From assembly GCA_016936655.1 (NCBI GenBank), contig JAFGXL010000002.1:1-61907 (forward strand): a stretch of DNA of 61,907 nucleotides, given 5' to 3'. The notes under the pieces are model-generated. The model was not told where the DNA came from, ran no database searches, and saw nothing but the letters and a program-made list of their open reading frames with translations. How positions within the stretch are numbered: position 1 is the stretch's first letter; each line of letters begins with the position of its first letter. The translations under genes and the position numbers were made by a program. The stretch comes from Nitrospirota bacterium (GTDB lineage: Bacteria > Nitrospirota > Thermodesulfovibrionia > Thermodesulfovibrionales > Dissulfurispiraceae). Shown here piece by piece: positions 1-61,907 of this stretch.

Positions 1-433
1 AAAAACCTGTTTTGTCTGTCTCAAATATGCCGGTTATCTTTGTATGGGCTCTCTGGATTATCCTGACAATCCGTCCGTCGCGCTTCTCTGTATTTTCTAT
101 GCGGGCAACCACCCTGTCATTATCCATAGCTCCAAGCGTTTTTCTGGCAGGAATGAATATGTCGCGCTGTCCCGGAGAATCCTGGATAACAAAACCGAAG
201 CCGTCCCTGTGGGTCTCAAAATATCCGTTTATAAGATTCATCTCCTGAGGAAGGCCATAAAATCCAGATCTTGTCCTGACAATATCTCCTGAATCGACAA
301 GTTGCCTCACAACCTTTCTGAGAGAGCGGCGTTCAGGACTGCTCAGCTTAAGCTTGTCGCATATCTCCTTAAAGCTAAGAGGCCTCTTGGCCTTCTGCCC
401 TAAAAAGTCTTTCAGATCTTTTGGTGAGAGCAT
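1..433 (-). CDS. rnr: Ribonuclease R, N-terminal part (3' end outside window)
   Basis: This is an open frame from an ATG at 433 to the window edge, about 144 residues. RNase R is a processive 3'-5' exoribonuclease of the RNB family that degrades structured RNA. The visible part matches the family N-terminus: a winged-helix segment (residues 1-75, starting MLSPKDLKDFLG) followed by a cold-shock/OB segment containing the typical GYFETHRDGFGFV stretch. An AGGAGA ribosome-binding site lies just upstream of the ATG. The catalytic RNB domain is not in the window, so activity cannot be judged. It follows the cytochrome gene on the same strand with about 30 bp between them. Confidence 0.85.
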   Translation of the reverse strand, partial: MLSPKDLKDFLGQKAKRPLSFKEICDKLKLSSPERRSLRKVVRQLVDSGDIVRTRSGFYGLPQEMNLINGYFETHRDGFGFVIQDSPGQRDIFIPARKTLGAMDNDRVVARIENTEKRDGRIVRIIQRAHTKITGIFETDKTGF

Positions 434-463
434 ATTTCTCCTGCGTGGTGATATTGAATAAGA

Positions 464-2377
464 CTACGGTTTAAAGTTTTTCAGCAGTGACTCCGCATCT
501 TTGCTGTTATGCAGAGCAGCGCCTTTAGCGCCTGCATAATCCCTTGCCATCTTTTTTGTAAAACTGCCTGCCTGTTTGTCTATGGCAGAAACATCTCTCT
601 TTGCCTTCTCAAAATATGCCAGATGCTTTTTATACAGTGCCATATCAGTCTTTATCGTAAAGTCTCCGGGCACAACCCACTTGTCCTTAAAAAAGAGCCA
701 TGAAGCAAAATCCTCCAGCTTGTAGCCTTCAGCAGGCACTATCTTGCCGGTTGCTGCCAGATTATCTATCCTGAGGCTCTTTGAATCAGCAACAATGTTG
801 TACCCTCCCTTAAATGGCTCTTTGGCTCCCTGATCATCCATATATTCCCAGCTTGATCTGGATTTCTGAGTTTGCGAAGCGTGGCAGCTGGCGCAGTCTC
901 TAGACCTGCCAAACGGATGAGCTGCCTGCTGCATCTCTAGCCATAGCAGATGCCTGTTGTTCGCCTTTGCATCAAATGTTCCCATCACATAGTACGCATC
1001 TCTAGTCTCTCCTCCGGTAGGCCTGAACATCACGCCTCCTGACGGCTTCACCTCATTTTTTATATTTGCTACGCTATGAGGCCATACTTTAATGGGCATC
1101 CATCTGCCTTTTTGATCCTTGAAAATAATCGGCGGACTCTGTATGCCGTAATATAAAGAATATTTCTTGAACGGATTCGGCTTTTCAGCAACCTTGCCCG
1201 GCCCCCATATAGTTATCTGGTATCCGCGCAGCTCTGATATATGGCATGCTGCGCAATCGAGATTTTTATGCACGCTCTTTCTGTGCGCATCTTCTATCTC
1301 GACATGGCAATCCTGACAGGTAGCCTTTCTCTGCTTGTCTCCCATGCCCTTTGGACCTGTCATATGGCACTCTATGCAATGTATGCCTTTTGTGTAGTGA
1401 ACATCAGGCTTCATTCCTGTTGGAAGAGAGTAGTCTCCTCCTATGAAAGTCTCGCCTCTTCTGCTCTGCATTGCACCGGGATGACAAATATTTGTTCCCC
1501 TGCCGTATCCGCCACAGCTTAAAGCAGTGGGATTATTAACAAAATTATGAACACCTTTTTTTGCATCTGGAGCATAGTGGCAGTCTAGGCATCCTGTATG
1601 ACATACATTGCACGCTTTCTGTTTTGCAATCGCCTGCTCTCTAGTAAAAGGCACATTAAGATTATCGGCCAGCCTTGATGTATTTTTGAAATCAAACCCA
1701 GCCTTCTCAAAAACCTCTGCTGGAGGAAGATCAGCAAATGAAGGACCGCAGTTGTGCGGGCCAAACTCATCTGTCCATGTCTTCATAGCACGCTGCCTGA
1801 TATTGCCGCCCATGTGAGTCTTGCTGAACTGCTCTACCATCTCTGGATGGCAATTGGATGTACCGCATGTTTTTGCAGCTATTTTTGGTTCATAGCCCAA
1901 AGTAACAGGATCACGGTCATGCCATAGGACATTTTTAACATCTGGATGCGTAAAAGTCTCTCCGTCCTCTGTGACAACTGGAAGCATCTGGCGTATCTCA
2001 TCACTGCCTCTCGGTATCAAGGAATCAGGAGCAGTAGTTTTGCGATTAAGCACATTATAGTCATATCCTATCAGCATAGCCTTGAGCATAACCTTGTGTG
2101 CTTCATCAGCGGTCTCCGCCCTGCCATTGCCAAGATGGCACTGGTGACATTTAACATTTGGATGCTTACTCTGCTTTTGCGCCATCTCTTGCGAAACAAA
2201 AAACTGCGGAAAGCCGAGCTGCTCCATCTTTTTTGAATCTGAATGACACCTTACGCACTCAGCATCAGAATTACGCCAATGCTTGTGTCCAAGAAAAGCA
2301 GTTATAACGAAGAACTGGAGAAAAAAGATGATGATTGTCTTTTTATTGATAAAGTCGCTCAGCCTGCCCGCTTTCAT
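464..2377 (-). CDS. Membrane-anchored multiheme c-type cytochrome
   Basis: 637 residues with an N-terminal hydrophobic segment (about residues 13-30) that should anchor or export the protein to the outer face of the membrane. There are eight CXXCH heme motifs (CVRCH, CHQCH, CNVCH, CLDCH, CIECH, CQDCH, CAACH, CASCH). There is also CGTSNCH (CX4CH) and a more distant pair, CGGYGRGTNICH (CX9CH), that may bind further hemes. The role is periplasmic electron transfer; the partner is unknown. The final 200 residues lack heme motifs. Similar large cytochromes are common in sulfate- or metal-respiring lineages. No quinol oxidase or reductase subunit is adjacent, so the pathway cannot be named. Confidence 0.85.
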   Translation of the reverse strand: MKAGRLSDFINKKTIIIFFLQFFVITAFLGHKHWRNSDAECVRCHSDSKKMEQLGFPQFFVSQEMAQKQSKHPNVKCHQCHLGNGRAETADEAHKVMLKAMLIGYDYNVLNRKTTAPDSLIPRGSDEIRQMLPVVTEDGETFTHPDVKNVLWHDRDPVTLGYEPKIAAKTCGTSNCHPEMVEQFSKTHMGGNIRQRAMKTWTDEFGPHNCGPSFADLPPAEVFEKAGFDFKNTSRLADNLNVPFTREQAIAKQKACNVCHTGCLDCHYAPDAKKGVHNFVNNPTALSCGGYGRGTNICHPGAMQSRRGETFIGGDYSLPTGMKPDVHYTKGIHCIECHMTGPKGMGDKQRKATCQDCHVEIEDAHRKSVHKNLDCAACHISELRGYQITIWGPGKVAEKPNPFKKYSLYYGIQSPPIIFKDQKGRWMPIKVWPHSVANIKNEVKPSGGVMFRPTGGETRDAYYVMGTFDAKANNRHLLWLEMQQAAHPFGRSRDCASCHASQTQKSRSSWEYMDDQGAKEPFKGGYNIVADSKSLRIDNLAATGKIVPAEGYKLEDFASWLFFKDKWVVPGDFTIKTDMALYKKHLAYFEKAKRDVSAIDKQAGSFTKKMARDYAGAKGAALHNSKDAESLLKNFKP

Positions 2378-2388
2378 GAGACAGGCTT

Positions 2389-3267
2389 TCAGTTTGTTGC
2401 AGGAGCGCTGGCTGGGCTGCCTGTTGTAAATGGCTTTACAGCAGACTGGTGCGGTTCTGGAAGCGTAAGATAAACAACCTCCCCCTTTGCTCCAAGTGGC
2501 CCGATCTCTCTACCGTTGAAACTGAATTTTACTCCTGCAGCATTGCCTATCTTAATTTTGAAGATGCCGTCCGCTCTAAAGCTCTGAGTCTCTCCGGCAT
2601 TCATGATAATATCGTTCCTGGACTTGTCGTCAGCATTTATCTCAAGCCAGACCTGATCTGTGGCATTAATAGTGAGAATATATTTTGACTTTGCAGCTGC
2701 AGATTTTTGGTCATCAGAGGCAGTATTTGCTGAAGTCGGAGCAGAAGGCAACTGCTGGTCAACGCTCTGCTGGGCAGGCTGATCAGAAGCAGCATTTGGA
2801 GTAGGCTCAGATGGAATTTCAGGTGAAGGCATAACAGGAGCAGGCATTTCAGCAACAGAGCCTCTTCCCATAGTCTGCCAATTGTCTCTGACAAAAACAT
2901 ATATCCCAAATGCTATAGCAGCAGCAATGCATATTATGAACAGCTTTGGGATAAACAAAGATGGTTTTAATACAGGATATGCAGACCTGTCAGCAGCAGA
3001 TACTGCAGGCTCACAAGCTGCAGCAGCAATATCCTGCTTTGCGCTGTCCAGATACTGCTGATAAGGCAACACAGCATCAGAGAGAGGAACATCCAGATAC
3101 CGTGCATACTCTCGTATGTAACCTTTGGCATAAACTTCAGCAGGGAGCTTTGTAAAATCCTCTTCTTCTATTGCCTTAAGATAAGTAGTCCTTATGCGAA
3201 CCACCAGAGAGATATCCCTGAGTTCCTCGCCAAGCTCTTCCCGTTTTTGCTTGAGAATCTTGCTCAT
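2389..3267 (-). CDS. rodZ: RodZ-like HTH/DUF4115 membrane protein
   Basis: RodZ-type proteins link MreB to the rod-shape machinery. The N-terminal cytoplasmic part (residues about 1-70) is a Cro/C1-like helix-turn-helix beginning MSKILKQKREELGEELRDIS. A single transmembrane segment lies near residues 105-127, then a Pro/Ala/Ser-rich linker, then a C-terminal beta-rich DUF4115 domain containing LEINADDKSRNDIIMNAGE. The frame is open to a GTG at 3285, but the ATG at 3267 fits the family N-terminus better. Neither start has a clear ribosome-binding site. The gene ends 11 bp before the cytochrome start. Confidence 0.75.
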   Translation of the reverse strand: MSKILKQKREELGEELRDISLVVRIRTTYLKAIEEEDFTKLPAEVYAKGYIREYARYLDVPLSDAVLPYQQYLDSAKQDIAAAACEPAVSAADRSAYPVLKPSLFIPKLFIICIAAAIAFGIYVFVRDNWQTMGRGSVAEMPAPVMPSPEIPSEPTPNAASDQPAQQSVDQQLPSAPTSANTASDDQKSAAAKSKYILTINATDQVWLEINADDKSRNDIIMNAGETQSFRADGIFKIKIGNAAGVKFSFNGREIGPLGAKGEVVYLTLPEPHQSAVKPFTTGSPASAPATN

Positions 3268-3428
3268 CAGGATTAACTTTATCACAATATTACAAATAAT
3301 TAAAGGGGGTGTATGAGTTCAGTACATATGAGACTATTATTGAAAGCATCTCTCCTCAGATCAACCAAATACCTGTTATCCACCCCGCTTTACAAATATT
3401 TAACTCTAAAGTTACAGAAAATCCAGCC

Positions 3429-3448
3429 GATAGATATATATATCTATC
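3429..3448. repeat. 20-bp perfect AT-rich palindrome in intergenic region
   Basis: GATAGATATA followed directly by its reverse complement, in the 217-bp gap between the divergently oriented rodZ-like and pseudopilin genes. It could be an operator or a cruciform in the shared promoter region. There is no further evidence of function. Confidence 0.5.
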
Positions 3449-3502
3449 TATTAATATTATGCTTAATATATGACTTCTCAAAATAGGCTGCCCTAATTTA
3501 TT

Positions 3503-4011
3503 ATGAAAATCAACACTAAAAAACATACAGTCAGCTCAACAAAGCAAAGCTGCATCTCATGCCAGGGCTTCACCCTTATTGAGCTGCTAATTGTAATAGC
3601 CATACTAGCCACCCTGCTCGGCATCGCGCTGCCTCTCTTATCCTCCTACATAGACAAGGCAAAAATTGCCAGGGCTCAAACTGAGATCAGAATGATTGAA
3701 AAAGATATCATCGCCTTTTTTATCGAAAAAAACAGATATCCAAAAAGCCTTGCAGAAATAGGGCTCGGCAATTTTAAAGACCCCTATGACAATACTTACC
3801 AATACTTGCTTATAGCGACCGATCAAGCAACTGACGCACAAAAAACAAAACAAGAAAAGACCGCAACCTCCATCCTGTCAATACTGACTTTGATCTATAC
3901 AGCATGGGAAAAGACGGCAAAAGCCAGGCTCCATTTACAGCAAAGATTAGTCAGGATGACATTGTGAGGGCAAACAACGGTCAGTTTGTAGGTCCAGTAT
4001 ATCTTTACTAA
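3503..4011 (+). pseudogene. GspG-like type II pseudopilin, frameshifted
   Basis: The N-terminus carries a class III prepilin peptidase site and methylation motif, GFTLIELLIVIAILATLLG at about residues 22-40, with a hydrophobic helix as in GspG major pseudopilins. The original frame stays typical to about residue 113 (DPYDNTYQYLL), then reads into an atypical tail ending at 3967. The expected GspG-like C-terminus (FDLYSMGKDGKSQAPFTAKI, ending VGPVYLY) is present in a different frame, ending at 4011. Frame must shift by -1 in the A-rich stretch 3840-3860. Either the gene is broken, or there is a base error in this homopolymer-rich region. It lies just upstream of the HD-GYP gene. Confidence 0.8.
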
Positions 4012-4028
4012 TCGAGAGGAATAATAAA

Positions 4029-6101
4029 CTGATAACAGGCATATCATTATTCAAAAGCAGAGCAGCCAAGAGAATCTTCTTCCTGTTTCTTGTATGCGCC
4101 ATGTTTCCGATAATTGTCTTTAGCTATGTTTCATTTATCCAGGTATCATCAAACCTTAAAGAACAGAGCATAGCGAGACTCCAGAGCTATGCTAAAACAT
4201 ACGGCCTCGGCATTATTGAGCGCGCTTCATTCCTCGAGGCTGATCTCGATGCCAACTCTCTTATAACAGCATCATCAGGCAGCGCATACAGCAAGAGACT
4301 TACAGAACACTTTAAATCAATCGCAATAGTAAAGGACGGCAAAGTTATCCGCACACTCTTTGGAAATATTACGCCCATTCCAGACAGCATACTCAGCATT
4401 TCATCCAAACAGGCACTGCAAAAAACAATAATCGCATTTTCAAAAAATGACAAAAGCAACAGCAGAATATTTCTGGCTAAATCAATAAAGCACCCTGACA
4501 ACTCATTCGGACTTATAGTTGGCGAAGCAGACCATCTTTATCTATGGAGCCTTGGAGCTGACAACAGCCTGCCGGCCATGACAGAAGCAGGCATAATAGA
4601 CCAGACAAGGCAGATACTATACAGCTCATTCAATATACCCTTAGAGGTACTCCAAAAAATAAAGTTTGATACAACCAGCCTAGAGAGCAGAAGTCTTGAA
4701 TACTCTGCCGGCGGAGAAGACTACCTGATAGTACACTGGCCATTATTCCTCAAATCCAGATTTGACGGACCTAATCTGATAATAATCCTCAGAAATTTCA
4801 AGACCGACATCTTTGCGCCACTTGCACATTTCAAGGTACTCTTCCCGCTTGTAGCTCTGCTCTCTTTCTGGATCGTGCTGCTGATGAGCATAATTTCAAT
4901 ACGCAAAAACATGATACCGCTCGAAACACTTAAAGCCGCAACCCTGCGCCTTGCACGCCGAGACTTCAAAACCAGAGTAGATGTTTCCAGCGGAGATGAA
5001 TTTGAGGATCTTGCAAATGCCTTCAATACAAGCATTGCAAGCCTCGGCCGCCAGTTTAATGCCATGGAAGTGATGGCTTATATAGACCAATCAATCCACT
5101 CATCACTCAACACAAAAGAGATTATTAATATTTCTCTCAACAGCATCCACAAATTCTTCAGCTGCAAAAGCGTCAGCTACAGCATCATAAAGGCTAACCA
5201 GCCCCATGTACTGCATACATTCAGCTGCATACCAAACAAGTCCGGAGAGATTATTGAAGAAGATCTAATCTTATCAAAAGAAGATAAACACCTATACCTC
5301 AAACAGCAGCAATTTTTTGTGATCGATGAACAAGACTGCACACCTTCATTTCTGTCGCCTGCTGCATGCACGAAAGCAAGACATTTCCTCATTTTGCCTC
5401 TTTTCCAGAACAACAGCCTTGCAGGCATAATGGCATTAGGACATTCAGAACCGCATCAATACACAGAAGATGACCTCAACTATGCAAAAAGACTCGCGCA
5501 CCAAGTATCCACAGCCCTCTCCAATGCCAGACTTATGGAAGAGCTGGAACAGCTCAACTGGGGCACACTTGAGGCTCTGGCCAGAACCGTTGACGCCAAA
5601 TCTAAATGGACTGCCGGACATTCTGAAAGAGTGGCAGATCTATCCGTAAAAATCGCAAAAACAATGGGCTGCAATGACAAAGAGATCAAGGCTCTGCAGC
5701 GTGCATCCTTTTTGCATGATATAGGCAAAATCGGGATACCGCCCTCAATATTGGACAAACCAGGGAAACTTACTCCCGAAGAATACAACATCATCAAAGA
5801 ACATCCTGCCATTGGCGCCAAGATACTCGAGCCCATAGAGTCATATACTAACATCATCCCAATCGTATTGCAGCATCATGAATACTATAACGGCAAGGGA
5901 TATCCGCAAGGGCTTGCAGGAGAACAGATAACTCTCGGTGCCAGAATACTTTCAGTAGCAGATGTATATGACGCACTTATATCTGACCGCCCATACCGAG
6001 AAGGATGGGTAAAGCTAAATGTAGTCAAACTTATATGCGATCAATCAGGCAAACAGTTCGATCCTAAAGTTGTGGAAGCCCTTATCTACACAATGTCGTA
6101 G
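4029..6101 (+). CDS. HAMP-GAF-HD-GYP transmembrane receptor (probable c-di-GMP phosphodiesterase)
   Basis: The protein has a sensor region between two membrane segments, the second at about residues 270-290. A HAMP linker (about 295-345), a GAF domain (about 360-490) and a C-terminal HD-GYP domain follow. HD-GYP motifs are visible: HSERVADLSVKIA, HDIGKIGIP, HPAIGAKIL, and HHEYYNGKGYP, in which the usual Asp of HHExxDGxGYP is Asn. HD-GYP proteins hydrolyse cyclic di-GMP. The first ATG in frame (4101) would cut the first membrane helix. An upstream CTG at 4029 follows a GAGAGGA ribosome-binding site and restores a basic-then-hydrophobic N-terminus, so I prefer it. The start is uncertain. Confidence 0.8.
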   Translation: MITGISLFKSRAAKRIFFLFLVCAMFPIIVFSYVSFIQVSSNLKEQSIARLQSYAKTYGLGIIERASFLEADLDANSLITASSGSAYSKRLTEHFKSIAIVKDGKVIRTLFGNITPIPDSILSISSKQALQKTIIAFSKNDKSNSRIFLAKSIKHPDNSFGLIVGEADHLYLWSLGADNSLPAMTEAGIIDQTRQILYSSFNIPLEVLQKIKFDTTSLESRSLEYSAGGEDYLIVHWPLFLKSRFDGPNLIIILRNFKTDIFAPLAHFKVLFPLVALLSFWIVLLMSIISIRKNMIPLETLKAATLRLARRDFKTRVDVSSGDEFEDLANAFNTSIASLGRQFNAMEVMAYIDQSIHSSLNTKEIINISLNSIHKFFSCKSVSYSIIKANQPHVLHTFSCIPNKSGEIIEEDLILSKEDKHLYLKQQQFFVIDEQDCTPSFLSPAACTKARHFLILPLFQNNSLAGIMALGHSEPHQYTEDDLNYAKRLAHQVSTALSNARLMEELEQLNWGTLEALARTVDAKSKWTAGHSERVADLSVKIAKTMGCNDKEIKALQRASFLHDIGKIGIPPSILDKPGKLTPEEYNIIKEHPAIGAKILEPIESYTNIIPIVLQHHEYYNGKGYPQGLAGEQITLGARILSVADVYDALISDRPYREGWVKLNVVKLICDQSGKQFDPKVVEALIYTMS

Positions 6102-6136
6102 CTGAATAATCCTGCTGTAGCATATCAGCTAAAAAA

Positions 6137-6304
6137 CTAAGACTTTCTGCTTGTCTTTGCAAAAAACCCGGAAATAAGCCTTACAGTATTATCACTGCCG
6201 CAGTGCGGACATTTGATCTTAGGGCTGGCATCAAACTCCTTTAACGAAAGAAAAACAGTAAAGACCTTTTTGCAATCCATGCACTGATACTCATAAGCAG
6301 GCAT
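6137..6304 (-). CDS. FmdB-family zinc ribbon protein
   Basis: A 55-residue protein starting MPAYEYQCMDCKKVF. Two CxxC pairs (CMDC near residue 8 and CPHC near residue 32) form the FmdB/CxxC zinc ribbon. Members of this family are small putative regulatory proteins of unknown specific function. It is convergent with the HD-GYP gene, 35 bp apart. Confidence 0.8.
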   Translation of the reverse strand: MPAYEYQCMDCKKVFTVFLSLKEFDASPKIKCPHCGSDNTVRLISGFFAKTSRKS

Positions 6305-6384
6305 AACACACCTCCGTCAGAATCATTCTGATAATACAAACAGCATCTGTAAAATTATAGCGGATAAAACAGGAGGGATCACAT

Positions 6385-6408
6385 AAATAGGGACAGCTGT
6401 CCCTATTT
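6385..6408. repeat. 24-bp perfect palindrome at phage-fragment boundary
   Basis: AAATAGGGACAG followed immediately by its exact reverse complement. The phage-derived reading frame begins two bases after it. It resembles the GGGAC-containing ends seen around 54566, 56433 and 57197 in this window, so it may be a REP-like or IS200-type element footprint. It is too short to carry a gene. Confidence 0.6.
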
Positions 6409-6410
6409 AA

Positions 6411-6827
6411 TTCCACAGAGGCCCGGACTTCAAGAGGTTCTATGAAGGAAAAACAGGAGGGAACTTTCCTGTGGCAGTACTGGATGAGGAATATAAAACC
6501 CTAATAAGCGCAAAGGGACAGACTGTCATGCTGTCCGACGAGACGCTCGCCAAACAGCGCGGATGTATTGAGGGTGTGCCTGGACATCCGGAACTGACAC
6601 TTGAAGACTACCAGAATCTTCCCAGAGTTATTGCAAATGCGCAACTTATCGTACAGGATAGTGAACAGACGCTCGTCTTTTTTAAGTCAGGCAAAACTAT
6701 ATATTTTGCAGCAGTAAAGGCTACAAGAAGCGGAGAGTCTCTATTCATGACATCACTCAGAAAGGCTGTAATGAAGGATGTAAAGGCTATTAAAAAGAAA
6801 GGGAAGATTTTGAGAGATGAATTATAA
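6411..6827 (+). pseudogene. Mu-like phage head protein (gpF type), C-terminal nuclease-like domain only
   Basis: The frame reads FHRGPDFKRFYEGKTGGNFP and continues through YKTLISAKGQTVMLSDETLA to the stop at 6827. This resembles the barnase/EndoU/RelE-like domain (PBECR type) attached to the C-terminus of Mu gpF-family minor head proteins. A TAA in the palindrome ends the frame upstream, so the head-morphogenesis portion is missing. A GTG at 6471 could start a 118-residue product, but the homologous sequence extends upstream of it. It is followed by two overlapping phage genes in typical phage order. Confidence 0.65.
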
Positions 6828-6963
6828 AGGCCTTGGGTGGGGCTCCCCTTCACCCACACGCAATCCGCTCATTGCTGAGCGTCCTACGGCCGGGAGATTC
6901 ACCGTGTTTCCAAGGCCTGATGATCTCATTATAGGATGTGGCGATGATCAAAATCAATGTTAA
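6817..6963 (+). CDS. Small phage protein between gpF and gpG homologues
   Basis: A 48-residue frame starting MNYKGLGWGSPSPTRNPL. Its start overlaps the end of the preceding phage gene and its stop overlaps the start of the gpG homologue, which is typical tight phage packing. No function is recognised. It accounts for the whole 110-bp gap between the two phage genes. Confidence 0.55.
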   Translation: MNYKGLGWGSPSPTRNPLIAERPTAGRFTVFPRPDDLIIGCGDDQNQC

Positions 6964-7056
6964 CGACAATGAAGCGCGGCAGCTACTGACCAGACTACAG
7001 GGCAAGCTGAAGGACATGCGGCCTGTGATGGGCCGGTTGCATGAACAGTTGCAAGA
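6944..7056 (+). pseudogene. Mu gpG-like virion morphogenesis protein, truncated by CRISPR repeat
   Basis: It starts MIKINVNDNEARQLLTRLQG and continues to about residue 37 (VMGRLHEQLQE). This matches the N-terminus of the phage virion morphogenesis (Mu gpG/tail completion) family, which is normally about 150 residues long. Phage sequence stops exactly at the first base of the distal CRISPR repeat (7057); everything beyond in this frame is repeat and spacer. Confidence 0.7.
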
Positions 7057-7547
7057 GTTTCAATCCACGCCCCTGCGTGAGGGGCGACTCCTGCTTGAGC
7101 ATTTCCCCTTTAGAGTTGATAAGTTTCAATCCACGCCCCTGCGTGAGGGGCGACAGGAGTGCGGAGAATACTGTAAACCTAAATACATGTTTCAATCCAC
7201 GCCCCTGCGTGAGGGGCGACCTTTAACCCGAGCCCAGAAAACATTAAGTGATGGTTTCAATCCACGCCCCTGCGTGAGGGGCGACCAACATGTAGAGGCA
7301 GACAGGGTGAGCAATCCTGTTTCAATCCACGCCCCTGCGTGAGGGGCGACCTATTAAGTATGCGTATGTAGGAGGTGCGCCATGTTTCAATCCACGCCCC
7401 TGCGTGAGGGGCGACTGGCGTGTCATAGTGCCTATCGGTTTTACCAAAGGTTTCAATCCACGCCCCTGCGTGAGGGGCGACAAGTCATTATCGCATTGGC
7501 GGATACACGGGACACGTTTCAATCCACGCCCCTGCGTGAGGGGCGAC
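7057..7547 (-). CRISPR. Type I-C CRISPR array, leader-distal block (8 repeats, 7 spacers)
   Basis: Eight identical 32-bp repeats start at 7057, 7123, 7189, 7254, 7319, 7384, 7450 and 7516, with spacers of 33-34 bp. In the transcribed (minus) orientation the repeat begins GTCGCCCCTCACGCAGGGGC and ends GTGGATTGAAAC. It contains a CGCCCC/GGGGCG stem and the conserved ATTGAAAC 3' handle typical of type I-C. The distal terminal repeat at 7057 is not degenerate and abuts a truncated phage gene, so the natural end of the array seems to be missing. Confidence 0.98.
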
Positions 7548-10500
7548 CTTCAGCCTCTAATAAGCTCGCAGTAGTTTCGGTGACCATCATCTTATAAAAT
7601 GGGTTCCGTTCTGCTAAGGCTGTATCCCAACGATAATTATCGAACTCCGATACATGTATGGTGTTCAGTTCTGCAATAGATACCCCGAGTTCTTTAGCAA
7701 GCGCCTCCTTTGCCTCTCTCCATGTCCTGATACCTTTAAGGTCAGTTCGGTCAACGGTTTCAAGTTCACGCTCACCCAGGAATACATCACCTACTTGGAA
7801 AGGCTCAAGTAGCTCTGCAAATTGATATAGTTGCTGAGTGGTCATTTTGTCGATAGAGGGCAGATCGAGCGCGTTCCGGTAGTTATCAATCTTTTGCAGC
7901 CTGCGGATATATATAACATCCATGAGTTCAGCCTTGGCTTGTGCTTTATCTGCAAGCTCAACCGCTCTCTGGTATACCTTATCCGCAAATCCCTTAAATT
8001 CCGCATCGGTCATTAAAACAGGATTGCTCTTTGTGATCTTCCGTAAATCGTTATCATTTAAGCCGAGCGTATCGCGTATATCGCGTATTTTTCTGCGTCG
8101 AGCATCCATTTTCTGTTTATCAGTTTTGATCTTCTCTATTTGTTCTATTGCCTGACCTCTGGCCTGTTGCAGAGCCTCTTTCATGATCGCCTTTTGTGCT
8201 TCTACTCCAGCTTGGTTCCCTTCGCGGTATGCTATCTTTGCGGCTTGGCTGGCCTTCTTGAACGCCGCTTTAAGTGCCTGCGTTTCAGATACCATAATTT
8301 CTTGGCGGGTCTGTCCCGTTTCTTCACGGATCACGGTTTTGGTCGCTGATTTCGGCCCGACTTCTTTCATCTTCTCATAGCGGGTCACATCTTCGGGCCT
8401 ACCGATACTCCCCCGCTCTCCCAACTGTTCATTAAACGCCTTGACGCTCTCCCATACCTGTTTGATGAAGCCTTTGACCTTCTGCCATACTTCGCCGAGG
8501 GTTTCTTTCATCTTAGCCGTGAAAGTCTGATGGGTAGTTTCTCCAGCGCTCCACACTGCATTACCGAGGTCTATAAGCGAATCAATATCAACCGATCCGT
8601 TTTCATTCAGAAGGATGTCCTTCACCTTTTGCGCTTTGTCTTGTATCTCTTCTTCTGCTGCCGCTTCGAGTAAGGTATCCCCCTTGACTCCAGTTTCAGG
8701 GAGCGGTATACTATCTTCAGAACCCGTTAAGTCGGACTGACTTCCGGAAAGACTCTCCGGTTTGCCCGCCTCGGTGGATGCATCGAGTTGCGAGGAATAC
8801 GAGGGAACCGTCGCCCCTCCAGTCTGAAGCAAACGGGTTTTTTGTTCCCTAAACTTTCTTAGATATCTCTCAATCGTGCTTTTTTCGTCTGTCCAGAAGT
8901 TCCATAAAACATTCTTATCTTTTCCGACTGTGATTTCGACAACAGCAACATATCCTGCATCTGCTTGTTTTACCAACAGAACGCTCTTTGATCTGTATGG
9001 AGACTTAGCGGTAGCTATATTTGGCAATATCTCATCAGGTGACTCGACGGTCTCCTTGAGTGTGTCAATGTCATCTTTGGTCATCCAAGGACGCTTTTTC
9101 GCAATATAATCTATTGTTTTTTGTGGTATAACCGTATCACCTTCTTGCGTCTGAAATCCAAGAGCATTGATTTCAACTGCGGTCTGTGGTGATATTGTCC
9201 CAACAACATCATTATTTGAGTAACGCTTTATCCCCTTTTGCGCCTCTTCACTCTCCGTCATCCGATCAAACAGCACATCCAACGCAGCATCATCGACTTG
9301 TGTATCTGTCTCTTCTGTGGTGATTAACGTATCAACAAAAGCATTCAACTCTCGTTCTTCCCGGGCCTTAGCCTGTGCTTCAGCTTGTGCGGGATTAAGC
9401 GCCTCTTTTTGCATTTTCTCAAGAGTAGCCTCTATTACCATTGCTGACTCCGCAGCTTCCCCAACTTGGTCTATGTATTTTTGCCCTGATTCCATCTTAG
9501 AAATTGCCCGCGTTGCTTCAATATGTGCGGCTTCCGGATCAACCCCTTTTGCTACCAGTCCGCTTACTGTGCCTTCATATACAGCCTTAACGTCAAGAGG
9601 CATCTGCTGCTCAGCCTTCCGCGCCTTCGATGTAGCATCGTTAAGCGCATTTAGAACAACGCTGGCCCCAGAGCCAACAATACCGCCAATAGCACTTTGA
9701 TACCAGAACTCATCCCACGAAAAGGCTTTATTAGGATCATTTACCGCTGCTGTGCTTATGGCATATTGAGGCCCTTCCTGTAATGGCCCTTCCATTGCTG
9801 CAGATTTGAGAGCCTTACTTACTCTAGTCCCGTTCTCTGCAAACAGTCCGAGCTTATTCGTCACCATAAGCAAAGGAATATTAGACCAGAATGTTATCCG
9901 CGCCGCCTTTGCTGCTTCGTCCCGTGGGTCTTTAGCGGGCAGTCCCGACGACTCTCTGTTTTGGCGTTCGGTGAGTTCGACTTTACTATCAAAAACACTT
10001 CCTGCTTCTGATAATGCCTCAAGTGAAGACATCGTGCTGACTCCAAGCCAATTCGCCAAGGATGGGGCAGCAGATGCAATTTTGGTTGTTCCTCTGGCTA
10101 CTATAGTCCCAGGTATGAGGAATGTCCCCATGGAGCCAACGCCTGATCCTAAGTCAGAGGCAAATCTGGGATTTACATTTATGTCCTGCGCCCTCTCTTT
10201 TAACCAGTCGGCTCCAGTGCGGCTTAGGTTTGCCAGCCATCCTAAGCCGGGCACGTCGTCCATAATCCAGTCAAGTCCCGACAAAGACGAGGCTACTGTT
10301 TGGATGCCACCAGCTGCAACCCCTTTGCCAAACTCGGGGATGCCGGCTGCTATGCGCTCCGGCGTTACAGGCGTAATCTTATCTTTCATCATGAGCGCGG
10401 CCCGCTGTTGATCTGGGTGGTATAACTTTTGAGTAGATACGCCCCTCATATCTGGACGGACACCTCGGGCATCCATTGCCTTAGTGATCTGTTCCTCAAA

Positions 10501-10707
10501 CTCATAACTCCTGCTAAGTGGCATATCAAGCACTATCCCATTAGCAATAGCTCTTCTCAGCTTGTCTGCTGCATGTTGAGGATTTGAATGATCTTTCAAA
10601 AAATTGTCAAGCGATGGCTTTAGAGATACATCAACACTTGGGATAGAACTATAATCTTCCCAAGGTGTTCCTGCTTTCGCCTGGTAGTCTTCCCATGGCC
10701 CGCCCAT
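7519..10707 (-). CDS. Large phage structural/polyvalent-type protein, 3'-truncated
   Basis: The open frame is 1062 residues, of which the last nine (GRPSRRGVD) are read from the CRISPR repeat, so the real protein is cut at about residue 1053. The N-terminus has two PWEDY copies (MGGPWEDYQAKAGTPWEDYS), a motif seen in large phage virion and polyvalent proteins. A Gly/Ala-rich hydrophobic region lies around residues 130-370. Long charged, probably coiled-coil stretches rich in Ala, Glu and Lys follow (about 780-920). I infer a phage internal-virion or multi-domain injected protein; no catalytic motif is recognised. Its ATG overlaps the stop of the upstream gene, so the two form one phage operon. 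Confidence 0.7.
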   Translation of the reverse strand: MGGPWEDYQAKAGTPWEDYSSIPSVDVSLKPSLDNFLKDHSNPQHAADKLRRAIANGIVLDMPLSRSYEFEEQITKAMDARGVRPDMRGVSTQKLYHPDQQRAALMMKDKITPVTPERIAAGIPEFGKGVAAGGIQTVASSLSGLDWIMDDVPGLGWLANLSRTGADWLKERAQDINVNPRFASDLGSGVGSMGTFLIPGTIVARGTTKIASAAPSLANWLGVSTMSSLEALSEAGSVFDSKVELTERQNRESSGLPAKDPRDEAAKAARITFWSNIPLLMVTNKLGLFAENGTRVSKALKSAAMEGPLQEGPQYAISTAAVNDPNKAFSWDEFWYQSAIGGIVGSGASVVLNALNDATSKARKAEQQMPLDVKAVYEGTVSGLVAKGVDPEAAHIEATRAISKMESGQKYIDQVGEAAESAMVIEATLEKMQKEALNPAQAEAQAKAREERELNAFVDTLITTEETDTQVDDAALDVLFDRMTESEEAQKGIKRYSNNDVVGTISPQTAVEINALGFQTQEGDTVIPQKTIDYIAKKRPWMTKDDIDTLKETVESPDEILPNIATAKSPYRSKSVLLVKQADAGYVAVVEITVGKDKNVLWNFWTDEKSTIERYLRKFREQKTRLLQTGGATVPSYSSQLDASTEAGKPESLSGSQSDLTGSEDSIPLPETGVKGDTLLEAAAEEEIQDKAQKVKDILLNENGSVDIDSLIDLGNAVWSAGETTHQTFTAKMKETLGEVWQKVKGFIKQVWESVKAFNEQLGERGSIGRPEDVTRYEKMKEVGPKSATKTVIREETGQTRQEIMVSETQALKAAFKKASQAAKIAYREGNQAGVEAQKAIMKEALQQARGQAIEQIEKIKTDKQKMDARRRKIRDIRDTLGLNDNDLRKITKSNPVLMTDAEFKGFADKVYQRAVELADKAQAKAELMDVIYIRRLQKIDNYRNALDLPSIDKMTTQQLYQFAELLEPFQVGDVFLGERELETVDRTDLKGIRTWREAKEALAKELGVSIAELNTIHVSEFDNYRWDTALAERNPFYKMMVTETTASLLEAEGRPSRRGVD

Positions 10708-11096
10708 CAGTTCACCTTTTCCCAGCTTTCAGGCTTGGCAGGGTCGCCACCTTTAAATCTATACCCCTTACTAACAGCGCCCACTTGAGGCGTTCTCAAA
10801 CTGCCAGACTTCCCCTTCTGTGGCAAAGGCCCTGCCACTCCCTGTGCTTTTTTAAATTTTCCCTGCCTATCTGTTTCATCAGTGGCGAACCAGCTTGTAA
10901 CCAGATCAGAAAATACGTGCTCTTCTAAGTACTGTGTAAGTTTAGCCTCGAAATCAGGTTTATCGAAGTTGTTATACGCAAATGCCTTCACTATGTCTCC
11001 ATATTTTTGTTTCCATACCGCAGCCTCGTTCTTATCTTTAAGGTTCAATGCTTCAGAGAGCGCCGACCCTGTATTAATCTTACTCAATGCCCTCTT
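7548..11096. mobile_element. 3,549-bp phage DNA segment occupying one CRISPR spacer slot
   Basis: The segment lies between the intact repeats ending at 7547 and starting at 11097, with no partial repeat at either edge. It encodes two minus-strand phage-type genes; the larger is cut at its 3' end by the repeat and the smaller is cut at or just before its start. Cas1-Cas2 integrates about 34 bp, so this is not an ordinary spacer. Possible origins are recombination between two spacers and a matching phage, or an assembly join through spacers identical to phage sequence. Confidence 0.85.
10707..11087 (-). CDS. Phage hypothetical protein upstream of the large protein
   Basis: 126 residues starting with TTG (SKINTGSALSEALNLKDKNE). 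The C-terminus is basic and glycine-rich (QKGKSGSLRTPQVGAVSKGY). Its stop overlaps the start of the large phage gene. Only nine bases separate the putative start from the CRISPR repeat, and the frame is open further upstream into the repeat, so the true 5' end may be lost. No function is recognised; the pairing suggests a virion-associated gene. Confidence 0.55.
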   Translation of the reverse strand: MSKINTGSALSEALNLKDKNEAAVWKQKYGDIVKAFAYNNFDKPDFEAKLTQYLEEHVFSDLVTSWFATDETDRQGKFKKAQGVAGPLPQKGKSGSLRTPQVGAVSKGYRFKGGDPAKPESWEKVN

Positions 11097-13255
11097 GTTT
11101 CAATCCACGCCCCTGCGTGAGGGGCGACAACGGGTATTGGGCATGCCGTCAGCAAAGATTGTGTTTCAATCCACGCCCCTGCGTGAGGGGCGACAGGTCA
11201 AAGGTAGCTCGATGCTGCCAACACTGCGAGTTTCAATCCACGCCCCTGCGTGAGGGGCGACTCAATACGTCCGCTGCCTGTACTGTCTGCACAAGTTTCA
11301 ATCCACGCCCCTGCGTGAGGGGCGACATCCTGGTAGAGTTTTCTATTGTCCTTATTGTGAGTTTCAATCCACGCCCCTGCGTGAGGGGCGACCGTACCTG
11401 CTGACCTGCTTAAGTCAGCGGAGCAGGTGTTTCAATCCACGCCCCTGCGTGAGGGGCGACTGGGGTGCTCTGAACGATGGAGTGCTTAATCCTCGGTTTC
11501 AATCCACGCCCCTGCGTGAGGGGCGACTAAGCAAGGGCGCATGGAGTCTGATCTTCGAGTATGTTTCAATCCACGCCCCTGCGTGAGGGGCGACGCGCTC
11601 CTGAAGTCTTATCTACATGCAGAAAAAAGTTTCAATCCACGCCCCTGCGTGAGGGGCGACCAACAACGTTAAGGCTCTTGTCCGTGGAGACGTTGTTTCA
11701 ATCCACGCCCCTGCGTGAGGGGCGACCCGACCATCTACAGCCACAAGATGGGCCTGCAATGTTTCAATCCACGCCCCTGCGTGAGGGGCGACAAACGCGG
11801 CATCGGAACAGATGAGCTTATAACAAAGTTTCAATCCACGCCCCTGCGTGAGGGGCGACCGCCCGGAACCTCCCAAACTATTCACCCACGCTGAAGTTTC
11901 AATCCACGCCCCTGCGTGAGGGGCGACCATGGCATCCGTTATATCAGTATGCGGGCACGATTGTTTCAATCCACGCCCCTGCGTGAGGGGCGACCCTTAC
12001 CGATCCGCAAGGCAATGCCATAGAGAAGTTTCAATCCACGCCCCTGCGTGAGGGGCGACTATAAACAACTCTGCATCAATGCAGGATGTATTTGTTTCAA
12101 TCCACGCCCCTGCGTGAGGGGCGACCCAATATGTACCACTCGCAATACAGTGGACAATCGTTTCAATCCACGCCCCTGCGTGAGGGGCGACGCGCATACA
12201 AATATCAGGGCAAGAGCGGTATAAGGTTTCAATCCACGCCCCTGCGTGAGGGGCGACGTTCAACAACTGTGTCGTCTGCAAGACGGATTAAGTTTCAATC
12301 CACGCCCCTGCGTGAGGGGCGACGCTGGTGGAGGCTCTATGAGAAAGGTTTACAGCGAGTTTCAATCCACGCCCCTGCGTGAGGGGCGACCCGCCTTGAG
12401 CCTCGCGCTATTGTCCGGCACGTCGTTTCAATCCACGCCCCTGCGTGAGGGGCGACACAAACTGATGGCAGATTTGTGTCAAGTGTTGTTAGTTTCAATC
12501 CACGCCCCTGCGTGAGGGGCGACAGGAGTTGCCACCGCAAAGACGCTGAATGTGCCGTTTCAATCCACGCCCCTGCGTGAGGGGCGACGATTTGCCGGTG
12601 TTGCCAACTCTTAATTATTCGCCGTTTCAATCCACGCCCCTGCGTGAGGGGCGACCATCGCATCGGGCAGGAACATAAGGTGGTTTATATTGTTTCAATC
12701 CACGCCCCTGCGTGAGGGGCGACGGGCTATTGGTATCCATGATGATGTGTGGATAGTGTTTCAATCCACGCCCCTGCGTGAGGGGCGACCGACATCATAG
12801 GCATTGAGGGTTGCGCTGTCCTGTGTTTCAATCCACGCCCCTGCGTGAGGGGCGACCGCCGAAGGATCAGCTTTTAAGACTCCCAAAAGAGTTTCAATCC
12901 ACGCCCCTGCGTGAGGGGCGACCAGCATGCTTGAGTTGAGTGATTCATGGTCAGCGTTTCAATCCACGCCCCTGCGTGAGGGGCGACTTCCGAGATCTTG
13001 TGCGAAGTGCAAAAAGATGCGTTTCAATCCACGCCCCTGCGTGAGGGGCGACCCCTGCGCTTGAGCTCCTGAATAGTCCAGATCAGTTTCAATCCACGCC
13101 CCTGCGTGAGGGGCGACCAATGACGCTGACAGCAGCGTATGATGCAGCCAAGTTTCAATCCACGCCCCTGCGTGAGGGGCGACCCAAGCGTTACATAGGC
13201 AAAGGAGCCAGCTTCTCTGCCAAGTTTCAATCCACGCCCCTGCGTGAGGGGCGAC
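11097..13255 (-). CRISPR. Type I-C CRISPR array, leader-proximal block (33 repeats, 32 spacers)
   Basis: Thirty-three copies of the same 32-bp repeat run from 11097 to the last at 13224-13255. Spacers are 33-36 bp, except the one next to the leader (13184-13223), which is 40 bp. The leader side is at high coordinates, next to cas2. All repeats look identical, and together with the distal block there are 41 repeats. Frames across the array that give repeated VAPHAGAWIET or SPLTQGRGLK are translations of the repeat, not genes. Confidence 0.98.
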
Positions 13256-13441
13256 AGTACATCCATAAAACCTTACAAATCAAACTACTTAGCTGCCAAT
13301 TTCTGCGAACCCTATTCAAAATGCTTTTTTAAAGTCAGATGTCAAAGAGCAAATACAAAAATCGTTATAATTTTTAGTGTCTTATACTCTTCGCGAACCT
13401 TAGGGGCAAACAATGCATGCTTACAGTTCGCAAACCACAAT
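13256..13441 (-). promoter_or_regulatory. CRISPR leader
   Basis: This is the AT-rich 186-bp region between the cas2 stop and the first repeat. Reading toward the array it holds a TTGACA box (plus positions 13340-13345) but no strong -10 at the usual distance. GCGAACC occurs at 13305-13311 and 13393-13399 (plus strand), with an inverted GTTCGC at 13426-13431. These may be leader binding sites for adaptation or transcription. Confidence 0.8.
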
Positions 13442-13732
13442 TCAAACAATAAGCGGCCCTTGTTGATCAATAGGTTCCTTTGCTCCAACATGCTCCACCT
13501 TATGCTTCCAGTTTGAGCCGAGATAATAAAATCTGAGGCTGTCTTTTTCATGATCAATCTCTGATACCAATCTGTCCTTTAATTTTGTCCATTGGGCTGG
13601 ATCAACTATACACTCAAAAACAGAATATTGAACTCTTTGCCCAAAATCCTTGCAAGCGCGCGCAACACGTCTCAAACGCCTCTGGCCTGTCTCGTCACTT
13701 GTCATAACATCATAGCTTACAATCACAAACAT
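13442..13732 (-). CDS. cas2: CRISPR-associated endonuclease Cas2 (type I-C)
   Basis: 96 residues starting MFVIVSYDVMTSDETGQRRL. The early Asp in VSYDV is the conserved metal-binding position, followed by the ferredoxin-fold pattern RRVARACKDFGQRVQYSVFE typical of type I-C Cas2. Cas2 forms the structural core of the Cas1-Cas2 spacer integrase. It is the last cas gene, 9 bp after cas1 and next to the leader, as usual for I-C loci. Confidence 0.95.
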   Translation of the reverse strand: MFVIVSYDVMTSDETGQRRLRRVARACKDFGQRVQYSVFECIVDPAQWTKLKDRLVSEIDHEKDSLRFYYLGSNWKHKVEHVGAKEPIDQQGPLIV

Positions 13733-13741
13733 GACTGCACC

Positions 13742-14773
13742 TCACTTCCATATAAACGGCGGATAATTGTCCAGATCTCCTCTCAAATACCTGGCCATAA
13801 GCAGTGATTGCACATATGGCAAAAGACCAATTGATATCTTTTGACCAATGAAGGGATGTTCAATCTCATCCTGCTTGCGTTTCTGGTAGGCAACCAGCAC
13901 TGTCTTCCTTGTATCATCATCCATTCTTACTGCTCCTGATTCTTTTTTAAGAAACCCCTTACCCTGCACCTGACAAAGGTTAATAAGCGAGAGCGCAAGT
14001 CTGTCTGAAAGGAAAGGCCTGAACTCCTCCATAAGATCAAGCGCAAGACTATATCTGCCAGGCCTGTCTCTGTGCAAGAATCCAACCGCAGGATCAAGCC
14101 CAACTGATTCAAGAGCCGAACGAACATCATGCATTAAAAGAATATAAAGAAACGATAACAGACAGTTCACATTATCGAGCGGCGGCCTTCTGTTGCGGTC
14201 TCGAAAAACAAAGTTATCCTTTTGGCTGGTTATCAGATTATCAAATACCGAGAAGTAAACATTCGCAGCCTCACCCTCTATGCCGCGCAGAGAGTCGAGC
14301 GAATCCTCTATCTGGATACGCCGCGCGCAATTAACAAGCGCCTGGGATGATGCTGTAACAGCATCAAGATCAACCTTGTCAGCATGATCTCTAAGAACTC
14401 GCTGCAATACTGTGCGTGAATTTATAACCTTGGCAGAGAGAAAAGAACGTGCAACCTTTGCAGCACCGAGCAGATCATCTGCACGTCTGTACTGTTCTCT
14501 CCTCAAAAGCACATTACCTGATACAGGCCCCTGGACTTTTGCAAGGAAATCTCCGTTTTCAGTTAAGAAACTTACAGCAACACCGCTCTCCGCACAGAAA
14601 CCCATGAGATATGGACTGCATGACACTTGACCAAAGCAGACGATACCTCCAAGAGTGTGAATCGGCAGCCTCAGCGCTACATCACCGTTAGTCTTGACTG
14701 TGACGGTTTCTCCCTCTTTTGCGAGATATGCGCCCTGTGTTGTTACAAAAAGCGTATTGAGAAGCTTTTTCAT
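13742..14773 (-). CDS. cas1: CRISPR-associated integrase Cas1 (type I-C)
   Basis: 343 residues, normal I-C length. Conserved regions are visible: GIEGEAANVYFSVF containing the metal-binding Glu, then GLDPAVGFLHRDRPGRYSLA with the conserved His, and LDLMEEFRP with the conserved acidic residues. Cas1 catalyses spacer insertion at the leader-repeat junction. The start ATG overlaps the stop of the preceding RhuM-family gene by four bases, so translation is probably coupled. Confidence 0.95.
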   Translation of the reverse strand: MKKLLNTLFVTTQGAYLAKEGETVTVKTNGDVALRLPIHTLGGIVCFGQVSCSPYLMGFCAESGVAVSFLTENGDFLAKVQGPVSGNVLLRREQYRRADDLLGAAKVARSFLSAKVINSRTVLQRVLRDHADKVDLDAVTASSQALVNCARRIQIEDSLDSLRGIEGEAANVYFSVFDNLITSQKDNFVFRDRNRRPPLDNVNCLLSFLYILLMHDVRSALESVGLDPAVGFLHRDRPGRYSLALDLMEEFRPFLSDRLALSLINLCQVQGKGFLKKESGAVRMDDDTRKTVLVAYQKRKQDEIEHPFIGQKISIGLLPYVQSLLMARYLRGDLDNYPPFIWK

Positions 14774-15822
14774 CTTTTGCGTCTCTGTGTCTTTTTCCTT
14801 TCGATAGCAGCTTCAATTTTCTTCAATTCATCATCAGCTACAAGCATATCCTCTTTTGCTTCTTTTTTAAGTCTGCTGCTGTTATAGGCTTCATAGTGAC
14901 CAAGCGCCAGTTTATTGGCTACTTCTTTAGTCACCTTGCCTGCATTAGTCAGAATATCCCTTTCGTTAAATTGCAGAAATGCATCCAACTTTTCACGCCA
15001 ATTGCGCATAAAGACCTGCCTGCGACGTTTGGCCTGGTCTTCGGCATAATTCAGATACATTTCCACAATGCGGTTAAGATGTTCTATCTCGTCGTGATTC
15101 AAGTAATTCTTGGCAATGGTCACATCCCCTCTGCGGATTTTGGCGCCCTTCCATGAAGTCAATCCCATATTGGGTTTAGATGCATCCGCCCGTTCTGTTA
15201 TTATTTCAGCAGCAGTCTTTCCAGATACTGCAAAGTGCAGCTTGTTCTGGACAATACTAAAAAATTCCAGTGTTTCTTCTGCATTCGGATCGTAATCAAC
15301 AGCAAGTTTGTAGATGTCACGGATCTTTTGATAAAAACGCTTTTCGCTTGACCGGATGTCTCTTATCCGCTCAAGCATCTCATCAAAGTAATCAGAGCCG
15401 ATATTATTAACTTCCTTCAACCGTTCATCGTCCATTGTGAAGCCTTTGACAAGGTACTCGTTCAAACGCTCTGTTGCCCACCGCCGAAACTGTGTGCCAC
15501 GATGTGACTTCACCCGATAACCTACCGCAATAATTGCTTCAAGATTGTAAAATTTAGTGCAGTAGTTCTTGCCGTCAGCAGCAGTTGTCAAGTATTCCTT
15601 GACAACTCGTTTTTCGGGCAGTTCGCCCTCATCAAAGACATTTTTGAGATGCAGGCTTATGTTTTGCTTTGTGGATTGAAATAACTCAGCCATTGACAAT
15701 TGGCTCATCCAGACAGTTTCGTGCTGCAATCTCACCTCAATATTAGTCTTCCCGTCCTCTGTCTGATACAGAATAAGTTCGCCTTTCTCAGAAGCCGGCT
15801 CTTTCTTTTTCTTCATAGGCAT
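14770..15822 (-). CDS. RhuM-family protein embedded in the cas operon
   Basis: 350 residues. The region about 15-110 (ETVWMSQLSMAELFQSTKQN, then a YNLEAIIAVGYRV segment) and FRRWATERLNEYLVKGF near residues 115-130 are diagnostic of the virulence RhuM family. These proteins have an antirepressor-like DNA-binding N-terminus and no established biochemical function. A charged, helical C-terminus ends in basic residues. The gene lies between cas4 (3 bp upstream) and cas1 (4-bp overlap), so it is fully co-transcribed with the adaptation genes. It is not part of the usual I-C gene set. A role in regulating or protecting the adaptation module is possible but unsupported. Confidence 0.85.
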   Translation of the reverse strand: MPMKKKKEPASEKGELILYQTEDGKTNIEVRLQHETVWMSQLSMAELFQSTKQNISLHLKNVFDEGELPEKRVVKEYLTTAADGKNYCTKFYNLEAIIAVGYRVKSHRGTQFRRWATERLNEYLVKGFTMDDERLKEVNNIGSDYFDEMLERIRDIRSSEKRFYQKIRDIYKLAVDYDPNAEETLEFFSIVQNKLHFAVSGKTAAEIITERADASKPNMGLTSWKGAKIRRGDVTIAKNYLNHDEIEHLNRIVEMYLNYAEDQAKRRRQVFMRNWREKLDAFLQFNERDILTNAGKVTKEVANKLALGHYEAYNSSRLKKEAKEDMLVADDELKKIEAAIERKKTQRRKR

Positions 15823-15825
15823 TCT

Positions 15826-16461
15826 TTATTCCTCCATTGAGTCGAGTAAATATTTACTCGCTCTTGCGCTCACCTTCGGCATGCATAGACTCAATAATGA
15901 ACATTGCTTACACTTCTTTGAGTATTCAGCCTTTGGCGTGATCCCTGATTCAATCAATTCATGCACCTTCTTTGCTGTTTCTTCTGTCTTTGATCTCAAA
16001 GCGCTATCAAAAGTCACATCCAGACGCCGCCGAGTCAGCCCATAAAAAAGTGCGCCTTGCTTAATCTCAATATTCAGCATCTCCTCAAGACATATCGCCT
16101 GGGCGCAGAGCTGCACCTTGTCACAATCATTAATCTTGGGTTTTCCGCGCTTGTATTCCACAGGAAAAGGCAGCCAGCTCCCATTATCCTGCTTGTGAAA
16201 CTCCACTACATCAGCCTTACCCGATAATCCAAGCCTCAAAGAACGCAGCGGCACCGAGTAATCAACCCTTATTTCTCCCCTTGCCTCAAACTTGTTGCTG
16301 TCAGCTTTTTCGTGCATAACCCTGCCCTCGGCAGTAAAAAGGTTCTCACTCCATATCTGCTCTATGTGAATCAAGGCGCATCTGCGCGGACAATACAGAT
16401 AGTGATTAAGCGCGGAGAGCATTACAATATCGTCTATTTCATAACTTTTCTCAGATAACAT
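15826..16461 (-). CDS. cas4: CRISPR-associated exonuclease Cas4
   Basis: 211 residues. Iron-sulfur cysteines are visible as YCPRRC near residue 24 and CKQCSLLSLCMPK near the C-terminus, giving the four-Cys cluster. The RecB-type nuclease motif includes the Asp of SGKADVVEFH and PVEYKRGKP with the conserved Glu and Lys. Cas4 trims prespacers and helps choose PAM and orientation. Its start overlaps the cas3 stop by 11 bp. Length is normal for I-C. Confidence 0.93.
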   Translation of the reverse strand: MLSEKSYEIDDIVMLSALNHYLYCPRRCALIHIEQIWSENLFTAEGRVMHEKADSNKFEARGEIRVDYSVPLRSLRLGLSGKADVVEFHKQDNGSWLPFPVEYKRGKPKINDCDKVQLCAQAICLEEMLNIEIKQGALFYGLTRRRLDVTFDSALRSKTEETAKKVHELIESGITPKAEYSKKCKQCSLLSLCMPKVSARASKYLLDSMEE

Positions 16462-18673
16462 AGCTTTTAATATCCCCTGTTTTCAGCACTCCCGCCATAT
16501 ATCCTAAGAAATCTTGGTCATAGTCAAGCATCCAGTCATAAAGGTCATTGAAGCCCCGCAACGGCCTCAGTGCAAACTTGTTTATGTTATTACTATAAAT
16601 GGCCACTGATTTCTGCTGTAACTCTGTAAAATCAACTTTCTCATGGCGTTCTATTCTTTCGCACATTTCTCTATCAATTATTGCCGTAACAGTATTTGCA
16701 GGTATTACTCTAAACTGGTCTTTAACCGCTGGAAAGTCCTTGTTGCGTTCAGATATTACTACAGGATTGCTATCTGCATTAAGTTGATTTTTCTCACGTA
16801 CTTCTCTTTTCATTGCCTCTGTGCAATATTCAGGCGCAACCTTTCTTTCATCAAAGAACTGTTTCAATATTCTTGCTGATGTTGCAAATGAAGGATGTTC
16901 TTTGAGAGAATCGCCTGGTACTATCTGGAAATTCCATAGCTCGCTTTCACCGTGCTCACCTGAACGATTGATTCGTCCGGCTGTCTGAATTGTGCTTATA
17001 AGACTGCAATATTCTCTTGCAGCAGTTCGAAATGAAAAATCTATCCCTGCTTCAACGCATGAGGTCGCAACCAACGTCCAATTTTTATCATCAGGATTTT
17101 TGAGACGTTGTTTTATTCTTTCAAGTATTTCTTTCCGATGAATCGGAGCTAATGCTGTAGAAAGTTGCTCAACAAATTTTCTGTCGCCGTATGATTCAAG
17201 TAATTTTTTGGCAACAGATGCAGCAGATTGTACCGTATTCAAGATAATCAACCTTGGCCCTCGCAGCTCTTTTATCCATTTACAAAGTTCATCTGCATTA
17301 AGCGGTTTCTGTTTCCTTTCATATTTTATACGAATTGATTCGCCTTCTAATGCCGACTTTCTCACGGTGTCATCAACAAGTTCGGGAATATTCTTTAATG
17401 GCGGATTAGAAAATTCCTCCAATTCCCAGAAACGATTTAATGAACCGGATGCAAGTACAACATAACAACCCCAGTCGTCAACAAGTTCCTTTAACCATTT
17501 TAACGCCTGCGCCCATAAAGGAGCAGGCAACGCAGCATGTGCCTCATCAATAAATATCGCAGAACCTGCGAGTTGATGAAGTTTCCGTAAAGAAGCGGGA
17601 TGATTGCTCGCCAGTGTTTCAAAAAACTGCACAGCTGTAGTAACTGTTATAGGCGCATTCCACAGGAATGAGAAAACTCGTGAAGAAATATCTTCAAACT
17701 CGGCTTTGTGATGATGCGCCGCAACTGCTTTTTCAGGACTCTCACCTGTCAAAACCAAATTTCTGTAAATATCAACTGACTGGTCAATAATGTTCGTAAA
17801 TGGAAGCACGACAAAGATTCTCCGTAATTTTTTGGTCCTTGCCACATTCAGTAAATGCGCCATAACCGCAGTAGTCTTACCAGTTCCTACAGGGCTGTCA
17901 CAAGTGATGAACCCTTTATCGGATGGAGGTGCATTACGACACGATTTATATATCGCTTGTCGAAGTCTGTTTCTCTCACTATCATCCGATGCTTTTTGGG
18001 TCAGCCCTGCAACGTATTTATCCAATAAGGTGAGCCTCTTGTCTGGAGAAAGCAAAATCTCACCTTCAGGAATAATGTTGTTGTAATGACGGGCGGTATC
18101 GGTGTGATCTGCATCTACAAGGCATGAAAGTGCTATCCGCATACATAGAGGTGTCGGCGATGTCCCATGCCATTCGGATTTTTTCACCTCAGGCATATCG
18201 CTCAATTGTGACTTGTGAGATTCAAGATAATCACTCAGATATTTATCAATAATCTCCTTAACCGCTCTGCCATCCTGATTAAGTGATGTATCACGGAAAA
18301 CTTTCCCTTTGCCCTTCGCACTCTCGTCCGGCAATGACTGTAATCCGATATGGTGTGAATAAACAAATAAGGCTGCGAGATTCTCAGGCAATGACAAATC
18401 ACCCGATTGTAATGCAGCTACACCTGCATCAACATGATTAAATGGAAGACTCTTTTTACTGCTAGATTTTAAAACTTTCTGGTTTTCAGGCGCAAGTTTG
18501 CCCAAGTCATGATAGAGTGCAGCAAGCGCAACGGTTTCCTTCATAAGCTCACCATAGTGGGAATATGTTCCGGCTCTTACAGCATTATCAAACGCCATTT
18601 TATATACATTAGATACATGCGCTTGATAAGACTGCGCTTGGATATAACCTTTTGCGCTGTGTGCTAAAAACAT
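16451..18673 (-). CDS. cas3: CRISPR-associated helicase/nuclease Cas3 (displaced position)
   Basis: 740 residues. The N-terminal HD nuclease domain (about 1-200) has AHSAKG, YQAHV, YHDLGK, NHVDAG and YSHHIG as metal-binding positions. The superfamily 2 helicase part has Walker A SPVGTGKTT, DEAH box FIDEAHAALP and motif VI QTAGRINRSG. Cas3 is recruited by Cascade to unwind and degrade target DNA. In canonical I-C operons cas3 is the first gene, before cas5; here it sits between cas7 and cas4. A decayed stub of a different cas3 remains at the ancestral place (22282-22437). The gap to cas7 is two bases. Confidence 0.93.
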   Translation of the reverse strand: MFLAHSAKGYIQAQSYQAHVSNVYKMAFDNAVRAGTYSHYGELMKETVALAALYHDLGKLAPENQKVLKSSSKKSLPFNHVDAGVAALQSGDLSLPENLAALFVYSHHIGLQSLPDESAKGKGKVFRDTSLNQDGRAVKEIIDKYLSDYLESHKSQLSDMPEVKKSEWHGTSPTPLCMRIALSCLVDADHTDTARHYNNIIPEGEILLSPDKRLTLLDKYVAGLTQKASDDSERNRLRQAIYKSCRNAPPSDKGFITCDSPVGTGKTTAVMAHLLNVARTKKLRRIFVVLPFTNIIDQSVDIYRNLVLTGESPEKAVAAHHHKAEFEDISSRVFSFLWNAPITVTTAVQFFETLASNHPASLRKLHQLAGSAIFIDEAHAALPAPLWAQALKWLKELVDDWGCYVVLASGSLNRFWELEEFSNPPLKNIPELVDDTVRKSALEGESIRIKYERKQKPLNADELCKWIKELRGPRLIILNTVQSAASVAKKLLESYGDRKFVEQLSTALAPIHRKEILERIKQRLKNPDDKNWTLVATSCVEAGIDFSFRTAAREYCSLISTIQTAGRINRSGEHGESELWNFQIVPGDSLKEHPSFATSARILKQFFDERKVAPEYCTEAMKREVREKNQLNADSNPVVISERNKDFPAVKDQFRVIPANTVTAIIDREMCERIERHEKVDFTELQQKSVAIYSNNINKFALRPLRGFNDLYDWMLDYDQDFLGYMAGVLKTGDIKSYVI

Positions 18674-18675
18674 CT

Positions 18676-19542
18676 TTAAGACTCCATAAGATCTTTACAT
18701 GTGGCAATTTTGTTTTTTAGTTCGTCTGGTAGAGATGAAGGAATATTATACTCATCCCGTGACATAGATGACTTGTCGGTGTCTTGTTTCTTCATAGGTG
18801 TCAATGCAGCAATGAGTTTGTAATCCGGACAGGAACCAAGAGACGATTTGTGTTCAATATGCCACGCACGCAAAATCTCAACGTTAGATCTAATATATGA
18901 GCGTGTGTGCGGATAGGCAAGCGGAATCAATGCCAGAAGAATATCAATATCTGCTTTTGTACAACCAGTGCTACGGTTACCACTGGCAGCGCTTGGGTTT
19001 ACAAAGAAAGGCATACAATAAATTCCGTGCTGTACTATCCTAAAACCCATAGGCGCCATGCCTCGATCTTTACCTTCCTGAACTCCTGACTTACTTGTAT
19101 TTGTCTGCCGTTCAATGTTAATTGGTGCTACAGAAAGTCCCATTCCAAATTGAACGACACCGGTCTTTATTGATGTTGACGAACCTTCTTCAAGGAAGGT
19201 ATTGCCAAATACTCTTGCATCCCAGTATTTTCTCTTGAACGCTTCAAAATCGTCACTTAAGAGTTTTCTAATTTCTTCCCTATTGCGACCTCTCGATTCA
19301 AGGATCATGTATTCATCATCATTTAAGCTAAATTTATCTTTTAAGTCCTTCCATACAAGACCCTCTTTGTCTTCCACTAAGTCCCGCAGTTTTCTTTTAA
19401 ACGATACAGGCGAGATTTCACCCTTTCCATCAGGACGCTGACGAGGATCGCTCTCACGATCAGGGTCACCGTTGGGATTGGAATTAATAGCTTCGATAAC
19501 CAAAAGACCTGTTACACGGACAATGTTTTGATCTGACATCAT
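18676..19542 (-). CDS. cas7: Cascade backbone subunit Cas7 (Csd2, type I-C)
   Basis: 288 residues. The start MSDQNIVRVTGLLVIEAINS followed by NPNGDPDRESDPRQR is the conserved Csd2 N-terminus. A central YWDARVFGNTF and MGLSVAPINIERQTNT confirm the family. Cas7 polymerises along the crRNA to form the Cascade backbone. There is a choice of adjacent ATG codons at the start. It lies 24 bp downstream of cas8c. Confidence 0.95.
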   Translation of the reverse strand: MMSDQNIVRVTGLLVIEAINSNPNGDPDRESDPRQRPDGKGEISPVSFKRKLRDLVEDKEGLVWKDLKDKFSLNDDEYMILESRGRNREEIRKLLSDDFEAFKRKYWDARVFGNTFLEEGSSTSIKTGVVQFGMGLSVAPINIERQTNTSKSGVQEGKDRGMAPMGFRIVQHGIYCMPFFVNPSAASGNRSTGCTKADIDILLALIPLAYPHTRSYIRSNVEILRAWHIEHKSSLGSCPDYKLIAALTPMKKQDTDKSSMSRDEYNIPSSLPDELKNKIATCKDLMES

Positions 19543-19566
19543 ATTCCTCCTTTTACATAATTTGTT

Positions 19567-21618
19567 TTATTCTGTTTTTTCCGACCACGCCAAATAACCG
19601 AGAAGTATTTGTGCCTTATCTGTATCCGTGCATGTTGGAGAAAGCCCCACCTCTTTTAATTGATTTGAAACCTCTCCGACCTGCTTCAAAAAGTATTTGA
19701 CCAGACCTACATCTTTCTCATCTCCCGATAGTGTTTTAGCCCATGCCTGATACGGAAGTATCCTTTGACTGAGCATACTTAAAGCCTTTTCAGGCGTCTC
19801 CAAAGCCGTCGGCATCAAAGCATTGCCAACAAGCTGAGGCGGGATCGAACCTTTTCGCACATACTGACAATATTTCAGATGAAGATCGTCAGCAATGCTT
19901 AAAAACCGTCCTACAAGATAAGCAGGTGAATTCATAAATCCTCCTTTCTCTATTCCATTTTTGTAAAGCAATAATCCGAGAATTGACGGTAGCAACACTA
20001 ATTGTTTCTCATACTTTTTATTTATCTTAAAACCCCTGCTAAAAGCATTTTCCTGTCCGACAGTCAGTATGAGGGATGCACAGTTTCTTACGATTGCATC
20101 AATAGCCCTAAGAGAAAGCTGTCTTACCTCGTTGCCTTCATCCAATAACAAGCTAAGAGCATCATTGATTGAAAACCCATGAACCCGCTCAGCATATGTT
20201 CCCTGTCGTATCCATGCAGTATTCAAACACCAGACGACTTCGGAGGGAAAAGGGGTTAAGCATCCTCTCCATACAGGGGTTCTGTCTTCGAATTGCCTGA
20301 TTTTGATATTGGGGATGTTACGACATCCTGCTTGCCATAGTTCGGCAGACTCAATAGTATGGGCGGCAGTATAGCGTTTGCTGACGACAACCTTTGTCCT
20401 TGCATCTCCTGATCTTTTGGTTAGTACAAATATTCTTACTTCATTATTAGCTGCTCCTGTGGAAATACCTTTAAGGCTCTGCGTTACCCTTGATGCAATG
20501 GCAGAAAATGTTGCTCCATCAGGGTCAGTCGCAGTTTCTTCAGCACCGCCCATTAGGCCGGCCAGTTCCGGTTCTGTTTCAGGTTTTTGAGTGGGATACG
20601 CAAAGAGAATTGTCGCATTGTCAACTTTCTTTGTTAAATCAATCCATGTTTTCTTCTTGCGAGTTTTGTCTGAAAGCCATTCAAGTGCCCCTTTCATCTC
20701 CTGTCGAACACTTGCTCCGATAGGAAACGAAAAAGCATCCACCATCTTATATCTCTTTTGACAAGATGATTCGCTGCTCATTGCGCGCAAAATTACATTC
20801 CCAAGTATCGGCATACGTACCGAAGGAAGTTTCTCTTCCCAGCCATCGGCAATTCCGTTAAAAGCGTCTCTGTCCGCAGTTCCCCTTGTTCTATTTACAC
20901 TGCTAAAATGAATCATTCTGTTATTCATCCATCTTTGAATATTAGGATTATTTGGAGGATAGCTTGCACCTATTGCAGTCCAATCCCTGATCTCAAAAAC
21001 AACCTGAAATTTCTTAGCGGTATTGCTGGTTTGAAAGAGCATATCAAGAATGTCCGTGTTATTAACATTCACATAACCTTTTTGCAGCAGTTGGTTATTC
21101 AATTGCTGATAAAATGACTCGGCATTAAATAGTTTTGTTCTTTGAAACAGTTTATTGATTGAAGAATATTCATCGGGTATAGTTCCAAGTTGTTCCTCAA
21201 TTTCAGATGTTGCCCTTGTCAGGCAGCGGTTAACGCTTGATAGCACCGTACTATCCCAATTGCTTACGCATTTTTCTATTACACTGCTTAAAACTGCAGC
21301 AGTAATGCGATTACCTTTCTTTAAATCCTTCTTAATTTGATCTACTTCCTTGGCTGTTTCATCATTCTGAGTTCTATGAAGTGATGGCACGTTGAAAGCA
21401 GGGAATGAACAGCCATTCGCTTTTTCCCATTTTCTGACTGTTGTTATATCAAAATCAGGTTCAGGAAATGATATATCTTCAATATCTCCATTTTCTTTGA
21501 GGCTTATAAAACAGGTCAGCCCACTTTTAGGACATTTTTTGAAATTTGAATGCCAGTCTGTAAACTCAACACCTGAGGTTGAGAGGCTTCGTGCAAGGTC
21601 TCTTAGTTCATTCAACAT
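19567..21618 (-). CDS. cas8c: Cascade large subunit Cas8c (Csd1)
   Basis: Csd1/Cas8c recognises PAM and stabilises the R-loop in type I-C. The N-terminus MLNELRDLARSLSTSG and the central LTKRSGDARTKVVVSKRYTA/CRNIPN region fit the family, with a typical C-terminal LVGRFLSIADDLHLKYCQ segment. At about 683 residues it is longer than many Cas8c proteins (near 570-620). The ATG at 21618 fits better than the one at 21633; it leaves an 11-bp overlap with cas5. An internal start for a Cas11-like small subunit is expected in I-C but was not identified here. Confidence 0.92.
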   Translation of the reverse strand: MLNELRDLARSLSTSGVEFTDWHSNFKKCPKSGLTCFISLKENGDIEDISFPEPDFDITTVRKWEKANGCSFPAFNVPSLHRTQNDETAKEVDQIKKDLKKGNRITAAVLSSVIEKCVSNWDSTVLSSVNRCLTRATSEIEEQLGTIPDEYSSINKLFQRTKLFNAESFYQQLNNQLLQKGYVNVNNTDILDMLFQTSNTAKKFQVVFEIRDWTAIGASYPPNNPNIQRWMNNRMIHFSSVNRTRGTADRDAFNGIADGWEEKLPSVRMPILGNVILRAMSSESSCQKRYKMVDAFSFPIGASVRQEMKGALEWLSDKTRKKKTWIDLTKKVDNATILFAYPTQKPETEPELAGLMGGAEETATDPDGATFSAIASRVTQSLKGISTGAANNEVRIFVLTKRSGDARTKVVVSKRYTAAHTIESAELWQAGCRNIPNIKIRQFEDRTPVWRGCLTPFPSEVVWCLNTAWIRQGTYAERVHGFSINDALSLLLDEGNEVRQLSLRAIDAIVRNCASLILTVGQENAFSRGFKINKKYEKQLVLLPSILGLLLYKNGIEKGGFMNSPAYLVGRFLSIADDLHLKYCQYVRKGSIPPQLVGNALMPTALETPEKALSMLSQRILPYQAWAKTLSGDEKDVGLVKYFLKQVGEVSNQLKEVGLSPTCTDTDKAQILLGYLAWSEKTE

Positions 21619-22243
21619 ATTCAAGCCTCCCATTCTTTATTTCAACATCTTGTTTAAATATGGGCTTCTTATTACCTGATAGTTCAAACACGCTAAATAA
21701 GAAACTTGGGAGTATAACATTTATGTTTTTATCCACTTTCGTATGTTCACGAAAATCACCGAAATAGTCTGGAGCAAATTCACGCCAACCGAGAAATGGT
21801 ATATCATGACATTGCCCTTGCTTTAACCGGCGATTAAATATCTCCTGACAGGCGTGGCGGTCATTGAACCCCTTATTCTTTTGTTGCAATGCCTTCTCTG
21901 ATAAGGGACGCTTATGTTCGGCTGGTCTGATCTCCGCATAAATACGATAGCAAACATTTATTATTACCGTAGCCAATAGCTGGTAACTACCATTTGGCAT
22001 AACTGCACTTTTACGCAATGGCCCACCGTAATTTGTTACATAGTTGTGATAAACAACTGGCGCACATACCTCAACCATTGTAGGAACTATTTCAGCCGTC
22101 TCAATTCGTACAACTGATTCAAATATGCCCTTTGCCGCTGACCATGTTGGCACAGGATAACTTACAGGCGCATCGCCCGTATCAGGCCTCGTCCACATAG
22201 CCGTTGGCCCCGAAATTTCAAGAGAGATAGGATATGGCTTCAT
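21608..22243 (-). CDS. cas5: crRNA-processing Cascade subunit Cas5 (Cas5d, type I-C)
   Basis: 211 residues. The start MKPYPISLEISGPTAMWTRP and PVSYPVPTWSAAKGIFESV are characteristic of Cas5d, which replaces Cas6 and cuts the repeat stem-loop in type I-C. The motif HKRPLSEKALQQKNKGFNDR contains the region with conserved Lys/His residues. The C-terminal LGWREFAPDYFGDF is also typical. It is now the first intact cas gene of the operon; upstream are the cas3 stub and duplicated DNA. Confidence 0.94.
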   Translation of the reverse strand: MKPYPISLEISGPTAMWTRPDTGDAPVSYPVPTWSAAKGIFESVVRIETAEIVPTMVEVCAPVVYHNYVTNYGGPLRKSAVMPNGSYQLLATVIINVCYRIYAEIRPAEHKRPLSEKALQQKNKGFNDRHACQEIFNRRLKQGQCHDIPFLGWREFAPDYFGDFREHTKVDKNINVILPSFLFSVFELSGNKKPIFKQDVEIKNGRLEYVE

Positions 22244-22281
22244 TTTCCCCTCCTTCTTTTAGAATGATTTATATAATTTAA

Positions 22282-22437
22282 CCCATGCCACAGTCCCGCC
22301 AGACAGCCGCACTGCCCGCATCCGAATTCATCGGCAAAGGATTTCGCCAGTTCAGCCGTACTTTTCAAGTGTGATTAAAGTAGATGCCACTCCTCAACCG
22401 GCTTACCCTCAATGCTATGGGCATAAAATTCTTTCAT
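22282..22437 (-). pseudogene. Decayed N-terminal stub of a second cas3
   Basis: Reading from an ATG at 22437 gives MKEFYAHSIEGKPVEEWHLL, an in-frame TAA, then SHLKSTAELAKSFADEFGC and LAGLWHGL. This matches the HD-domain start of canonical type I-C Cas3 (FYAHSxEGxPxEEW, then LAGLWHDLGKY). The final Asp of the HD motif is Gly and homology stops there. Its place directly before cas5 is where cas3 normally sits, so this is a relic of the ancestral cas3. Confidence 0.8.
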
Positions 22438-22528
22438 AATTAATACCCTCTTTTACCTATTGTCTTTAATCATTCTGCCTTTAAACCTTACCGCTTACAA
22501 AACCTACTTAAGCAATTCTTCAATTCAA

Positions 22529-22609
22529 ATCCTACCACACCCGATATGCCATTTTATGTCAGTGCAATTAAATATTTTTGGCCATCTTTAAAATCTCGTT
22601 TTTAATATC
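22529..22609. repeat. 81-bp direct repeat, copy 1
   Basis: Identical over 81 bp to 23558-23638. It contains a duplicate of the last 13 codons plus stop of the WYL gene and the DNA just downstream. It lies between the Bro-N gene and the cas3 stub. The rest of 22244-22678 holds only the stub and this repeat. Confidence 0.95.
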
Positions 22610-22678
22610 CTCTCTTACAAAAGCAAGCTTAAACTACTTAATCCGTTTAAACTGCTAAACTGCTTGAGCGGTTATTAA

Positions 22679-23506
22679 CTACTTCTTTCTCTCTACCCTC
22701 TTCAGGCCTTCAGCCTGAGTCAAATAGTTCTCTGCTGAAACAACCTTTTTACCGGTCTTCTTTTCGAGATCCTTGCGAGCTTTCCCTGCCACTGCTCCAC
22801 CCTTTTGAGCAGCATTTTTACTTTCACTAAACCCTTTTGCATCAGCAACTCTTGTTATCTCTGTGGTTGCAGCCTCTCCAAGCATTGAAAATATAAGCTC
22901 AAGGTCTGTCATGTGATCTCTAAGGTTTTCACGCTTCAGACCCTTTATATTTTTATGTGTTGAAGGAGTAATGCCAAAGGCTGCCTTCGCGATTTCAGCA
23001 GTGAGTATTTCGTATTCCTTTTTTTCTTTTACTTCTCTTTTCTTCCATTCGTCAGTAAGCTCTTCACGAATGGCAATGCCTCGCATACGCTTTTCGATCC
23101 AGTCTTCAGAGTAGCCTTTTGCCTTATACAGCGCGCGTGTTCTCTTTGTTCCAAGTTCAGGGTCTTCAATCTCCTGCACTCTTTCATATCCAACCTTGGC
23201 AAGCCAGCGCTTAAACGGCTCAGCTTTAGGTGATGGCACAGACTGAATTATTCGAAAAACACCTTCGGTATTGGCACAGTTAATCTTTTGTCTCCCACCG
23301 GATGTTTCCATTGAAAGGGGGGTGACAATTTGTCCCCATCCTTTAGCTAACTCCTTGTCACGAAGACGTATTTTCTTGATGTAATCTGTCGCGTTTCGGG
23401 TGTCCGTCAAAGCTTCCACAATGTCAGTGACCGAAAACCACCATTCATTTTTGTGAAGCGTCCGCCTTATCTGCCTACCTTTAAATACTGCAAGATGTGT
23501 ATCCAT
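22679..23506 (-). CDS. Bro-N (phage antirepressor-like) domain protein
   Basis: 275 residues. The Bro-N domain (about 1-110) shows NEWWFSVTDIVEALTDTRNA and the conserved SVPSPKAEPFKRWLAKVGYE. The C-terminal part has GYSEDWIEKRMRGIAIREEL and NLRDHMTDLELIFSMLGE, typical of a chromosomal Bro-N family of unknown function. The C-terminal tail is basic. It sits between two 81-bp direct repeats that include the tail of the WYL gene, so it was probably inserted between WYL and the cas operon. Confidence 0.85.
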   Translation of the reverse strand: MDTHLAVFKGRQIRRTLHKNEWWFSVTDIVEALTDTRNATDYIKKIRLRDKELAKGWGQIVTPLSMETSGGRQKINCANTEGVFRIIQSVPSPKAEPFKRWLAKVGYERVQEIEDPELGTKRTRALYKAKGYSEDWIEKRMRGIAIREELTDEWKKREVKEKKEYEILTAEIAKAAFGITPSTHKNIKGLKRENLRDHMTDLELIFSMLGEAATTEITRVADAKGFSESKNAAQKGGAVAGKARKDLEKKTGKKVVSAENYLTQAEGLKRVERKK

Positions 23507-23557
23507 TATTTAACCTCGCTCTTTTAAAAAACTTTCTTGTTAATCCTCACCTCTTCC

Positions 23558-23638
23558 ATCCTACCACACCCGATATGCCATTTTATGTCAGTGCAATTAA
23601 ATATTTTTGGCCATCTTTAAAATCTCGTTTTTAATATC
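23558..23638. repeat. 81-bp direct repeat, copy 2
   Basis: Exact match to 22529-22609. This copy overlaps the native 3' end of the WYL gene (stop at 23597) and so is probably the original. The copies start 1,029 bp apart and the interval contains only the Bro-N gene. Confidence 0.95.
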
Positions 23639-24565
23639 TTCTTTAAGCTCACGAGGTTGCAGCACCTCAATATCAGCCCCATAACTCAGGATGCGGCGTC
23701 TGATTTCCCTGAAATCACTGACAGGCAATGAAAGCTCGATTGAGCCATCTTTACAAGAGACCATCTTTTGCTCTGGATGCCATATCTGCTCACTCACCCA
23801 TGCTGCTATGGCTGGGGATATTCTAAGTAATACTTTTTGGGTATTGCCTCCCTGCATAATGCCGAAATTCCTGCGTATGTACTCTTTTGTCGAGCCGAGT
23901 GATTTAGGCAGTTTAATGGTTTTATTGGATGGTTCTATTTTTTTTATTCTTGATATGCTGAAATTACGCAGATCTTTTTTTGATGAGCAGAAGGCTATTA
24001 GATGCCAGCTGCCCATGTAGTGCATGAGATGCAGCGGCATGACTGTGCGCTGGGTTGTCTGGTTTTTATGCGGAGAGTAGTAGGTTATATCAATGGGAAA
24101 GGCTTCAAACAATGCTTTTAATACTGCATGAAATGTCTGATCATCAGTAACAGCGTACTCCACATTTTTTACAGAAACCCTCTCTGAAAGCATCTTAAGA
24201 TCCATGCCCGCGCTGCTCCCGAATATACCCAACACTTTTTCTATTATTCCGGAGAGGCTGTTTTTTATCTCTTTATCAGGTATGGCAGATGCGAGTCTGG
24301 CAGAGAGAGCAAGGGCTATTACATTGTCTTCATTGAACCAGCAGGCAGGCAGTGAAAAGGTATCATCAGTGTAGCAGTAGCCGTTTTTTGGCCGGTTAAA
24401 ATAAAGCGGAGCATTAAAATGATCTCTAAGGTAATCAATATCACGCTGCGCTGTTCGAGCGGAGATATCAAAACGCTCTGACAGGTTTCTGGCGTTTGGG
24501 TGCCTTTTATTTTTTACTCGGCTGTCAAACCAGATGATGCGGTTAAATTTATCGTTTTGTGCCAT
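23597..24565 (-). CDS. WYL-domain transcriptional regulator
   Basis: 322 residues. An N-terminal helix-turn-helix (about 20-60, LSERFDISARTAQRDIDYLR) precedes a WYL domain (about 140-230), recognised by HLMHYMGSWHLIAFCSSKKD with the WHLIA pattern. A C-terminal WCX-type extension ends in LKMAKNI. WYL proteins often regulate phage-defence and CRISPR loci in response to ligands or nucleic acid. Being directly upstream of the cas genes and in the same direction suggests it controls this locus, which is inference. Confidence 0.88.
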   Translation of the reverse strand: MAQNDKFNRIIWFDSRVKNKRHPNARNLSERFDISARTAQRDIDYLRDHFNAPLYFNRPKNGYCYTDDTFSLPACWFNEDNVIALALSARLASAIPDKEIKNSLSGIIEKVLGIFGSSAGMDLKMLSERVSVKNVEYAVTDDQTFHAVLKALFEAFPIDITYYSPHKNQTTQRTVMPLHLMHYMGSWHLIAFCSSKKDLRNFSISRIKKIEPSNKTIKLPKSLGSTKEYIRRNFGIMQGGNTQKVLLRISPAIAAWVSEQIWHPEQKMVSCKDGSIELSLPVSDFREIRRRILSYGADIEVLQPRELKEDIKNEILKMAKNI

Positions 24566-24669
24566 AAGTATCGGATGAAGAGCCGCAATTCCCTAATTTT
24601 ACTCTTAAATATCCTGTTTGACAACACTTTTTTATCCTGTTTTATCAGCAGGATGTTATTATATCTGTC

Positions 24670-25869
24670 ATGAAACGAGTTGTTATTACAGGTGTTGGTG
24701 CTGTGACTCCGCTGGCTAATTCTTTTGCAGAGTCCTGGCGTGCTGTCAAGGATTGCAAATCCGGGATTGCTGCTATTGATTCGTTCGATGTGTCACAAAT
24801 ACGGTGGAAGGCTGCGGGGCAGATCAAGGGGCTTGATCATCTGCGGTTTCTTTCTAAAAAGCAGGCTGATCATTTTGATCCGTTTATTAAATTTGCTGTT
24901 GCTGCCTGCATGATGGCTGCTGATGACGCCGGGATTAAAAACCGGACTGATGTCTGCGGGTCAGCAGGTGTTTTTATAGGCTCCAGCAGGGGCGGCATAA
25001 GCACGCTCGAAAGGGCGATTTTGCATCAAGGCAGGACATCGCCATACCTTATGCCGTCAACAACCATAAGCATGGCTGCTTCTGTTGCAGCTCTGAAGCT
25101 GGGCGCAAAAGGCGCATGCATGGGCATATCAAATGCCTGTGCTTCAGGTTCAAATGCGATTGGCGAGGCATACAGGCTGATACACTCAGGCAATGCAGAG
25201 TTGATGTTCGCAGGCGGCAGTGACGCTCCTGTCTGCCAGATCTGCATTAAGGGTTACGGAAATGCGAGGGCTCTCTCAAGCAGATGCGACTCTACCGCGT
25301 CCAGGCCTTTTGATACAGACCGCGACGGGTTTGTGCTTGCTGAGGGATCATGCGTGCTTGTGCTTGAGGAGATGGAGCATGCGATTGAGCGCGGGGCAAG
25401 AATTTATGCTGAGATTGCGGGATACGCAAATAGCACTGATGCGTACCATATAACTAAGCCGCTTGCCAGCGCTGAGGCAGCAGCTATTAAGCAGGCGATT
25501 TTTAATGCAGGGCTTGCTCCTGCTGATGTTGATCTTATGAGCTGTCATGCCACATCAACAATTGAGGGCGACAGTCAGGAGGCAGCAGCGATAAATGCTG
25601 TATTTGGTGATCTGCATCCTGCTGCGTGCTGTATTAAATCATCAACAGGTCATATGCTTGCAGCATCCGGCGCTTTTGAGGTTGCATGCTCTGCCATGAG
25701 CATGATTGAAGGCATTGTGCCTGCTGCTATAAATACCGCGAATATTGATCCTGAATGCAGGGTTAATATATCTACTCAGATTAGAAGCGGGTTGTCTATA
25801 AAAAATATTGTTATCAATTCATTCGGATTCGGCGGTGTGAATGCTGTGCTTGTGCTAAAAAAGATTTAA
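24670..25869 (+). CDS. 3-oxoacyl-ACP synthase, FabF-like
   Basis: 399 residues, normal KAS I/II length. It starts MKRVVITGVGAVTPLANSF. The catalytic triad is visible: Cys157 in SNACASGSNAIGEA, His in SCHATSTIEGDS, and His in SSTGHMLAASGAFE. The reaction is decarboxylative condensation of malonyl-ACP with an acyl primer. It converges with the bCerS-like gene, with a 4-bp overlap of stops. It may be a specialised synthase for the lipid genes next door rather than the housekeeping FabF. Confidence 0.85.
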   Translation: MKRVVITGVGAVTPLANSFAESWRAVKDCKSGIAAIDSFDVSQIRWKAAGQIKGLDHLRFLSKKQADHFDPFIKFAVAACMMAADDAGIKNRTDVCGSAGVFIGSSRGGISTLERAILHQGRTSPYLMPSTTISMAASVAALKLGAKGACMGISNACASGSNAIGEAYRLIHSGNAELMFAGGSDAPVCQICIKGYGNARALSSRCDSTASRPFDTDRDGFVLAEGSCVLVLEEMEHAIERGARIYAEIAGYANSTDAYHITKPLASAEAAAIKQAIFNAGLAPADVDLMSCHATSTIEGDSQEAAAINAVFGDLHPAACCIKSSTGHMLAASGAFEVACSAMSMIEGIVPAAINTANIDPECRVNISTQIRSGLSIKNIVINSFGFGGVNAVLVLKKI

Positions 25870-26984
25870 CTGATCTCTCTCTCGTACATACTGTATCTTT
25901 TGTAGAGTCTGCATCCGATAGTTTCTATTGTGTTTATTATCGGGATATTTCCATCAACTATCCAGGAGAATTCTATCTGTTTGTACTGTTTTTGATCTAT
26001 ATGCTTGTGGCAATCCCTGAACATCAATGCCTCTACTCCCTTGTTTCTGTGTTCAGGTCTCACACCCAGGAGCAGAACCCTGAGTCCGGAAATTTTTCTC
26101 GAATACCATAGAGCCTTTAGTAGTGTCCATGGATTAAGTCTGCCTTTCATCTGTTGAAGCACTTCGTTAAAGTCAGGCACCATGCCGAAGAACCCGGCAG
26201 GCTCGCCATCTTTTTCAATTATCGCCACAAACTCCGGCACAACTATCTGTTTGAGCCTGCCCGCGCTGTAGAGCAGCTCATCATCAGATATCGGCACAAA
26301 GCACCAGTTGTCATGCCAAGCCTCGTTATATATATTCTTGAATATCATCATGTCCCTGATAAAATCTTTTTTTGATATAAAGCGCGTGCTGAAGCCTTTT
26401 TTTTCTGCTATTGCAGCAACGCGCATAACCTTGTCCGGCAGCTTGTCATGCAGATGGTGAATAAAAGCGAGCAGGTCTTGAGATTTTATCAGTCCGCACT
26501 TGAGCATAAGCTCATTGTAGTACATAGGGTTATAAGGAGTCATCAGCATTGGATGGATATCGACCCCTTCAACAACAAATCCGCACTGCTCATTTGTGGA
26601 CATGTTCATAGGGCCGAGCATCTTTTTGAGTCCTGCTGCTTTTATGTCAGATGCAGCCTTCTGGAGAAGCAGTCTTGCAACATCAGGGTCGTTGATTGAT
26701 TCAAAGAGCCCGAAAAAACCTGTTGAGTCTTTATGAAATTCGAGATGATCGCGATTGATTATTGATATTATGCGGCCTGCTGGAACAGCATTTTTGTACG
26801 CAACATAGAACTTGACATCAGATGTTCGGAAGAATGGATTTTTTGCTGAGTAGTGCACCCTAAGGTCGCGCACAAGTTCATGCACATAAAACCTATCATC
26901 TTTATAAATATGAAACGGGATATTGATGAATGCATCAATATCCCGTTTTGTCGATACCTCTTTTATAACTATGTTATCGGACAT
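25866..26984 (-). CDS. GNAT-fold acyltransferase, bacterial ceramide synthase (bCerS)-like
   Basis: 372 residues. The C-terminal half has a GNAT-type acyltransferase core with LRVLLLGVRPEHRNKGVEAL, an acyl-CoA/ACP binding loop. The N-terminal half has FINIPFHIYKDDRFYVHEL and GPMNMSTNEQCGFVVEG, typical of a family found beside serine palmitoyltransferase genes. In Caulobacter, a GNAT-like bCerS N-acylates the long-chain base. The neighbour genes here support the same role. A generic N-acyltransferase is the alternative. Confidence 0.65.
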   Translation of the reverse strand: MSDNIVIKEVSTKRDIDAFINIPFHIYKDDRFYVHELVRDLRVHYSAKNPFFRTSDVKFYVAYKNAVPAGRIISIINRDHLEFHKDSTGFFGLFESINDPDVARLLLQKAASDIKAAGLKKMLGPMNMSTNEQCGFVVEGVDIHPMLMTPYNPMYYNELMLKCGLIKSQDLLAFIHHLHDKLPDKVMRVAAIAEKKGFSTRFISKKDFIRDMMIFKNIYNEAWHDNWCFVPISDDELLYSAGRLKQIVVPEFVAIIEKDGEPAGFFGMVPDFNEVLQQMKGRLNPWTLLKALWYSRKISGLRVLLLGVRPEHRNKGVEALMFRDCHKHIDQKQYKQIEFSWIVDGNIPIINTIETIGCRLYKRYSMYEREIS

Positions 26985-27005
26985 GCTTCTTTAGCCGTTA
27001 CTGCG

Positions 27006-28205
27006 CTATGAGATAATCCCGAGTTTTTTGCCAACCTTGCTGAATGCTGTCAGCACTATATCCAGATGCTTGTCTGTGTGCGTAGCCATGTAGCTCGTCC
27101 TGATAAGCGCCTTGCCCTGAGGCACTGCCGGAGACACAGCAACATTAGCGAACACTCCCTCTTCCTGCAGCATCATGGCAAACTTAAATGCTGTCTCATC
27201 AGTTCCCACTATTACAGGAATGATAGGAGTCTGTGTCGGCCCGATCTCAAATCCCATAGTTCGGAAGCCTTCAAGCATCTTGTTTGTATTCTTCCAGAGA
27301 TTCTCTATACGCTCTGGTTCGCTGTCTATAACATCAAGAGCAGCGCTTACAGAAGCGACTGAAGCCGGAGGAGGGCTTGCACTGAATATCAAGGCTCTTG
27401 CGGTATGCTTTATATAGTGTATTACATCAGCATCGCCTGCTATGAAACCGCCGATCGATGCGAGTGACTTGCTGTATGTTCCCATCACGAGGTCAACTTC
27501 ATCTTCGAGCCCAAAATGTTCGCATGTGCCCCTGCCTGTCTTGCCGAGTACGCCTATCCCATGAGCATCATCAACCATAAGTCTTGCGCCGTTTGCCCTC
27601 GCTATTTTGAGGATCTCCGGCAAATTTACAACATCACCCTCCATGCTGAACACACCGTCTACTACTATAAGCTTGCTCCTGCCGTTGTTGTCTGCAAGCA
27701 CTCTCTCGAGATCTGACATATCGTTATGCCTAAATCGCTTGACTTCTCCAAATGAGAGTCTGCATCCATCAACTATGCTGGCATGATCCATCTTGTCTAC
27801 AACAACAACATCATCTTTGCCTACAAGTGCTGAGATAACACCGAGATTCACCTGAAAACCAGTAGAAAATATAAGCGCAGACTCTTTGCCCATAAAACGG
27901 GCAAGCTTCTCTTCAAGCTGAACATGAAGATCTAGGGTACCATTAAGGAATCTGGAGCCTGCACAGCCGGAGCCGTATTTTTTTATGGCTGCTATAGCAG
28001 CTTCCTTGACCTTTGGATGGTTTGTCAGTCCGAGATAGTTGTTTGAACCCACCATAACCATCTCTCTTCCGCTGATTTTTACTACTGGCTCCTGCGCGCT
28101 CTCTATCTCTCTGAAGAATGGATATATGCCGGCTTGTTGAAGCTCTTTGGCAGCCTTGAATTTAAAACATTTATCAAATATGTCTGCCTTCTTTTTTACA
28201 GCCAT
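27006..28205 (-). CDS. Serine palmitoyltransferase-like alpha-oxoamine synthase
   Basis: About 399 residues, PLP-dependent fold I. The PLP-binding Lys is K246 in [13 protein letters not shown], with the HASIVDG and [11 protein letters not shown] motifs before it. The SKSLASIGG form is typical of bacterial serine palmitoyltransferases, though 2-amino-3-ketobutyrate ligase and BioF share the fold. I chose the ATG at 28205, which has an AGGA site and a 10-bp overlap with the upstream reductase; the frame is open to 28235. Flanking bCerS-like and CerR-like genes favour a sphingoid-base role. Confidence 0.75.
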
Positions 28206-29158
28206 TGATGAGTCCTGTACCATTCTGCTGTCCATCTCACCCCATCCTTTAGTTTTACTTCAGGCTTAAATCCGATAAGCCTGACAGCCTTTGCCGAATC
28301 GCATGTCCAGTTTTTGTGCCTGATCTCCTTAATCTTATCCGCGTTTATTATAGAACAACTTTTAAACTTCTCTGCAACTGCAGCTATAGCAGGCATCAAA
28401 AATTCAGGGAGCCTCACTCTGAGCGGATTTTTTCCAATCGAGGCAGCCACTTCTGAAAAAACCTCATCTGACGAATACATATTACCATCAGTCAGAAAAA
28501 AAGTCTCATTAACAGCATTTACCGAACGAGCCGCAGTTATTATACCACGCACCAGATCTTTGACATATATGAATGAGTACCATGACTCGCCCCACACAGG
28601 TGCTATGCCAAGATTAGCCATTTTAAAAAGCACAAGCATATCCCTGTCTCTAGAACCATAAACTGCAGGAGGCCTGATTATTGTTACAGGTATTTTGTCT
28701 GATTGATTCTTAACAAACTCTTCACCTGCAAGCTTTGTTCTGCCGTATACAGATACAGGCCGCGGCTCCATCTCTTCAGTAACAGGAAGTGTGTTTAGGC
28801 TGGGACCTGCTGCTGCGAGACTGCTCACATAAACAAATCTAGACAAAGCACCGCATTCTTCTGCAGCTGCCTCTACAACATTCTTTGTGCCCAGGGCATT
28901 GGCTCTGTAGGCGTCTCTCTCTGTTTTAGCTTTTGTGAGTCCTGCAAGATGAAAAATATAATCAGTTCTGCCCATATGAGAAAGGAGTGTTTCCTTCTCA
29001 GCGCAGTCTGCATATATAAGATTTACATCTAGTCCGTTGAGCCTGCTCGTATTAGAAGTGCTTCTCACAATGCAGTCAACAGAAAAGCCATCCGCGAGCA
29101 GCGCTTCGACGAGATGGCTTCCTATAAACCCTGTAGGACCTGTTACTAGGGCTCGCAT
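28196..29158 (-). CDS. NAD(P)-dependent epimerase/dehydratase-family reductase (CerR-like)
   Basis: 320 residues, extended short-chain dehydrogenase. The Rossmann motif [16 protein letters not shown] is at the N-terminus and the catalytic YGRTK (Tyr-x-x-x-Lys) is near residue 150. In Caulobacter, a related epimerase-type protein (CerR) is the ceramide reductase encoded beside spt. The substrate cannot be read from sequence. It overlaps the serine palmitoyltransferase-like gene and is probably first in the three-gene operon. Confidence 0.7.
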
Positions 29159-29164
29159 GTCTTG

Positions 29165-30013
29165 TTAGTAGCTGCTCATGGATTCTAGTCTTGCAATACG
29201 CTCCTCAATGGGAGGATGAGTACTGAACAGCTTCTTCAAGCCGCCGCCTGTAAGCGGATTCACTATGAACATATGAGCTGTTGAAGGCGAAGCGTCCATT
29301 GGTATCTGTTTGGATGCTGCATCAAGCTTCCTTAAAGCGCTTGCAAGATATCTTGGATTGCCCGCTATCTGAGCCCCTCCCGCATCAGCAGCATATTCGC
29401 GTGAACGGGATATCGCCATCTGGATAAGCATAGCAGCAAGCGGAGCTATTATCATCATGGCAATTGCTGCTATAGGATTGCTGCCTCCCTCTTCATCACT
29501 GTTCCTGCTGCCGCCGAAGATAGCTGCCCACTGCGCCATCTGAGCCATGTAGCTTATCGCTCCGGCTATTGTAGCGGCAATTGTGCCTATCAGTATGTCT
29601 CTGTGTCTTACATGCGCAAGTTCGTGCGCCATCACGCCCTCGAGCTCTTCTGTTGTGAGTATCCTCATTATGCCGGTTGTTGCTGCAACAGCAGCATGCT
29701 GAGGATTTCTTCCTGTAGCAAATGCATTGGGCTGATCCTCGTTGATAATGTAAACCTTGGGCATCGGCATAGAAGCCTTTGCAGCAAGGCGCCTTACCAA
29801 TGAATAAAACTCAGGGGCCTCAGCCTCTGTAACCGGTTTTGCGCGGTACATCTTGAGCACTATCTTGTCGCTGAACCAGTAAGAAAAAAAGTTCATGCCA
29901 AGTGCTATAATCAATGCTATTGTTGCGCCCTGTTTGCCGCCTATCGCATTGCCTATGAATATGAAAAACAGTGTCAGTCCGAAGAGCAGGACAAATGTCT
30001 TGAACATGTTCAT
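29165..30013 (-). CDS. htpX: Membrane M48 zinc metalloprotease HtpX
   Basis: 282 residues. Two N-terminal membrane segments (about 5-45) precede the zinc site HELAH (in [14 protein letters not shown], near residue 135), and a third metal-binding Glu lies in [10 protein letters not shown]. Further hydrophobic stretches are at about 150-200. HtpX degrades misfolded membrane proteins. The C-terminal [14 protein letters not shown] is the standard family ending. The RBS is GGAGG before ATG 30013. Confidence 0.93.
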
Positions 30014-30035
30014 TATAGTTGCCTCCTTTTGAAAC

Positions 30036-30068
30036 AGCGGCTCTGAAAAGACATATTCAGAAGCCGCT
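30036..30068 (-). terminator. Probable rho-independent terminator after nfeD
   Basis: AGCGGCTTCTGA pairs with TCAGAGCCGCT (one bulged base), followed by a short T run in the minus direction. It lies between the nfeD stop and the htpX start. Confidence 0.6.
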
Positions 30069-30138
30069 TATCTTTACTTATTATTGTAAGTTACAGATAT
30101 AGAAATTATCAATACGACTACGAAAAAACAACAAGATA

Positions 30139-31449
30139 TCAGGCTTTTTTTACTTTTACTCTGAGGCCATCTACAGACTCCACCACAACTTTGGCTCCAG
30201 TAGGTATAGGCTCATCAGAATATGCCGACCATATCTCTCCCTGTATCATAATCTGCCCTTTATCCTCTTCTATATTCGATATGGCTGTGCCATGTATGCC
30301 TGCAAGGCCTTCAACACCAGTAACAGGCTGAGACTTAAAAGCCTTGAAAGCCAATTTAATAGTGAGTCCAAAAAAGACCGCTGTAACAGCAGCAGCAGGC
30401 ACAACAACTGAGAGCGAAAGCTTCATAAGCGGATCAGGGCTGTCTATCAACATGATCGAACCGAGTATCACACACCCTATTCCGCCTAAAGATAGCAGCC
30501 CGTATGAAGTCACCTTGATCTCGAGTATAAAAAGTATGAGGCCGATCACAATAAGCAGAAGCCCCGCATAGTTAACCGGCAGGGTCTGGAATGCATAGAA
30601 GGCGAGCACCAGTGAAATTCCGCCAAGTATTCCCGGCACAAGCGAGCCTGGATTTGTGAGTTCAAAAAAGAGACCGTAGAAGCCGATCATCATCAGAATG
30701 TAGGCGACATTCGGATTGCTTATGAAGTCGAGCAGCTTATGTCTAAATCCCATCTCGATCCGATCCACCTCAGCAGACGCTGTTTCAAGAGTTACTTCGC
30801 GAAAAGCTGTCTTCACTTTTTTGCCGTCTATAGCAGCAAGAAGAGACTTCAAATCATTTTGCACCATATCTATAACATTAAGTTTAAGCGCTTCTGCCTC
30901 TGTGATCGAGACGCTTTTGCGCACAGCAGACTCTGCCCACTCTATGTTTCTTTGTCTGCTTTCTGCTATTGATTTGATATATGCAGCAGCATCATTGGCA
31001 GCCTTGTCAGATGTCACTTTGTCCATCTTCTCGCCAACAGCAACGGGATGCGCTGCTCCAATATTAGTGCCCGGAGCCATTGCAGCTATATGAGCAGACA
31101 TCGTTATAAAAACTCCTGCTGATGCTGCTCTTGCACCTGAAGGAGAGACAAACACTATGACCGGTATCTCAGAGGCAAAAATATCTTTGACAATAAGACG
31201 CATAGATGTATCGAGACCTCCGGGAGTATCGATCTCCACTATCAAAGCCTCAGAACCGTTTGACAACGCTTTTTTGATAGATCTATGTATATGCTCTGCT
31301 GCTACAGGATTAATAACTCCGTCGATTGTTACGACTGTAACCTTAGACCTCTTTTTCTTCTCATTCTGCTTTTCCGCAGAAAGGGATATGCCTGAGACAA
31401 AAAACAGGGAAGCGATAATCAAAATTGAGGTGAAAAGTTTTGTTTTCAT
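30139..31449 (-). CDS. NfeD-family membrane serine protease, long form
   Basis: 436 residues with a signal/anchor sequence. The N-terminal ClpP/SppA-like protease domain (about 35-220) has EIDTPGGLDTS and ARAASAGVFITMSAH with the catalytic Ser, and a candidate general-base Lys in the VTSDKAANDAAAY segment. Four or so membrane helices follow (about 235-350), then an NfeD OB-fold domain at the C-terminus. Long NfeD proteins cleave stomatin-like partners. No stomatin/SPFH gene lies next to it, which is unusual for the family. Confidence 0.88.
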   Translation of the reverse strand: MKTKLFTSILIIASLFFVSGISLSAEKQNEKKKRSKVTVVTIDGVINPVAAEHIHRSIKKALSNGSEALIVEIDTPGGLDTSMRLIVKDIFASEIPVIVFVSPSGARAASAGVFITMSAHIAAMAPGTNIGAAHPVAVGEKMDKVTSDKAANDAAAYIKSIAESRQRNIEWAESAVRKSVSITEAEALKLNVIDMVQNDLKSLLAAIDGKKVKTAFREVTLETASAEVDRIEMGFRHKLLDFISNPNVAYILMMIGFYGLFFELTNPGSLVPGILGGISLVLAFYAFQTLPVNYAGLLLIVIGLILFILEIKVTSYGLLSLGGIGCVILGSIMLIDSPDPLMKLSLSVVVPAAAVTAVFFGLTIKLAFKAFKSQPVTGVEGLAGIHGTAISNIEEDKGQIMIQGEIWSAYSDEPIPTGAKVVVESVDGLRVKVKKA

Positions 31450-31577
31450 TTAATAAAATTATATCACATAAACAGCGCGTCAGTTCGGCAGCAAAAATCA
31501 GAGCGACATAATCAACAAAAGATATAAAACAAGGTCAAGACTGTATTTTGCTCCTGTTTTTATGCTGATCTAATGTA

Positions 31578-32426
31578 CTAAATCAAAACCAGCATATTGT
31601 CTATAAGCCTGGTTTCGCCAATCTTGATAGCTATGGCGAGCAGATTTTCTTTGCTTATCTGAGAGAGCTCATCAAGAGTAGAAGGATCATAAACCGCAGC
31701 GTACTGCACCTCAGAGACAAGCGGCTCAGAGACTAGCAGGTCATTCATCTTCTTCTTTACAACAGCAGCATTACTCTCGCCTGACCTGATAAGATCAGCT
31801 GCTGCATTAAGAGCTCTGTATATCACTAGCGCGGCTGCCCTGCTTTCAGATGAAAGATAAATATTGCGCGAGCTCTTCGCTAGCCCGTCGCTCTCACGTA
31901 CAATAGGGCATACAACTATCTCGCATCCTATATTAAGATCTGCAGCCATCCTTCTTATTATCTGGGTCTGCTGAAAATCCTTCTGTCCGAAATATGCCCT
32001 CGCTGGCCTTGCGATATTAAAAAGCTTGCATACCACAGTAGATACTCCGCTGAAATGTCCCGGACGGAATGCGCCGCAGAGCTTTTCGTCGAGCCCAGAC
32101 ACTTTAATGGATGAAGAAAATCCATCAGGATACATCTGTACTGCATCAGGCATAAATAGTGTATCTACGCCGGCATCTTTCAGCTTCTGAATGTCAGAAT
32201 CCACCTCTTTGGGATATTTGTCCAGATCCTCATTTGGGTCAAACTGGGTAGGATTAATAAATATGCTCACAACAGTGATATCATTCTCGCACTTTGATCT
32301 TTTAATGAGGCTGAGATGACCTTCGTGAAGCGCTCCCATAGTGGGCACAAGTCCTATGCTCCTGCACTTGAGTCTGTGGCCTTCTGATATCTGCTGCATT
32401 ATTCTGGGTATTCTTATAATTTCCAT
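31578..32426 (-). CDS. panC: Pantothenate synthetase (pantoate--beta-alanine ligase)
   Basis: 282 residues, normal length. It joins pantoate and beta-alanine using ATP to make pantothenate for CoA. The nucleotidyltransferase signature PTMGALHEGHLSLI (HxGH) is near residue 30 and the KMSKS-like region is DGLAKSSRNIYLS near 185. YFGQKDFQQTQIIRRM is also diagnostic. It stands alone, with no panB or panD in the window. Confidence 0.95.
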   Translation of the reverse strand: MEIIRIPRIMQQISEGHRLKCRSIGLVPTMGALHEGHLSLIKRSKCENDITVVSIFINPTQFDPNEDLDKYPKEVDSDIQKLKDAGVDTLFMPDAVQMYPDGFSSSIKVSGLDEKLCGAFRPGHFSGVSTVVCKLFNIARPARAYFGQKDFQQTQIIRRMAADLNIGCEIVVCPIVRESDGLAKSSRNIYLSSESRAAALVIYRALNAAADLIRSGESNAAVVKKKMNDLLVSEPLVSEVQYAAVYDPSTLDELSQISKENLLAIAIKIGETRLIDNMLVLI

Positions 32427-32684
32427 GATATTAATCTATAAAACAGGCAGCTCGTCAGTCAATGGTCATGTCAGAGCGGCAGTCTTTCAGTTCTGCAGCG
32501 AGACAGTGCGACAGAGTAAACAAATACAGCATAGTAGTGCAGCAGCCCAATAAACATAACAAACACCTAAATTTGTAGTTTTGCTGCTGCTTCTGCGCTG
32601 ATATTCTACCACGCTGATATTGCTGATATTAAGATAGGAACTAGCTGCCACCTGCCTTAAGCCTACTTCTTGTTTTTAGCAGAT
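32427..32684. other. Intergenic region between panC and the GYD gene
   Basis: No coding frame is seen. Several short GCTGATATT direct repeats occur around 32599-32630. The right end leads into the promoter at 32685. Nothing else was recognised. Confidence 0.5.
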
Positions 32685-32713
32685 TTGACACTACCCTGAT
32701 ATGGGTGTATAAG
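32685..32713 (+). promoter_or_regulatory. Sigma70-type promoter for the GYD gene
   Basis: TTGACA at 32685-32690 and TATAAG at 32708-32713 with a 17-bp spacer, about 30 bp before the GYD-protein start. This is the best promoter match seen in the window. Confidence 0.75.
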
Positions 32714-32742
32714 TAGGCATGAAGCAAAAGGAGGTATAAGCA

Positions 32743-33027
32743 ATGGCTGATTACATTATTTTGAGCAAGCTTACGGACGAGGGAAGAAAGACCATGAAGC
32801 AGAACCCTGAGAGAGTCTTTGAGGTTAATGAAGAGCTTAGAAAGATGGGGCTCGTTGTTAAAAATCAGTATGCTGTGCTCGGACCCTACGATTTTGTGAA
32901 TATTGTCGAAGCGCCTGATAATCAGACAGTAATGAAGGTATCTATGGAGCTGGGAGCACGCGGCAGCGTTCAGCTCTTCACTATGCCTGCTCTTTCAGTA
33001 GGGGAGTTCATAAAAAAGATGCACTGA
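32743..33027 (+). CDS. GYD-domain protein
   Basis: 94 residues starting MADYIILSKLTDEGRKTMKQ and containing GPYDFVNIVEAPDN, the variant of the GYD signature. It is a ferredoxin-like (ALAD/Dabb-type) small fold of unknown function. A strong AAGGAGG site precedes the ATG and a good promoter lies upstream. Confidence 0.85.
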   Translation: MADYIILSKLTDEGRKTMKQNPERVFEVNEELRKMGLVVKNQYAVLGPYDFVNIVEAPDNQTVMKVSMELGARGSVQLFTMPALSVGEFIKKMH

Positions 33028-33108
33028 ACAGACAAAATATTTGAAGACAACCTGCTTCTTCTGTCAAAATAGAACCCATGCAAAACAAAGCGCTTCAGGA
33101 CAGAGGCT

Positions 33109-33348
33109 ATGGCAGGCCGCAAGAAAGCTGATATTGTATTAGACCTTAAAGGATCAGCTCCAGCGCTGGCTGTTATTAAGGCCAGACGGCCTTTTATGCT
33201 CCTTGAACAGGACGAGACGCTCGAGATCGTTACTGATATTGAAGGAGTTTATGAAGAGGTCTCAAGGCTTTGCGACCTGCTGGGGGGCAAAGTGCTAAGC
33301 TCGCCAGGCAAAAGAAGGATACAAAGGATAAGGATAAAGAAAAAATAA
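33109..33348 (+). CDS. TusA/SirA-like protein lacking the sulfur-carrying Cys
   Basis: 79 residues. [19 protein letters not shown] follows the TusA pattern (LDxxGxxCPxPVxKxK), but the usual CP position reads AP, so no persulfide can form there. The rest ([20 protein letters not shown]) fits the fold, and the C-terminus is very basic (KKK). A regulatory or RNA-binding role is possible. The ribosome-binding site is weak. Confidence 0.6.
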
Positions 33349-33415
33349 CCCTTTTTGTGATATCTTTTCTTTTTCGATCCAAAACAATCATTCAAATATA
33401 TATCTGGAGGATATA

Positions 33416-34609
33416 ATGGCAAAAAAGATTGTACTGGCTTATTCTGGAGGTCTCGATACATCAGTAGCCATAGCATGGCTGAAAGAGACTTACAATGCAG
33501 AGGTTATAGCATTCTGCGCTGACCTTGGACAAGGAGAAGAACTTGATCCTGTGAAAGCAAAGGCTCTGAAAACTGGAGCCTCTAAGGCGTACGTTGAGGA
33601 TCTGCGCGAAGAGTTTATACGCGACTACATATTCCCAATGCTCAGGGCAAACGCAATATATGAAGGCGTATATCTGCTCGGCACATCCATTGCAAGGCCA
33701 TTGATAGCAAAAAAGCAGATCGAAATAGCTATAAAAGAGGGTGCTGATGCTGTATCACACGGTTCAACAGGAAAAGGAAATGACCAGGTCAGGTTTGAAC
33801 TCTCGTACTATGCCCTAAAGCCGGACATAAAGGTTATCGCCCCATGGAGGCAGTGGCCTTTCAACTCCCGCGAATCCCTCATTGAGTATTCAGAAAAAAA
33901 TGGAATACCGGTCACAGCAACAAAAGCCAAGCCATACAGCACAGACAGAAACATACTTCATATCAGCTATGAAGGCGGCATACTTGAAGATCCATGGGCA
34001 GAGCCTACTGAAGATATGTATACAATGATGGTGCCTGCTGAAAAAGCGCCTGACAAACCAAGATATATAGAAATAGAGTACAAGGCAGGAGATCCTGTGG
34101 CTCTTAACGGCGAAAAGCTCGGTCCTGTAGCTCTATTTGAAAAACTGAACAAGCTTGCAGGAGAGAACGGCATAGGCCGCGTAGATCTAGTTGAAAACAG
34201 ATATGTAGGAATGAAATCCAGAGGAGTGTACGAAACACCTGCAGGCACTGTACTGCATACAGCTCACAGAGCTGTTGAATCGCTCACACTCGACCGCGAG
34301 GTACTCCATCTCAGAGACTCGCTTATACCAAAATATGCTGAACTGGTCTATTACGGCTACTGGTTCGCTCCTGAACGCGAAATTCTTCAGGCAACAATAG
34401 ACAATACACAGAAGGATGTCACAGGCACAGCAAGGCTGAAGCTCTACAAAGGAAGCTGCTCTGTTGTCGGCAGAAAATCTCCTAATTCTCTATATCACCA
34501 AGAGCTGGCCACTTTTGAGGCAGAAAAAATTTATGACCAGCGCGACGCAGAAGGCTTTATAAAGCTTAACGCGCTCAGGCTAAAGATGCGCAAACTGCTA
34601 AGGGGCTAG
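33416..34609 (+). CDS. argG: Argininosuccinate synthase
   Basis: 397 residues, normal length. The N-terminal ATP-binding motif [16 protein letters not shown] and the later [14 protein letters not shown] are diagnostic. It condenses citrulline and aspartate using ATP in arginine biosynthesis. ATCTGGAGG is a strong ribosome-binding site. argJ and argC lie elsewhere in the window (57.4-59.7 kb), so arginine genes are split here. Confidence 0.97.
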
Positions 34610-34636
34610 TGCAGAGTATACATAAACACCTATACG

Positions 34637-34668
34637 CAAGGCGGCAGAGCCGGATGTCTGCCGCCTTG
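34637..34668 (+). terminator. 12-bp stem-loop after argG
   Basis: CAAGGCGGCAGA pairs perfectly with TCTGCCGCCTTG across an 8-base loop. The following sequence has only a short T pair, so it may be a weak terminator or an mRNA-stabilising hairpin before dprA. Confidence 0.55.
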
Positions 34669-34681
34669 TTCAGGAGCAAGC

Positions 34682-35821
34682 ATGCAAAATGATGTTGACC
34701 AGACATCCAACGAACTCCGCTGCTCACTCGCGATGGTCTTTACCAAAGATCTGGGAGTTGCTTCATACAGAAAACTTTTAAGCAAATTTCATAGTTCTGA
34801 AAACATATTCAAGGCATCTGCCAAAGATATAGCTGCTACTGAAAACATAGGCGCAGCAAAGGCAGAGCGCATCAAGTCATTCAGCAGCTGGGATCTTGTG
34901 GACAGAGAGATCAAAAAAGCGGAGTCAAAAGGCGTATCCATCATACACTTTCTGCATCCTGAATATCCTGATCAGCTCCGCAATTTTGATGACGCACCTG
35001 TTGTTATTTATATGAAGGGGAAAATAACCGCTGATGACGCCAATTCTATAGCTGTCGTTAGATCAAGGCTCATGTCTGAATACGGCAGGAGGGCTGCTCA
35101 AGATATATCAAGAGGGCTAGCGCAAGCAGGATTGACAGTAATTAGCGGCATGGCTCGCGGCATAGACACAATTGCTCATGAATCAGCTCTTGGAGCTGGA
35201 GGCAGAACAATAGCTGTGCTTGGCTCAGGGCTTGATGTTATATACCCTTCAGAAAACAGGAAGCTCTTTAACAAGATCACAGAATCAGGCGCTGTCATAA
35301 GCGAGTTTCCATTCGACACTGGACCTCTGAAAGAAAATTTTCCAAGGCGCAACAGGCTCATAAGCGGTCTTTCACTTGGTGTTCTTGTTGTAGAAGCAGC
35401 TCCTGGCAGCGGATCTCTGATAACAGCATCTTACGCTCTGGAACAGGGCAAGGAGATATTTGCTGTGCCCGGAAACATCGGACAGAAAAATTCCGAAGGT
35501 ACAAACAGACTTATAAACAGCGGAGCAAAGCTGGTGCTAAGCGTTAATGACATAATCGAAGAGTTGGCTCCTAAGATAAAAAAACAGCTCAGCCTAACCT
35601 GCTTAAAAAATAAGGCCGATATAACAAGCCGCATTGAGGCACTTGAAATTACTGGAGATGAAAAGGCAATATGTACTGTTCTTGCCTCCGGATCACGGCA
35701 TATCGATCAGATTTTGAGACAGCTCAATATAACACCTTCAAAACTATCGGGAATTCTGCTCAATCTGGAGCTCAAGGGTTTGGTAAGACAGCTTGAAGGC
35801 AAAAAGTTTGAGATAGTTTAG
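34682..35821 (+). CDS. dprA: DNA-processing protein DprA
   Basis: 379 residues. An N-terminal SAM/HhH-like region (about 1-75) is followed by the Rossmann-like DprA core with SGMARGIDTIAHESAL and IFAVPGNIGQKNSEGTNRLI, and a C-terminal winged helix (DprA_WH) ending LVRQLEGKKFEI. DprA loads RecA on incoming single-stranded DNA during natural transformation. The usual GSR motif reads VVRSRLMS here. It forms a tight group with the smg-like gene and topA. Confidence 0.93.
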   Translation: MQNDVDQTSNELRCSLAMVFTKDLGVASYRKLLSKFHSSENIFKASAKDIAATENIGAAKAERIKSFSSWDLVDREIKKAESKGVSIIHFLHPEYPDQLRNFDDAPVVIYMKGKITADDANSIAVVRSRLMSEYGRRAAQDISRGLAQAGLTVISGMARGIDTIAHESALGAGGRTIAVLGSGLDVIYPSENRKLFNKITESGAVISEFPFDTGPLKENFPRRNRLISGLSLGVLVVEAAPGSGSLITASYALEQGKEIFAVPGNIGQKNSEGTNRLINSGAKLVLSVNDIIEELAPKIKKQLSLTCLKNKADITSRIEALEITGDEKAICTVLASGSRHIDQILRQLNITPSKLSGILLNLELKGLVRQLEGKKFEIV

Positions 35822-35829
35822 GAGGATTT

Positions 35830-36114
35830 TTGGGCAAAAGAATTATTGATGTACTCAGGGTGCTGGCAAAAGACCTTATAGAAAAGGGGTACGAGGCAGA
35901 AGATGCGCTGCAGAGCATAAGCGGATTTGACCTCGACTTTCCGATGATAAAGGATGAGCTCTCAACAATGGAGAGATCCAGCATAATAGACGAGGCTGAG
36001 CTTGACACGATAAGAGCTCTTCTGTCATTTATTTTAATAAAAGATTCTGAAATAGACATTGAAGATATCTACGCCTTTGTCTTCGGCAGAGGACGCCAGA
36101 TAACCTGGAACTGA
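35830..36114 (+). CDS. Smg/DUF494-family protein
   Basis: 94 residues, with TTG as likely start right after a GGAGGA site (spacing is short). IDVLRVLAKDLIEKGYEAED and the acidic C-terminal part fit DUF494/Smg, a small family of unknown function usually found between dprA and topA, exactly as here. Confidence 0.8.
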   Translation: MGKRIIDVLRVLAKDLIEKGYEAEDALQSISGFDLDFPMIKDELSTMERSSIIDEAELDTIRALLSFILIKDSEIDIEDIYAFVFGRGRQITWN

Positions 36115-36127
36115 AGGAGGCCGCTGA

Positions 36128-38419
36128 TTGAAATCGCTAGTTATAGTTGAGTCGCCGGCAAAGGCAAAAACAATCAACAAGATTCTCGGCAAAGACTTTG
36201 GCGTTAAGGCATCAGTAGGCCATATAAAAGATCTGCCGAAAAAAGAGCTTGGGGTTAATGTAGACAAGAATTTTGAGCCACAGTATCTGGTAATACCAGG
36301 CAAAGAAAAGATAGTTAAGGAACTCAAAAGCGAAGCAAAAAAAGCAGAAACAGTATACATCGCAACAGACCCTGACCGTGAGGGAGAGGCTATAGCCTAC
36401 CACATAGCAGAAGAGATAACTTCTGCAAAGGGCAAAAAAAAGATATTCAGAATAACCTTCAACGAGATAACAGAAAAGGCTGTACGTGAATCAATAAAAA
36501 ACCCTGGTGAAATAGATACAAACAAGGTTGATGCGCAGCAGGCCAGACGCATACTCGACAGGCTTGTAGGTTATAATTTGAGCCCTTTTCTCTGGAAAAA
36601 GGTTAGACGAGGTCTGAGCGCAGGAAGAGTTCAGTCTGTAGCTGTTAGGCTGGTTGTTGACAGGGAAAGAGAGATAAACGCCTTTAATAAGGAAGAGTAC
36701 TGGACAATAGAGGCTGTTATGGCTGCAGCAGAAGGCAGCAAGCAACAGTTTAATGCAAGGCTATACAAATACAAAAACGCTCTTGTGGTAAACAGGGATG
36801 CAAAAGATGATGAGCGTTTTCTTATAAGAGATGAAAAGACAGCCGAGGCTGTTTCAGAAGATCTTAAAAAGCAGGAATTTAATGTCGCATCTGTAGAAAA
36901 GAAGCTTCGCAAAAGATCTCCGTCAGCTCCATTTATAACAAGCACTCTGCAGCAGGAGGCCTCAAGAAAACTGCGCTTCACAGCAAAAAAGACGATGATG
37001 ACAGCGCAGCAGCTCTATGAAGGCATAGAGCTGGGCAAGGAAGGGTCTGTAGGTCTCATAACCTATATGAGAACTGATTCATACAGGATATCTCCAGAGG
37101 CTCAGGAGTGGGCAAAAACATACATTGAAGAAAAGTTCGGCAAAGAGTACCATCCAGGCAAATTCAATATATACAAGAGCAAGGGCAGCGCTCAGGATGC
37201 ACACGAAGCTGTCAGGCCTACATATATGGACAAAACTCCTGAAACGGTAAAGTCTTACCTCACAAAGGATCAATACGCGCTTTACAATCTCATATGGAAC
37301 AGGTTTATAGCTAGCCAGATGAGCCCTGCCCAGCTTGATCTCACAACAATTGTAATAGGCATAAAAAGCGCGCTAAAAGATCACCAAACAACAGAGTTCA
37401 GGGCAACAGGCACTGTGATAAAGTTTCCTGGCTTCATGGCGCTTTATACAGAAACAAAAGATGAGATAGAGGAAGAAGAAGGCGGACTGCTTCCTGAGCT
37501 TAAGGAAGATGCTGGATTGGATATGAGAGAACTCAATAAAGATCAACATTTCACGCAGCCTCCTCCAAGATATACTGAAGCTACACTCGTAAAAGCTCTT
37601 GAAGAGAAGGGAATAGGCAGACCTAGCACATATGCAACAATCCTTTCTACAATACAAGACAGAAAGTATGCAGAAAAAAATGAAGGCAGATTCAGTCCTA
37701 CTGAACTTGGAGTTGTCGTAAATGACCTACTGGTCGATAAATTTCCTGAACTTATTGACTTTAATTTTACAGCAAAAATGGAAACAGAACTCGACTCAAT
37801 TGAAACAGCAAAAATGAAATGGCCCAAGGTTGTAAAAGATTTTTATACCCCTTTCAACAAAGATCTACAGAAGGCATCAAAAGAGAGCGGAAAGGTAAAG
37901 CCCGAAGATATAGCAACTGAACAGAAATGCGACAAATGCGGCTCGCCGATGGTGATAAGATGGGGAAGGCACGGCAGATTCTATGCCTGCTCAGGCTATC
38001 CAAACTGCAAAAACACAAAGCCTTTGGAAGACAATCCCGGACAACCGCAGCAGGAACCGGAAACAACTGACGAAATATGCGACAAGTGCGGCTCGCCGAT
38101 GGTGATAAAAAAAGGAAGGTTCGGAAGATTTCTGGCCTGTTCAAAATATCCTGAGTGCAAAAACGCAAAACCACTTTCAACAGGCATAAAATGCCCTATG
38201 GACGGCGGCAATATTGTTGAGAGAAAAACAAAAAAAGGCAAATCATTCTGGAGCTGCAGCAACTACCCAAACTGCAAGTTCGCAACATGGTTTAGACCAG
38301 TTCCAAAAGAGTGCCCAAAGTGCAAGGCTCCGATGCTAGTTGAGAAAAGGTCAAAAACAGGCGATGTCAGCTATGCCTGCGTAACAGAAGGGTGCGACCA
38401 TACAGAAGATACAGAGTAG
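36128..38419 (+). CDS. topA: DNA topoisomerase I
   Basis: 763 residues from a TTG start after AAGGAGG. The Toprim domain begins SLVIVESPAKAKTINKILG and has DPDREGEAIAYHI. The catalytic Tyr is in LITYMRTDSYRIS near residue 315. Four C-terminal zinc-ribbon or related repeats follow, with CDKCGSPMV twice, a third degenerate CPMDGGNIV, and CPKCKAPML. The enzyme relaxes negative supercoils. The next gene's frame overlaps or abuts the topA end. Confidence 0.96.
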   Translation: MKSLVIVESPAKAKTINKILGKDFGVKASVGHIKDLPKKELGVNVDKNFEPQYLVIPGKEKIVKELKSEAKKAETVYIATDPDREGEAIAYHIAEEITSAKGKKKIFRITFNEITEKAVRESIKNPGEIDTNKVDAQQARRILDRLVGYNLSPFLWKKVRRGLSAGRVQSVAVRLVVDREREINAFNKEEYWTIEAVMAAAEGSKQQFNARLYKYKNALVVNRDAKDDERFLIRDEKTAEAVSEDLKKQEFNVASVEKKLRKRSPSAPFITSTLQQEASRKLRFTAKKTMMTAQQLYEGIELGKEGSVGLITYMRTDSYRISPEAQEWAKTYIEEKFGKEYHPGKFNIYKSKGSAQDAHEAVRPTYMDKTPETVKSYLTKDQYALYNLIWNRFIASQMSPAQLDLTTIVIGIKSALKDHQTTEFRATGTVIKFPGFMALYTETKDEIEEEEGGLLPELKEDAGLDMRELNKDQHFTQPPPRYTEATLVKALEEKGIGRPSTYATILSTIQDRKYAEKNEGRFSPTELGVVVNDLLVDKFPELIDFNFTAKMETELDSIETAKMKWPKVVKDFYTPFNKDLQKASKESGKVKPEDIATEQKCDKCGSPMVIRWGRHGRFYACSGYPNCKNTKPLEDNPGQPQQEPETTDEICDKCGSPMVIKKGRFGRFLACSKYPECKNAKPLSTGIKCPMDGGNIVERKTKKGKSFWSCSNYPNCKFATWFRPVPKECPKCKAPMLVEKRSKTGDVSYACVTEGCDHTEDTE

Positions 38420-38426
38420 CAAAAGC

Positions 38427-39182
38427 ATTAAGCGCAAGCCTTTTATTATCGGCATCGCCAGCAGCCAGAGCGGCTCTGGCAAAACCACTCTGGCTGCTGC
38501 TCTGCTTAAATATCTCTCATCTGACCTCCAAGAAAACGTCAGATTCGCATTTTTCAAAAGATGGGGCGCTGTCAAATTTACCGCATCAAGGTTCAGCACA
38601 AAAATAGTATCAGATGAAAAGATAATGCTTGAACATGGCAAAGACACATGGAGACTCAAAACATCAGGAGCCGAAAAAGTATTATGGGTAAAAGCCCGGA
38701 GATCAGACCTTGCTGATGTAATGCCAAGGGCGCTCGAAATTCTCTCTGGAATGGATGGAATTATTGTAGAAGGAAACAGCGCAATTGAGTTTTCGAATCC
38801 TGATATAGTAATATTTTTAGTCAGTCGGGATGAAGAAGGCATGAAGCCTTCGGCTGCCAATCTGCTCAAAAAAGCCGACATAATAATTTCAGCCTCCCAT
38901 CTTGATATTAAAACTGACAAAGAGCCTGTCACAGGAAAAAGGATTATAAGATTTGATCCTTCAGAGACATCAGCTCTCAGGTTAATGGTACAAATGATGG
39001 ACAAAGAAAATGACAACAGCAGACTTAAAGAAATGCTGGCTGAGACAGCGTCAGACGGCAGAATAACCTGCACTGCTGCCAGGCATATAGCTGAGAGCCT
39101 TGGACTGCCCTACTCTGAGATAGCAAAGGCAGCCAATGAGCTTAAGCTCAAAATCTCAAGCTGTGAGCTTGGCTGTTTCTGA
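38427..39182 (+). CDS. P-loop NTPase, MobB-like
   Basis: The P-loop segment GIASSQSGSGKTTLAAALLK lies upstream of the first ATG (38625), so that ATG is internal. Between the topA-overlapping in-frame stop (38382) and the P-loop there is no ATG, GTG or TTG; ATT at 38427 is the best candidate. The central IIVEGNSAIEFSNPDIVIFL resembles MobB-type nucleotide-binding proteins. A separate C-terminal module (about 190-250) has ITCTAARHIAESLGLPYSEI and ends CELGCF. The substrate is unknown. It overlaps ccsA by four bases or less. Confidence 0.6.
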   Translation: MKRKPFIIGIASSQSGSGKTTLAAALLKYLSSDLQENVRFAFFKRWGAVKFTASRFSTKIVSDEKIMLEHGKDTWRLKTSGAEKVLWVKARRSDLADVMPRALEILSGMDGIIVEGNSAIEFSNPDIVIFLVSRDEEGMKPSAANLLKKADIIISASHLDIKTDKEPVTGKRIIRFDPSETSALRLMVQMMDKENDNSRLKEMLAETASDGRITCTAARHIAESLGLPYSEIAKAANELKLKISSCELGCF

Positions 39183-39997
39183 TGACTACCCTACTCTTTG
39201 AACTTGCGCTCACATTCTACTTCGCAGCAGCGATAGTCAGTCTTTCTGAGCTGTTCAGGGAGAGCAAAGGCGCATCAAAAATGATGTTCGCCTTTGCATT
39301 TGCAGGTTTCGCCCTCCATACCGTAGGAGTTGCAGCAAGATATATTTCTACCGGACAGATACCAATAACAAGCATGCATGAGGCATCATCATTCTTTGCA
39401 TGGTGTGTAATGCTTGTATTTCTGATAATCAGCAGAAAATATAAAATCGGCATAATGGCGTCATTCACAATGCCTGTTATTTTCCTGCTTATGCTCTCAG
39501 CCTCTATCATGCCGAGAGAGGCGACTCCGCTGTCTCCAACGCTTAAGAGCTACTGGCTGGCGATACATACTCTGCTTGCATTTCTCGGCAATGCTGCTTT
39601 TGCAGTAGCATTTGGAGCTGGCATAATGTATCTGATACAAGATGCCAATCTTAAATCAAAAAGACTCAACGGAATATTCCAGCGTCTTCCAAGCGTGCAG
39701 ACACTGGATGACATGAACTATAGACTAATCAGCGCAGGCTTCCCGCTGCTGACTCTTGCGATAATCACAGGAGCTCTTTGGGCAGAGAGCGCATGGGGCA
39801 GCTACTGGAGATGGGATCCTAAAGAGGTCTGGTCTTTGATAGCATGGCTTATTTACGCAATCGTCATCCATGTAAGGCTGGTTGCGGGGTGGAGAGGCAA
39901 AAAGGCCGCGATGCTCTCTATACTGGGATTTCTGGTGCTGCTGTTCACATTCTTCGGAGTGAACTATTTCCATAACACGCTGCATAGATTCCCATGA
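39182..39997 (+). CDS. ccsA: Cytochrome c biogenesis protein CcsA/CcsB type
   Basis: 271 residues with about eight membrane segments. The heme-handling WWD-like motif GSYWRWDPKEVWSLIAWL is near residue 205. It is part of System II cytochrome c maturation, transferring heme to apocytochromes on the outer side. ResB/Ccs1 is not in the window. The start overlaps the previous stop by ATGA, and its own end overlaps the hemA start. It fits the multiheme cytochrome at the window's left end. Confidence 0.9.
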   Translation: MTTLLFELALTFYFAAAIVSLSELFRESKGASKMMFAFAFAGFALHTVGVAARYISTGQIPITSMHEASSFFAWCVMLVFLIISRKYKIGIMASFTMPVIFLLMLSASIMPREATPLSPTLKSYWLAIHTLLAFLGNAAFAVAFGAGIMYLIQDANLKSKRLNGIFQRLPSVQTLDDMNYRLISAGFPLLTLAIITGALWAESAWGSYWRWDPKEVWSLIAWLIYAIVIHVRLVAGWRGKKAAMLSILGFLVLLFTFFGVNYFHNTLHRFP

Positions 39998-41271
39998 AAA
40001 TATTAGTTATAGGCGTTAATCATAAGACTGCAGATGTTGAGGTCAGGGAAAAGTTGGCCTTTAACGGCGAAAAGCTCTCAAAAGGCATTGCAGGTCTGTG
40101 CGCTCTAAAGAACATCAACGAAGTGGTGCTGCTATCTACATGCAACAGGGTAGAGCTATATGCTTCAGTTGACAACACAGAGACAGCAATAAACAGGATA
40201 AAAGTTTTTCTTTCAGAGTTCCATGCTATACCGCTTGAGTCATTCGAATCATCATTATATGTGCTGTGCGGCACTGAAGCAGTCAGGCACATACTCAGGG
40301 TAGCGTCAAGCCTTGACTCCATGGTGCTGGGCGAACCACAGATATTGGGACAGCTAAAGGACGCATTCAGTACAGCCCTTAAAGAAAAATCATCCGGAAT
40401 ACTCCTGAACAAACTCATGAAAAAAGCGATATCAACAGCAAAGCGCACAAGAACAGAGACTAAAATCGCAGAAAATGCAGTCTCTATAAGTTTTGCAGCG
40501 GTCGAACTGGCAAAAAAGATATTCAATGATCTATCAGGAATGTCTGTAATGCTCTTAGGCGCTGGAGAGATGGCTGAACTGGCTGCCAGACATCTGCTTA
40601 ACTGCGGAGTTAAAAATGTGATAGTTGCAAACAGGACATATGAAACAGGATGCAGGCTTGCAGAAGAGTTTTGCGGCAAGCCTGTGCGTTTCGAAGAGTT
40701 CAAATCAGAGATGCTCTTTTCCGACATAGTTATATGTTCGACCGGCGCTCCTGCATATGTGCTCAACAGGGATGATATGCACACAATTATGAAAGAGCGC
40801 AGGCAAAAACCTGTATTTCTAATAGACATATCTGTTCCAAGAAACATCGACCCCGATATAAACAAGCTAGAGAACATATACCTTTATGATGTTGACGACC
40901 TTCAGGAGGTTGTAAACACAAACATGACCGAGCGCCAAAAAGAGGCTGACTTGGCTGGAGAGATCGTGGAGGAAGAGGTAGAGAGCTTTATGAGGTGGAT
41001 AAGCTCGCTAAAGGCTGTGCCTGCCATCATATCGCTGCGGCAGAAGGCTGAGATGATCAGAAGTGAAGAGTTCTCACGCCTAAGAAACAGGCTAAAAAGT
41101 GTATCTGATGAAGATATGCAAGCTATAGAGTATATGGCTGCAGCAATAACCAATAAGCTCATCCACGCTCCTATGGTAGCACTGAAGGATGACTGCGAAG
41201 ACAGGCAGGAGATGATAGCCCTTATAAAAAAACTGTACGCACTGAATGGAGACCATGATGACAAAAAATAA
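39994..41271 (+). CDS. hemA: Glutamyl-tRNA reductase
   Basis: 425 residues. The N-terminal LVIGVNHKTADVEVREKLAF and STCNRVELY with catalytic Cys (near residue 50) are diagnostic, followed by GEPQILGQLKDAF and the NADPH-binding GAGEMAELAARHL. It makes glutamate-1-semialdehyde, the first committed step of C5-pathway tetrapyrrole synthesis. The ATGA overlap with ccsA and the downstream hemC show a heme and cytochrome maturation operon. Confidence 0.97.
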   Translation: MKILVIGVNHKTADVEVREKLAFNGEKLSKGIAGLCALKNINEVVLLSTCNRVELYASVDNTETAINRIKVFLSEFHAIPLESFESSLYVLCGTEAVRHILRVASSLDSMVLGEPQILGQLKDAFSTALKEKSSGILLNKLMKKAISTAKRTRTETKIAENAVSISFAAVELAKKIFNDLSGMSVMLLGAGEMAELAARHLLNCGVKNVIVANRTYETGCRLAEEFCGKPVRFEEFKSEMLFSDIVICSTGAPAYVLNRDDMHTIMKERRQKPVFLIDISVPRNIDPDINKLENIYLYDVDDLQEVVNTNMTERQKEADLAGEIVEEEVESFMRWISSLKAVPAIISLRQKAEMIRSEEFSRLRNRLKSVSDEDMQAIEYMAAAITNKLIHAPMVALKDDCEDRQEMIALIKKLYALNGDHDDKK

Positions 41272-42202
41272 GATTATAATAGCTACCCGAGGAAGCAAGC
41301 TCGCGCTTTGGCAGGCAGAATGGGTGGCATCACAGATAAAAGAACTTAAACCAGAGCTCACTGTTGAGCTGATGAAGATAAAGACCACAGGTGACAAGAT
41401 TCTTGATGTGCCTCTTGCAAAGGTTGGCGGCAAGGGACTTTTTGTAAAAGAGATAGAAGAGGCGCTTATGCGCAATGAGGCAGATCTTGCAGTTCACAGC
41501 ATGAAAGATGTTCCAACAGAACTGCCTGATGAGCTTCATCTTGCAGTTATATGCGAAAGAGAAGATCCGCGGGACGCTTTTATCGCTCCACTGAGCAAAG
41601 ACGCTCCAAAATGCTTCACTGATCTGCCTTATGGCGCTACAGTTGGAACCAGCAGCCTGAGGCGTTCATGCCAGCTGCTGCATTTAAGACCAGACATAAA
41701 AATAGGACAGCTAAGAGGCAATCTTGACACCAGACTCAGAAAACTGGATGAAGGCGTTTATGATGCGATAATACTAGCTGCAGCCGGAGTAAAAAGACTC
41801 GGATGGGGTTCCCGCATTACAGAAGAGCTGGATTACGCCGTAAGCCTTCCGGCAATAGGACAGGGAGCTGTCGGAATAGAGTGCAGGCGCGACGATGATT
41901 TTATAAACAAACTGATCAGACCTCTTGACCACTTTGAGACATCTGTATGCGTAAAAGCAGAAAGGGCTCTTCTGAAGAAACTCGAAGGCGGCTGCCAGGT
42001 ACCTATTGCAGGACACGCAAAATTCAAAAACGGCAGTGTCAGAATAGACGGACTGGTCGGATCTGTAGAAGGAAGCAGGATTATAAAAACCACAGCAGAG
42101 GGCCAGCCTGATGAGGCTGAAAAGCTGGGCATTAATATTGCCAATGAGCTTCTGAGTATGGGCGCAAAAGAGATACTCGAAGATGTCTACAAAAACTCCT
42201 AA
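41255..42202 (+). CDS. hemC: Porphobilinogen deaminase (hydroxymethylbilane synthase)
   Basis: About 315 residues. IIIATRGSKLALWQAEWVAS, the VHSMKDVPTELPDE segment and GTSSLRRSCQLLHLRP are diagnostic. The dipyrromethane cofactor Cys is in EGGCQVPIAGHAKF. The frame is open to an ATG at 41246 but the GGAG just after it favours ATG at 41255 or 41258. It overlaps the hemA end by up to 17 bp. Confidence 0.96.
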   Translation: MMTKNKIIIATRGSKLALWQAEWVASQIKELKPELTVELMKIKTTGDKILDVPLAKVGGKGLFVKEIEEALMRNEADLAVHSMKDVPTELPDELHLAVICEREDPRDAFIAPLSKDAPKCFTDLPYGATVGTSSLRRSCQLLHLRPDIKIGQLRGNLDTRLRKLDEGVYDAIILAAAGVKRLGWGSRITEELDYAVSLPAIGQGAVGIECRRDDDFINKLIRPLDHFETSVCVKAERALLKKLEGGCQVPIAGHAKFKNGSVRIDGLVGSVEGSRIIKTTAEGQPDEAEKLGINIANELLSMGAKEILEDVYKNS

Positions 42203-43727
42203 GGTCTTTCTTATAGGCGCAGGCCCCGGAGATATCGGTCTCTTCACAATTAGAGGAGTCCGGTGCCTTCAGAAGGCAGATGTTGTTATATATGACTTCC
42301 ACATACCACCCCGGATTCTCACATATGCCAATCCTGATGCTGAGCTAATCTATGCAGGCAAGAGCGGTGACAAGCATTATATGAATCAGGACGAAATCAA
42401 CAAAACACTCGCCTCAAAAGCGCTCGAAGGCAAAACCGTATGCAGACTAAAAGGCGGAGATCCGTTTATATTCGGCAGAGGAGCTGAAGAGGCAGAAATG
42501 CTAAGCGCAAAGGGGATCTCTTTTGAGATAGTCCCCGGCGTATCATCATCCTCAGCTGTGCCGGCATATGCAGGCATTCCTCTTACACATAGAGACTACT
42601 CATCATCTTTTGCTGTTATTACAGGGAACGAGTACACAACTAAAAACAGCAGCAAAATAGATTGGAAAGCGATATCTTCAGGTTTCGACACCCTTGTATT
42701 TCTTATGGGAATAAAAAATATCGATACCATAACAGAAAAGCTGATTAGCAGCGGCAAGTCGCCAGACACTCCTGCTGCTGTAATAAGATGGGGCACAAGA
42801 CCTGAGCAGAAGACTGTAACAGGCAGGCTCGCTGACATCTCAGCTATGGTTCATGATGCAGACTTAAAGCCCCCAGCTGTGATGGTAATCGGCGATGTGG
42901 TTAATTTGCGGCATCATCTGAAATGGTACGAGGATAGGCCGCTGTTTGGACAAAGAGTGCTGATAACAAGAGAATATAATGATGACTACAGCCCGCTGGA
43001 GGATCTAGGAGCAGAAATATTCGAATTTAATACAACAGAGTTGGTGGCTCCTGAAAATTATGACAATCTGGATGCTGCTATAGAGTCGATCACAGGATAT
43101 GACTGGATAGTAGTCACCAGCAGAAATGCTGTAACCCACTTAATGAACAGATACTTCAGCAAAGGCCATGATATCAGAGAAATGCAGGGAATAAAATTCT
43201 GTGCTGTCGGATCAAAAACTGCTGAAGCTCTTAATTCCTATGGCATAAAAGTAGATATAGTGCCTGATGAATATAATGCTGAAGGGATAGTAAAATCATT
43301 CATAGGCGATACAGACCCGGAATCATCACCACTTAAAGGCATGAGGATACTTCTGCCAAAGCCGGATAGCGCAAGGGATGTATTCCCATCAACGGTCAGA
43401 AAATCCGGAGGTCATATAGATACTCCTGTTATTTACAGATCAGTAAAGGCCAAAAAACATAATCGAAGACTCCAGAGATTTTTGAAAGAGGGCAGGATAT
43501 CAATAGCAACATTCACAAGCGGAGCAGCATTCAGGAACTTCATCGAAATAGTTGGAGACGAGGCCTCTGCCATGCTTCATGATGTACCAATAGCTGTTAT
43601 AGGGCCTGTAACTGCAAAAGCTGTAGAAAAGGCCGGATTCAAGGTCTCGATCATGCCGAGGGAATCGACAATAAAGGCGATGGTTGAGGAGATAATAAAG
43701 TTTAAGGCAAAACCTTCTAAAGCTTAA
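42183..43727 (+). CDS. Fused uroporphyrinogen-III C-methyltransferase / uroporphyrinogen-III synthase
   Basis: 514 residues. Residues about 1-245 are CobA/SUMT: FLIGAGPGDIGLFTIRGVRC, then RLKGGDPFIFGRGAEEAEML, then TGTRP-like PAAVIRWGTRPEQKTVTG. Residues about 255-510 are HemD: RVLITREYNDD, IVVTSRNAVTHLM and TFTSGAAFRNF. The fusion cyclises hydroxymethylbilane and methylates the product to precorrin-2, leading to siroheme, heme d1 or cobalamin. Overlaps hemC by 20 bp and converges with the histidine kinase gene. Confidence 0.94.
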   Translation: MSTKTPKVFLIGAGPGDIGLFTIRGVRCLQKADVVIYDFHIPPRILTYANPDAELIYAGKSGDKHYMNQDEINKTLASKALEGKTVCRLKGGDPFIFGRGAEEAEMLSAKGISFEIVPGVSSSSAVPAYAGIPLTHRDYSSSFAVITGNEYTTKNSSKIDWKAISSGFDTLVFLMGIKNIDTITEKLISSGKSPDTPAAVIRWGTRPEQKTVTGRLADISAMVHDADLKPPAVMVIGDVVNLRHHLKWYEDRPLFGQRVLITREYNDDYSPLEDLGAEIFEFNTTELVAPENYDNLDAAIESITGYDWIVVTSRNAVTHLMNRYFSKGHDIREMQGIKFCAVGSKTAEALNSYGIKVDIVPDEYNAEGIVKSFIGDTDPESSPLKGMRILLPKPDSARDVFPSTVRKSGGHIDTPVIYRSVKAKKHNRRLQRFLKEGRISIATFTSGAAFRNFIEIVGDEASAMLHDVPIAVIGPVTAKAVEKAGFKVSIMPRESTIKAMVEEIIKFKAKPSKA

Positions 43728-45468
43728 CCGGCAGCATTATCATAAATGTGCTGCCCTTGCCAAATTCACTCTCAACGCTCATCTCTCCATTAAGCGCGTC
43801 TTCAACTATTTTATGCGTAAGGTACAGCCCCAGACCGGTGCCGTGGCTCATCCTGCGCTCTACCATGCCGAGCTTTGAAAAAGGCACAAACAGCTCGTGC
43901 ATATCCTGATCCTTTATTCCTACGCCTGTATCTTTTACAGCGATTAATATCTTTTCATCATCACTGCCCTCACCCACAACAGAAGCGCTTAGTGTTATTG
44001 ATCCATGATCAGTGAACTTGACAGCATTATCCACAAGATTGAGCAGCGCCTGATATATCCTGCGCCTGTCAGAATGCATAAGCTTGTGAATTGGATCTAA
44101 ATTGAGTGTTATGTTTTTTTCAGCAGCAGCTTCTTTAAAATGCAGAGAAATTTCTGTAAACAGCTCGTATAAATCGAAATCGCTTATCTGCTGTTCCATC
44201 TGTCCTGCCTCAATCTTTGTAACATCTATAGCATCATTAACAAGATCAAGCAGCTGCTGTCCTCCTTTAAGAACCTTTGATACAGCCCCCTTCTGATCTT
44301 CAGACATATCTCCATAAACACCATCATCGAGTAGAGAGCTGAATCCAAGCACAGCATTAAGCGGAGTCCTCAACTCATGCGTCATAGATGAGACAAAAAG
44401 TGTTTTTAGCCTGTCCAGCTCCATCAAACGTTCATTTGCTTCCGAAAGCGCCTTTGTACGTTCCTTGATCTTATTCTCAAGTTCGGCGTTAATCCTCAAA
44501 AGCTGATCTTGAGCTTCAACAGTTGCAGTAATATCACTCGACTGTACAAGTTCAACAAGTCTGCCGCCTATCTCAAAAGCATATGACTGGATATCAACAA
44601 AAATAGTAGCTCCGTCTTTTTTTGTATGCCTCCAGACTCCGGCCTCATCTACACCGCCGCTCACCCTGTTGACGTTGTTCAAAAGCCTCTCTACATCTTC
44701 AGCCGGCCTTATATCTTTTATGGTCATATTCAGAAATTCTTCTCTGGAATATCCGTAGCGTTTAACAGCAGATTCATTCACCTCTAAAAAAGCCAGCGAG
44801 TTTACATCATACAGCCACATTGGAAGAGGATTGTTCTCAAACAACAGTCGGTATCTCTGTTCAGACTTTATCAAAGACTGCTGAACAGCCCTGCTCTCTG
44901 TTATATCGCTAACTGTGCCGAGCATCACACTGCTGTCCTTATATTCCACAATTGTTGCATATATGTTCATCCATCTCTCAAGGCCGTCGCCGCGCACTAT
45001 CCTGACCTCATCATTGCATGAAAGCTTGCTGCCGCTCAAAAGGGCATTGCATCTTTCTGACACAAGGCTCTTGAATTCATCAGAAACAATATCAGTGATT
45101 GTCATGTTCTGAATCTCTTTGCTGCTATAACCGATGATGTCGAGCATAGCCTTATTGGTAAAAATAAATTTCTCGCTATGCATAAATATCCCTGCAGATG
45201 TGTTCTGCGCAAGAACTCTGAAGCGATATTCCCCCTGCACTGCTTCCTGTCTTACGATTTCTATAAGCTTGCGCAGCATAAAGAAAAGCAGCAAAGCGGT
45301 CACAAATACAAATAAATAGCCCTTAAGGCTCTGAAACAGATGCAGCTTTACAGTCTCATGCACCAAGGAATAGAGTGCAAGATCTGAATATGATATCCAG
45401 AGAGCGGCCAGAATAAAATATATTCCGGCTATTGTGAAAGGTGAATATTTAATGATTTTAGATTTCAT
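43717..45468 (-). CDS. PAS-PAS sensor histidine kinase
   Basis: 583 residues. Two membrane helices (about 10-32 and 47-68), two PAS domains (about 80-190 and 205-320), then a coiled-coil linker. The HisKA phosphoacceptor is in SSMTHELRTPLNAVLGFS (near residue 370), with HATPase N-box NLVDNAVKFTD, G1 box DTGVGIKD and G2 box GTGLGLYL. No response regulator is adjacent. The gene overlaps the transglutaminase gene by 11 bp, so it belongs to the same operon. Confidence 0.9.
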   Translation of the reverse strand: MKSKIIKYSPFTIAGIYFILAALWISYSDLALYSLVHETVKLHLFQSLKGYLFVFVTALLLFFMLRKLIEIVRQEAVQGEYRFRVLAQNTSAGIFMHSEKFIFTNKAMLDIIGYSSKEIQNMTITDIVSDEFKSLVSERCNALLSGSKLSCNDEVRIVRGDGLERWMNIYATIVEYKDSSVMLGTVSDITESRAVQQSLIKSEQRYRLLFENNPLPMWLYDVNSLAFLEVNESAVKRYGYSREEFLNMTIKDIRPAEDVERLLNNVNRVSGGVDEAGVWRHTKKDGATIFVDIQSYAFEIGGRLVELVQSSDITATVEAQDQLLRINAELENKIKERTKALSEANERLMELDRLKTLFVSSMTHELRTPLNAVLGFSSLLDDGVYGDMSEDQKGAVSKVLKGGQQLLDLVNDAIDVTKIEAGQMEQQISDFDLYELFTEISLHFKEAAAEKNITLNLDPIHKLMHSDRRRIYQALLNLVDNAVKFTDHGSITLSASVVGEGSDDEKILIAVKDTGVGIKDQDMHELFVPFSKLGMVERRMSHGTGLGLYLTHKIVEDALNGEMSVESEFGKGSTFMIMLPVKL

Positions 45469-47416
45469 CTTTTTTTGGAATATTCTTGATTGCCTTCAGA
45501 AGATTTTTTAGTTTCCTCTTGTCTGCAGCGTCTGCTTTTATGTCTCTATAGTAGAGCCTGTGAAATTCAGCAGCAAACTTGAATGCAGAGGCTCTCAACT
45601 CAGACTCTTCTACCCTTTTGGCAAACTCTTCAAGCCCCTCCCCTTTATTACGTATATATCCTCTTTTCGTCAATATGTTGTCAAAACTTGAGACAAATCC
45701 TGCGTATGGATCCATCTTCCTATTTAGAACAGCTCTTTTAAGCCAGAAAAAAACAATTGCAACAAATGCCAGAACTGTAATTGTCAAAGCAACTGGACTG
45801 TTTAAATTATTAAGCAAATCAGCTCTTGTAAGTCCGTTTCTTATTTTGCTCAGGAATACAAACTGCTCCTCAAAATTGTATGGTATGACAAAAGAATTCC
45901 AGAAGTAGTTTGCTGCATCAGCTATGAGCTTAATCCTCTGGAGCAGGCCTCTGGAGTCAACAGCTCTATAACCAGCAGGATATGACGGTGTGGGATCAAA
46001 CCTAACCCATCCTCTCGGATACATATATGCCTCTACCCATACATGCGCCTCGTTCTGCGTCACAAAATAGTATCCTCCCAACTCGTTATATTCGCCACCC
46101 CTGTAGCCGCCTACAAGTCTGGTATGAATGCCTGACATCCTGAGCATAACAGCCATTGTTGATGCAAAATATTCACAATTACCTTTTTTTGTTCTGAATA
46201 AGAAATCCTCTATAGGGTTCTCTGAAATAGGCAAGCTCGAAAGTGAATACTCAAAATCTTTAGAATTGAGATAACTTATAATTATGAGCGCAGCATCCTC
46301 TGCTTTGAGTCCGCTGGTAAGCGATTTTGCAAGCTGTCTGGTATTCTTAAGTTCCTTGTCAGGCAGATTCAGATACAGATCTTTATCAGGCATCGGTTCG
46401 GGCAGAATATCTGAAAGGTGCGATACAGCATCATATCTGATTCTGGATCTCGGCACATCACGAAGCATCGCGATATTGCCTTCAAGATATTTTGTATTTC
46501 TAGCTGAATAGCCTGTAGGCTTATCGAGTGCAAAAAGATAGTTGTTGCCGTACGGCTCGAGAAATACTGATTGCGTTACACGCTGGCCTTCGGTGATGGG
46601 CTTAAGCAGAGCAGGAGTGCGCGCTGCAGAAGATGCGCTCCATGTCCTGCCGTTAAAACTATCCAGAACTATGCCGCGCCAGTAGAAATGTTGATCAGCA
46701 AGCCGTTCTGTCTTTACCCTCAGTATTACAGCCTTGCTCTCCTGTATTGATGATACAGAGCCTAAATCAACCTTGTCAGAAAAGCCTGAATAAGAGACAT
46801 CCTGCTTTGTGACTGTGCCCCATAAAGGGAGAGCAGTTCTCGGCAGGATGATAAACATAATAGCAGTCAGAGGCAGGGCTATAGCAGGTATTATCATTGA
46901 CCTTGTGATAATCTTTTTCAGGGTTAACTTCTCTATAAACATATTTTCGTCCTGCGAAAAATAAGAGAGCAGAACAGCAGCTATGGATACAAGAAAGAGC
47001 ATTAGGACAAAATAAAAAACAAAGATAATATCGATGGCTAGTAATGAGCTCGAAGCCAGCAGCAGCACAGAAAGCGCGTATATCTGCATATAGTCTCTAG
47101 CCATCTTCTGCTCCAGAGCTTTTATGATTATGAATAGAAACAGCATATCTATTATCGATCCTCCTAGATTTGCTAGGCTCGCTCTGGATGCTATGGCTGC
47201 GCCTAATAACAGAGCAAATATGTTCAGCACAGCCCTGCTTATTCTGAAGATGTTTTTTGAGCTTATGTAAGATGCAGCTATGTATGCAGCAATAAAGACA
47301 GAAGAGCTAAAAGGACTTATATTTCTGACAACAGAGAGAAATGCTGTCAGCGCTATGCAATGGGATGTCAGCTCCAGTGCATGACTTATGCTGATCTGCC
47401 TGCTATATCCTTTCAT
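45458..47416 (-). CDS. Transglutaminase-like membrane protein (DUF3488/TgpA type)
   Basis: 652 residues. Six or so N-terminal membrane helices (about 15-200), then an extracytoplasmic region with the transglutaminase core. Catalytic Cys is in KKGNCEYFASTMAVM, His in NEAHVWVEAYMYP, Asp in WVRFDPTPSYPAGY. One more helix (near 550) and a cytoplasmic DUF4129-type tail follow. TgpA proteins form a conserved MoxR-DUF58-TgpA module, which is exactly the arrangement here. Confidence 0.9.
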   Translation of the reverse strand: MKGYSRQISISHALELTSHCIALTAFLSVVRNISPFSSSVFIAAYIAASYISSKNIFRISRAVLNIFALLLGAAIASRASLANLGGSIIDMLFLFIIIKALEQKMARDYMQIYALSVLLLASSSLLAIDIIFVFYFVLMLFLVSIAAVLLSYFSQDENMFIEKLTLKKIITRSMIIPAIALPLTAIMFIILPRTALPLWGTVTKQDVSYSGFSDKVDLGSVSSIQESKAVILRVKTERLADQHFYWRGIVLDSFNGRTWSASSAARTPALLKPITEGQRVTQSVFLEPYGNNYLFALDKPTGYSARNTKYLEGNIAMLRDVPRSRIRYDAVSHLSDILPEPMPDKDLYLNLPDKELKNTRQLAKSLTSGLKAEDAALIIISYLNSKDFEYSLSSLPISENPIEDFLFRTKKGNCEYFASTMAVMLRMSGIHTRLVGGYRGGEYNELGGYYFVTQNEAHVWVEAYMYPRGWVRFDPTPSYPAGYRAVDSRGLLQRIKLIADAANYFWNSFVIPYNFEEQFVFLSKIRNGLTRADLLNNLNSPVALTITVLAFVAIVFFWLKRAVLNRKMDPYAGFVSSFDNILTKRGYIRNKGEGLEEFAKRVEESELRASAFKFAAEFHRLYYRDIKADAADKRKLKNLLKAIKNIPKKDEI

Positions 47417-48275
47417 ATAAAGCCAGCTCCCTTAGCATCTTGATCCTGTGGGCAGAGCCAAGAGCAGGTTTAAATACCCTTTTTTGAATAACAAGACCTG
47501 CAGGCCTGCCTTCTTTTATAAGTTTGTTAACAGTATACGCAGCGCATGATATCCTTGTCTCAATATCAGGTATCTGCAGTTCGTCAAAATTTATCAGTAC
47601 AGGTTCTGCTTCTGAAGATGGGAACTCCTTTGTGAGAAGCTTATCTGCCTTTGCAGCAGCCTTCCAGTGTATATGCCTAATCGGATCTCCTGACTGGTAT
47701 GGCCTCAGGGATACTATTCCCGGCTCATTTCCCCTGCTGTCTGAGTGAGATCCTTCAAGATTTCTTTTTGCATGATGCGATGCCTGCGATACAGAACATT
47801 TAACAAGCTGGGGCAGTACAAGCACATCTTCTGCTGATTTCAGCTCTAAACATCTCACAAAAAAACTGAAAGGAAACACAGAGCAGACTTTTATGCTATC
47901 GATTTTGTTAAAACCTCTCTTTTCAAACAAAACCTGCAAAGTCTGTGATGACTCATGGCCTGGATCCAGATAATGAAATAATGCATCTCTGCCCTTAACC
48001 CTTACCCTTATTAGGAAGGCTGGCATATGTCTTTTATTATTTCTGATGGTTATCCTCAAGGAAAATTCCGACATGGCGTATGCTTCATCAGGTATCAGGA
48101 TACTTACTCCAATGCTCTTTATGTTATGCCTGCCGAAAAATCCAGACACAGCCATCAGAGATAAAAAGCCGGATACGATTATGTATATCAGATTGTTGCC
48201 GGTATTTACAGCAGAAAAGCCGAGGAATAGTGTGAGAGCTATGAATATCCAGCCGGCCTTTGTGAGCCTTATCAG
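47403..48275 (-). CDS. DUF58 membrane protein
   Basis: The DUF58 motif is GIVSLRPYQSGDPIRHIHWK followed by AAAKADKLLTKEF. The first ATG (48155) would remove two expected N-terminal membrane helices. The frame upstream encodes them (WIFIALTLFLGFSAVNTGNN) and opens at a CTG (48275) overlapping the MoxR stop as CTGA. No ATG, GTG or TTG is available there, so a CTG start is inferred. The protein works with MoxR and TgpA in an envelope-associated module of uncertain function. Confidence 0.85.
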   Translation of the reverse strand: MIRLTKAGWIFIALTLFLGFSAVNTGNNLIYIIVSGFLSLMAVSGFFGRHNIKSIGVSILIPDEAYAMSEFSLRITIRNNKRHMPAFLIRVRVKGRDALFHYLDPGHESSQTLQVLFEKRGFNKIDSIKVCSVFPFSFFVRCLELKSAEDVLVLPQLVKCSVSQASHHAKRNLEGSHSDSRGNEPGIVSLRPYQSGDPIRHIHWKAAAKADKLLTKEFPSSEAEPVLINFDELQIPDIETRISCAAYTVNKLIKEGRPAGLVIQKRVFKPALGSAHRIKMLRELALYERI

Positions 48276-49204
48276 GCGGGAGTCTTTATCGCTTCGATTA
48301 GAGATCTGACCATCTCCTGTCTTTCTGTGTTTTCATACTCTTCCCTGAAAATGATCCTATGAGGAATCACAAAACCAGCCATCTCTTTAATATCTTCAGG
48401 AATGACATAATCTCTTCCCTTGAAAAATGCGTTGGCCTTTGCTGTGTGCTGTATAGCCAGCGCTCCACGGGTAGAGAGGCCAGCTGTAAGCCTTTTGTCA
48501 GTCCTTGTAGCCTCTATGATGTTCATTATGTAGGATATAATTTTATCTGAGACATGAACGCTTGAAGATATCATGTCCTGAATCTTCATAACCTCATCTC
48601 CGTCCATAGCAGGCTCTATTGTGTAGAGGTCTCCCCTTCGGCTGCCCTTTCGCAGTATCTCCATCTCTGCGTCTCTTGACGGATACCCAATGCTGATCTT
48701 CATAAGAAACCTGTCGAGCTGAGACTCGGGCAGATAGAATGTGCCGAACTGCTCAACAGGGTTCTGTGTAGCTATAACAAAAAAAGGCCTGGGCAGCTTG
48801 TATGTCTGCCTGTCCACAGTAACCTGCTTTTCTCCCATAGCCTCAATTAATGCGCTCTGGGTCTTTGGTGTTGTCCTGTTGATCTCATCGATCAATACTA
48901 TGTTGTTGAATATGGGGCCCGGGTGAAAGACAAACTCACCGCTGTTTTTGTCGAATATCGATAGGCCTGTTATGTCTGTTGGCAGCAGATCGCTTGTACA
49001 TTGTATTCTGCCGAAGCTCAGGTTAAGTGATTTGGCTATGCCGATAGCCAGAGTCGTTTTGCCGAGCCCCGGCATGTCCTCTATAAGCAGATGTCCGCGT
49101 GAAAAAAATGATATGAGCGCAAGCCTGAGCGCAGCATCCTTGCCATGAAGAAATCCTGACAGCTTCTCCAATATGCTGCTTATCTTCTGGTTCACTGCAT
49201 TCAT
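48272..49204 (-). CDS. MoxR-family AAA+ ATPase
   Basis: 310 residues. Walker A is DMPGLGKTTLAIGIAKSL near residue 40; Walker B is NIVLIDEINRTTPKTQSAL. The sensor region has ATQNPVEQFGTFYLPESQLD. MoxR ATPases act as chaperones that load or activate partner proteins. It is the first gene of the MoxR-DUF58-TgpA-kinase operon. Confidence 0.92.
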   Translation of the reverse strand: MNAVNQKISSILEKLSGFLHGKDAALRLALISFFSRGHLLIEDMPGLGKTTLAIGIAKSLNLSFGRIQCTSDLLPTDITGLSIFDKNSGEFVFHPGPIFNNIVLIDEINRTTPKTQSALIEAMGEKQVTVDRQTYKLPRPFFVIATQNPVEQFGTFYLPESQLDRFLMKISIGYPSRDAEMEILRKGSRRGDLYTIEPAMDGDEVMKIQDMISSSVHVSDKIISYIMNIIEATRTDKRLTAGLSTRGALAIQHTAKANAFFKGRDYVIPEDIKEMAGFVIPHRIIFREEYENTERQEMVRSLIEAIKTPA

Positions 49205-49292
49205 ATTTCATATCTCCAGCAGGTATATATTGAGCAGGCTATTTACATATTACAACATAAAAACCCACTCTGCTGTACTGCTGCAAAAACCT

Positions 49293-51194
49293 TTAGCTCT
49301 GCTTCTTTGCGTAGCCTATCTCCCTTAGCGCTGTCTCTATCTCCGTAAGGGCAGCAGGGTCATCTATTGTTGAAGGCGGTCTGTACTCTTCTGAGTCAGC
49401 TATCTTTCTCATTGTGCCGCGCAGTATCTTGCCTGATCTGGTCTTGGGCAGTCTGTTAACAACTGCAACGCTTTTGAAGCAGGCTATAGGACCTATCTGT
49501 CCGCGCACCATCTTTACAAGCTCTGCCTTTATCTGCTCTATATCTCCATCAACGCCTGATTTAAGCACAACCAGACCTACAGGCAGCTGCCCTTTGAGAG
49601 AATCAGCAGCCCCTATAACAGCGCACTCTGCTACCTTTGGATGCGTTGCCACTATCTCTTCCATCTCTCCTGTCGAGAGCCTGTGTCCAGCAACATTGAT
49701 AACATCATCCACCCTGCCCATGATAAAGACATATCCATCCTCATCAATATATCCGCCGTCGCTGGTAAAATAGTAGCCCTTGAAAATATCCATATATGAC
49801 TTGATGAATCTCTCATCAGCATTCCATAGCGTAGGCAAAGTACCAGGAGGCAGAGGCAGCTTGATAGCTATCACGCCCTCTTTGCCAGGCTGCACCTCTT
49901 TGCCGTCACTGTCGAGCACCTTAACATCGTAACCAGGCACAGGCTTTGTTGATGATCCTGCCTTAACAGGCATCATCTCTATACCTATGCAGTTAGCTGT
50001 GATCGGCCAGCCTGTCTCTGTCTGCCACCAGTGGTCAATAACAGGTTTATTCAGCAAATTTTTAGCCCAAAAGTAGGTGTCAGGGTCTGTTCGCTCACCT
50101 GCAAGAAAGAGGTATTTAAAGTCTGACAGGTCATACTTTTTGATATAGTCTCCGTTAGGGTCTTCCTTCTTTATCGCTCTCAAAGCAGTCGGAGCTGTAA
50201 AGAGCGTCTTTATGCCATGCTGCGAAATCACGCGCCAGAATGCGCCTGGATCTGGAGTGCCCACTGACTTGCCTTCATACAGCACAGTTGTGCATCCGGC
50301 AATCAGCGGAGCGTAAACAATGTATGAATGCCCCACAACCCATCCAACATCAGAAGCTGCCCAGAAAACATCACCATGCTGTGTATCATAAATATTCTTC
50401 ATGCTCCAGTGCAGGGCAACAGCATGTCCGCCATTGTCCCTGACAACGCCTTTTGGTATGCCGGTTGTGCCGGATGTATATAGAATGTAGAGAGGATCAG
50501 TAGCCTTCACCGGAACGCACTCAGCAGGAATAGATTTTGAAATCAGCTCAGCCCAGTCATGATCACGACCCTCATTGAGCGTAGCCCTAACCTCTTCCCT
50601 CTGAAAAATTACACATTTCTGCGGTTTGTGGTTTGCGAGCTCAATCGCTTTGTCGAGCAGAGGCTTGTACTCTATAAGTCTTGTAACCTCTATTGCGCTC
50701 GATGCAGAGATGATGACTTTGGGTTTCGCGTCATCTATCCTGATAGCCAGTTCATGAGGCGCAAAACCGCCAAAGACCACTGAATGCACAGCCCCGAGCC
50801 TCGCGCATGCGAGCATCGCAACAACTGCCTGCGGAATCATCGGCATGTATATGATGCAGGTGTCTCCTTTTGATAAGCCAAGACCTCTTAGAGCACCCGC
50901 AAATAGAGCCACCTCTTTCTGAATTTCCTTGTATGTAAATTTTTTGATCTTCTTGGTAACTGGGCTGTCGTAAATCAGGGCTGTCTGGTCGCCTCTTCCT
51001 GCCTCAACATGGCGGTCGAGCGCATTGTAGCATGTATTGAGCTCTCCTCCGGCAAACCATCTGTAGATCGGAGCATTTGAGCTGTCGAGCACCTTGTCCC
51101 ATCTGCGGTGCCATGTTATGCCCTCTGCTGCCTCAGCCCAGAACCCCTCTGGATCAGAAATGCTTCTATTGAAAACCTCGTTATACTTTGACAC
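49293..51194 (-). CDS. prpE: Propionyl-CoA synthetase-like acyl-CoA ligase
   Basis: 633 residues, ANL superfamily. The nucleotide-binding motif is YILYTSGTTGIPKGVVRDNG; the catalytic Lys is in PKTRSGKILRGTM. FNRSISDPEGFWAEAAEGI and the IGWVVGHSYIVYAP-like segment resemble PrpE more than Acs. The preferred substrate (propionate or acetate) cannot be decided by reading. It is a single gene with about 90 bp to moxR. Confidence 0.85.
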   Translation of the reverse strand: MSKYNEVFNRSISDPEGFWAEAAEGITWHRRWDKVLDSSNAPIYRWFAGGELNTCYNALDRHVEAGRGDQTALIYDSPVTKKIKKFTYKEIQKEVALFAGALRGLGLSKGDTCIIYMPMIPQAVVAMLACARLGAVHSVVFGGFAPHELAIRIDDAKPKVIISASSAIEVTRLIEYKPLLDKAIELANHKPQKCVIFQREEVRATLNEGRDHDWAELISKSIPAECVPVKATDPLYILYTSGTTGIPKGVVRDNGGHAVALHWSMKNIYDTQHGDVFWAASDVGWVVGHSYIVYAPLIAGCTTVLYEGKSVGTPDPGAFWRVISQHGIKTLFTAPTALRAIKKEDPNGDYIKKYDLSDFKYLFLAGERTDPDTYFWAKNLLNKPVIDHWWQTETGWPITANCIGIEMMPVKAGSSTKPVPGYDVKVLDSDGKEVQPGKEGVIAIKLPLPPGTLPTLWNADERFIKSYMDIFKGYYFTSDGGYIDEDGYVFIMGRVDDVINVAGHRLSTGEMEEIVATHPKVAECAVIGAADSLKGQLPVGLVVLKSGVDGDIEQIKAELVKMVRGQIGPIACFKSVAVVNRLPKTRSGKILRGTMRKIADSEEYRPPSTIDDPAALTEIETALREIGYAKKQS

Positions 51195-51337
51195 TGCCCC
51201 TCCCCATACTTATTAATTTAATATTGTTTTTGACAAGTATGCTATTAGATACAGATATCCTTTGTCAACGCAAACCTTTGCGCTGCAAGCATTTGGAGCA
51301 AAATAGAAGAAAGCGGTAAATAAGCTGCGGCTAAAAG

Positions 51338-51550
51338 TTATTTTTTCACATAAGCTTCATGATATTTATAGCAGGCAGCCCTATTCTTGGCTGCGCATTT
51401 TTTGAAGAGCTTCATCTCTTCTGTACTCATCTGGCTGTAGTAATTCTGTGCCTTTTCATCCATAGCCTTTTTTGCTGAGAAGGTTACAGAAGGAGTCAGC
51501 AGCATTGATGCTGCTATTATTATTGCGGAAACTAAAAGCGTTTTTTTCAT
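51338..51550 (-). CDS. Small exported protein
   Basis: 70 residues. A signal peptide (about 1-25, MKKTLLVSAIIIAASMLLTP) precedes a charged helical part with two Cys (KKCAAKNRAACYKYHE). A signal cleavage site near SVTFSA is likely. No family is recognised. An AGGATGAGG ribosome-binding site precedes the start. Confidence 0.7.
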   Translation of the reverse strand: MKKTLLVSAIIIAASMLLTPSVTFSAKKAMDEKAQNYYSQMSTEEMKLFKKCAAKNRAACYKYHEAYVKK

Positions 51551-51626
51551 AACCTCATCCTCCGAAAAATATATTCAAATCCATAAAACAACTATACCCG
51601 CTGCCTAATACGATGTCAACAAATCA

Positions 51627-51809
51627 TCAACAGAAGAATGAGCGCCTCTGAGCCTCGGGAAACATTTCTCCTTCAGCATACTCTCCCTTGCCGGTCTTGA
51701 AAAAGCGCTGGGAATGGCTGGCAATAGTTATGTTCCCAAGCTCCTTGAGTTTTATTAAGATGTTTTTTGAGTTGATTATTTCGGATATTTGCGTCAAAGT
51801 GCGGGGCAC
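51627..51809 (-). pseudogene. Truncated AlkD-like DNA alkylation repair protein
   Basis: 60 residues. SHSQRFFKTGKGEYAEGEMF matches the conserved N-terminus of AlkD-family DNA glycosylases (HSQRFFKTGxGEYGEGDxFLG). Homology stops there, and the frame ends after PEAQRRSFFC. The HEAT-repeat catalytic part is absent. I treat it as a remnant, not a functional gene. Confidence 0.6.
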
Positions 51810-51839
51810 TTCATATCTCCTATAGTATGAGAGCAGAAG

Positions 51840-52235
51840 TTATGCGTCTATTATTTTCAGACCCAGACATTTAACCATAGGATCGAAATCTCTATCATCA
51901 TGCAGCAGCGGGATTCCGTAATGAATGCAAAATGTTCCAATGATAACGTCAATGGTCTTTCTTACCGTGACACCACGCTTCCTCAGCGTCCTGTAGTTTA
52001 GAGCGCTTTGGATGGAAATGTCCTGTCCTCCCATGACAACAAAGGGAAGCTCCAGCAGTAAATCTCTTGCGGTTTTGAAGTCACTATCGTTTTGAAAGCC
52101 TTGAAGCACTTCGGTGAGAACCAGATCGCCCATCAGAATGTGAGTAGTTCCCAGGGATGAATCCAGCCAATTGGTTTGAAGAGTTATCTTGCCATTAAAG
52201 TAGTCAATCCAAACCGAAGAGTCTACGAAGATCAT
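51840..52235 (-). CDS. vapC: VapC-type PIN-domain toxin
   Basis: 131 residues. The PIN acidic residues are in FVDSSVWIDYF (Asp near 4), the Glu in VLTEVLQGF, Asp in TIDVIIGTFC and Asp in LLHDDRDFDPM. VapC toxins cleave RNA. It starts four bases inside the end of the antitoxin gene. It is the standard pair arrangement and length for the family. Confidence 0.9.
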   Translation of the reverse strand: MIFVDSSVWIDYFNGKITLQTNWLDSSLGTTHILMGDLVLTEVLQGFQNDSDFKTARDLLLELPFVVMGGQDISIQSALNYRTLRKRGVTVRKTIDVIIGTFCIHYGIPLLHDDRDFDPMVKCLGLKIIDA

Positions 52236-52426
52236 TTATCTGACCGCATCTCTTCAAGGCTGCCGATCCATTTCAGCCTGCCTCGAAAACGCTTAATCTT
52301 CTCCTGACCTTTCATCCGTACAAGAAGTCTTAATCCTTCCTCAATAGCAACCTTCTTTGTTCTTGTTCCCGAAGCCTTTAGGGCCGATGTCATCAACTCA
52401 TCATCAATAACCACATTTGTTCGCAT
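52232..52426 (-). CDS. vapB: VapB-type antitoxin
   Basis: 64 residues from ATG 52426 after a GGAGGTG site (the frame is open further to 52468). RTNVVIDDELMTSALKASG is the ribbon-helix-helix DNA-binding part of this antitoxin class. It probably represses its own operon and binds VapC through the basic C-terminus. Confidence 0.88.
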   Translation of the reverse strand: MRTNVVIDDELMTSALKASGTRTKKVAIEEGLRLLVRMKGQEKIKRFRGRLKWIGSLEEMRSDK

Positions 52427-52550
52427 AGAACACCTCCAGTGTGTATTATATAGTGATATTATACACATTACCTGTATTGGTTGAAAACTTTATTAACATC
52501 CCTATTCTTGCATTTGACCTGCCAGGCTGCCAAATTTTATTATAGAAGCC

Positions 52551-53762
52551 ATGCTTAGTCCAGAAAAACAGCTCGCTATAATCAAGAGAGGCGCTTCAGA
52601 GATCATCCCTGAAAAAGAGCTTCTGAAAAAACTCGAGAAATCCTGCAAGACAAATACACCCCTGCGCGTAAAAGCAGGTTTTGACCCCACTGCTCCAGAC
52701 ATACACCTCGGCCATACAGTTCTGCTTGAGAAGATGCGCCAGTTTCAGGAGCTGGGACACACTGTCATATTCCTTATCGGCGACCTCACTGGCATGATAG
52801 GCGATCCAACAGGAAGGTCAGAGATCAGAAAACCGCTGACGCAGGAACAGATAACAGCCAATGCAGAAACTTACAAGACACAGGTATTCAAGATACTCGA
52901 TCCTGAAAAAACAGAAGTGCGCTTTAACAGCGAATGGCTGATGAAGCTGACGCCGATAGACATCATAAAACTCCAGGCAAAACAGACAGTGGCAAGAATG
53001 CTCGAAAGAGAGGACTTCAAACAGCGTTTTGCGAGTCAGAGCCCGATAAGCATACACGAGTTCAGCTATCCGCTATTTCAGGGATATGACTCTGTTGCGC
53101 TCAAATCAGATATTGAACTCGGCGGCACTGACCAGCGCTTCAACCTACTGATGGGAAGGGAGCTGCAGGAGGAGTTTGGACAGGAGCCACAGGTTATTTT
53201 GATGATGCCTCTGCTCGAGGGACTTGATGGAGTGAAGAAGATGTCAAAGAGCCTCGGGAATTACATTGGCATATCAGAAGAGCCGAAAGAGATCTACGGC
53301 AAGATGATGTCCATATCTGATGAGCTGATGATAAAGTATTATGAGCTTTTAAGCCACATAAGTCTTGATGAGCTGAACGCGCTTAAAGAGGGCTTAAAGA
53401 ACAGCAGCGTGCATCCCAAAAATGCAAAGGAAGAGCTTGCGCTCGAGATAGCTGAGCGGTATTCATCAAAAGAAGCAGCGCTCCATGCAAAAGAAGAGTT
53501 CGACCATGTGTTCAAGGACAGGGGCAGGCCTGAAGAGATACCTGTGATCGAAATACAATGGGATGAAGCAGAGATATGGCTGCCAAAGATAATGAAGCTT
53601 GCAGGCCTTGTGCAGAGCACAGGTGAGGCTATGCGGCTGATAAAGCAGGGCGGAGTCTCTGTTGATGAAAAGAAGGTGGAGAATCCTGATACAAAACTTG
53701 CCAAGGCTGAATACATCATCAAGGCTGGCAAGAGAAAGTTTGCAAAGATAAAACCGGTTTAG
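52551..53762 (+). CDS. tyrS: Tyrosyl-tRNA synthetase
   Basis: 403 residues. Class I signatures are the HIGH-like motif [14 protein letters not shown] near residue 48 and KMSKS ([14 protein letters not shown]) near residue 228. The C-terminal S4 RNA-binding domain is at about 340-400 ([19 protein letters not shown]). This is the TyrRS form with an HLGH motif and S4 tail. It lies between two vapBC pairs that run in the opposite direction. Confidence 0.96.
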
Positions 53763-53763
53763 T

Positions 53764-54129
53764 TTAGCCTTTTGTATATCTCACGCCAAGCTTCCTGGCT
53801 GTATCATCCAGCCTTTTATCGAGAGTCCACAGGGGTATCTTATCCATAACAGCTGATGCGAGCAGATGCATATCAATGTATCCCAGCCCCTTCCCCATCA
53901 AGCTGAAGTTTTCGACAAACTGAAGCACTTCGTCATGCTCAACCTCCTGCGTCATAGGGAGCGAGCCGAGCAGTGACAATATTTCGCCCCTGTTTTTCAG
54001 ATTCCCACAAGCCAGTTCACCTATGACAGCCCTGTGGCATGCAACATATCCGTCATTCAACAAGGCCACAAGCTCAGGAGCTCCGCTTCGAAGATGAGTT
54101 ATCCATACAGATGTATCGACAAGCACCAT
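53764..54129 (-). CDS. vapC: VapC-type PIN-domain toxin (second copy)
   Basis: About 121 residues from ATG 54129, just after the antitoxin stop (the frame is open to 54198). Conserved acids are in VLVDTSVWITHLRSG, AVIGELACGNL, MGKGLGYIDMHLLASA and PLWTLDKRLDDTA. It differs clearly in sequence from the VapC at 51840, so the two are not recent duplicates. It converges with tyrS, one base apart. Confidence 0.9.
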   Translation of the reverse strand: MVLVDTSVWITHLRSGAPELVALLNDGYVACHRAVIGELACGNLKNRGEILSLLGSLPMTQEVEHDEVLQFVENFSLMGKGLGYIDMHLLASAVMDKIPLWTLDKRLDDTARKLGVRYTKG

Positions 54130-54130
54130 C

Positions 54131-54328
54131 TCAGGCCTTCTCTGACCTTCTTCTGGAAATATCTTTGAGATTTTTCTGTGTACCTCCGAGCAGCGCAAGC
54201 CTCCTGGCGCTTTCCCTCGCTATAAGGGCCTCCAGCCCAAGCCTCACAATCGATGTCTTTTCCTTAATGCCTGTAAGTTTTGATGCCTTTTTGAGCAATT
54301 CATCCTCGATAATCAATGTTGTCCTCAT
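54131..54328 (-). CDS. vapB: VapB-type antitoxin (second copy)
   Basis: 65 residues. RTTLIIEDELLKKASKLTGI is a ribbon-helix-helix type N-terminus and the C-terminus is basic (ISRRRSEKA). The stop TGA is followed almost directly by the VapC start. GGGGAGGC lies upstream of the start as ribosome-binding site. Confidence 0.88.
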   Translation of the reverse strand: MRTTLIIEDELLKKASKLTGIKEKTSIVRLGLEALIARESARRLALLGGTQKNLKDISRRRSEKA

Positions 54329-54420
54329 GAAAGCCTCCCCTGCCTATATGCTAAATCATATGTATAAGTATGCATTATTTATATGCATGAGTCAACAAGA
54401 GGATTATGCCAGAAGGATAA

Positions 54421-54455
54421 AGAGGCTGCTGATTTTGGGAAAATCAGCAGCCTCT
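54421..54455. terminator. Strong 16-bp stem-loop
   Basis: AGAGGCTGCTGATTTT pairs perfectly with AAAATCAGCAGCCTCT across a GGG loop, followed by TTT. It lies near the divergent vapB end and left border of the cassette region. It can act as a bidirectional terminator. Confidence 0.7.
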
Positions 54456-54470
54456 TTAGAACTAAAATGA

Positions 54471-54585
54471 GACAACTCTATTTAATTTCATTTTCAATAT
54501 TCCTTTTCATATCCGTCACCGCCACTGTGCTGCCTATGCCGTTGTAGTGGTAAAAACATTTATATATAGAACCGTCCCTTTAAAC
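54471..54585 (-). pseudogene. RHS-repeat relic inside a REP-like element
   Basis: In the minus direction the frame reads YKCFYHYNGIGSTVAVTD and ends IENEIK before a TAG at 54478. YHYNGxGSTVAxTD is the RHS-repeat motif. The ends (GGACGGTTCTAT side at 54566-54585 and GAAATTAAATAGA side at 54477 onward) match those of the element at 56274-56453. It is a fragment with no start. Confidence 0.55.
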
Positions 54586-54609
54586 GTCCTTCTATTGTGG
54601 TCTTTTTGC
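54586..54609. other. Short spacer before attC-like site
   Basis: Nothing recognised; leads into the attC-like site at 54610. The whole stretch 54329-54663 carries no intact gene, only the hairpin, the RHS relic and the attC-like site. Confidence 0.4.
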
Positions 54610-54664
54610 ATATAACGACAAAATCAGCCGGAGCGTAGCGATCGGCTGGCTTGATTTGTTAAAT
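54610..54664 (-). repeat. attC-like recombination site 1
   Basis: Read on the minus strand: it begins ATTTAAC (perfect RYYYAAC), has imperfect inverted arms (CAGCC/GGCTG region) and ends GTTATAT (one mismatch to GTTRRRY). The last base of the stop codon of the cassette gene (TGA) is the first base of this site, as in typical gene cassettes. Confidence 0.6.
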
Positions 54665-56160
54665 CACAAATATAATTGATATCGCAATGCTTCTTTTATT
54701 TCATCTGCCTGGTTGGCTTGAGATATGCCAATTAGCCAATATGCCCTTAATAAGGGGGCATCTTTTTCATCGTATAAACCAACACCAACTTTATGGCCTA
54801 TATTTTTTGATGCCATCATTGCAATAATTCGTAAGAGTTCTGCTTTCTGAAATGCACTATTTTCGTTTGTGTAATTATTCAATACAGCCCTTAAAACATC
54901 TTGTTCTGGATACCTGCTTTTCAGTGCCTCGATAATAATAAAACTATACGTAAAGGCATTATTATCAGCAGCATCTACATTCGGTATCTTTGTAGCATTT
55001 TTGATTCTTAGCTGCGCGATGCTTCGGATATACGCATCTGATTTTAACTTATAATCAAGTGCATTGAGATAAGATATGACCTCATCAGATTTATTTGATG
55101 AAAATAGCTGCTCGATGATATTTTTATGACCAATTTCAGCAATATAGTCTTTTTTATCAATATACTTATATAGAAATTTATTGGATATTTTTTGGCCTTT
55201 CAATTTATAAATGTCGTAAACTGTATGAACAATGATTGTCCAGTTGTTCTTTGGATCTTTTTTGTATTCTTTGTCTATAACATTTAGAGCCAGATTATAA
55301 GTATCATTAAAATCTTTTGGCTGTGTTTCAGCTATTCTTAGCAAAGTTATAGCCTTTGTTTGTGGGTCATTAATCCTTAAAGTGTACTTTTTTGCTTTGT
55401 CTATTTGACCTTTTTTTAAATAGTAATTAGCTAATTGATATAAAGGAATATTTTTTGTTTTGTTTGTTTCATAATATGATATTATTTTTTCACAGTTCCT
55501 AATGTCTCCTTTCTCTTGAAACAGGAGGAGCATATCTCCCAATGCGTTATGAACATGCTGATTTTCATGGTGTCGCTTTTTTGTATATTCAAAGGCTTCA
55601 TCATGTTTTCCGGCATTTGCTAGATTCATGGCATTTTGATAAAAAAAGGATTCGTAGTGATTATCAAATAATCCAGCCCCTCTTAATACTTCGCGGGATT
55701 CTTCAATTCTACCTACACGAACAAGCTCTTTAGCAACGTATTTCCTAGCTATCTCTCCACCCGTGGGATATTTGATCTCTTTTATCAATTTCATCGCATC
55801 ATCAAATTTATCTTTTTTGGCATACTCAATTGAAATTTGGGCCCAAGCGGAATCTTTAACGCCGAGATTTTTGATTAGATCGATTGTTTGTAAACCTTTC
55901 TCCCAGCAAGCTATTTTTGAATAACCAACTGCAATATCGTGTAAGAGGTATCTATAGCCGCCAATTTTGCTTAATTCTGGATCTTGAATCCAATATTCAT
56001 CATCAATATTTCGATTACCTTCTTGTTTGGAATTAATTTGCGGAAGATTAACAGCAATTTTCTTAGCTTCATCTAAATATGTACACAGTTCTCTATCACA
56101 AGCGATAGCTACATTTGTGGTTAATAACAATGCTAATATAAGTGTAAATATCTTATTCAT
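54664..56160 (-). CDS. Exported TPR-like protein in an integron cassette
   Basis: 498 residues. A signal peptide (about 1-19, MNKIFTLILALLLTTNVAIA) is followed by helical repeats with TPR-like character (ALNLVIDKEY, LANYYLKKGQIDKAKKYTL, MKLIKEIKYPTGGEIARKYV). No catalytic motif is seen. It lies between attC-like sites 1 and 2, with the start 17 bp from site 2 and the stop touching site 1. It is a cassette gene of unknown role. Base composition is AT-richer than neighbouring genes, fitting acquisition. Confidence 0.75.
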   Translation of the reverse strand: MNKIFTLILALLLTTNVAIACDRELCTYLDEAKKIAVNLPQINSKQEGNRNIDDEYWIQDPELSKIGGYRYLLHDIAVGYSKIACWEKGLQTIDLIKNLGVKDSAWAQISIEYAKKDKFDDAMKLIKEIKYPTGGEIARKYVAKELVRVGRIEESREVLRGAGLFDNHYESFFYQNAMNLANAGKHDEAFEYTKKRHHENQHVHNALGDMLLLFQEKGDIRNCEKIISYYETNKTKNIPLYQLANYYLKKGQIDKAKKYTLRINDPQTKAITLLRIAETQPKDFNDTYNLALNVIDKEYKKDPKNNWTIIVHTVYDIYKLKGQKISNKFLYKYIDKKDYIAEIGHKNIIEQLFSSNKSDEVISYLNALDYKLKSDAYIRSIAQLRIKNATKIPNVDAADNNAFTYSFIIIEALKSRYPEQDVLRAVLNNYTNENSAFQKAELLRIIAMMASKNIGHKVGVGLYDEKDAPLLRAYWLIGISQANQADEIKEALRYQLYL

Positions 56161-56176
56161 TAATCATTGCCTCATG

Positions 56177-56250
56177 ATTTAACGCTCCGCATAACCGGCT
56201 GGCAATGGAGCGCAGCGGAATTGCCGTCCGAGTTGATGCGGTTGTTAGCT
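56177..56250 (-). repeat. attC-like recombination site 2
   Basis: 74 bp. On the minus strand it begins AGCTAAC, has arms with CCGCAT/ATGCGG and ACGGCAAT/ATTGCCAG pairs, and ends GTTAAAT (perfect GTTRRRY). The unpaired extra bases and the form are typical of attC sites. Confidence 0.75.
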
Positions 56251-56273
56251 GATTTCAGACCTTTAAAGTGGGC

Positions 56274-56453
56274 AGTTCTATTTAATTTCATTTTCATAAT
56301 CCCGATCTTCTTTGAAGATGTTTTGGCGATTGTTGCCGCTGGTGAGTAAATGATAGATATTTTCTTTTGGCGTTATCCTTGTTGTCATAGGCATGTTCAA
56401 AACCTATCATCTTTTTCACTCTTTGTCAATAAATAGAACCGTCGCATTTAAAC
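56274..56453 (-). mobile_element. Decayed REP-associated tyrosine transposase (RAYT) element
   Basis: A 38-codon minus frame at 56278-56394 reads ITPKENIYHLLTSGNNRQNI and then FKEDRDYEN, the N-terminus of Y1/IS200-like REP-associated transposases (usual pattern YHVxxRGNNRQxIF). The catalytic His-x-His and Tyr parts are missing. Flanks (TTTAATTTCATTTTC at 56281 and the GGTTCTATTTATTG/ATAGAACCG end at 56433-56453) match those of the RHS relic at 54471-54585. Between attC-like sites 2 and 3 (56251-56462) nothing else is seen. Confidence 0.6.
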
Positions 56454-56462
56454 ACAGTCGAG

Positions 56463-56594
56463 AACTAACGACGAGTTCACACGCCGCAACCACAGCGGGA
56501 CTACTAACTGAAATCTACCACCGGACGTGAGCGGAGCAAATGCAAACGTGCAGCAACGCGCTGGTTGCGGTCGGTGTGTATTTTGTTGTTAGCT
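56463..56594 (-). repeat. attC-like recombination site 3
   Basis: 132 bp. On the minus strand it begins AGCTAAC and ends GTTAGTT, with long inverted arms (CCGCAACCAGCG against CGCTGTGGTTGCGG). The large size resembles long attC sites such as VCR. It lies 57 bp after the membrane-protein cassette gene. Confidence 0.7.
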
Positions 56595-56650
56595 GCTCTT
56601 CACTTAAATGATTTACAATGTATTGTTGACCTATTCCAACCATTGTAATG

Positions 56651-57112
56651 TTAAGGAAGAATAGCCTTGATGGATTTAATATAGAAATCCCATGTAAAAC
56701 CAGATGGGACAGTAGATGAAAAATATAAATACTCTTCAATTTCCCGAGCCTGGCCAGGAGGAATATTTACCCTTATAGATTCATCAGTCTCCCCGACTAT
56801 GACGTTCTTATCTCGCAGTGTTATGTGTATCTCTAGTTCATCGATAGTGTACTGGCTGGATTTATTATATATCCTGCCAGTTAGCTTATCATGACCATGC
56901 ATAGACATATTTTCAGTTACAACTTGTTCAGTTCGAATCAGAGTCTTAGCGAATGCATCTTGTTTTTCACGTTTATTATTATCATGAGCAGACCATAGTA
57001 AGATTATACCAATAAGAACGACGCCAATAATAGTGATACCACCGGCCACTTTCCTGAGAGCAGGAATAAATATGAGTGCAATTATGAACAGAAGAACAAC
57101 CAACCAAATCAT
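56651..57112 (-). CDS. Small membrane protein in an integron cassette
   Basis: 153 residues. Two hydrophobic segments (about 2-18 and 22-43) form an N-terminal hairpin, followed by a soluble beta-rich part (LTGRIYNKSSQYTIDELEIH, then VNIPPGQAREIEEYLYF). No function is recognised. It is followed by attC-like site 3, and a possible GTTAGCT box (57153-57159, minus) lies 40 bp upstream, consistent with a second gene cassette. Confidence 0.65.
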   Translation of the reverse strand: MIWLVVLLFIIALIFIPALRKVAGGITIIGVVLIGIILLWSAHDNNKREKQDAFAKTLIRTEQVVTENMSMHGHDKLTGRIYNKSSQYTIDELEIHITLRDKNVIVGETDESIRVNIPPGQAREIEEYLYFSSTVPSGFTWDFYIKSIKAILP

Positions 57113-57473
57113 TATCTCCCTCCATTGGATAAATGGTATGGTGCATATATGCAGCTAACAAGTTATTATCTATACGACATGCATATATGCTATCACATAA
57201 CTTTAAATAGGACGGTTGTACTAGCTCACTAATTCGGTAACTTTTGGGAGTTTATCCGCCTCAGCGGACAAGTCAAACGGTGTTTCATGATACAAACCTC
57301 CGTGTTTTGCCAGTTGAACAAATCCAAATAGAAAGCGTCTAAGATTTATGATCATGCCTTTCTCTGACTCAAAATAATTTAGGCCTCTCTTGGCTTTATA
57401 ATTTACAAAAATAAACCACCTAATTATTAAGCATGGATAAGAGGCCTGGTTTGAACCAAAGCCTTTTGCCAAA
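57113..57473. other. Region between cassette array and argJ
   Basis: It contains a possible attC R' box (GTTAGCT on the minus strand, 57153-57159), a REP-like end TAAATAGGACGGTTG at about 57197-57211, and an 83-codon minus frame with a TTG start (57221-57472) whose product resembles nothing I know. I do not treat that frame as a gene. No integrase gene is present. Confidence 0.4.
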
Positions 57474-58664
57474 CTATGTCCTGTATTCTGCGTTTATCTT
57501 CACATAATCTTCAGTAAGGTCGCATGTGAGCACCTTTGCGCTGCCTTTGCCTATATGAAGGTCAATTACGATCTTTATCTCATTTGATTTAAGCTTTTCA
57601 TTCGCTTCTTTATCTTTGCCTGTTGCAGAGCCTTTTGAAGCCACTTTTAATCCATTAAGAAAGATATCCACCTTATCTTCTTTCAACGCCACTTTTGAGT
57701 ACCCGAGCACAGCCATAAGCCTGCCCCAGTTGGCGTCATTGCCGTAGAGCGCTGTTTTGACCAACAGCGAATTCGCTATGGCCATTGCAGCCTTTTCAGC
57801 CTCTGCCTCATTACGGGCATTCTTCACCTCTATCTCGACAAACTTTGTAGCGCCTTCCCCATCCTTTACGATCATGCGGCATAGGTCATAGCATACGCTG
57901 TCAAGAGCTTTTGCGAATTTTTCAAAATCATCAGAGCTCTTTTTTATCAACCTGTTCTCTGCCATGCCGTTAGCCATAACCAGCACTGTGTCGTTTGTGG
58001 ACATGTCGCCATCTATTGTTATGCGGTTAAATGATCTTTTTACAGCAGACTTGAGAGCAGCATCAAGAGCCGGCTTTGCGATATTTGCATCAGTCAGTAT
58101 AAAGCAGAGCATTGTGGCCATGTTTGGCTGTATCATGCCCGCGCCCTTGCAAAATCCTGTGATCGTGACAGCCTTGCCTTCAACAGTCATCTTTTTTGAT
58201 ACAACTTTCGGGAATGTGTCTGTGGTCATTATGGCTGCTGCTGCATCATCAACCGTATTGCGGGCAAGTCCATCAATCAGATCAACAATACTGCCTCGAA
58301 CCCTGTCCATTGGCATCGGAGCGCCGATAACACCTGTGGAGCAGACATAAACACGGGATTTGGATATGCTAAGCATGTCAGCTGCAAGGGCTGTCATCTC
58401 ATCAGCATCCTTCATGCCCTGGCTGCCTGTGCATGCGTTTGCATTGCCGCTGTTTACAATTATGGCCTGGCCCTTGCCTGTCTTGATGCGCTTCATATCG
58501 AGCTTTACAGGAGCTGCTTTGACCGTACTTGTTGTGAACATGCCGGACATGACAGCTTCTTCTGCTGAATAAATAAGCGCAAGGTCTTTTCTGCCCGGCT
58601 TTTTGATTGCTGCTTCGGTTACTGAAAAGAGAAATCCTTCTGGTATGCGTGTTGTAGTTTTCAT
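57474..58664 (-). CDS. argJ: Bifunctional ornithine acetyltransferase/N-acetylglutamate synthase
   Basis: 396 residues. The self-cleavage and nucleophile region is GAGMIQPNMATMLCFI, with the catalytic Thr in ATML. VNSGNANACTGSQGMKDADE and TIDGDMSTNDTVLVMANG are diagnostic. It recycles the acetyl group between ornithine and glutamate in arginine synthesis. It is 44 bp downstream of argC in the same direction. Whether it is mono- or bifunctional cannot be read from sequence. Confidence 0.95.
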   Translation of the reverse strand: MKTTTRIPEGFLFSVTEAAIKKPGRKDLALIYSAEEAVMSGMFTTSTVKAAPVKLDMKRIKTGKGQAIIVNSGNANACTGSQGMKDADEMTALAADMLSISKSRVYVCSTGVIGAPMPMDRVRGSIVDLIDGLARNTVDDAAAAIMTTDTFPKVVSKKMTVEGKAVTITGFCKGAGMIQPNMATMLCFILTDANIAKPALDAALKSAVKRSFNRITIDGDMSTNDTVLVMANGMAENRLIKKSSDDFEKFAKALDSVCYDLCRMIVKDGEGATKFVEIEVKNARNEAEAEKAAMAIANSLLVKTALYGNDANWGRLMAVLGYSKVALKEDKVDIFLNGLKVASKGSATGKDKEANEKLKSNEIKIVIDLHIGKGSAKVLTCDLTEDYVKINAEYRT

Positions 58665-58708
58665 GCTGATAGCATAAATTCAGAAAAGAGATTTTTGCAA
58701 CAGCAGGT

Positions 58709-59749
58709 TTAAGGGAAAAGCGCGAGACCCTTGATTGCAGCAGCCTCATCAATGCCGAGCATAAGGTTCATGTTCTGCACAGCCTGACCAGATGCGCCCT
58801 TTACCAAATTGTCTATTGCTGAGACTATGATGAGCGTGTTGGTGCGTTTATTAACCTTCAAACCTATATGACAGTAGTTTGTGCCGCGTACATGCTTGGC
58901 GTCAGGATATTTGCCCTCAGGCAGCACAACAACAAACTGCTCATTGGTATATGCCTGCTGATAGATTGAAAGCACATCAGATGTAGTGATATCTTTTTTG
59001 AGCCTGCAATATATTGTCGAAACAATACCCCTGTCCATTGGCACAAGGTGCGGAGTGAAGTTGAGCAGTATATCAGATTGAGCTACGCTGCTTAACACCT
59101 GCTCAATCTCTGGTGTATGACGATGAGTGCCAAGGCCATAGGCCTTGAATCCGTCATTCACTTCGCAGTATGAAAATACCATGTCAGACTTCCTGCCTGC
59201 TCCGGATACTCCGGATTTTGCGTCAATACTTATTGAATCAAGATCGACAAGACCCGCTTTTAAAACCGGTGCCAGAGCTAGTATAGACCCTGTTGGATAA
59301 CAGCCCGGATTTGCTATCAAAGCAGCATTCTTTATGTCTTTGCGGTAAAGCTCTGGAAGCCCGTATACTGCCTTTGCAAGAGTTGCCGTCTTCTGGTGCG
59401 GCAGTTTATACCACTCCTCATAAACTGAGGGGTTCTTTATGCGGTAGTCTGCTGAAAGGTCTATAACTTTCTTTCCATTTGAGAAAAAGTAGTCAACAGC
59501 GATCTGTGATGCGCCATGCGGAAGAGCCATAAAAAAGATGTCTGCTTTTGAAAGCAGCTTTTCATTAATAAGAGGCTCATAAACAAGATGCTTATATGCA
59601 GTAAGATGCGGGAAAATCTCAGGCACAGTCTTGCCTGCTGACTTTTCAGAAGTAATTGCAGTAATTTCAACATCAGGATGCAGATTGAGTATCCTTAGCA
59701 GTTCTGCCCCTGTGTAGCCGCTTCCTCCGCAAATTCCAATCTTATGCAT
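58709..59749 (-). CDS. argC: N-acetyl-gamma-glutamyl-phosphate reductase
   Basis: 346 residues. The Rossmann start is GICGGSGYTGAELLRIL; the catalytic Cys is in LIANPGCYPTGSILALAP near residue 150; SGVSGAGRKSDMVF follows. It makes N-acetylglutamate semialdehyde. The start codon follows GAGGAGCGTTCA-type ribosome-binding sequence. It lies downstream of rpsI, separated by a stem-loop. Confidence 0.96.
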   Translation of the reverse strand: MHKIGICGGSGYTGAELLRILNLHPDVEITAITSEKSAGKTVPEIFPHLTAYKHLVYEPLINEKLLSKADIFFMALPHGASQIAVDYFFSNGKKVIDLSADYRIKNPSVYEEWYKLPHQKTATLAKAVYGLPELYRKDIKNAALIANPGCYPTGSILALAPVLKAGLVDLDSISIDAKSGVSGAGRKSDMVFSYCEVNDGFKAYGLGTHRHTPEIEQVLSSVAQSDILLNFTPHLVPMDRGIVSTIYCRLKKDITTSDVLSIYQQAYTNEQFVVVLPEGKYPDAKHVRGTNYCHIGLKVNKRTNTLIIVSAIDNLVKGASGQAVQNMNLMLGIDEAAAIKGLALFP

Positions 59750-59772
59750 TGAACGCTCCTCTAAAATATTAA

Positions 59773-59820
59773 GCGGATGAGGGCTCGACAGTTTTTGTTG
59801 CCGTCAGCCAGCTCATCCGC
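59773..59820 (-). terminator. Stem-loop between rpsI and argC
   Basis: GCGGATGAG pairs with CTCATCCGC over a 30-base interval, 25 bp after the rpsI stop. The large loop makes an intrinsic terminator uncertain; it could be an attenuator or mRNA end. Confidence 0.5.
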
Positions 59821-59845
59821 CAGTATCTGAATCAAAAAATGTAAA

Positions 59846-60238
59846 TTATCTCTTGGAGAACTGGAATCTCTTTCTCGCTCCTGCAAGTCCGTACTTCTTT
59901 CTCTCGACCTCTCTTGGGTCTCTTGTGAGGAAACCTTCCTTCTTGAGCTTGCCCTTGAAGTCTGCATCAACATTAACAAGAGCTCTTGCTATGCTGTGCC
60001 TGAGAGCTCCTGCCTGTCCGCTGAGCCCTCCGCCCCTTACGTTGCAGAGAATATCGTACTTGTTTGTCATGCCGGTCAGGTTAAGAGGCTGCCTTATGAT
60101 CATCTGGAGGGTCTCTCTTGGGAAGTAGACCTCAAACTCCTTCTCATTAACAGTGATCTTGCCATTGCCTGGCACGAATCTTACCTGGGCTATCGCCCTC
60201 TTTCTTCTTCCTGTTGCGCCGATCTTTGTGGAAGCCAT
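59846..60238 (-). CDS. rpsI: 30S ribosomal protein S9
   Basis: 130 residues, normal length. [20 protein letters not shown] near the start, [19 protein letters not shown] in the middle, and the conserved C-terminal [17 protein letters not shown] reaching the ribosomal P site. It follows rplM by 13 bp in the usual operon. Confidence 0.98.
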
Positions 60239-60251
60239 TGTATAAAACTCC

Positions 60252-60686
60252 TTATCTTAAAGTTTCTATAAGTTCAGGATTTTGAGCCTTGTGCGGATGC
60301 TCTGCACCGCGGTACACCTTGAGCTTCTTTATCATCTGTTTGCCGAGCCTGTTCTTTGGGAGCATGCCGCCAATAACATCTTTATAAAGATCCTCTATGT
60401 CCTTCTCCATCCTGTCCCTGAGAGATACGGATTTGAGGTTGCCGATGTAGCCTGTGTGGTGATGATAGAACTTGTCATCCATCTTTGCGCCTGTAACTTT
60501 AACCTTCTCAGCGTTGATTATGACCACAAAATCACCTGCATCAACATTAGGAGTGAATACAGCTTTATGCTTTCCGCGGAGATATGCAGCGATTCTGCTG
60601 GCGATCCTGCCGAGGATCTGTCCGTCAGCATCAACAATATACCACTTGCGGTTTATATCCTCTTCTTTTGCAAACTTGGTCTTCAT
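60252..60686 (-). CDS. rplM: 50S ribosomal protein L13
   Basis: 144 residues, normal length. [20 protein letters not shown] and [20 protein letters not shown] are diagnostic; [18 protein letters not shown] near the end confirms it. First gene of the rplM-rpsI operon, with AAGGTGTC-type leader and a promoter at 60744-60773. Confidence 0.98.
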
Positions 60687-60743
60687 GAGACACCTTCCTT
60701 ATAAAAAATAGTAAATATTGGCTGAACACAATTCGAGTTAGAT

Positions 60744-60773
60744 ACATTAAACAAAAAGGGTTATATTTGTCAA
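60744..60773 (-). promoter_or_regulatory. Promoter for rplM-rpsI
   Basis: Minus-strand TTGACA (60773-60768) and TAATGT (60749-60744) with an 18-bp spacer, about 60 bp before the rplM start. It lies in the 111-bp gap shared with the divergent thiD gene. Confidence 0.6.
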
Positions 60774-60785
60774 CAGCCTGTCTGA

Positions 60786-60791
60786 TATAAT
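60786..60791 (+). promoter_or_regulatory. Perfect -10 box just before thiD
   Basis: TATAAT at 60786-60791 ends six bases before the thiD ATG (60798). Transcription would start at or near the A of the ATG, giving a leaderless mRNA. No good -35 box is seen at 17 bp. Confidence 0.45.
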
Positions 60792-60797
60792 AGGCCG

Positions 60798-61580
60798 ATG
60801 AAAAGAGCCCTCTCAATAGCCGGCTCAGACCCCTCGGGCGGAGCTGGAATACAGATGGATCTGAAGGTCTTCAAACACTTCGATGTTTACGGCCTCAGCA
60901 TGCCTGCTGCGCTGACTGCCCAGAACTCTTTCGGAGTCAGATCAGTCTACCCGATTGAAAGGGCTATTATAAAGGATCAGCTCGATGTTTTAGTATCAGA
61001 CATAAGACCCGATGCCCTTAAAACAGGCATGCTCCTTACACCAGCGGCTGTTGAGGCTGTTGCTGAGTACGTGGAGAAGTACAGATTAGCAAACCTTGTT
61101 ATTGATCCTGTGCTCAGGTCTTCATCCGGAGCTGAGATGCTCGACAACAGGGCATTGGATGCGATGCGGAGCCTGCTTCTGCCGCTATGCAGGATTATAA
61201 CTCCGAATATCCGCGAGGCAGGCGCACTTGCCGGGATCGAGATAAAAGACCATAGCGATATGAGAGCTGCTGCGGAGACGATAATAAAATCAGGAGCTCA
61301 AACGGTTATAATAACAGGCGGCCACCTTGATGAGCTTGATAAATCATCACAAAATGCTGCTGACCTCTTTTTTGACGGCTCAGAATTCAGGACAATAAGC
61401 AGCAAAATGTTTAAAGGTGAATTCCATGGAACAGGCTGCGCCTACTCAGCAGCCATAACAGCCCTGCTTGCCAAAGGACTATCTGTTTTTGAAGCAGCAG
61501 AAAGAGCAAAGGAATTTATGAACAGCATTATAAGCAATGCTGTAGAAATAGGCAGAGGGGCGAAATATCTGAATGTCTAA
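60798..61580 (+). CDS. thiD: Hydroxymethylpyrimidine (phosphate) kinase
   Basis: 260 residues. SIAGSDPSGGAGIQMDLKVF at the N-terminus and GTGCAYSAAITALLAKG near the C-terminus (with catalytic Cys/Gly-rich anion hole) are the ribokinase-family ThiD signatures. It phosphorylates HMP and HMP-P in thiamine synthesis. It overlaps the radA start by eight bases. No Shine-Dalgarno sequence is apparent. Confidence 0.94.
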   Translation: MKRALSIAGSDPSGGAGIQMDLKVFKHFDVYGLSMPAALTAQNSFGVRSVYPIERAIIKDQLDVLVSDIRPDALKTGMLLTPAAVEAVAEYVEKYRLANLVIDPVLRSSSGAEMLDNRALDAMRSLLLPLCRIITPNIREAGALAGIEIKDHSDMRAAAETIIKSGAQTVIITGGHLDELDKSSQNAADLFFDGSEFRTISSKMFKGEFHGTGCAYSAAITALLAKGLSVFEAAERAKEFMNSIISNAVEIGRGAKYLNV

Positions 61581-61907
61581 AATAAAAACTATATATCAAT
61601 GTCAGGCCTGCGGGTACTCCAGCCCTAAGTGGATAGGCAAATGCCCTGACTGCGGAGCATGGAACAGCTTTGTTGAGGAGAAGCAAGAGCCCAAAACCCT
61701 GCGGCATACCTCATTGTCATCATCAGATGCGATGCCGCTCAGCAGTGTAACAGGCGGCAAAGAGAAGCGCACTACAACAGATATTGCAGAGTTCGACAGG
61801 GTGCTTGGCGGAGGCCTTGTAAATGGGGCAATAACACTTATCGGTGGAGACCCGGGCATCGGCAAATCAACCCTCCTGCTCCAGACAATAGCCAAACTCG
61901 CTGACAA
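61573..61907 (+). CDS. radA: DNA repair protein RadA, N-terminal part (cut by window end)
   Basis: About 111 residues to the window end. The N-terminal zinc finger is CQACGYSSPKWIGKCPDCG, and Walker A is LIGGDPGIGKSTLLLQT. RadA is a RecA-like branch-migration helicase used in recombinational repair and transformation, which fits with dprA in this genome. The KNRFG motif and Lon-like domain lie beyond the window. Confidence 0.93.
   Translation, partial: MSKIKTIYQCQACGYSSPKWIGKCPDCGAWNSFVEEKQEPKTLRHTSLSSSDAMPLSSVTGGKEKRTTTDIAEFDRVLGGGLVNGAITLIGGDPGIGKSTLLLQTIAKLAD

Follow-up and report, generated by a model that had tools for sequence, protein, structure and literature searches.

The type I-C CRISPR array described here raises the question of how 3.5 kb of phage DNA came to occupy a slot in which a single spacer would be expected. 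The window referred to below is the whole stretch of DNA that was analysed, 61,907 nt in length.

A type I-C array with one oversized slot

Counting repeats across the whole genome returned 41 identical 32-nt copies of GTTTCAATCCACGCCCCTGCGTGAGGGGCGAC, all of which belong to the type I-C array in the window (7057–13255). The minus-strand cas operon on the right ends with cas2 at 13442, placing the leader at the right. The array and operon are arranged as follows.

7057–7547, minus strand: leader-distal part of the array, 8 repeats and 7 ordinary spacers
7548–11096, minus strand: phage segment filling slot 33 of 40, with perfect repeats at both bounds and a single copy in the genome
11097–13255, minus strand: leader-proximal part of the array, 33 repeats and 32 ordinary spacers
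13442–22243, minus strand: type I-C cas operon, in transcription order cas5, cas8c, cas7, cas3, cas4, rhuM-like, cas1 and cas2 (PADLOC and Pfam models)

The type I-C assignment follows from the repeat, which is 32 nt long, ends in GTGGATTGAAAC and alternates with spacers of ~34 nt, and from PADLOC matches for cas5c, cas7c, cas8c, cas1c, cas2c, cas4c and cas3, the best matches including Cas1c, Cas2c, Cas4c, Cas3c, Cas8c and Cas5c. Numbered from the leader, the phage segment is slot 33. The 39 ordinary slots span 33–40 nt, the leader-proximal spacer (13184–13223) being 40 nt long and all others 33–36 nt. With 3,549 nt against 33–40 nt, slot 33 does not obey the length ruler of Cas1–Cas2 and is not an ordinary acquired spacer.

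The sequence-only reading had described phage DNA that occupies exactly one slot, with no partial repeat, terminal inverted repeat or target duplication, and this description held in each part. Perfect repeats at 7516–7547 and 11097–11128 enclose exactly 3,549 bp (7548–11096), the best repeat-like match within the segment reaches 17 of 32 bases, and direct or inverted repeats at its edges are not beyond chance. The segment is present once in the draft genome of 42 contigs and 1.99 Mb. The marks of a transposon or insertion sequence were not found in it (terminal inverted repeats, target duplication within a spacer, or a transposase), nor were those of a prophage at an att site (an integrase or att core repeats); it holds only two truncated virion genes.

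Gene content of the segment

Both phage frames lie on the minus strand, which is also the crRNA strand.

7548–10707, minus strand: N-terminal 1,053 codons of a polyvalent phage protein, cut at the left edge (weak Pfam matches to PBECR3/PBECR2, below curated cut-offs)
10707–11096, minus strand: last (C-terminal) 129 codons of the gene that precedes the polyvalent gene, truncated at the right edge (tblastn matches to phage protein C-termini)

The polyvalent frame starts at 10707 and runs uninterrupted for 1,053 codons, passing the left edge into the repeat. Its last 200–230 codons are 45–49% identical to C-terminal sequence of a phage protein of 3,965 aa, and this similarity reaches the last codon at the left edge, with the relative extending well beyond. 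The right-edge frame, open into the repeat and ending at 10707, weakly resembles the C-terminal portions of 315–720-aa phage proteins (tblastn E from about 3e-4). The earlier claim that phage genes are cut at both edges is thus borne out by homology up to the last codon on the left and by the open frame on the right.

The stop and start of the two genes overlap by 1 nt (TGATG), as in phage LKA5, where the gene for the upstream protein is followed by a giant gene with a 1-nt overlap. The same gene pair is found in F116/LKA5-like podophages with giant polyvalent proteins (for polyvalent proteins see Iyer et al. 2017, PMC5512222), but the upstream gene resembles theirs only C-terminally, and the phage collection holds no close relative. 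Judged from these similarities, the segment comprises part of a pair of podophage-like virion genes. Searches for its source phage in the same genome, IMG/VR and the GenBank phages returned distant relatives only. The part of the relative's gene that lies beyond the left edge had no match in the same genome, in a search run without a positive control, and the segment is matched by no spacer of the window.

A second phage fragment at the terminal repeat

Phage DNA also adjoins the leader-distal repeat, which had been overlooked in the sequence-only reading.

6411–7056, plus strand: second phage fragment, a C-terminal part of MuF with a PBECR3-like domain followed by an N-terminal part of gpG (weak Pfam PBECR3/MuF_C; PHROG 26, tail completion)

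This fragment shares 75% DNA identity with a Mu-like prophage carried by G002, another genome from this family, and its phage is unrelated to that of the slot-33 segment. The gpG gene breaks off precisely where the terminal repeat begins at 7057, the leader-distal end of the array, while the far side of the fragment joins the chromosome at a non-spacer site. Spacers of related arrays matched neither of the two phage pieces.

Phage DNA therefore meets the array exactly at a repeat edge at three junctions. Random breakage is disfavoured by three such junctions from two phages since, with a period of 66 nt, three breaks would seldom fall on repeat ends by chance. The three exact junctions point either to a joining route via repeats or spacers or to a single systematic fault of the assembly.

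Two minor points concern the same region. In the G002 prophage, the stretch between MuF and gpG at 6830–6915 (GGTGGGGCTCCCCTTCACCCACACG...GGCCGGGAGATTCACCGTGTTTCC) is apparently better conserved than the surrounding coding DNA; an Rfam search with it gave no match, and it is possibly a phage RNA or regulatory element. An undegenerate terminal repeat was considered as a sign of a truncated array and discarded as uninformative, such repeats being common in related arrays.

Motifs at the junctions

The type I-C motif is most often TTC, with TTN, TTT, CTN and CCN also known and GTC not listed (PMC8482600). The earlier observation that the 34 nt at the left edge are preceded by GTC and not TTC proved correct, and TTC is absent there at every spacer length from 30 to 41. 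Phage relatives carry GTT at the position of the window's GTC, encoding the same conserved Val. A canonical spacer at the left edge is unlikely on both counts, and escape from the motif by mutation of TTC to GTC was likewise judged unlikely, as the relatives keep Val at that codon. The left-edge TTC protospacer that spacer–target recombination would predict is therefore not found. At the right edge, the motif would fall outside the segment, and the sole homologue covering that position is, at 29% identity, too distant to be of use.

At the terminal junction, a gapped alignment places TTN at the expected type I-C motif position in 98 of 105 gpG homologues (38 TTC, 40 TTT); this alignment needs a 4-residue gap, which the aligner prefers for the closest homologues, and in the ungapped alignment TTC is not among the common triplets. 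A search of phage records for protospacers, from 21 of the 39 spacers of the window, yielded only two weak matches, which were uninformative as to the motif.

These results bear on two mechanisms put forward in the sequence-only reading. The proposed double crossover with a phage through two spacers fared unevenly: the junction at 7056/7057 fits the joining of phage and array in general, but its one direct prediction, TTC at the left edge, fails. The alternative of an assembler walking through spacers identical to phage needs the same left-edge TTC spacer and is weakened to the same degree. Both became less likely, given the lack of TTC at the left edge and the Val of the relatives.

The CRISPR-cas island and its sister genome

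The array, cas operon and Mu-like fragment lie in an island that sister genome G001 lacks.

About 6384–24603, no strand: CRISPR-cas island absent from G001, in which 150 bp separate the same flanks
6385–6408, no strand: perfect 24-nt palindrome AAATAGGGACAGCTGTCCCTATTT at the left island border, unique in the genome

The flanks in G001 correspond to window positions 6003–6381 and 24604–25341, and the 150 bp between them include a remnant resembling a Cas12a-type repeat. Since the island is missing between the same flanks, the whole CRISPR-cas region together with the phage fragment was evidently gained here or lost in the sister. On another G001 contig (L016, G001:C148, 1–361), a Cas12a-type array starts after the same left flank, that is, at the chromosomal site of the island, which by this comparison of sequences hosts different CRISPR loci.

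Comparison with related arrays and known systems

The window's array was compared with about 90 others from related genomes, which together have 1,988 ordinary slots and include some duplicates between two collections. Inserts near or above 1 kb inside them were limited to an IS3-like element (L138) and a toxin–antitoxin module (L114). The former is likewise a kilobase-sized insert between two repeats, but it lies within a spacer and has inverted ends and an IS3-family-like transposase, all three of which the window's insert lacks. The latter, 916 bp long, occupies the final slot (2189–3137) of a type I-C array and is likewise a non-spacer insert of nearly 1 kb; unlike the window's, it is bounded by a diverged last repeat, and its AbrB-like and PIN-domain genes are complete. 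In L041, a gap of 1,709 bp was rejected as an oversized slot because it spans cas1 and is not inside the array. Inspection of array tails, by translation only, gave no obvious case of another related array ending in phage genes. In the type I-C array of L126, a 708-codon frame opens directly at the last repeat, perhaps a gene cut by the array end.

Among known systems, spacer–target recombination between phages and CRISPR loci (Varble 2019 Nat Microbiol; Watson 2018, both as cited in PMC8616872) likewise joins phage DNA to an array at a spacer, with the CRISPR locus moving with phage DNA. As those loci are described there, CRISPR was transferred through phages, whereas in the window phage DNA stays in a chromosomal slot and the expected motif is missing at its left edge. 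The CRISPR loci of S. pyogenes into which prophages are reported to have integrated (Varble 2021, as cited in PMC10434264) also contain phage DNA; in contrast to what is summarized for those prophages, the window has no integrase, att site or complete prophage, only parts of two virion genes.

Origin of the phage segment

The best single reading, held tentatively, is that the slot-33 segment is the scar of recombination between the CRISPR array and phage DNA; the likelihoods given here and below are our own weighing and were not computed. A spacer, or the border between repeat and spacer, would have been the point at which phage DNA joined the array. One slot would thereby have retained 3.5 kb of podophage DNA, and in a second, separate event about 640 bp of a Mu-like phage would have been fused to the leader-distal repeat. 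The absence of the island from the sister genome fits a CRISPR locus that travelled joined to phage DNA. We infer both that the joining ran through spacer–target homology rather than another route and that the assembly is correct at these junctions.

An assembly chimera is unlikely, if still the nearest competitor. Here, the assembler would have left the array at one of two spacers identical to phage, walked 3.5 kb of phage and returned at the other, the terminal fusion being a similar error. That the genome is a 42-contig draft, that contig ends in related drafts frequently fall within an array or directly behind one, that every junction falls exactly at a repeat end, and that neither the segment nor the rest of the phage gene occurs elsewhere in the genome all agree with such an error. 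It would require a spacer at the left edge, however, where TTC is lacking, and an identity of 34 nt is shorter than the final word size of the usual assemblers. The other 39 slots assembled cleanly, the far side of the Mu-like fragment meets the chromosome at a non-spacer site, and a kilobase-sized phage slot occurs in none of the about 90 related arrays, which mostly come from drafts too. Less probable again is the uptake of a 3.5-kb phage fragment as one giant spacer, either by the type I-C adaptation complex or during repair of the staggered break that it makes in a repeat, the repeat being duplicated normally and 32 normal spacers added afterwards. Exact repeats on both sides and the lack of partial repeats are accounted for by such a capture, and so is the missing left-edge motif, which is due only at the crRNA-5′ edge, here the right one. 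We know of no example of kilobase-long spacers, however, and literature searches for them found none. The terminal Mu-like fusion, which lacks a second repeat, is not explained by capture alone. Cas4–Cas1–Cas2 also trims prespacers, as outlined in PMC6519985, which speaks against so long a fragment. In favour of capture, insertion away from the leader is known in type II-A (PMC7999890).

Most improbable among the readings weighed is a phage inserted into the array by an integrase, a transposase or a solitary repeat unit and later trimmed by deletion. It draws on the S. pyogenes integrations and on the proposal that phage-borne single repeats serve as a recombination route (PMC8616872). Against it, the segment has no integrase, att-like repeat or terminal repeat, both of its edges lie inside virion genes whose relatives have no repeat at that point, and a deletion stopping exactly at a repeat on both sides would be improbable.

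If real, recombination between array and phage would have left a natural chromosomal scar, evidence that kilobases of DNA are exchanged between CRISPR arrays and phages precisely at the borders of repeats, here two times in a single array and with two phages; it would bear on the movement of CRISPR loci with phages, on bypass of the spacer-length ruler and on arrays as infection records. If the structure is an assembly error, it is a warning on the reading of arrays in draft genomes. As for function, a normal repeat still precedes the segment on the crRNA strand, and processing may turn the segment's first ~34 nt into a guide; a slot-33 crRNA, if made, would start AAGAGGGCATTGAG. The seven oldest spacers would be expressed only if transcription crosses 3.5 kb of sense phage message.

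Further features of the cas region

Within the cas operon, a RhuM-family gene (14770–15822; PADLOC candidate PDC-S05) lies between cas4 and cas1. The cas3 gene (16451–18673) is placed between cas7 and cas4, unlike the usual order of type I-C operons, in which cas3 comes first. At its right end, upstream of cas5, the island carries a BRO-N family gene (PDC-S13) and a WYL-domain regulator (22679–24565).
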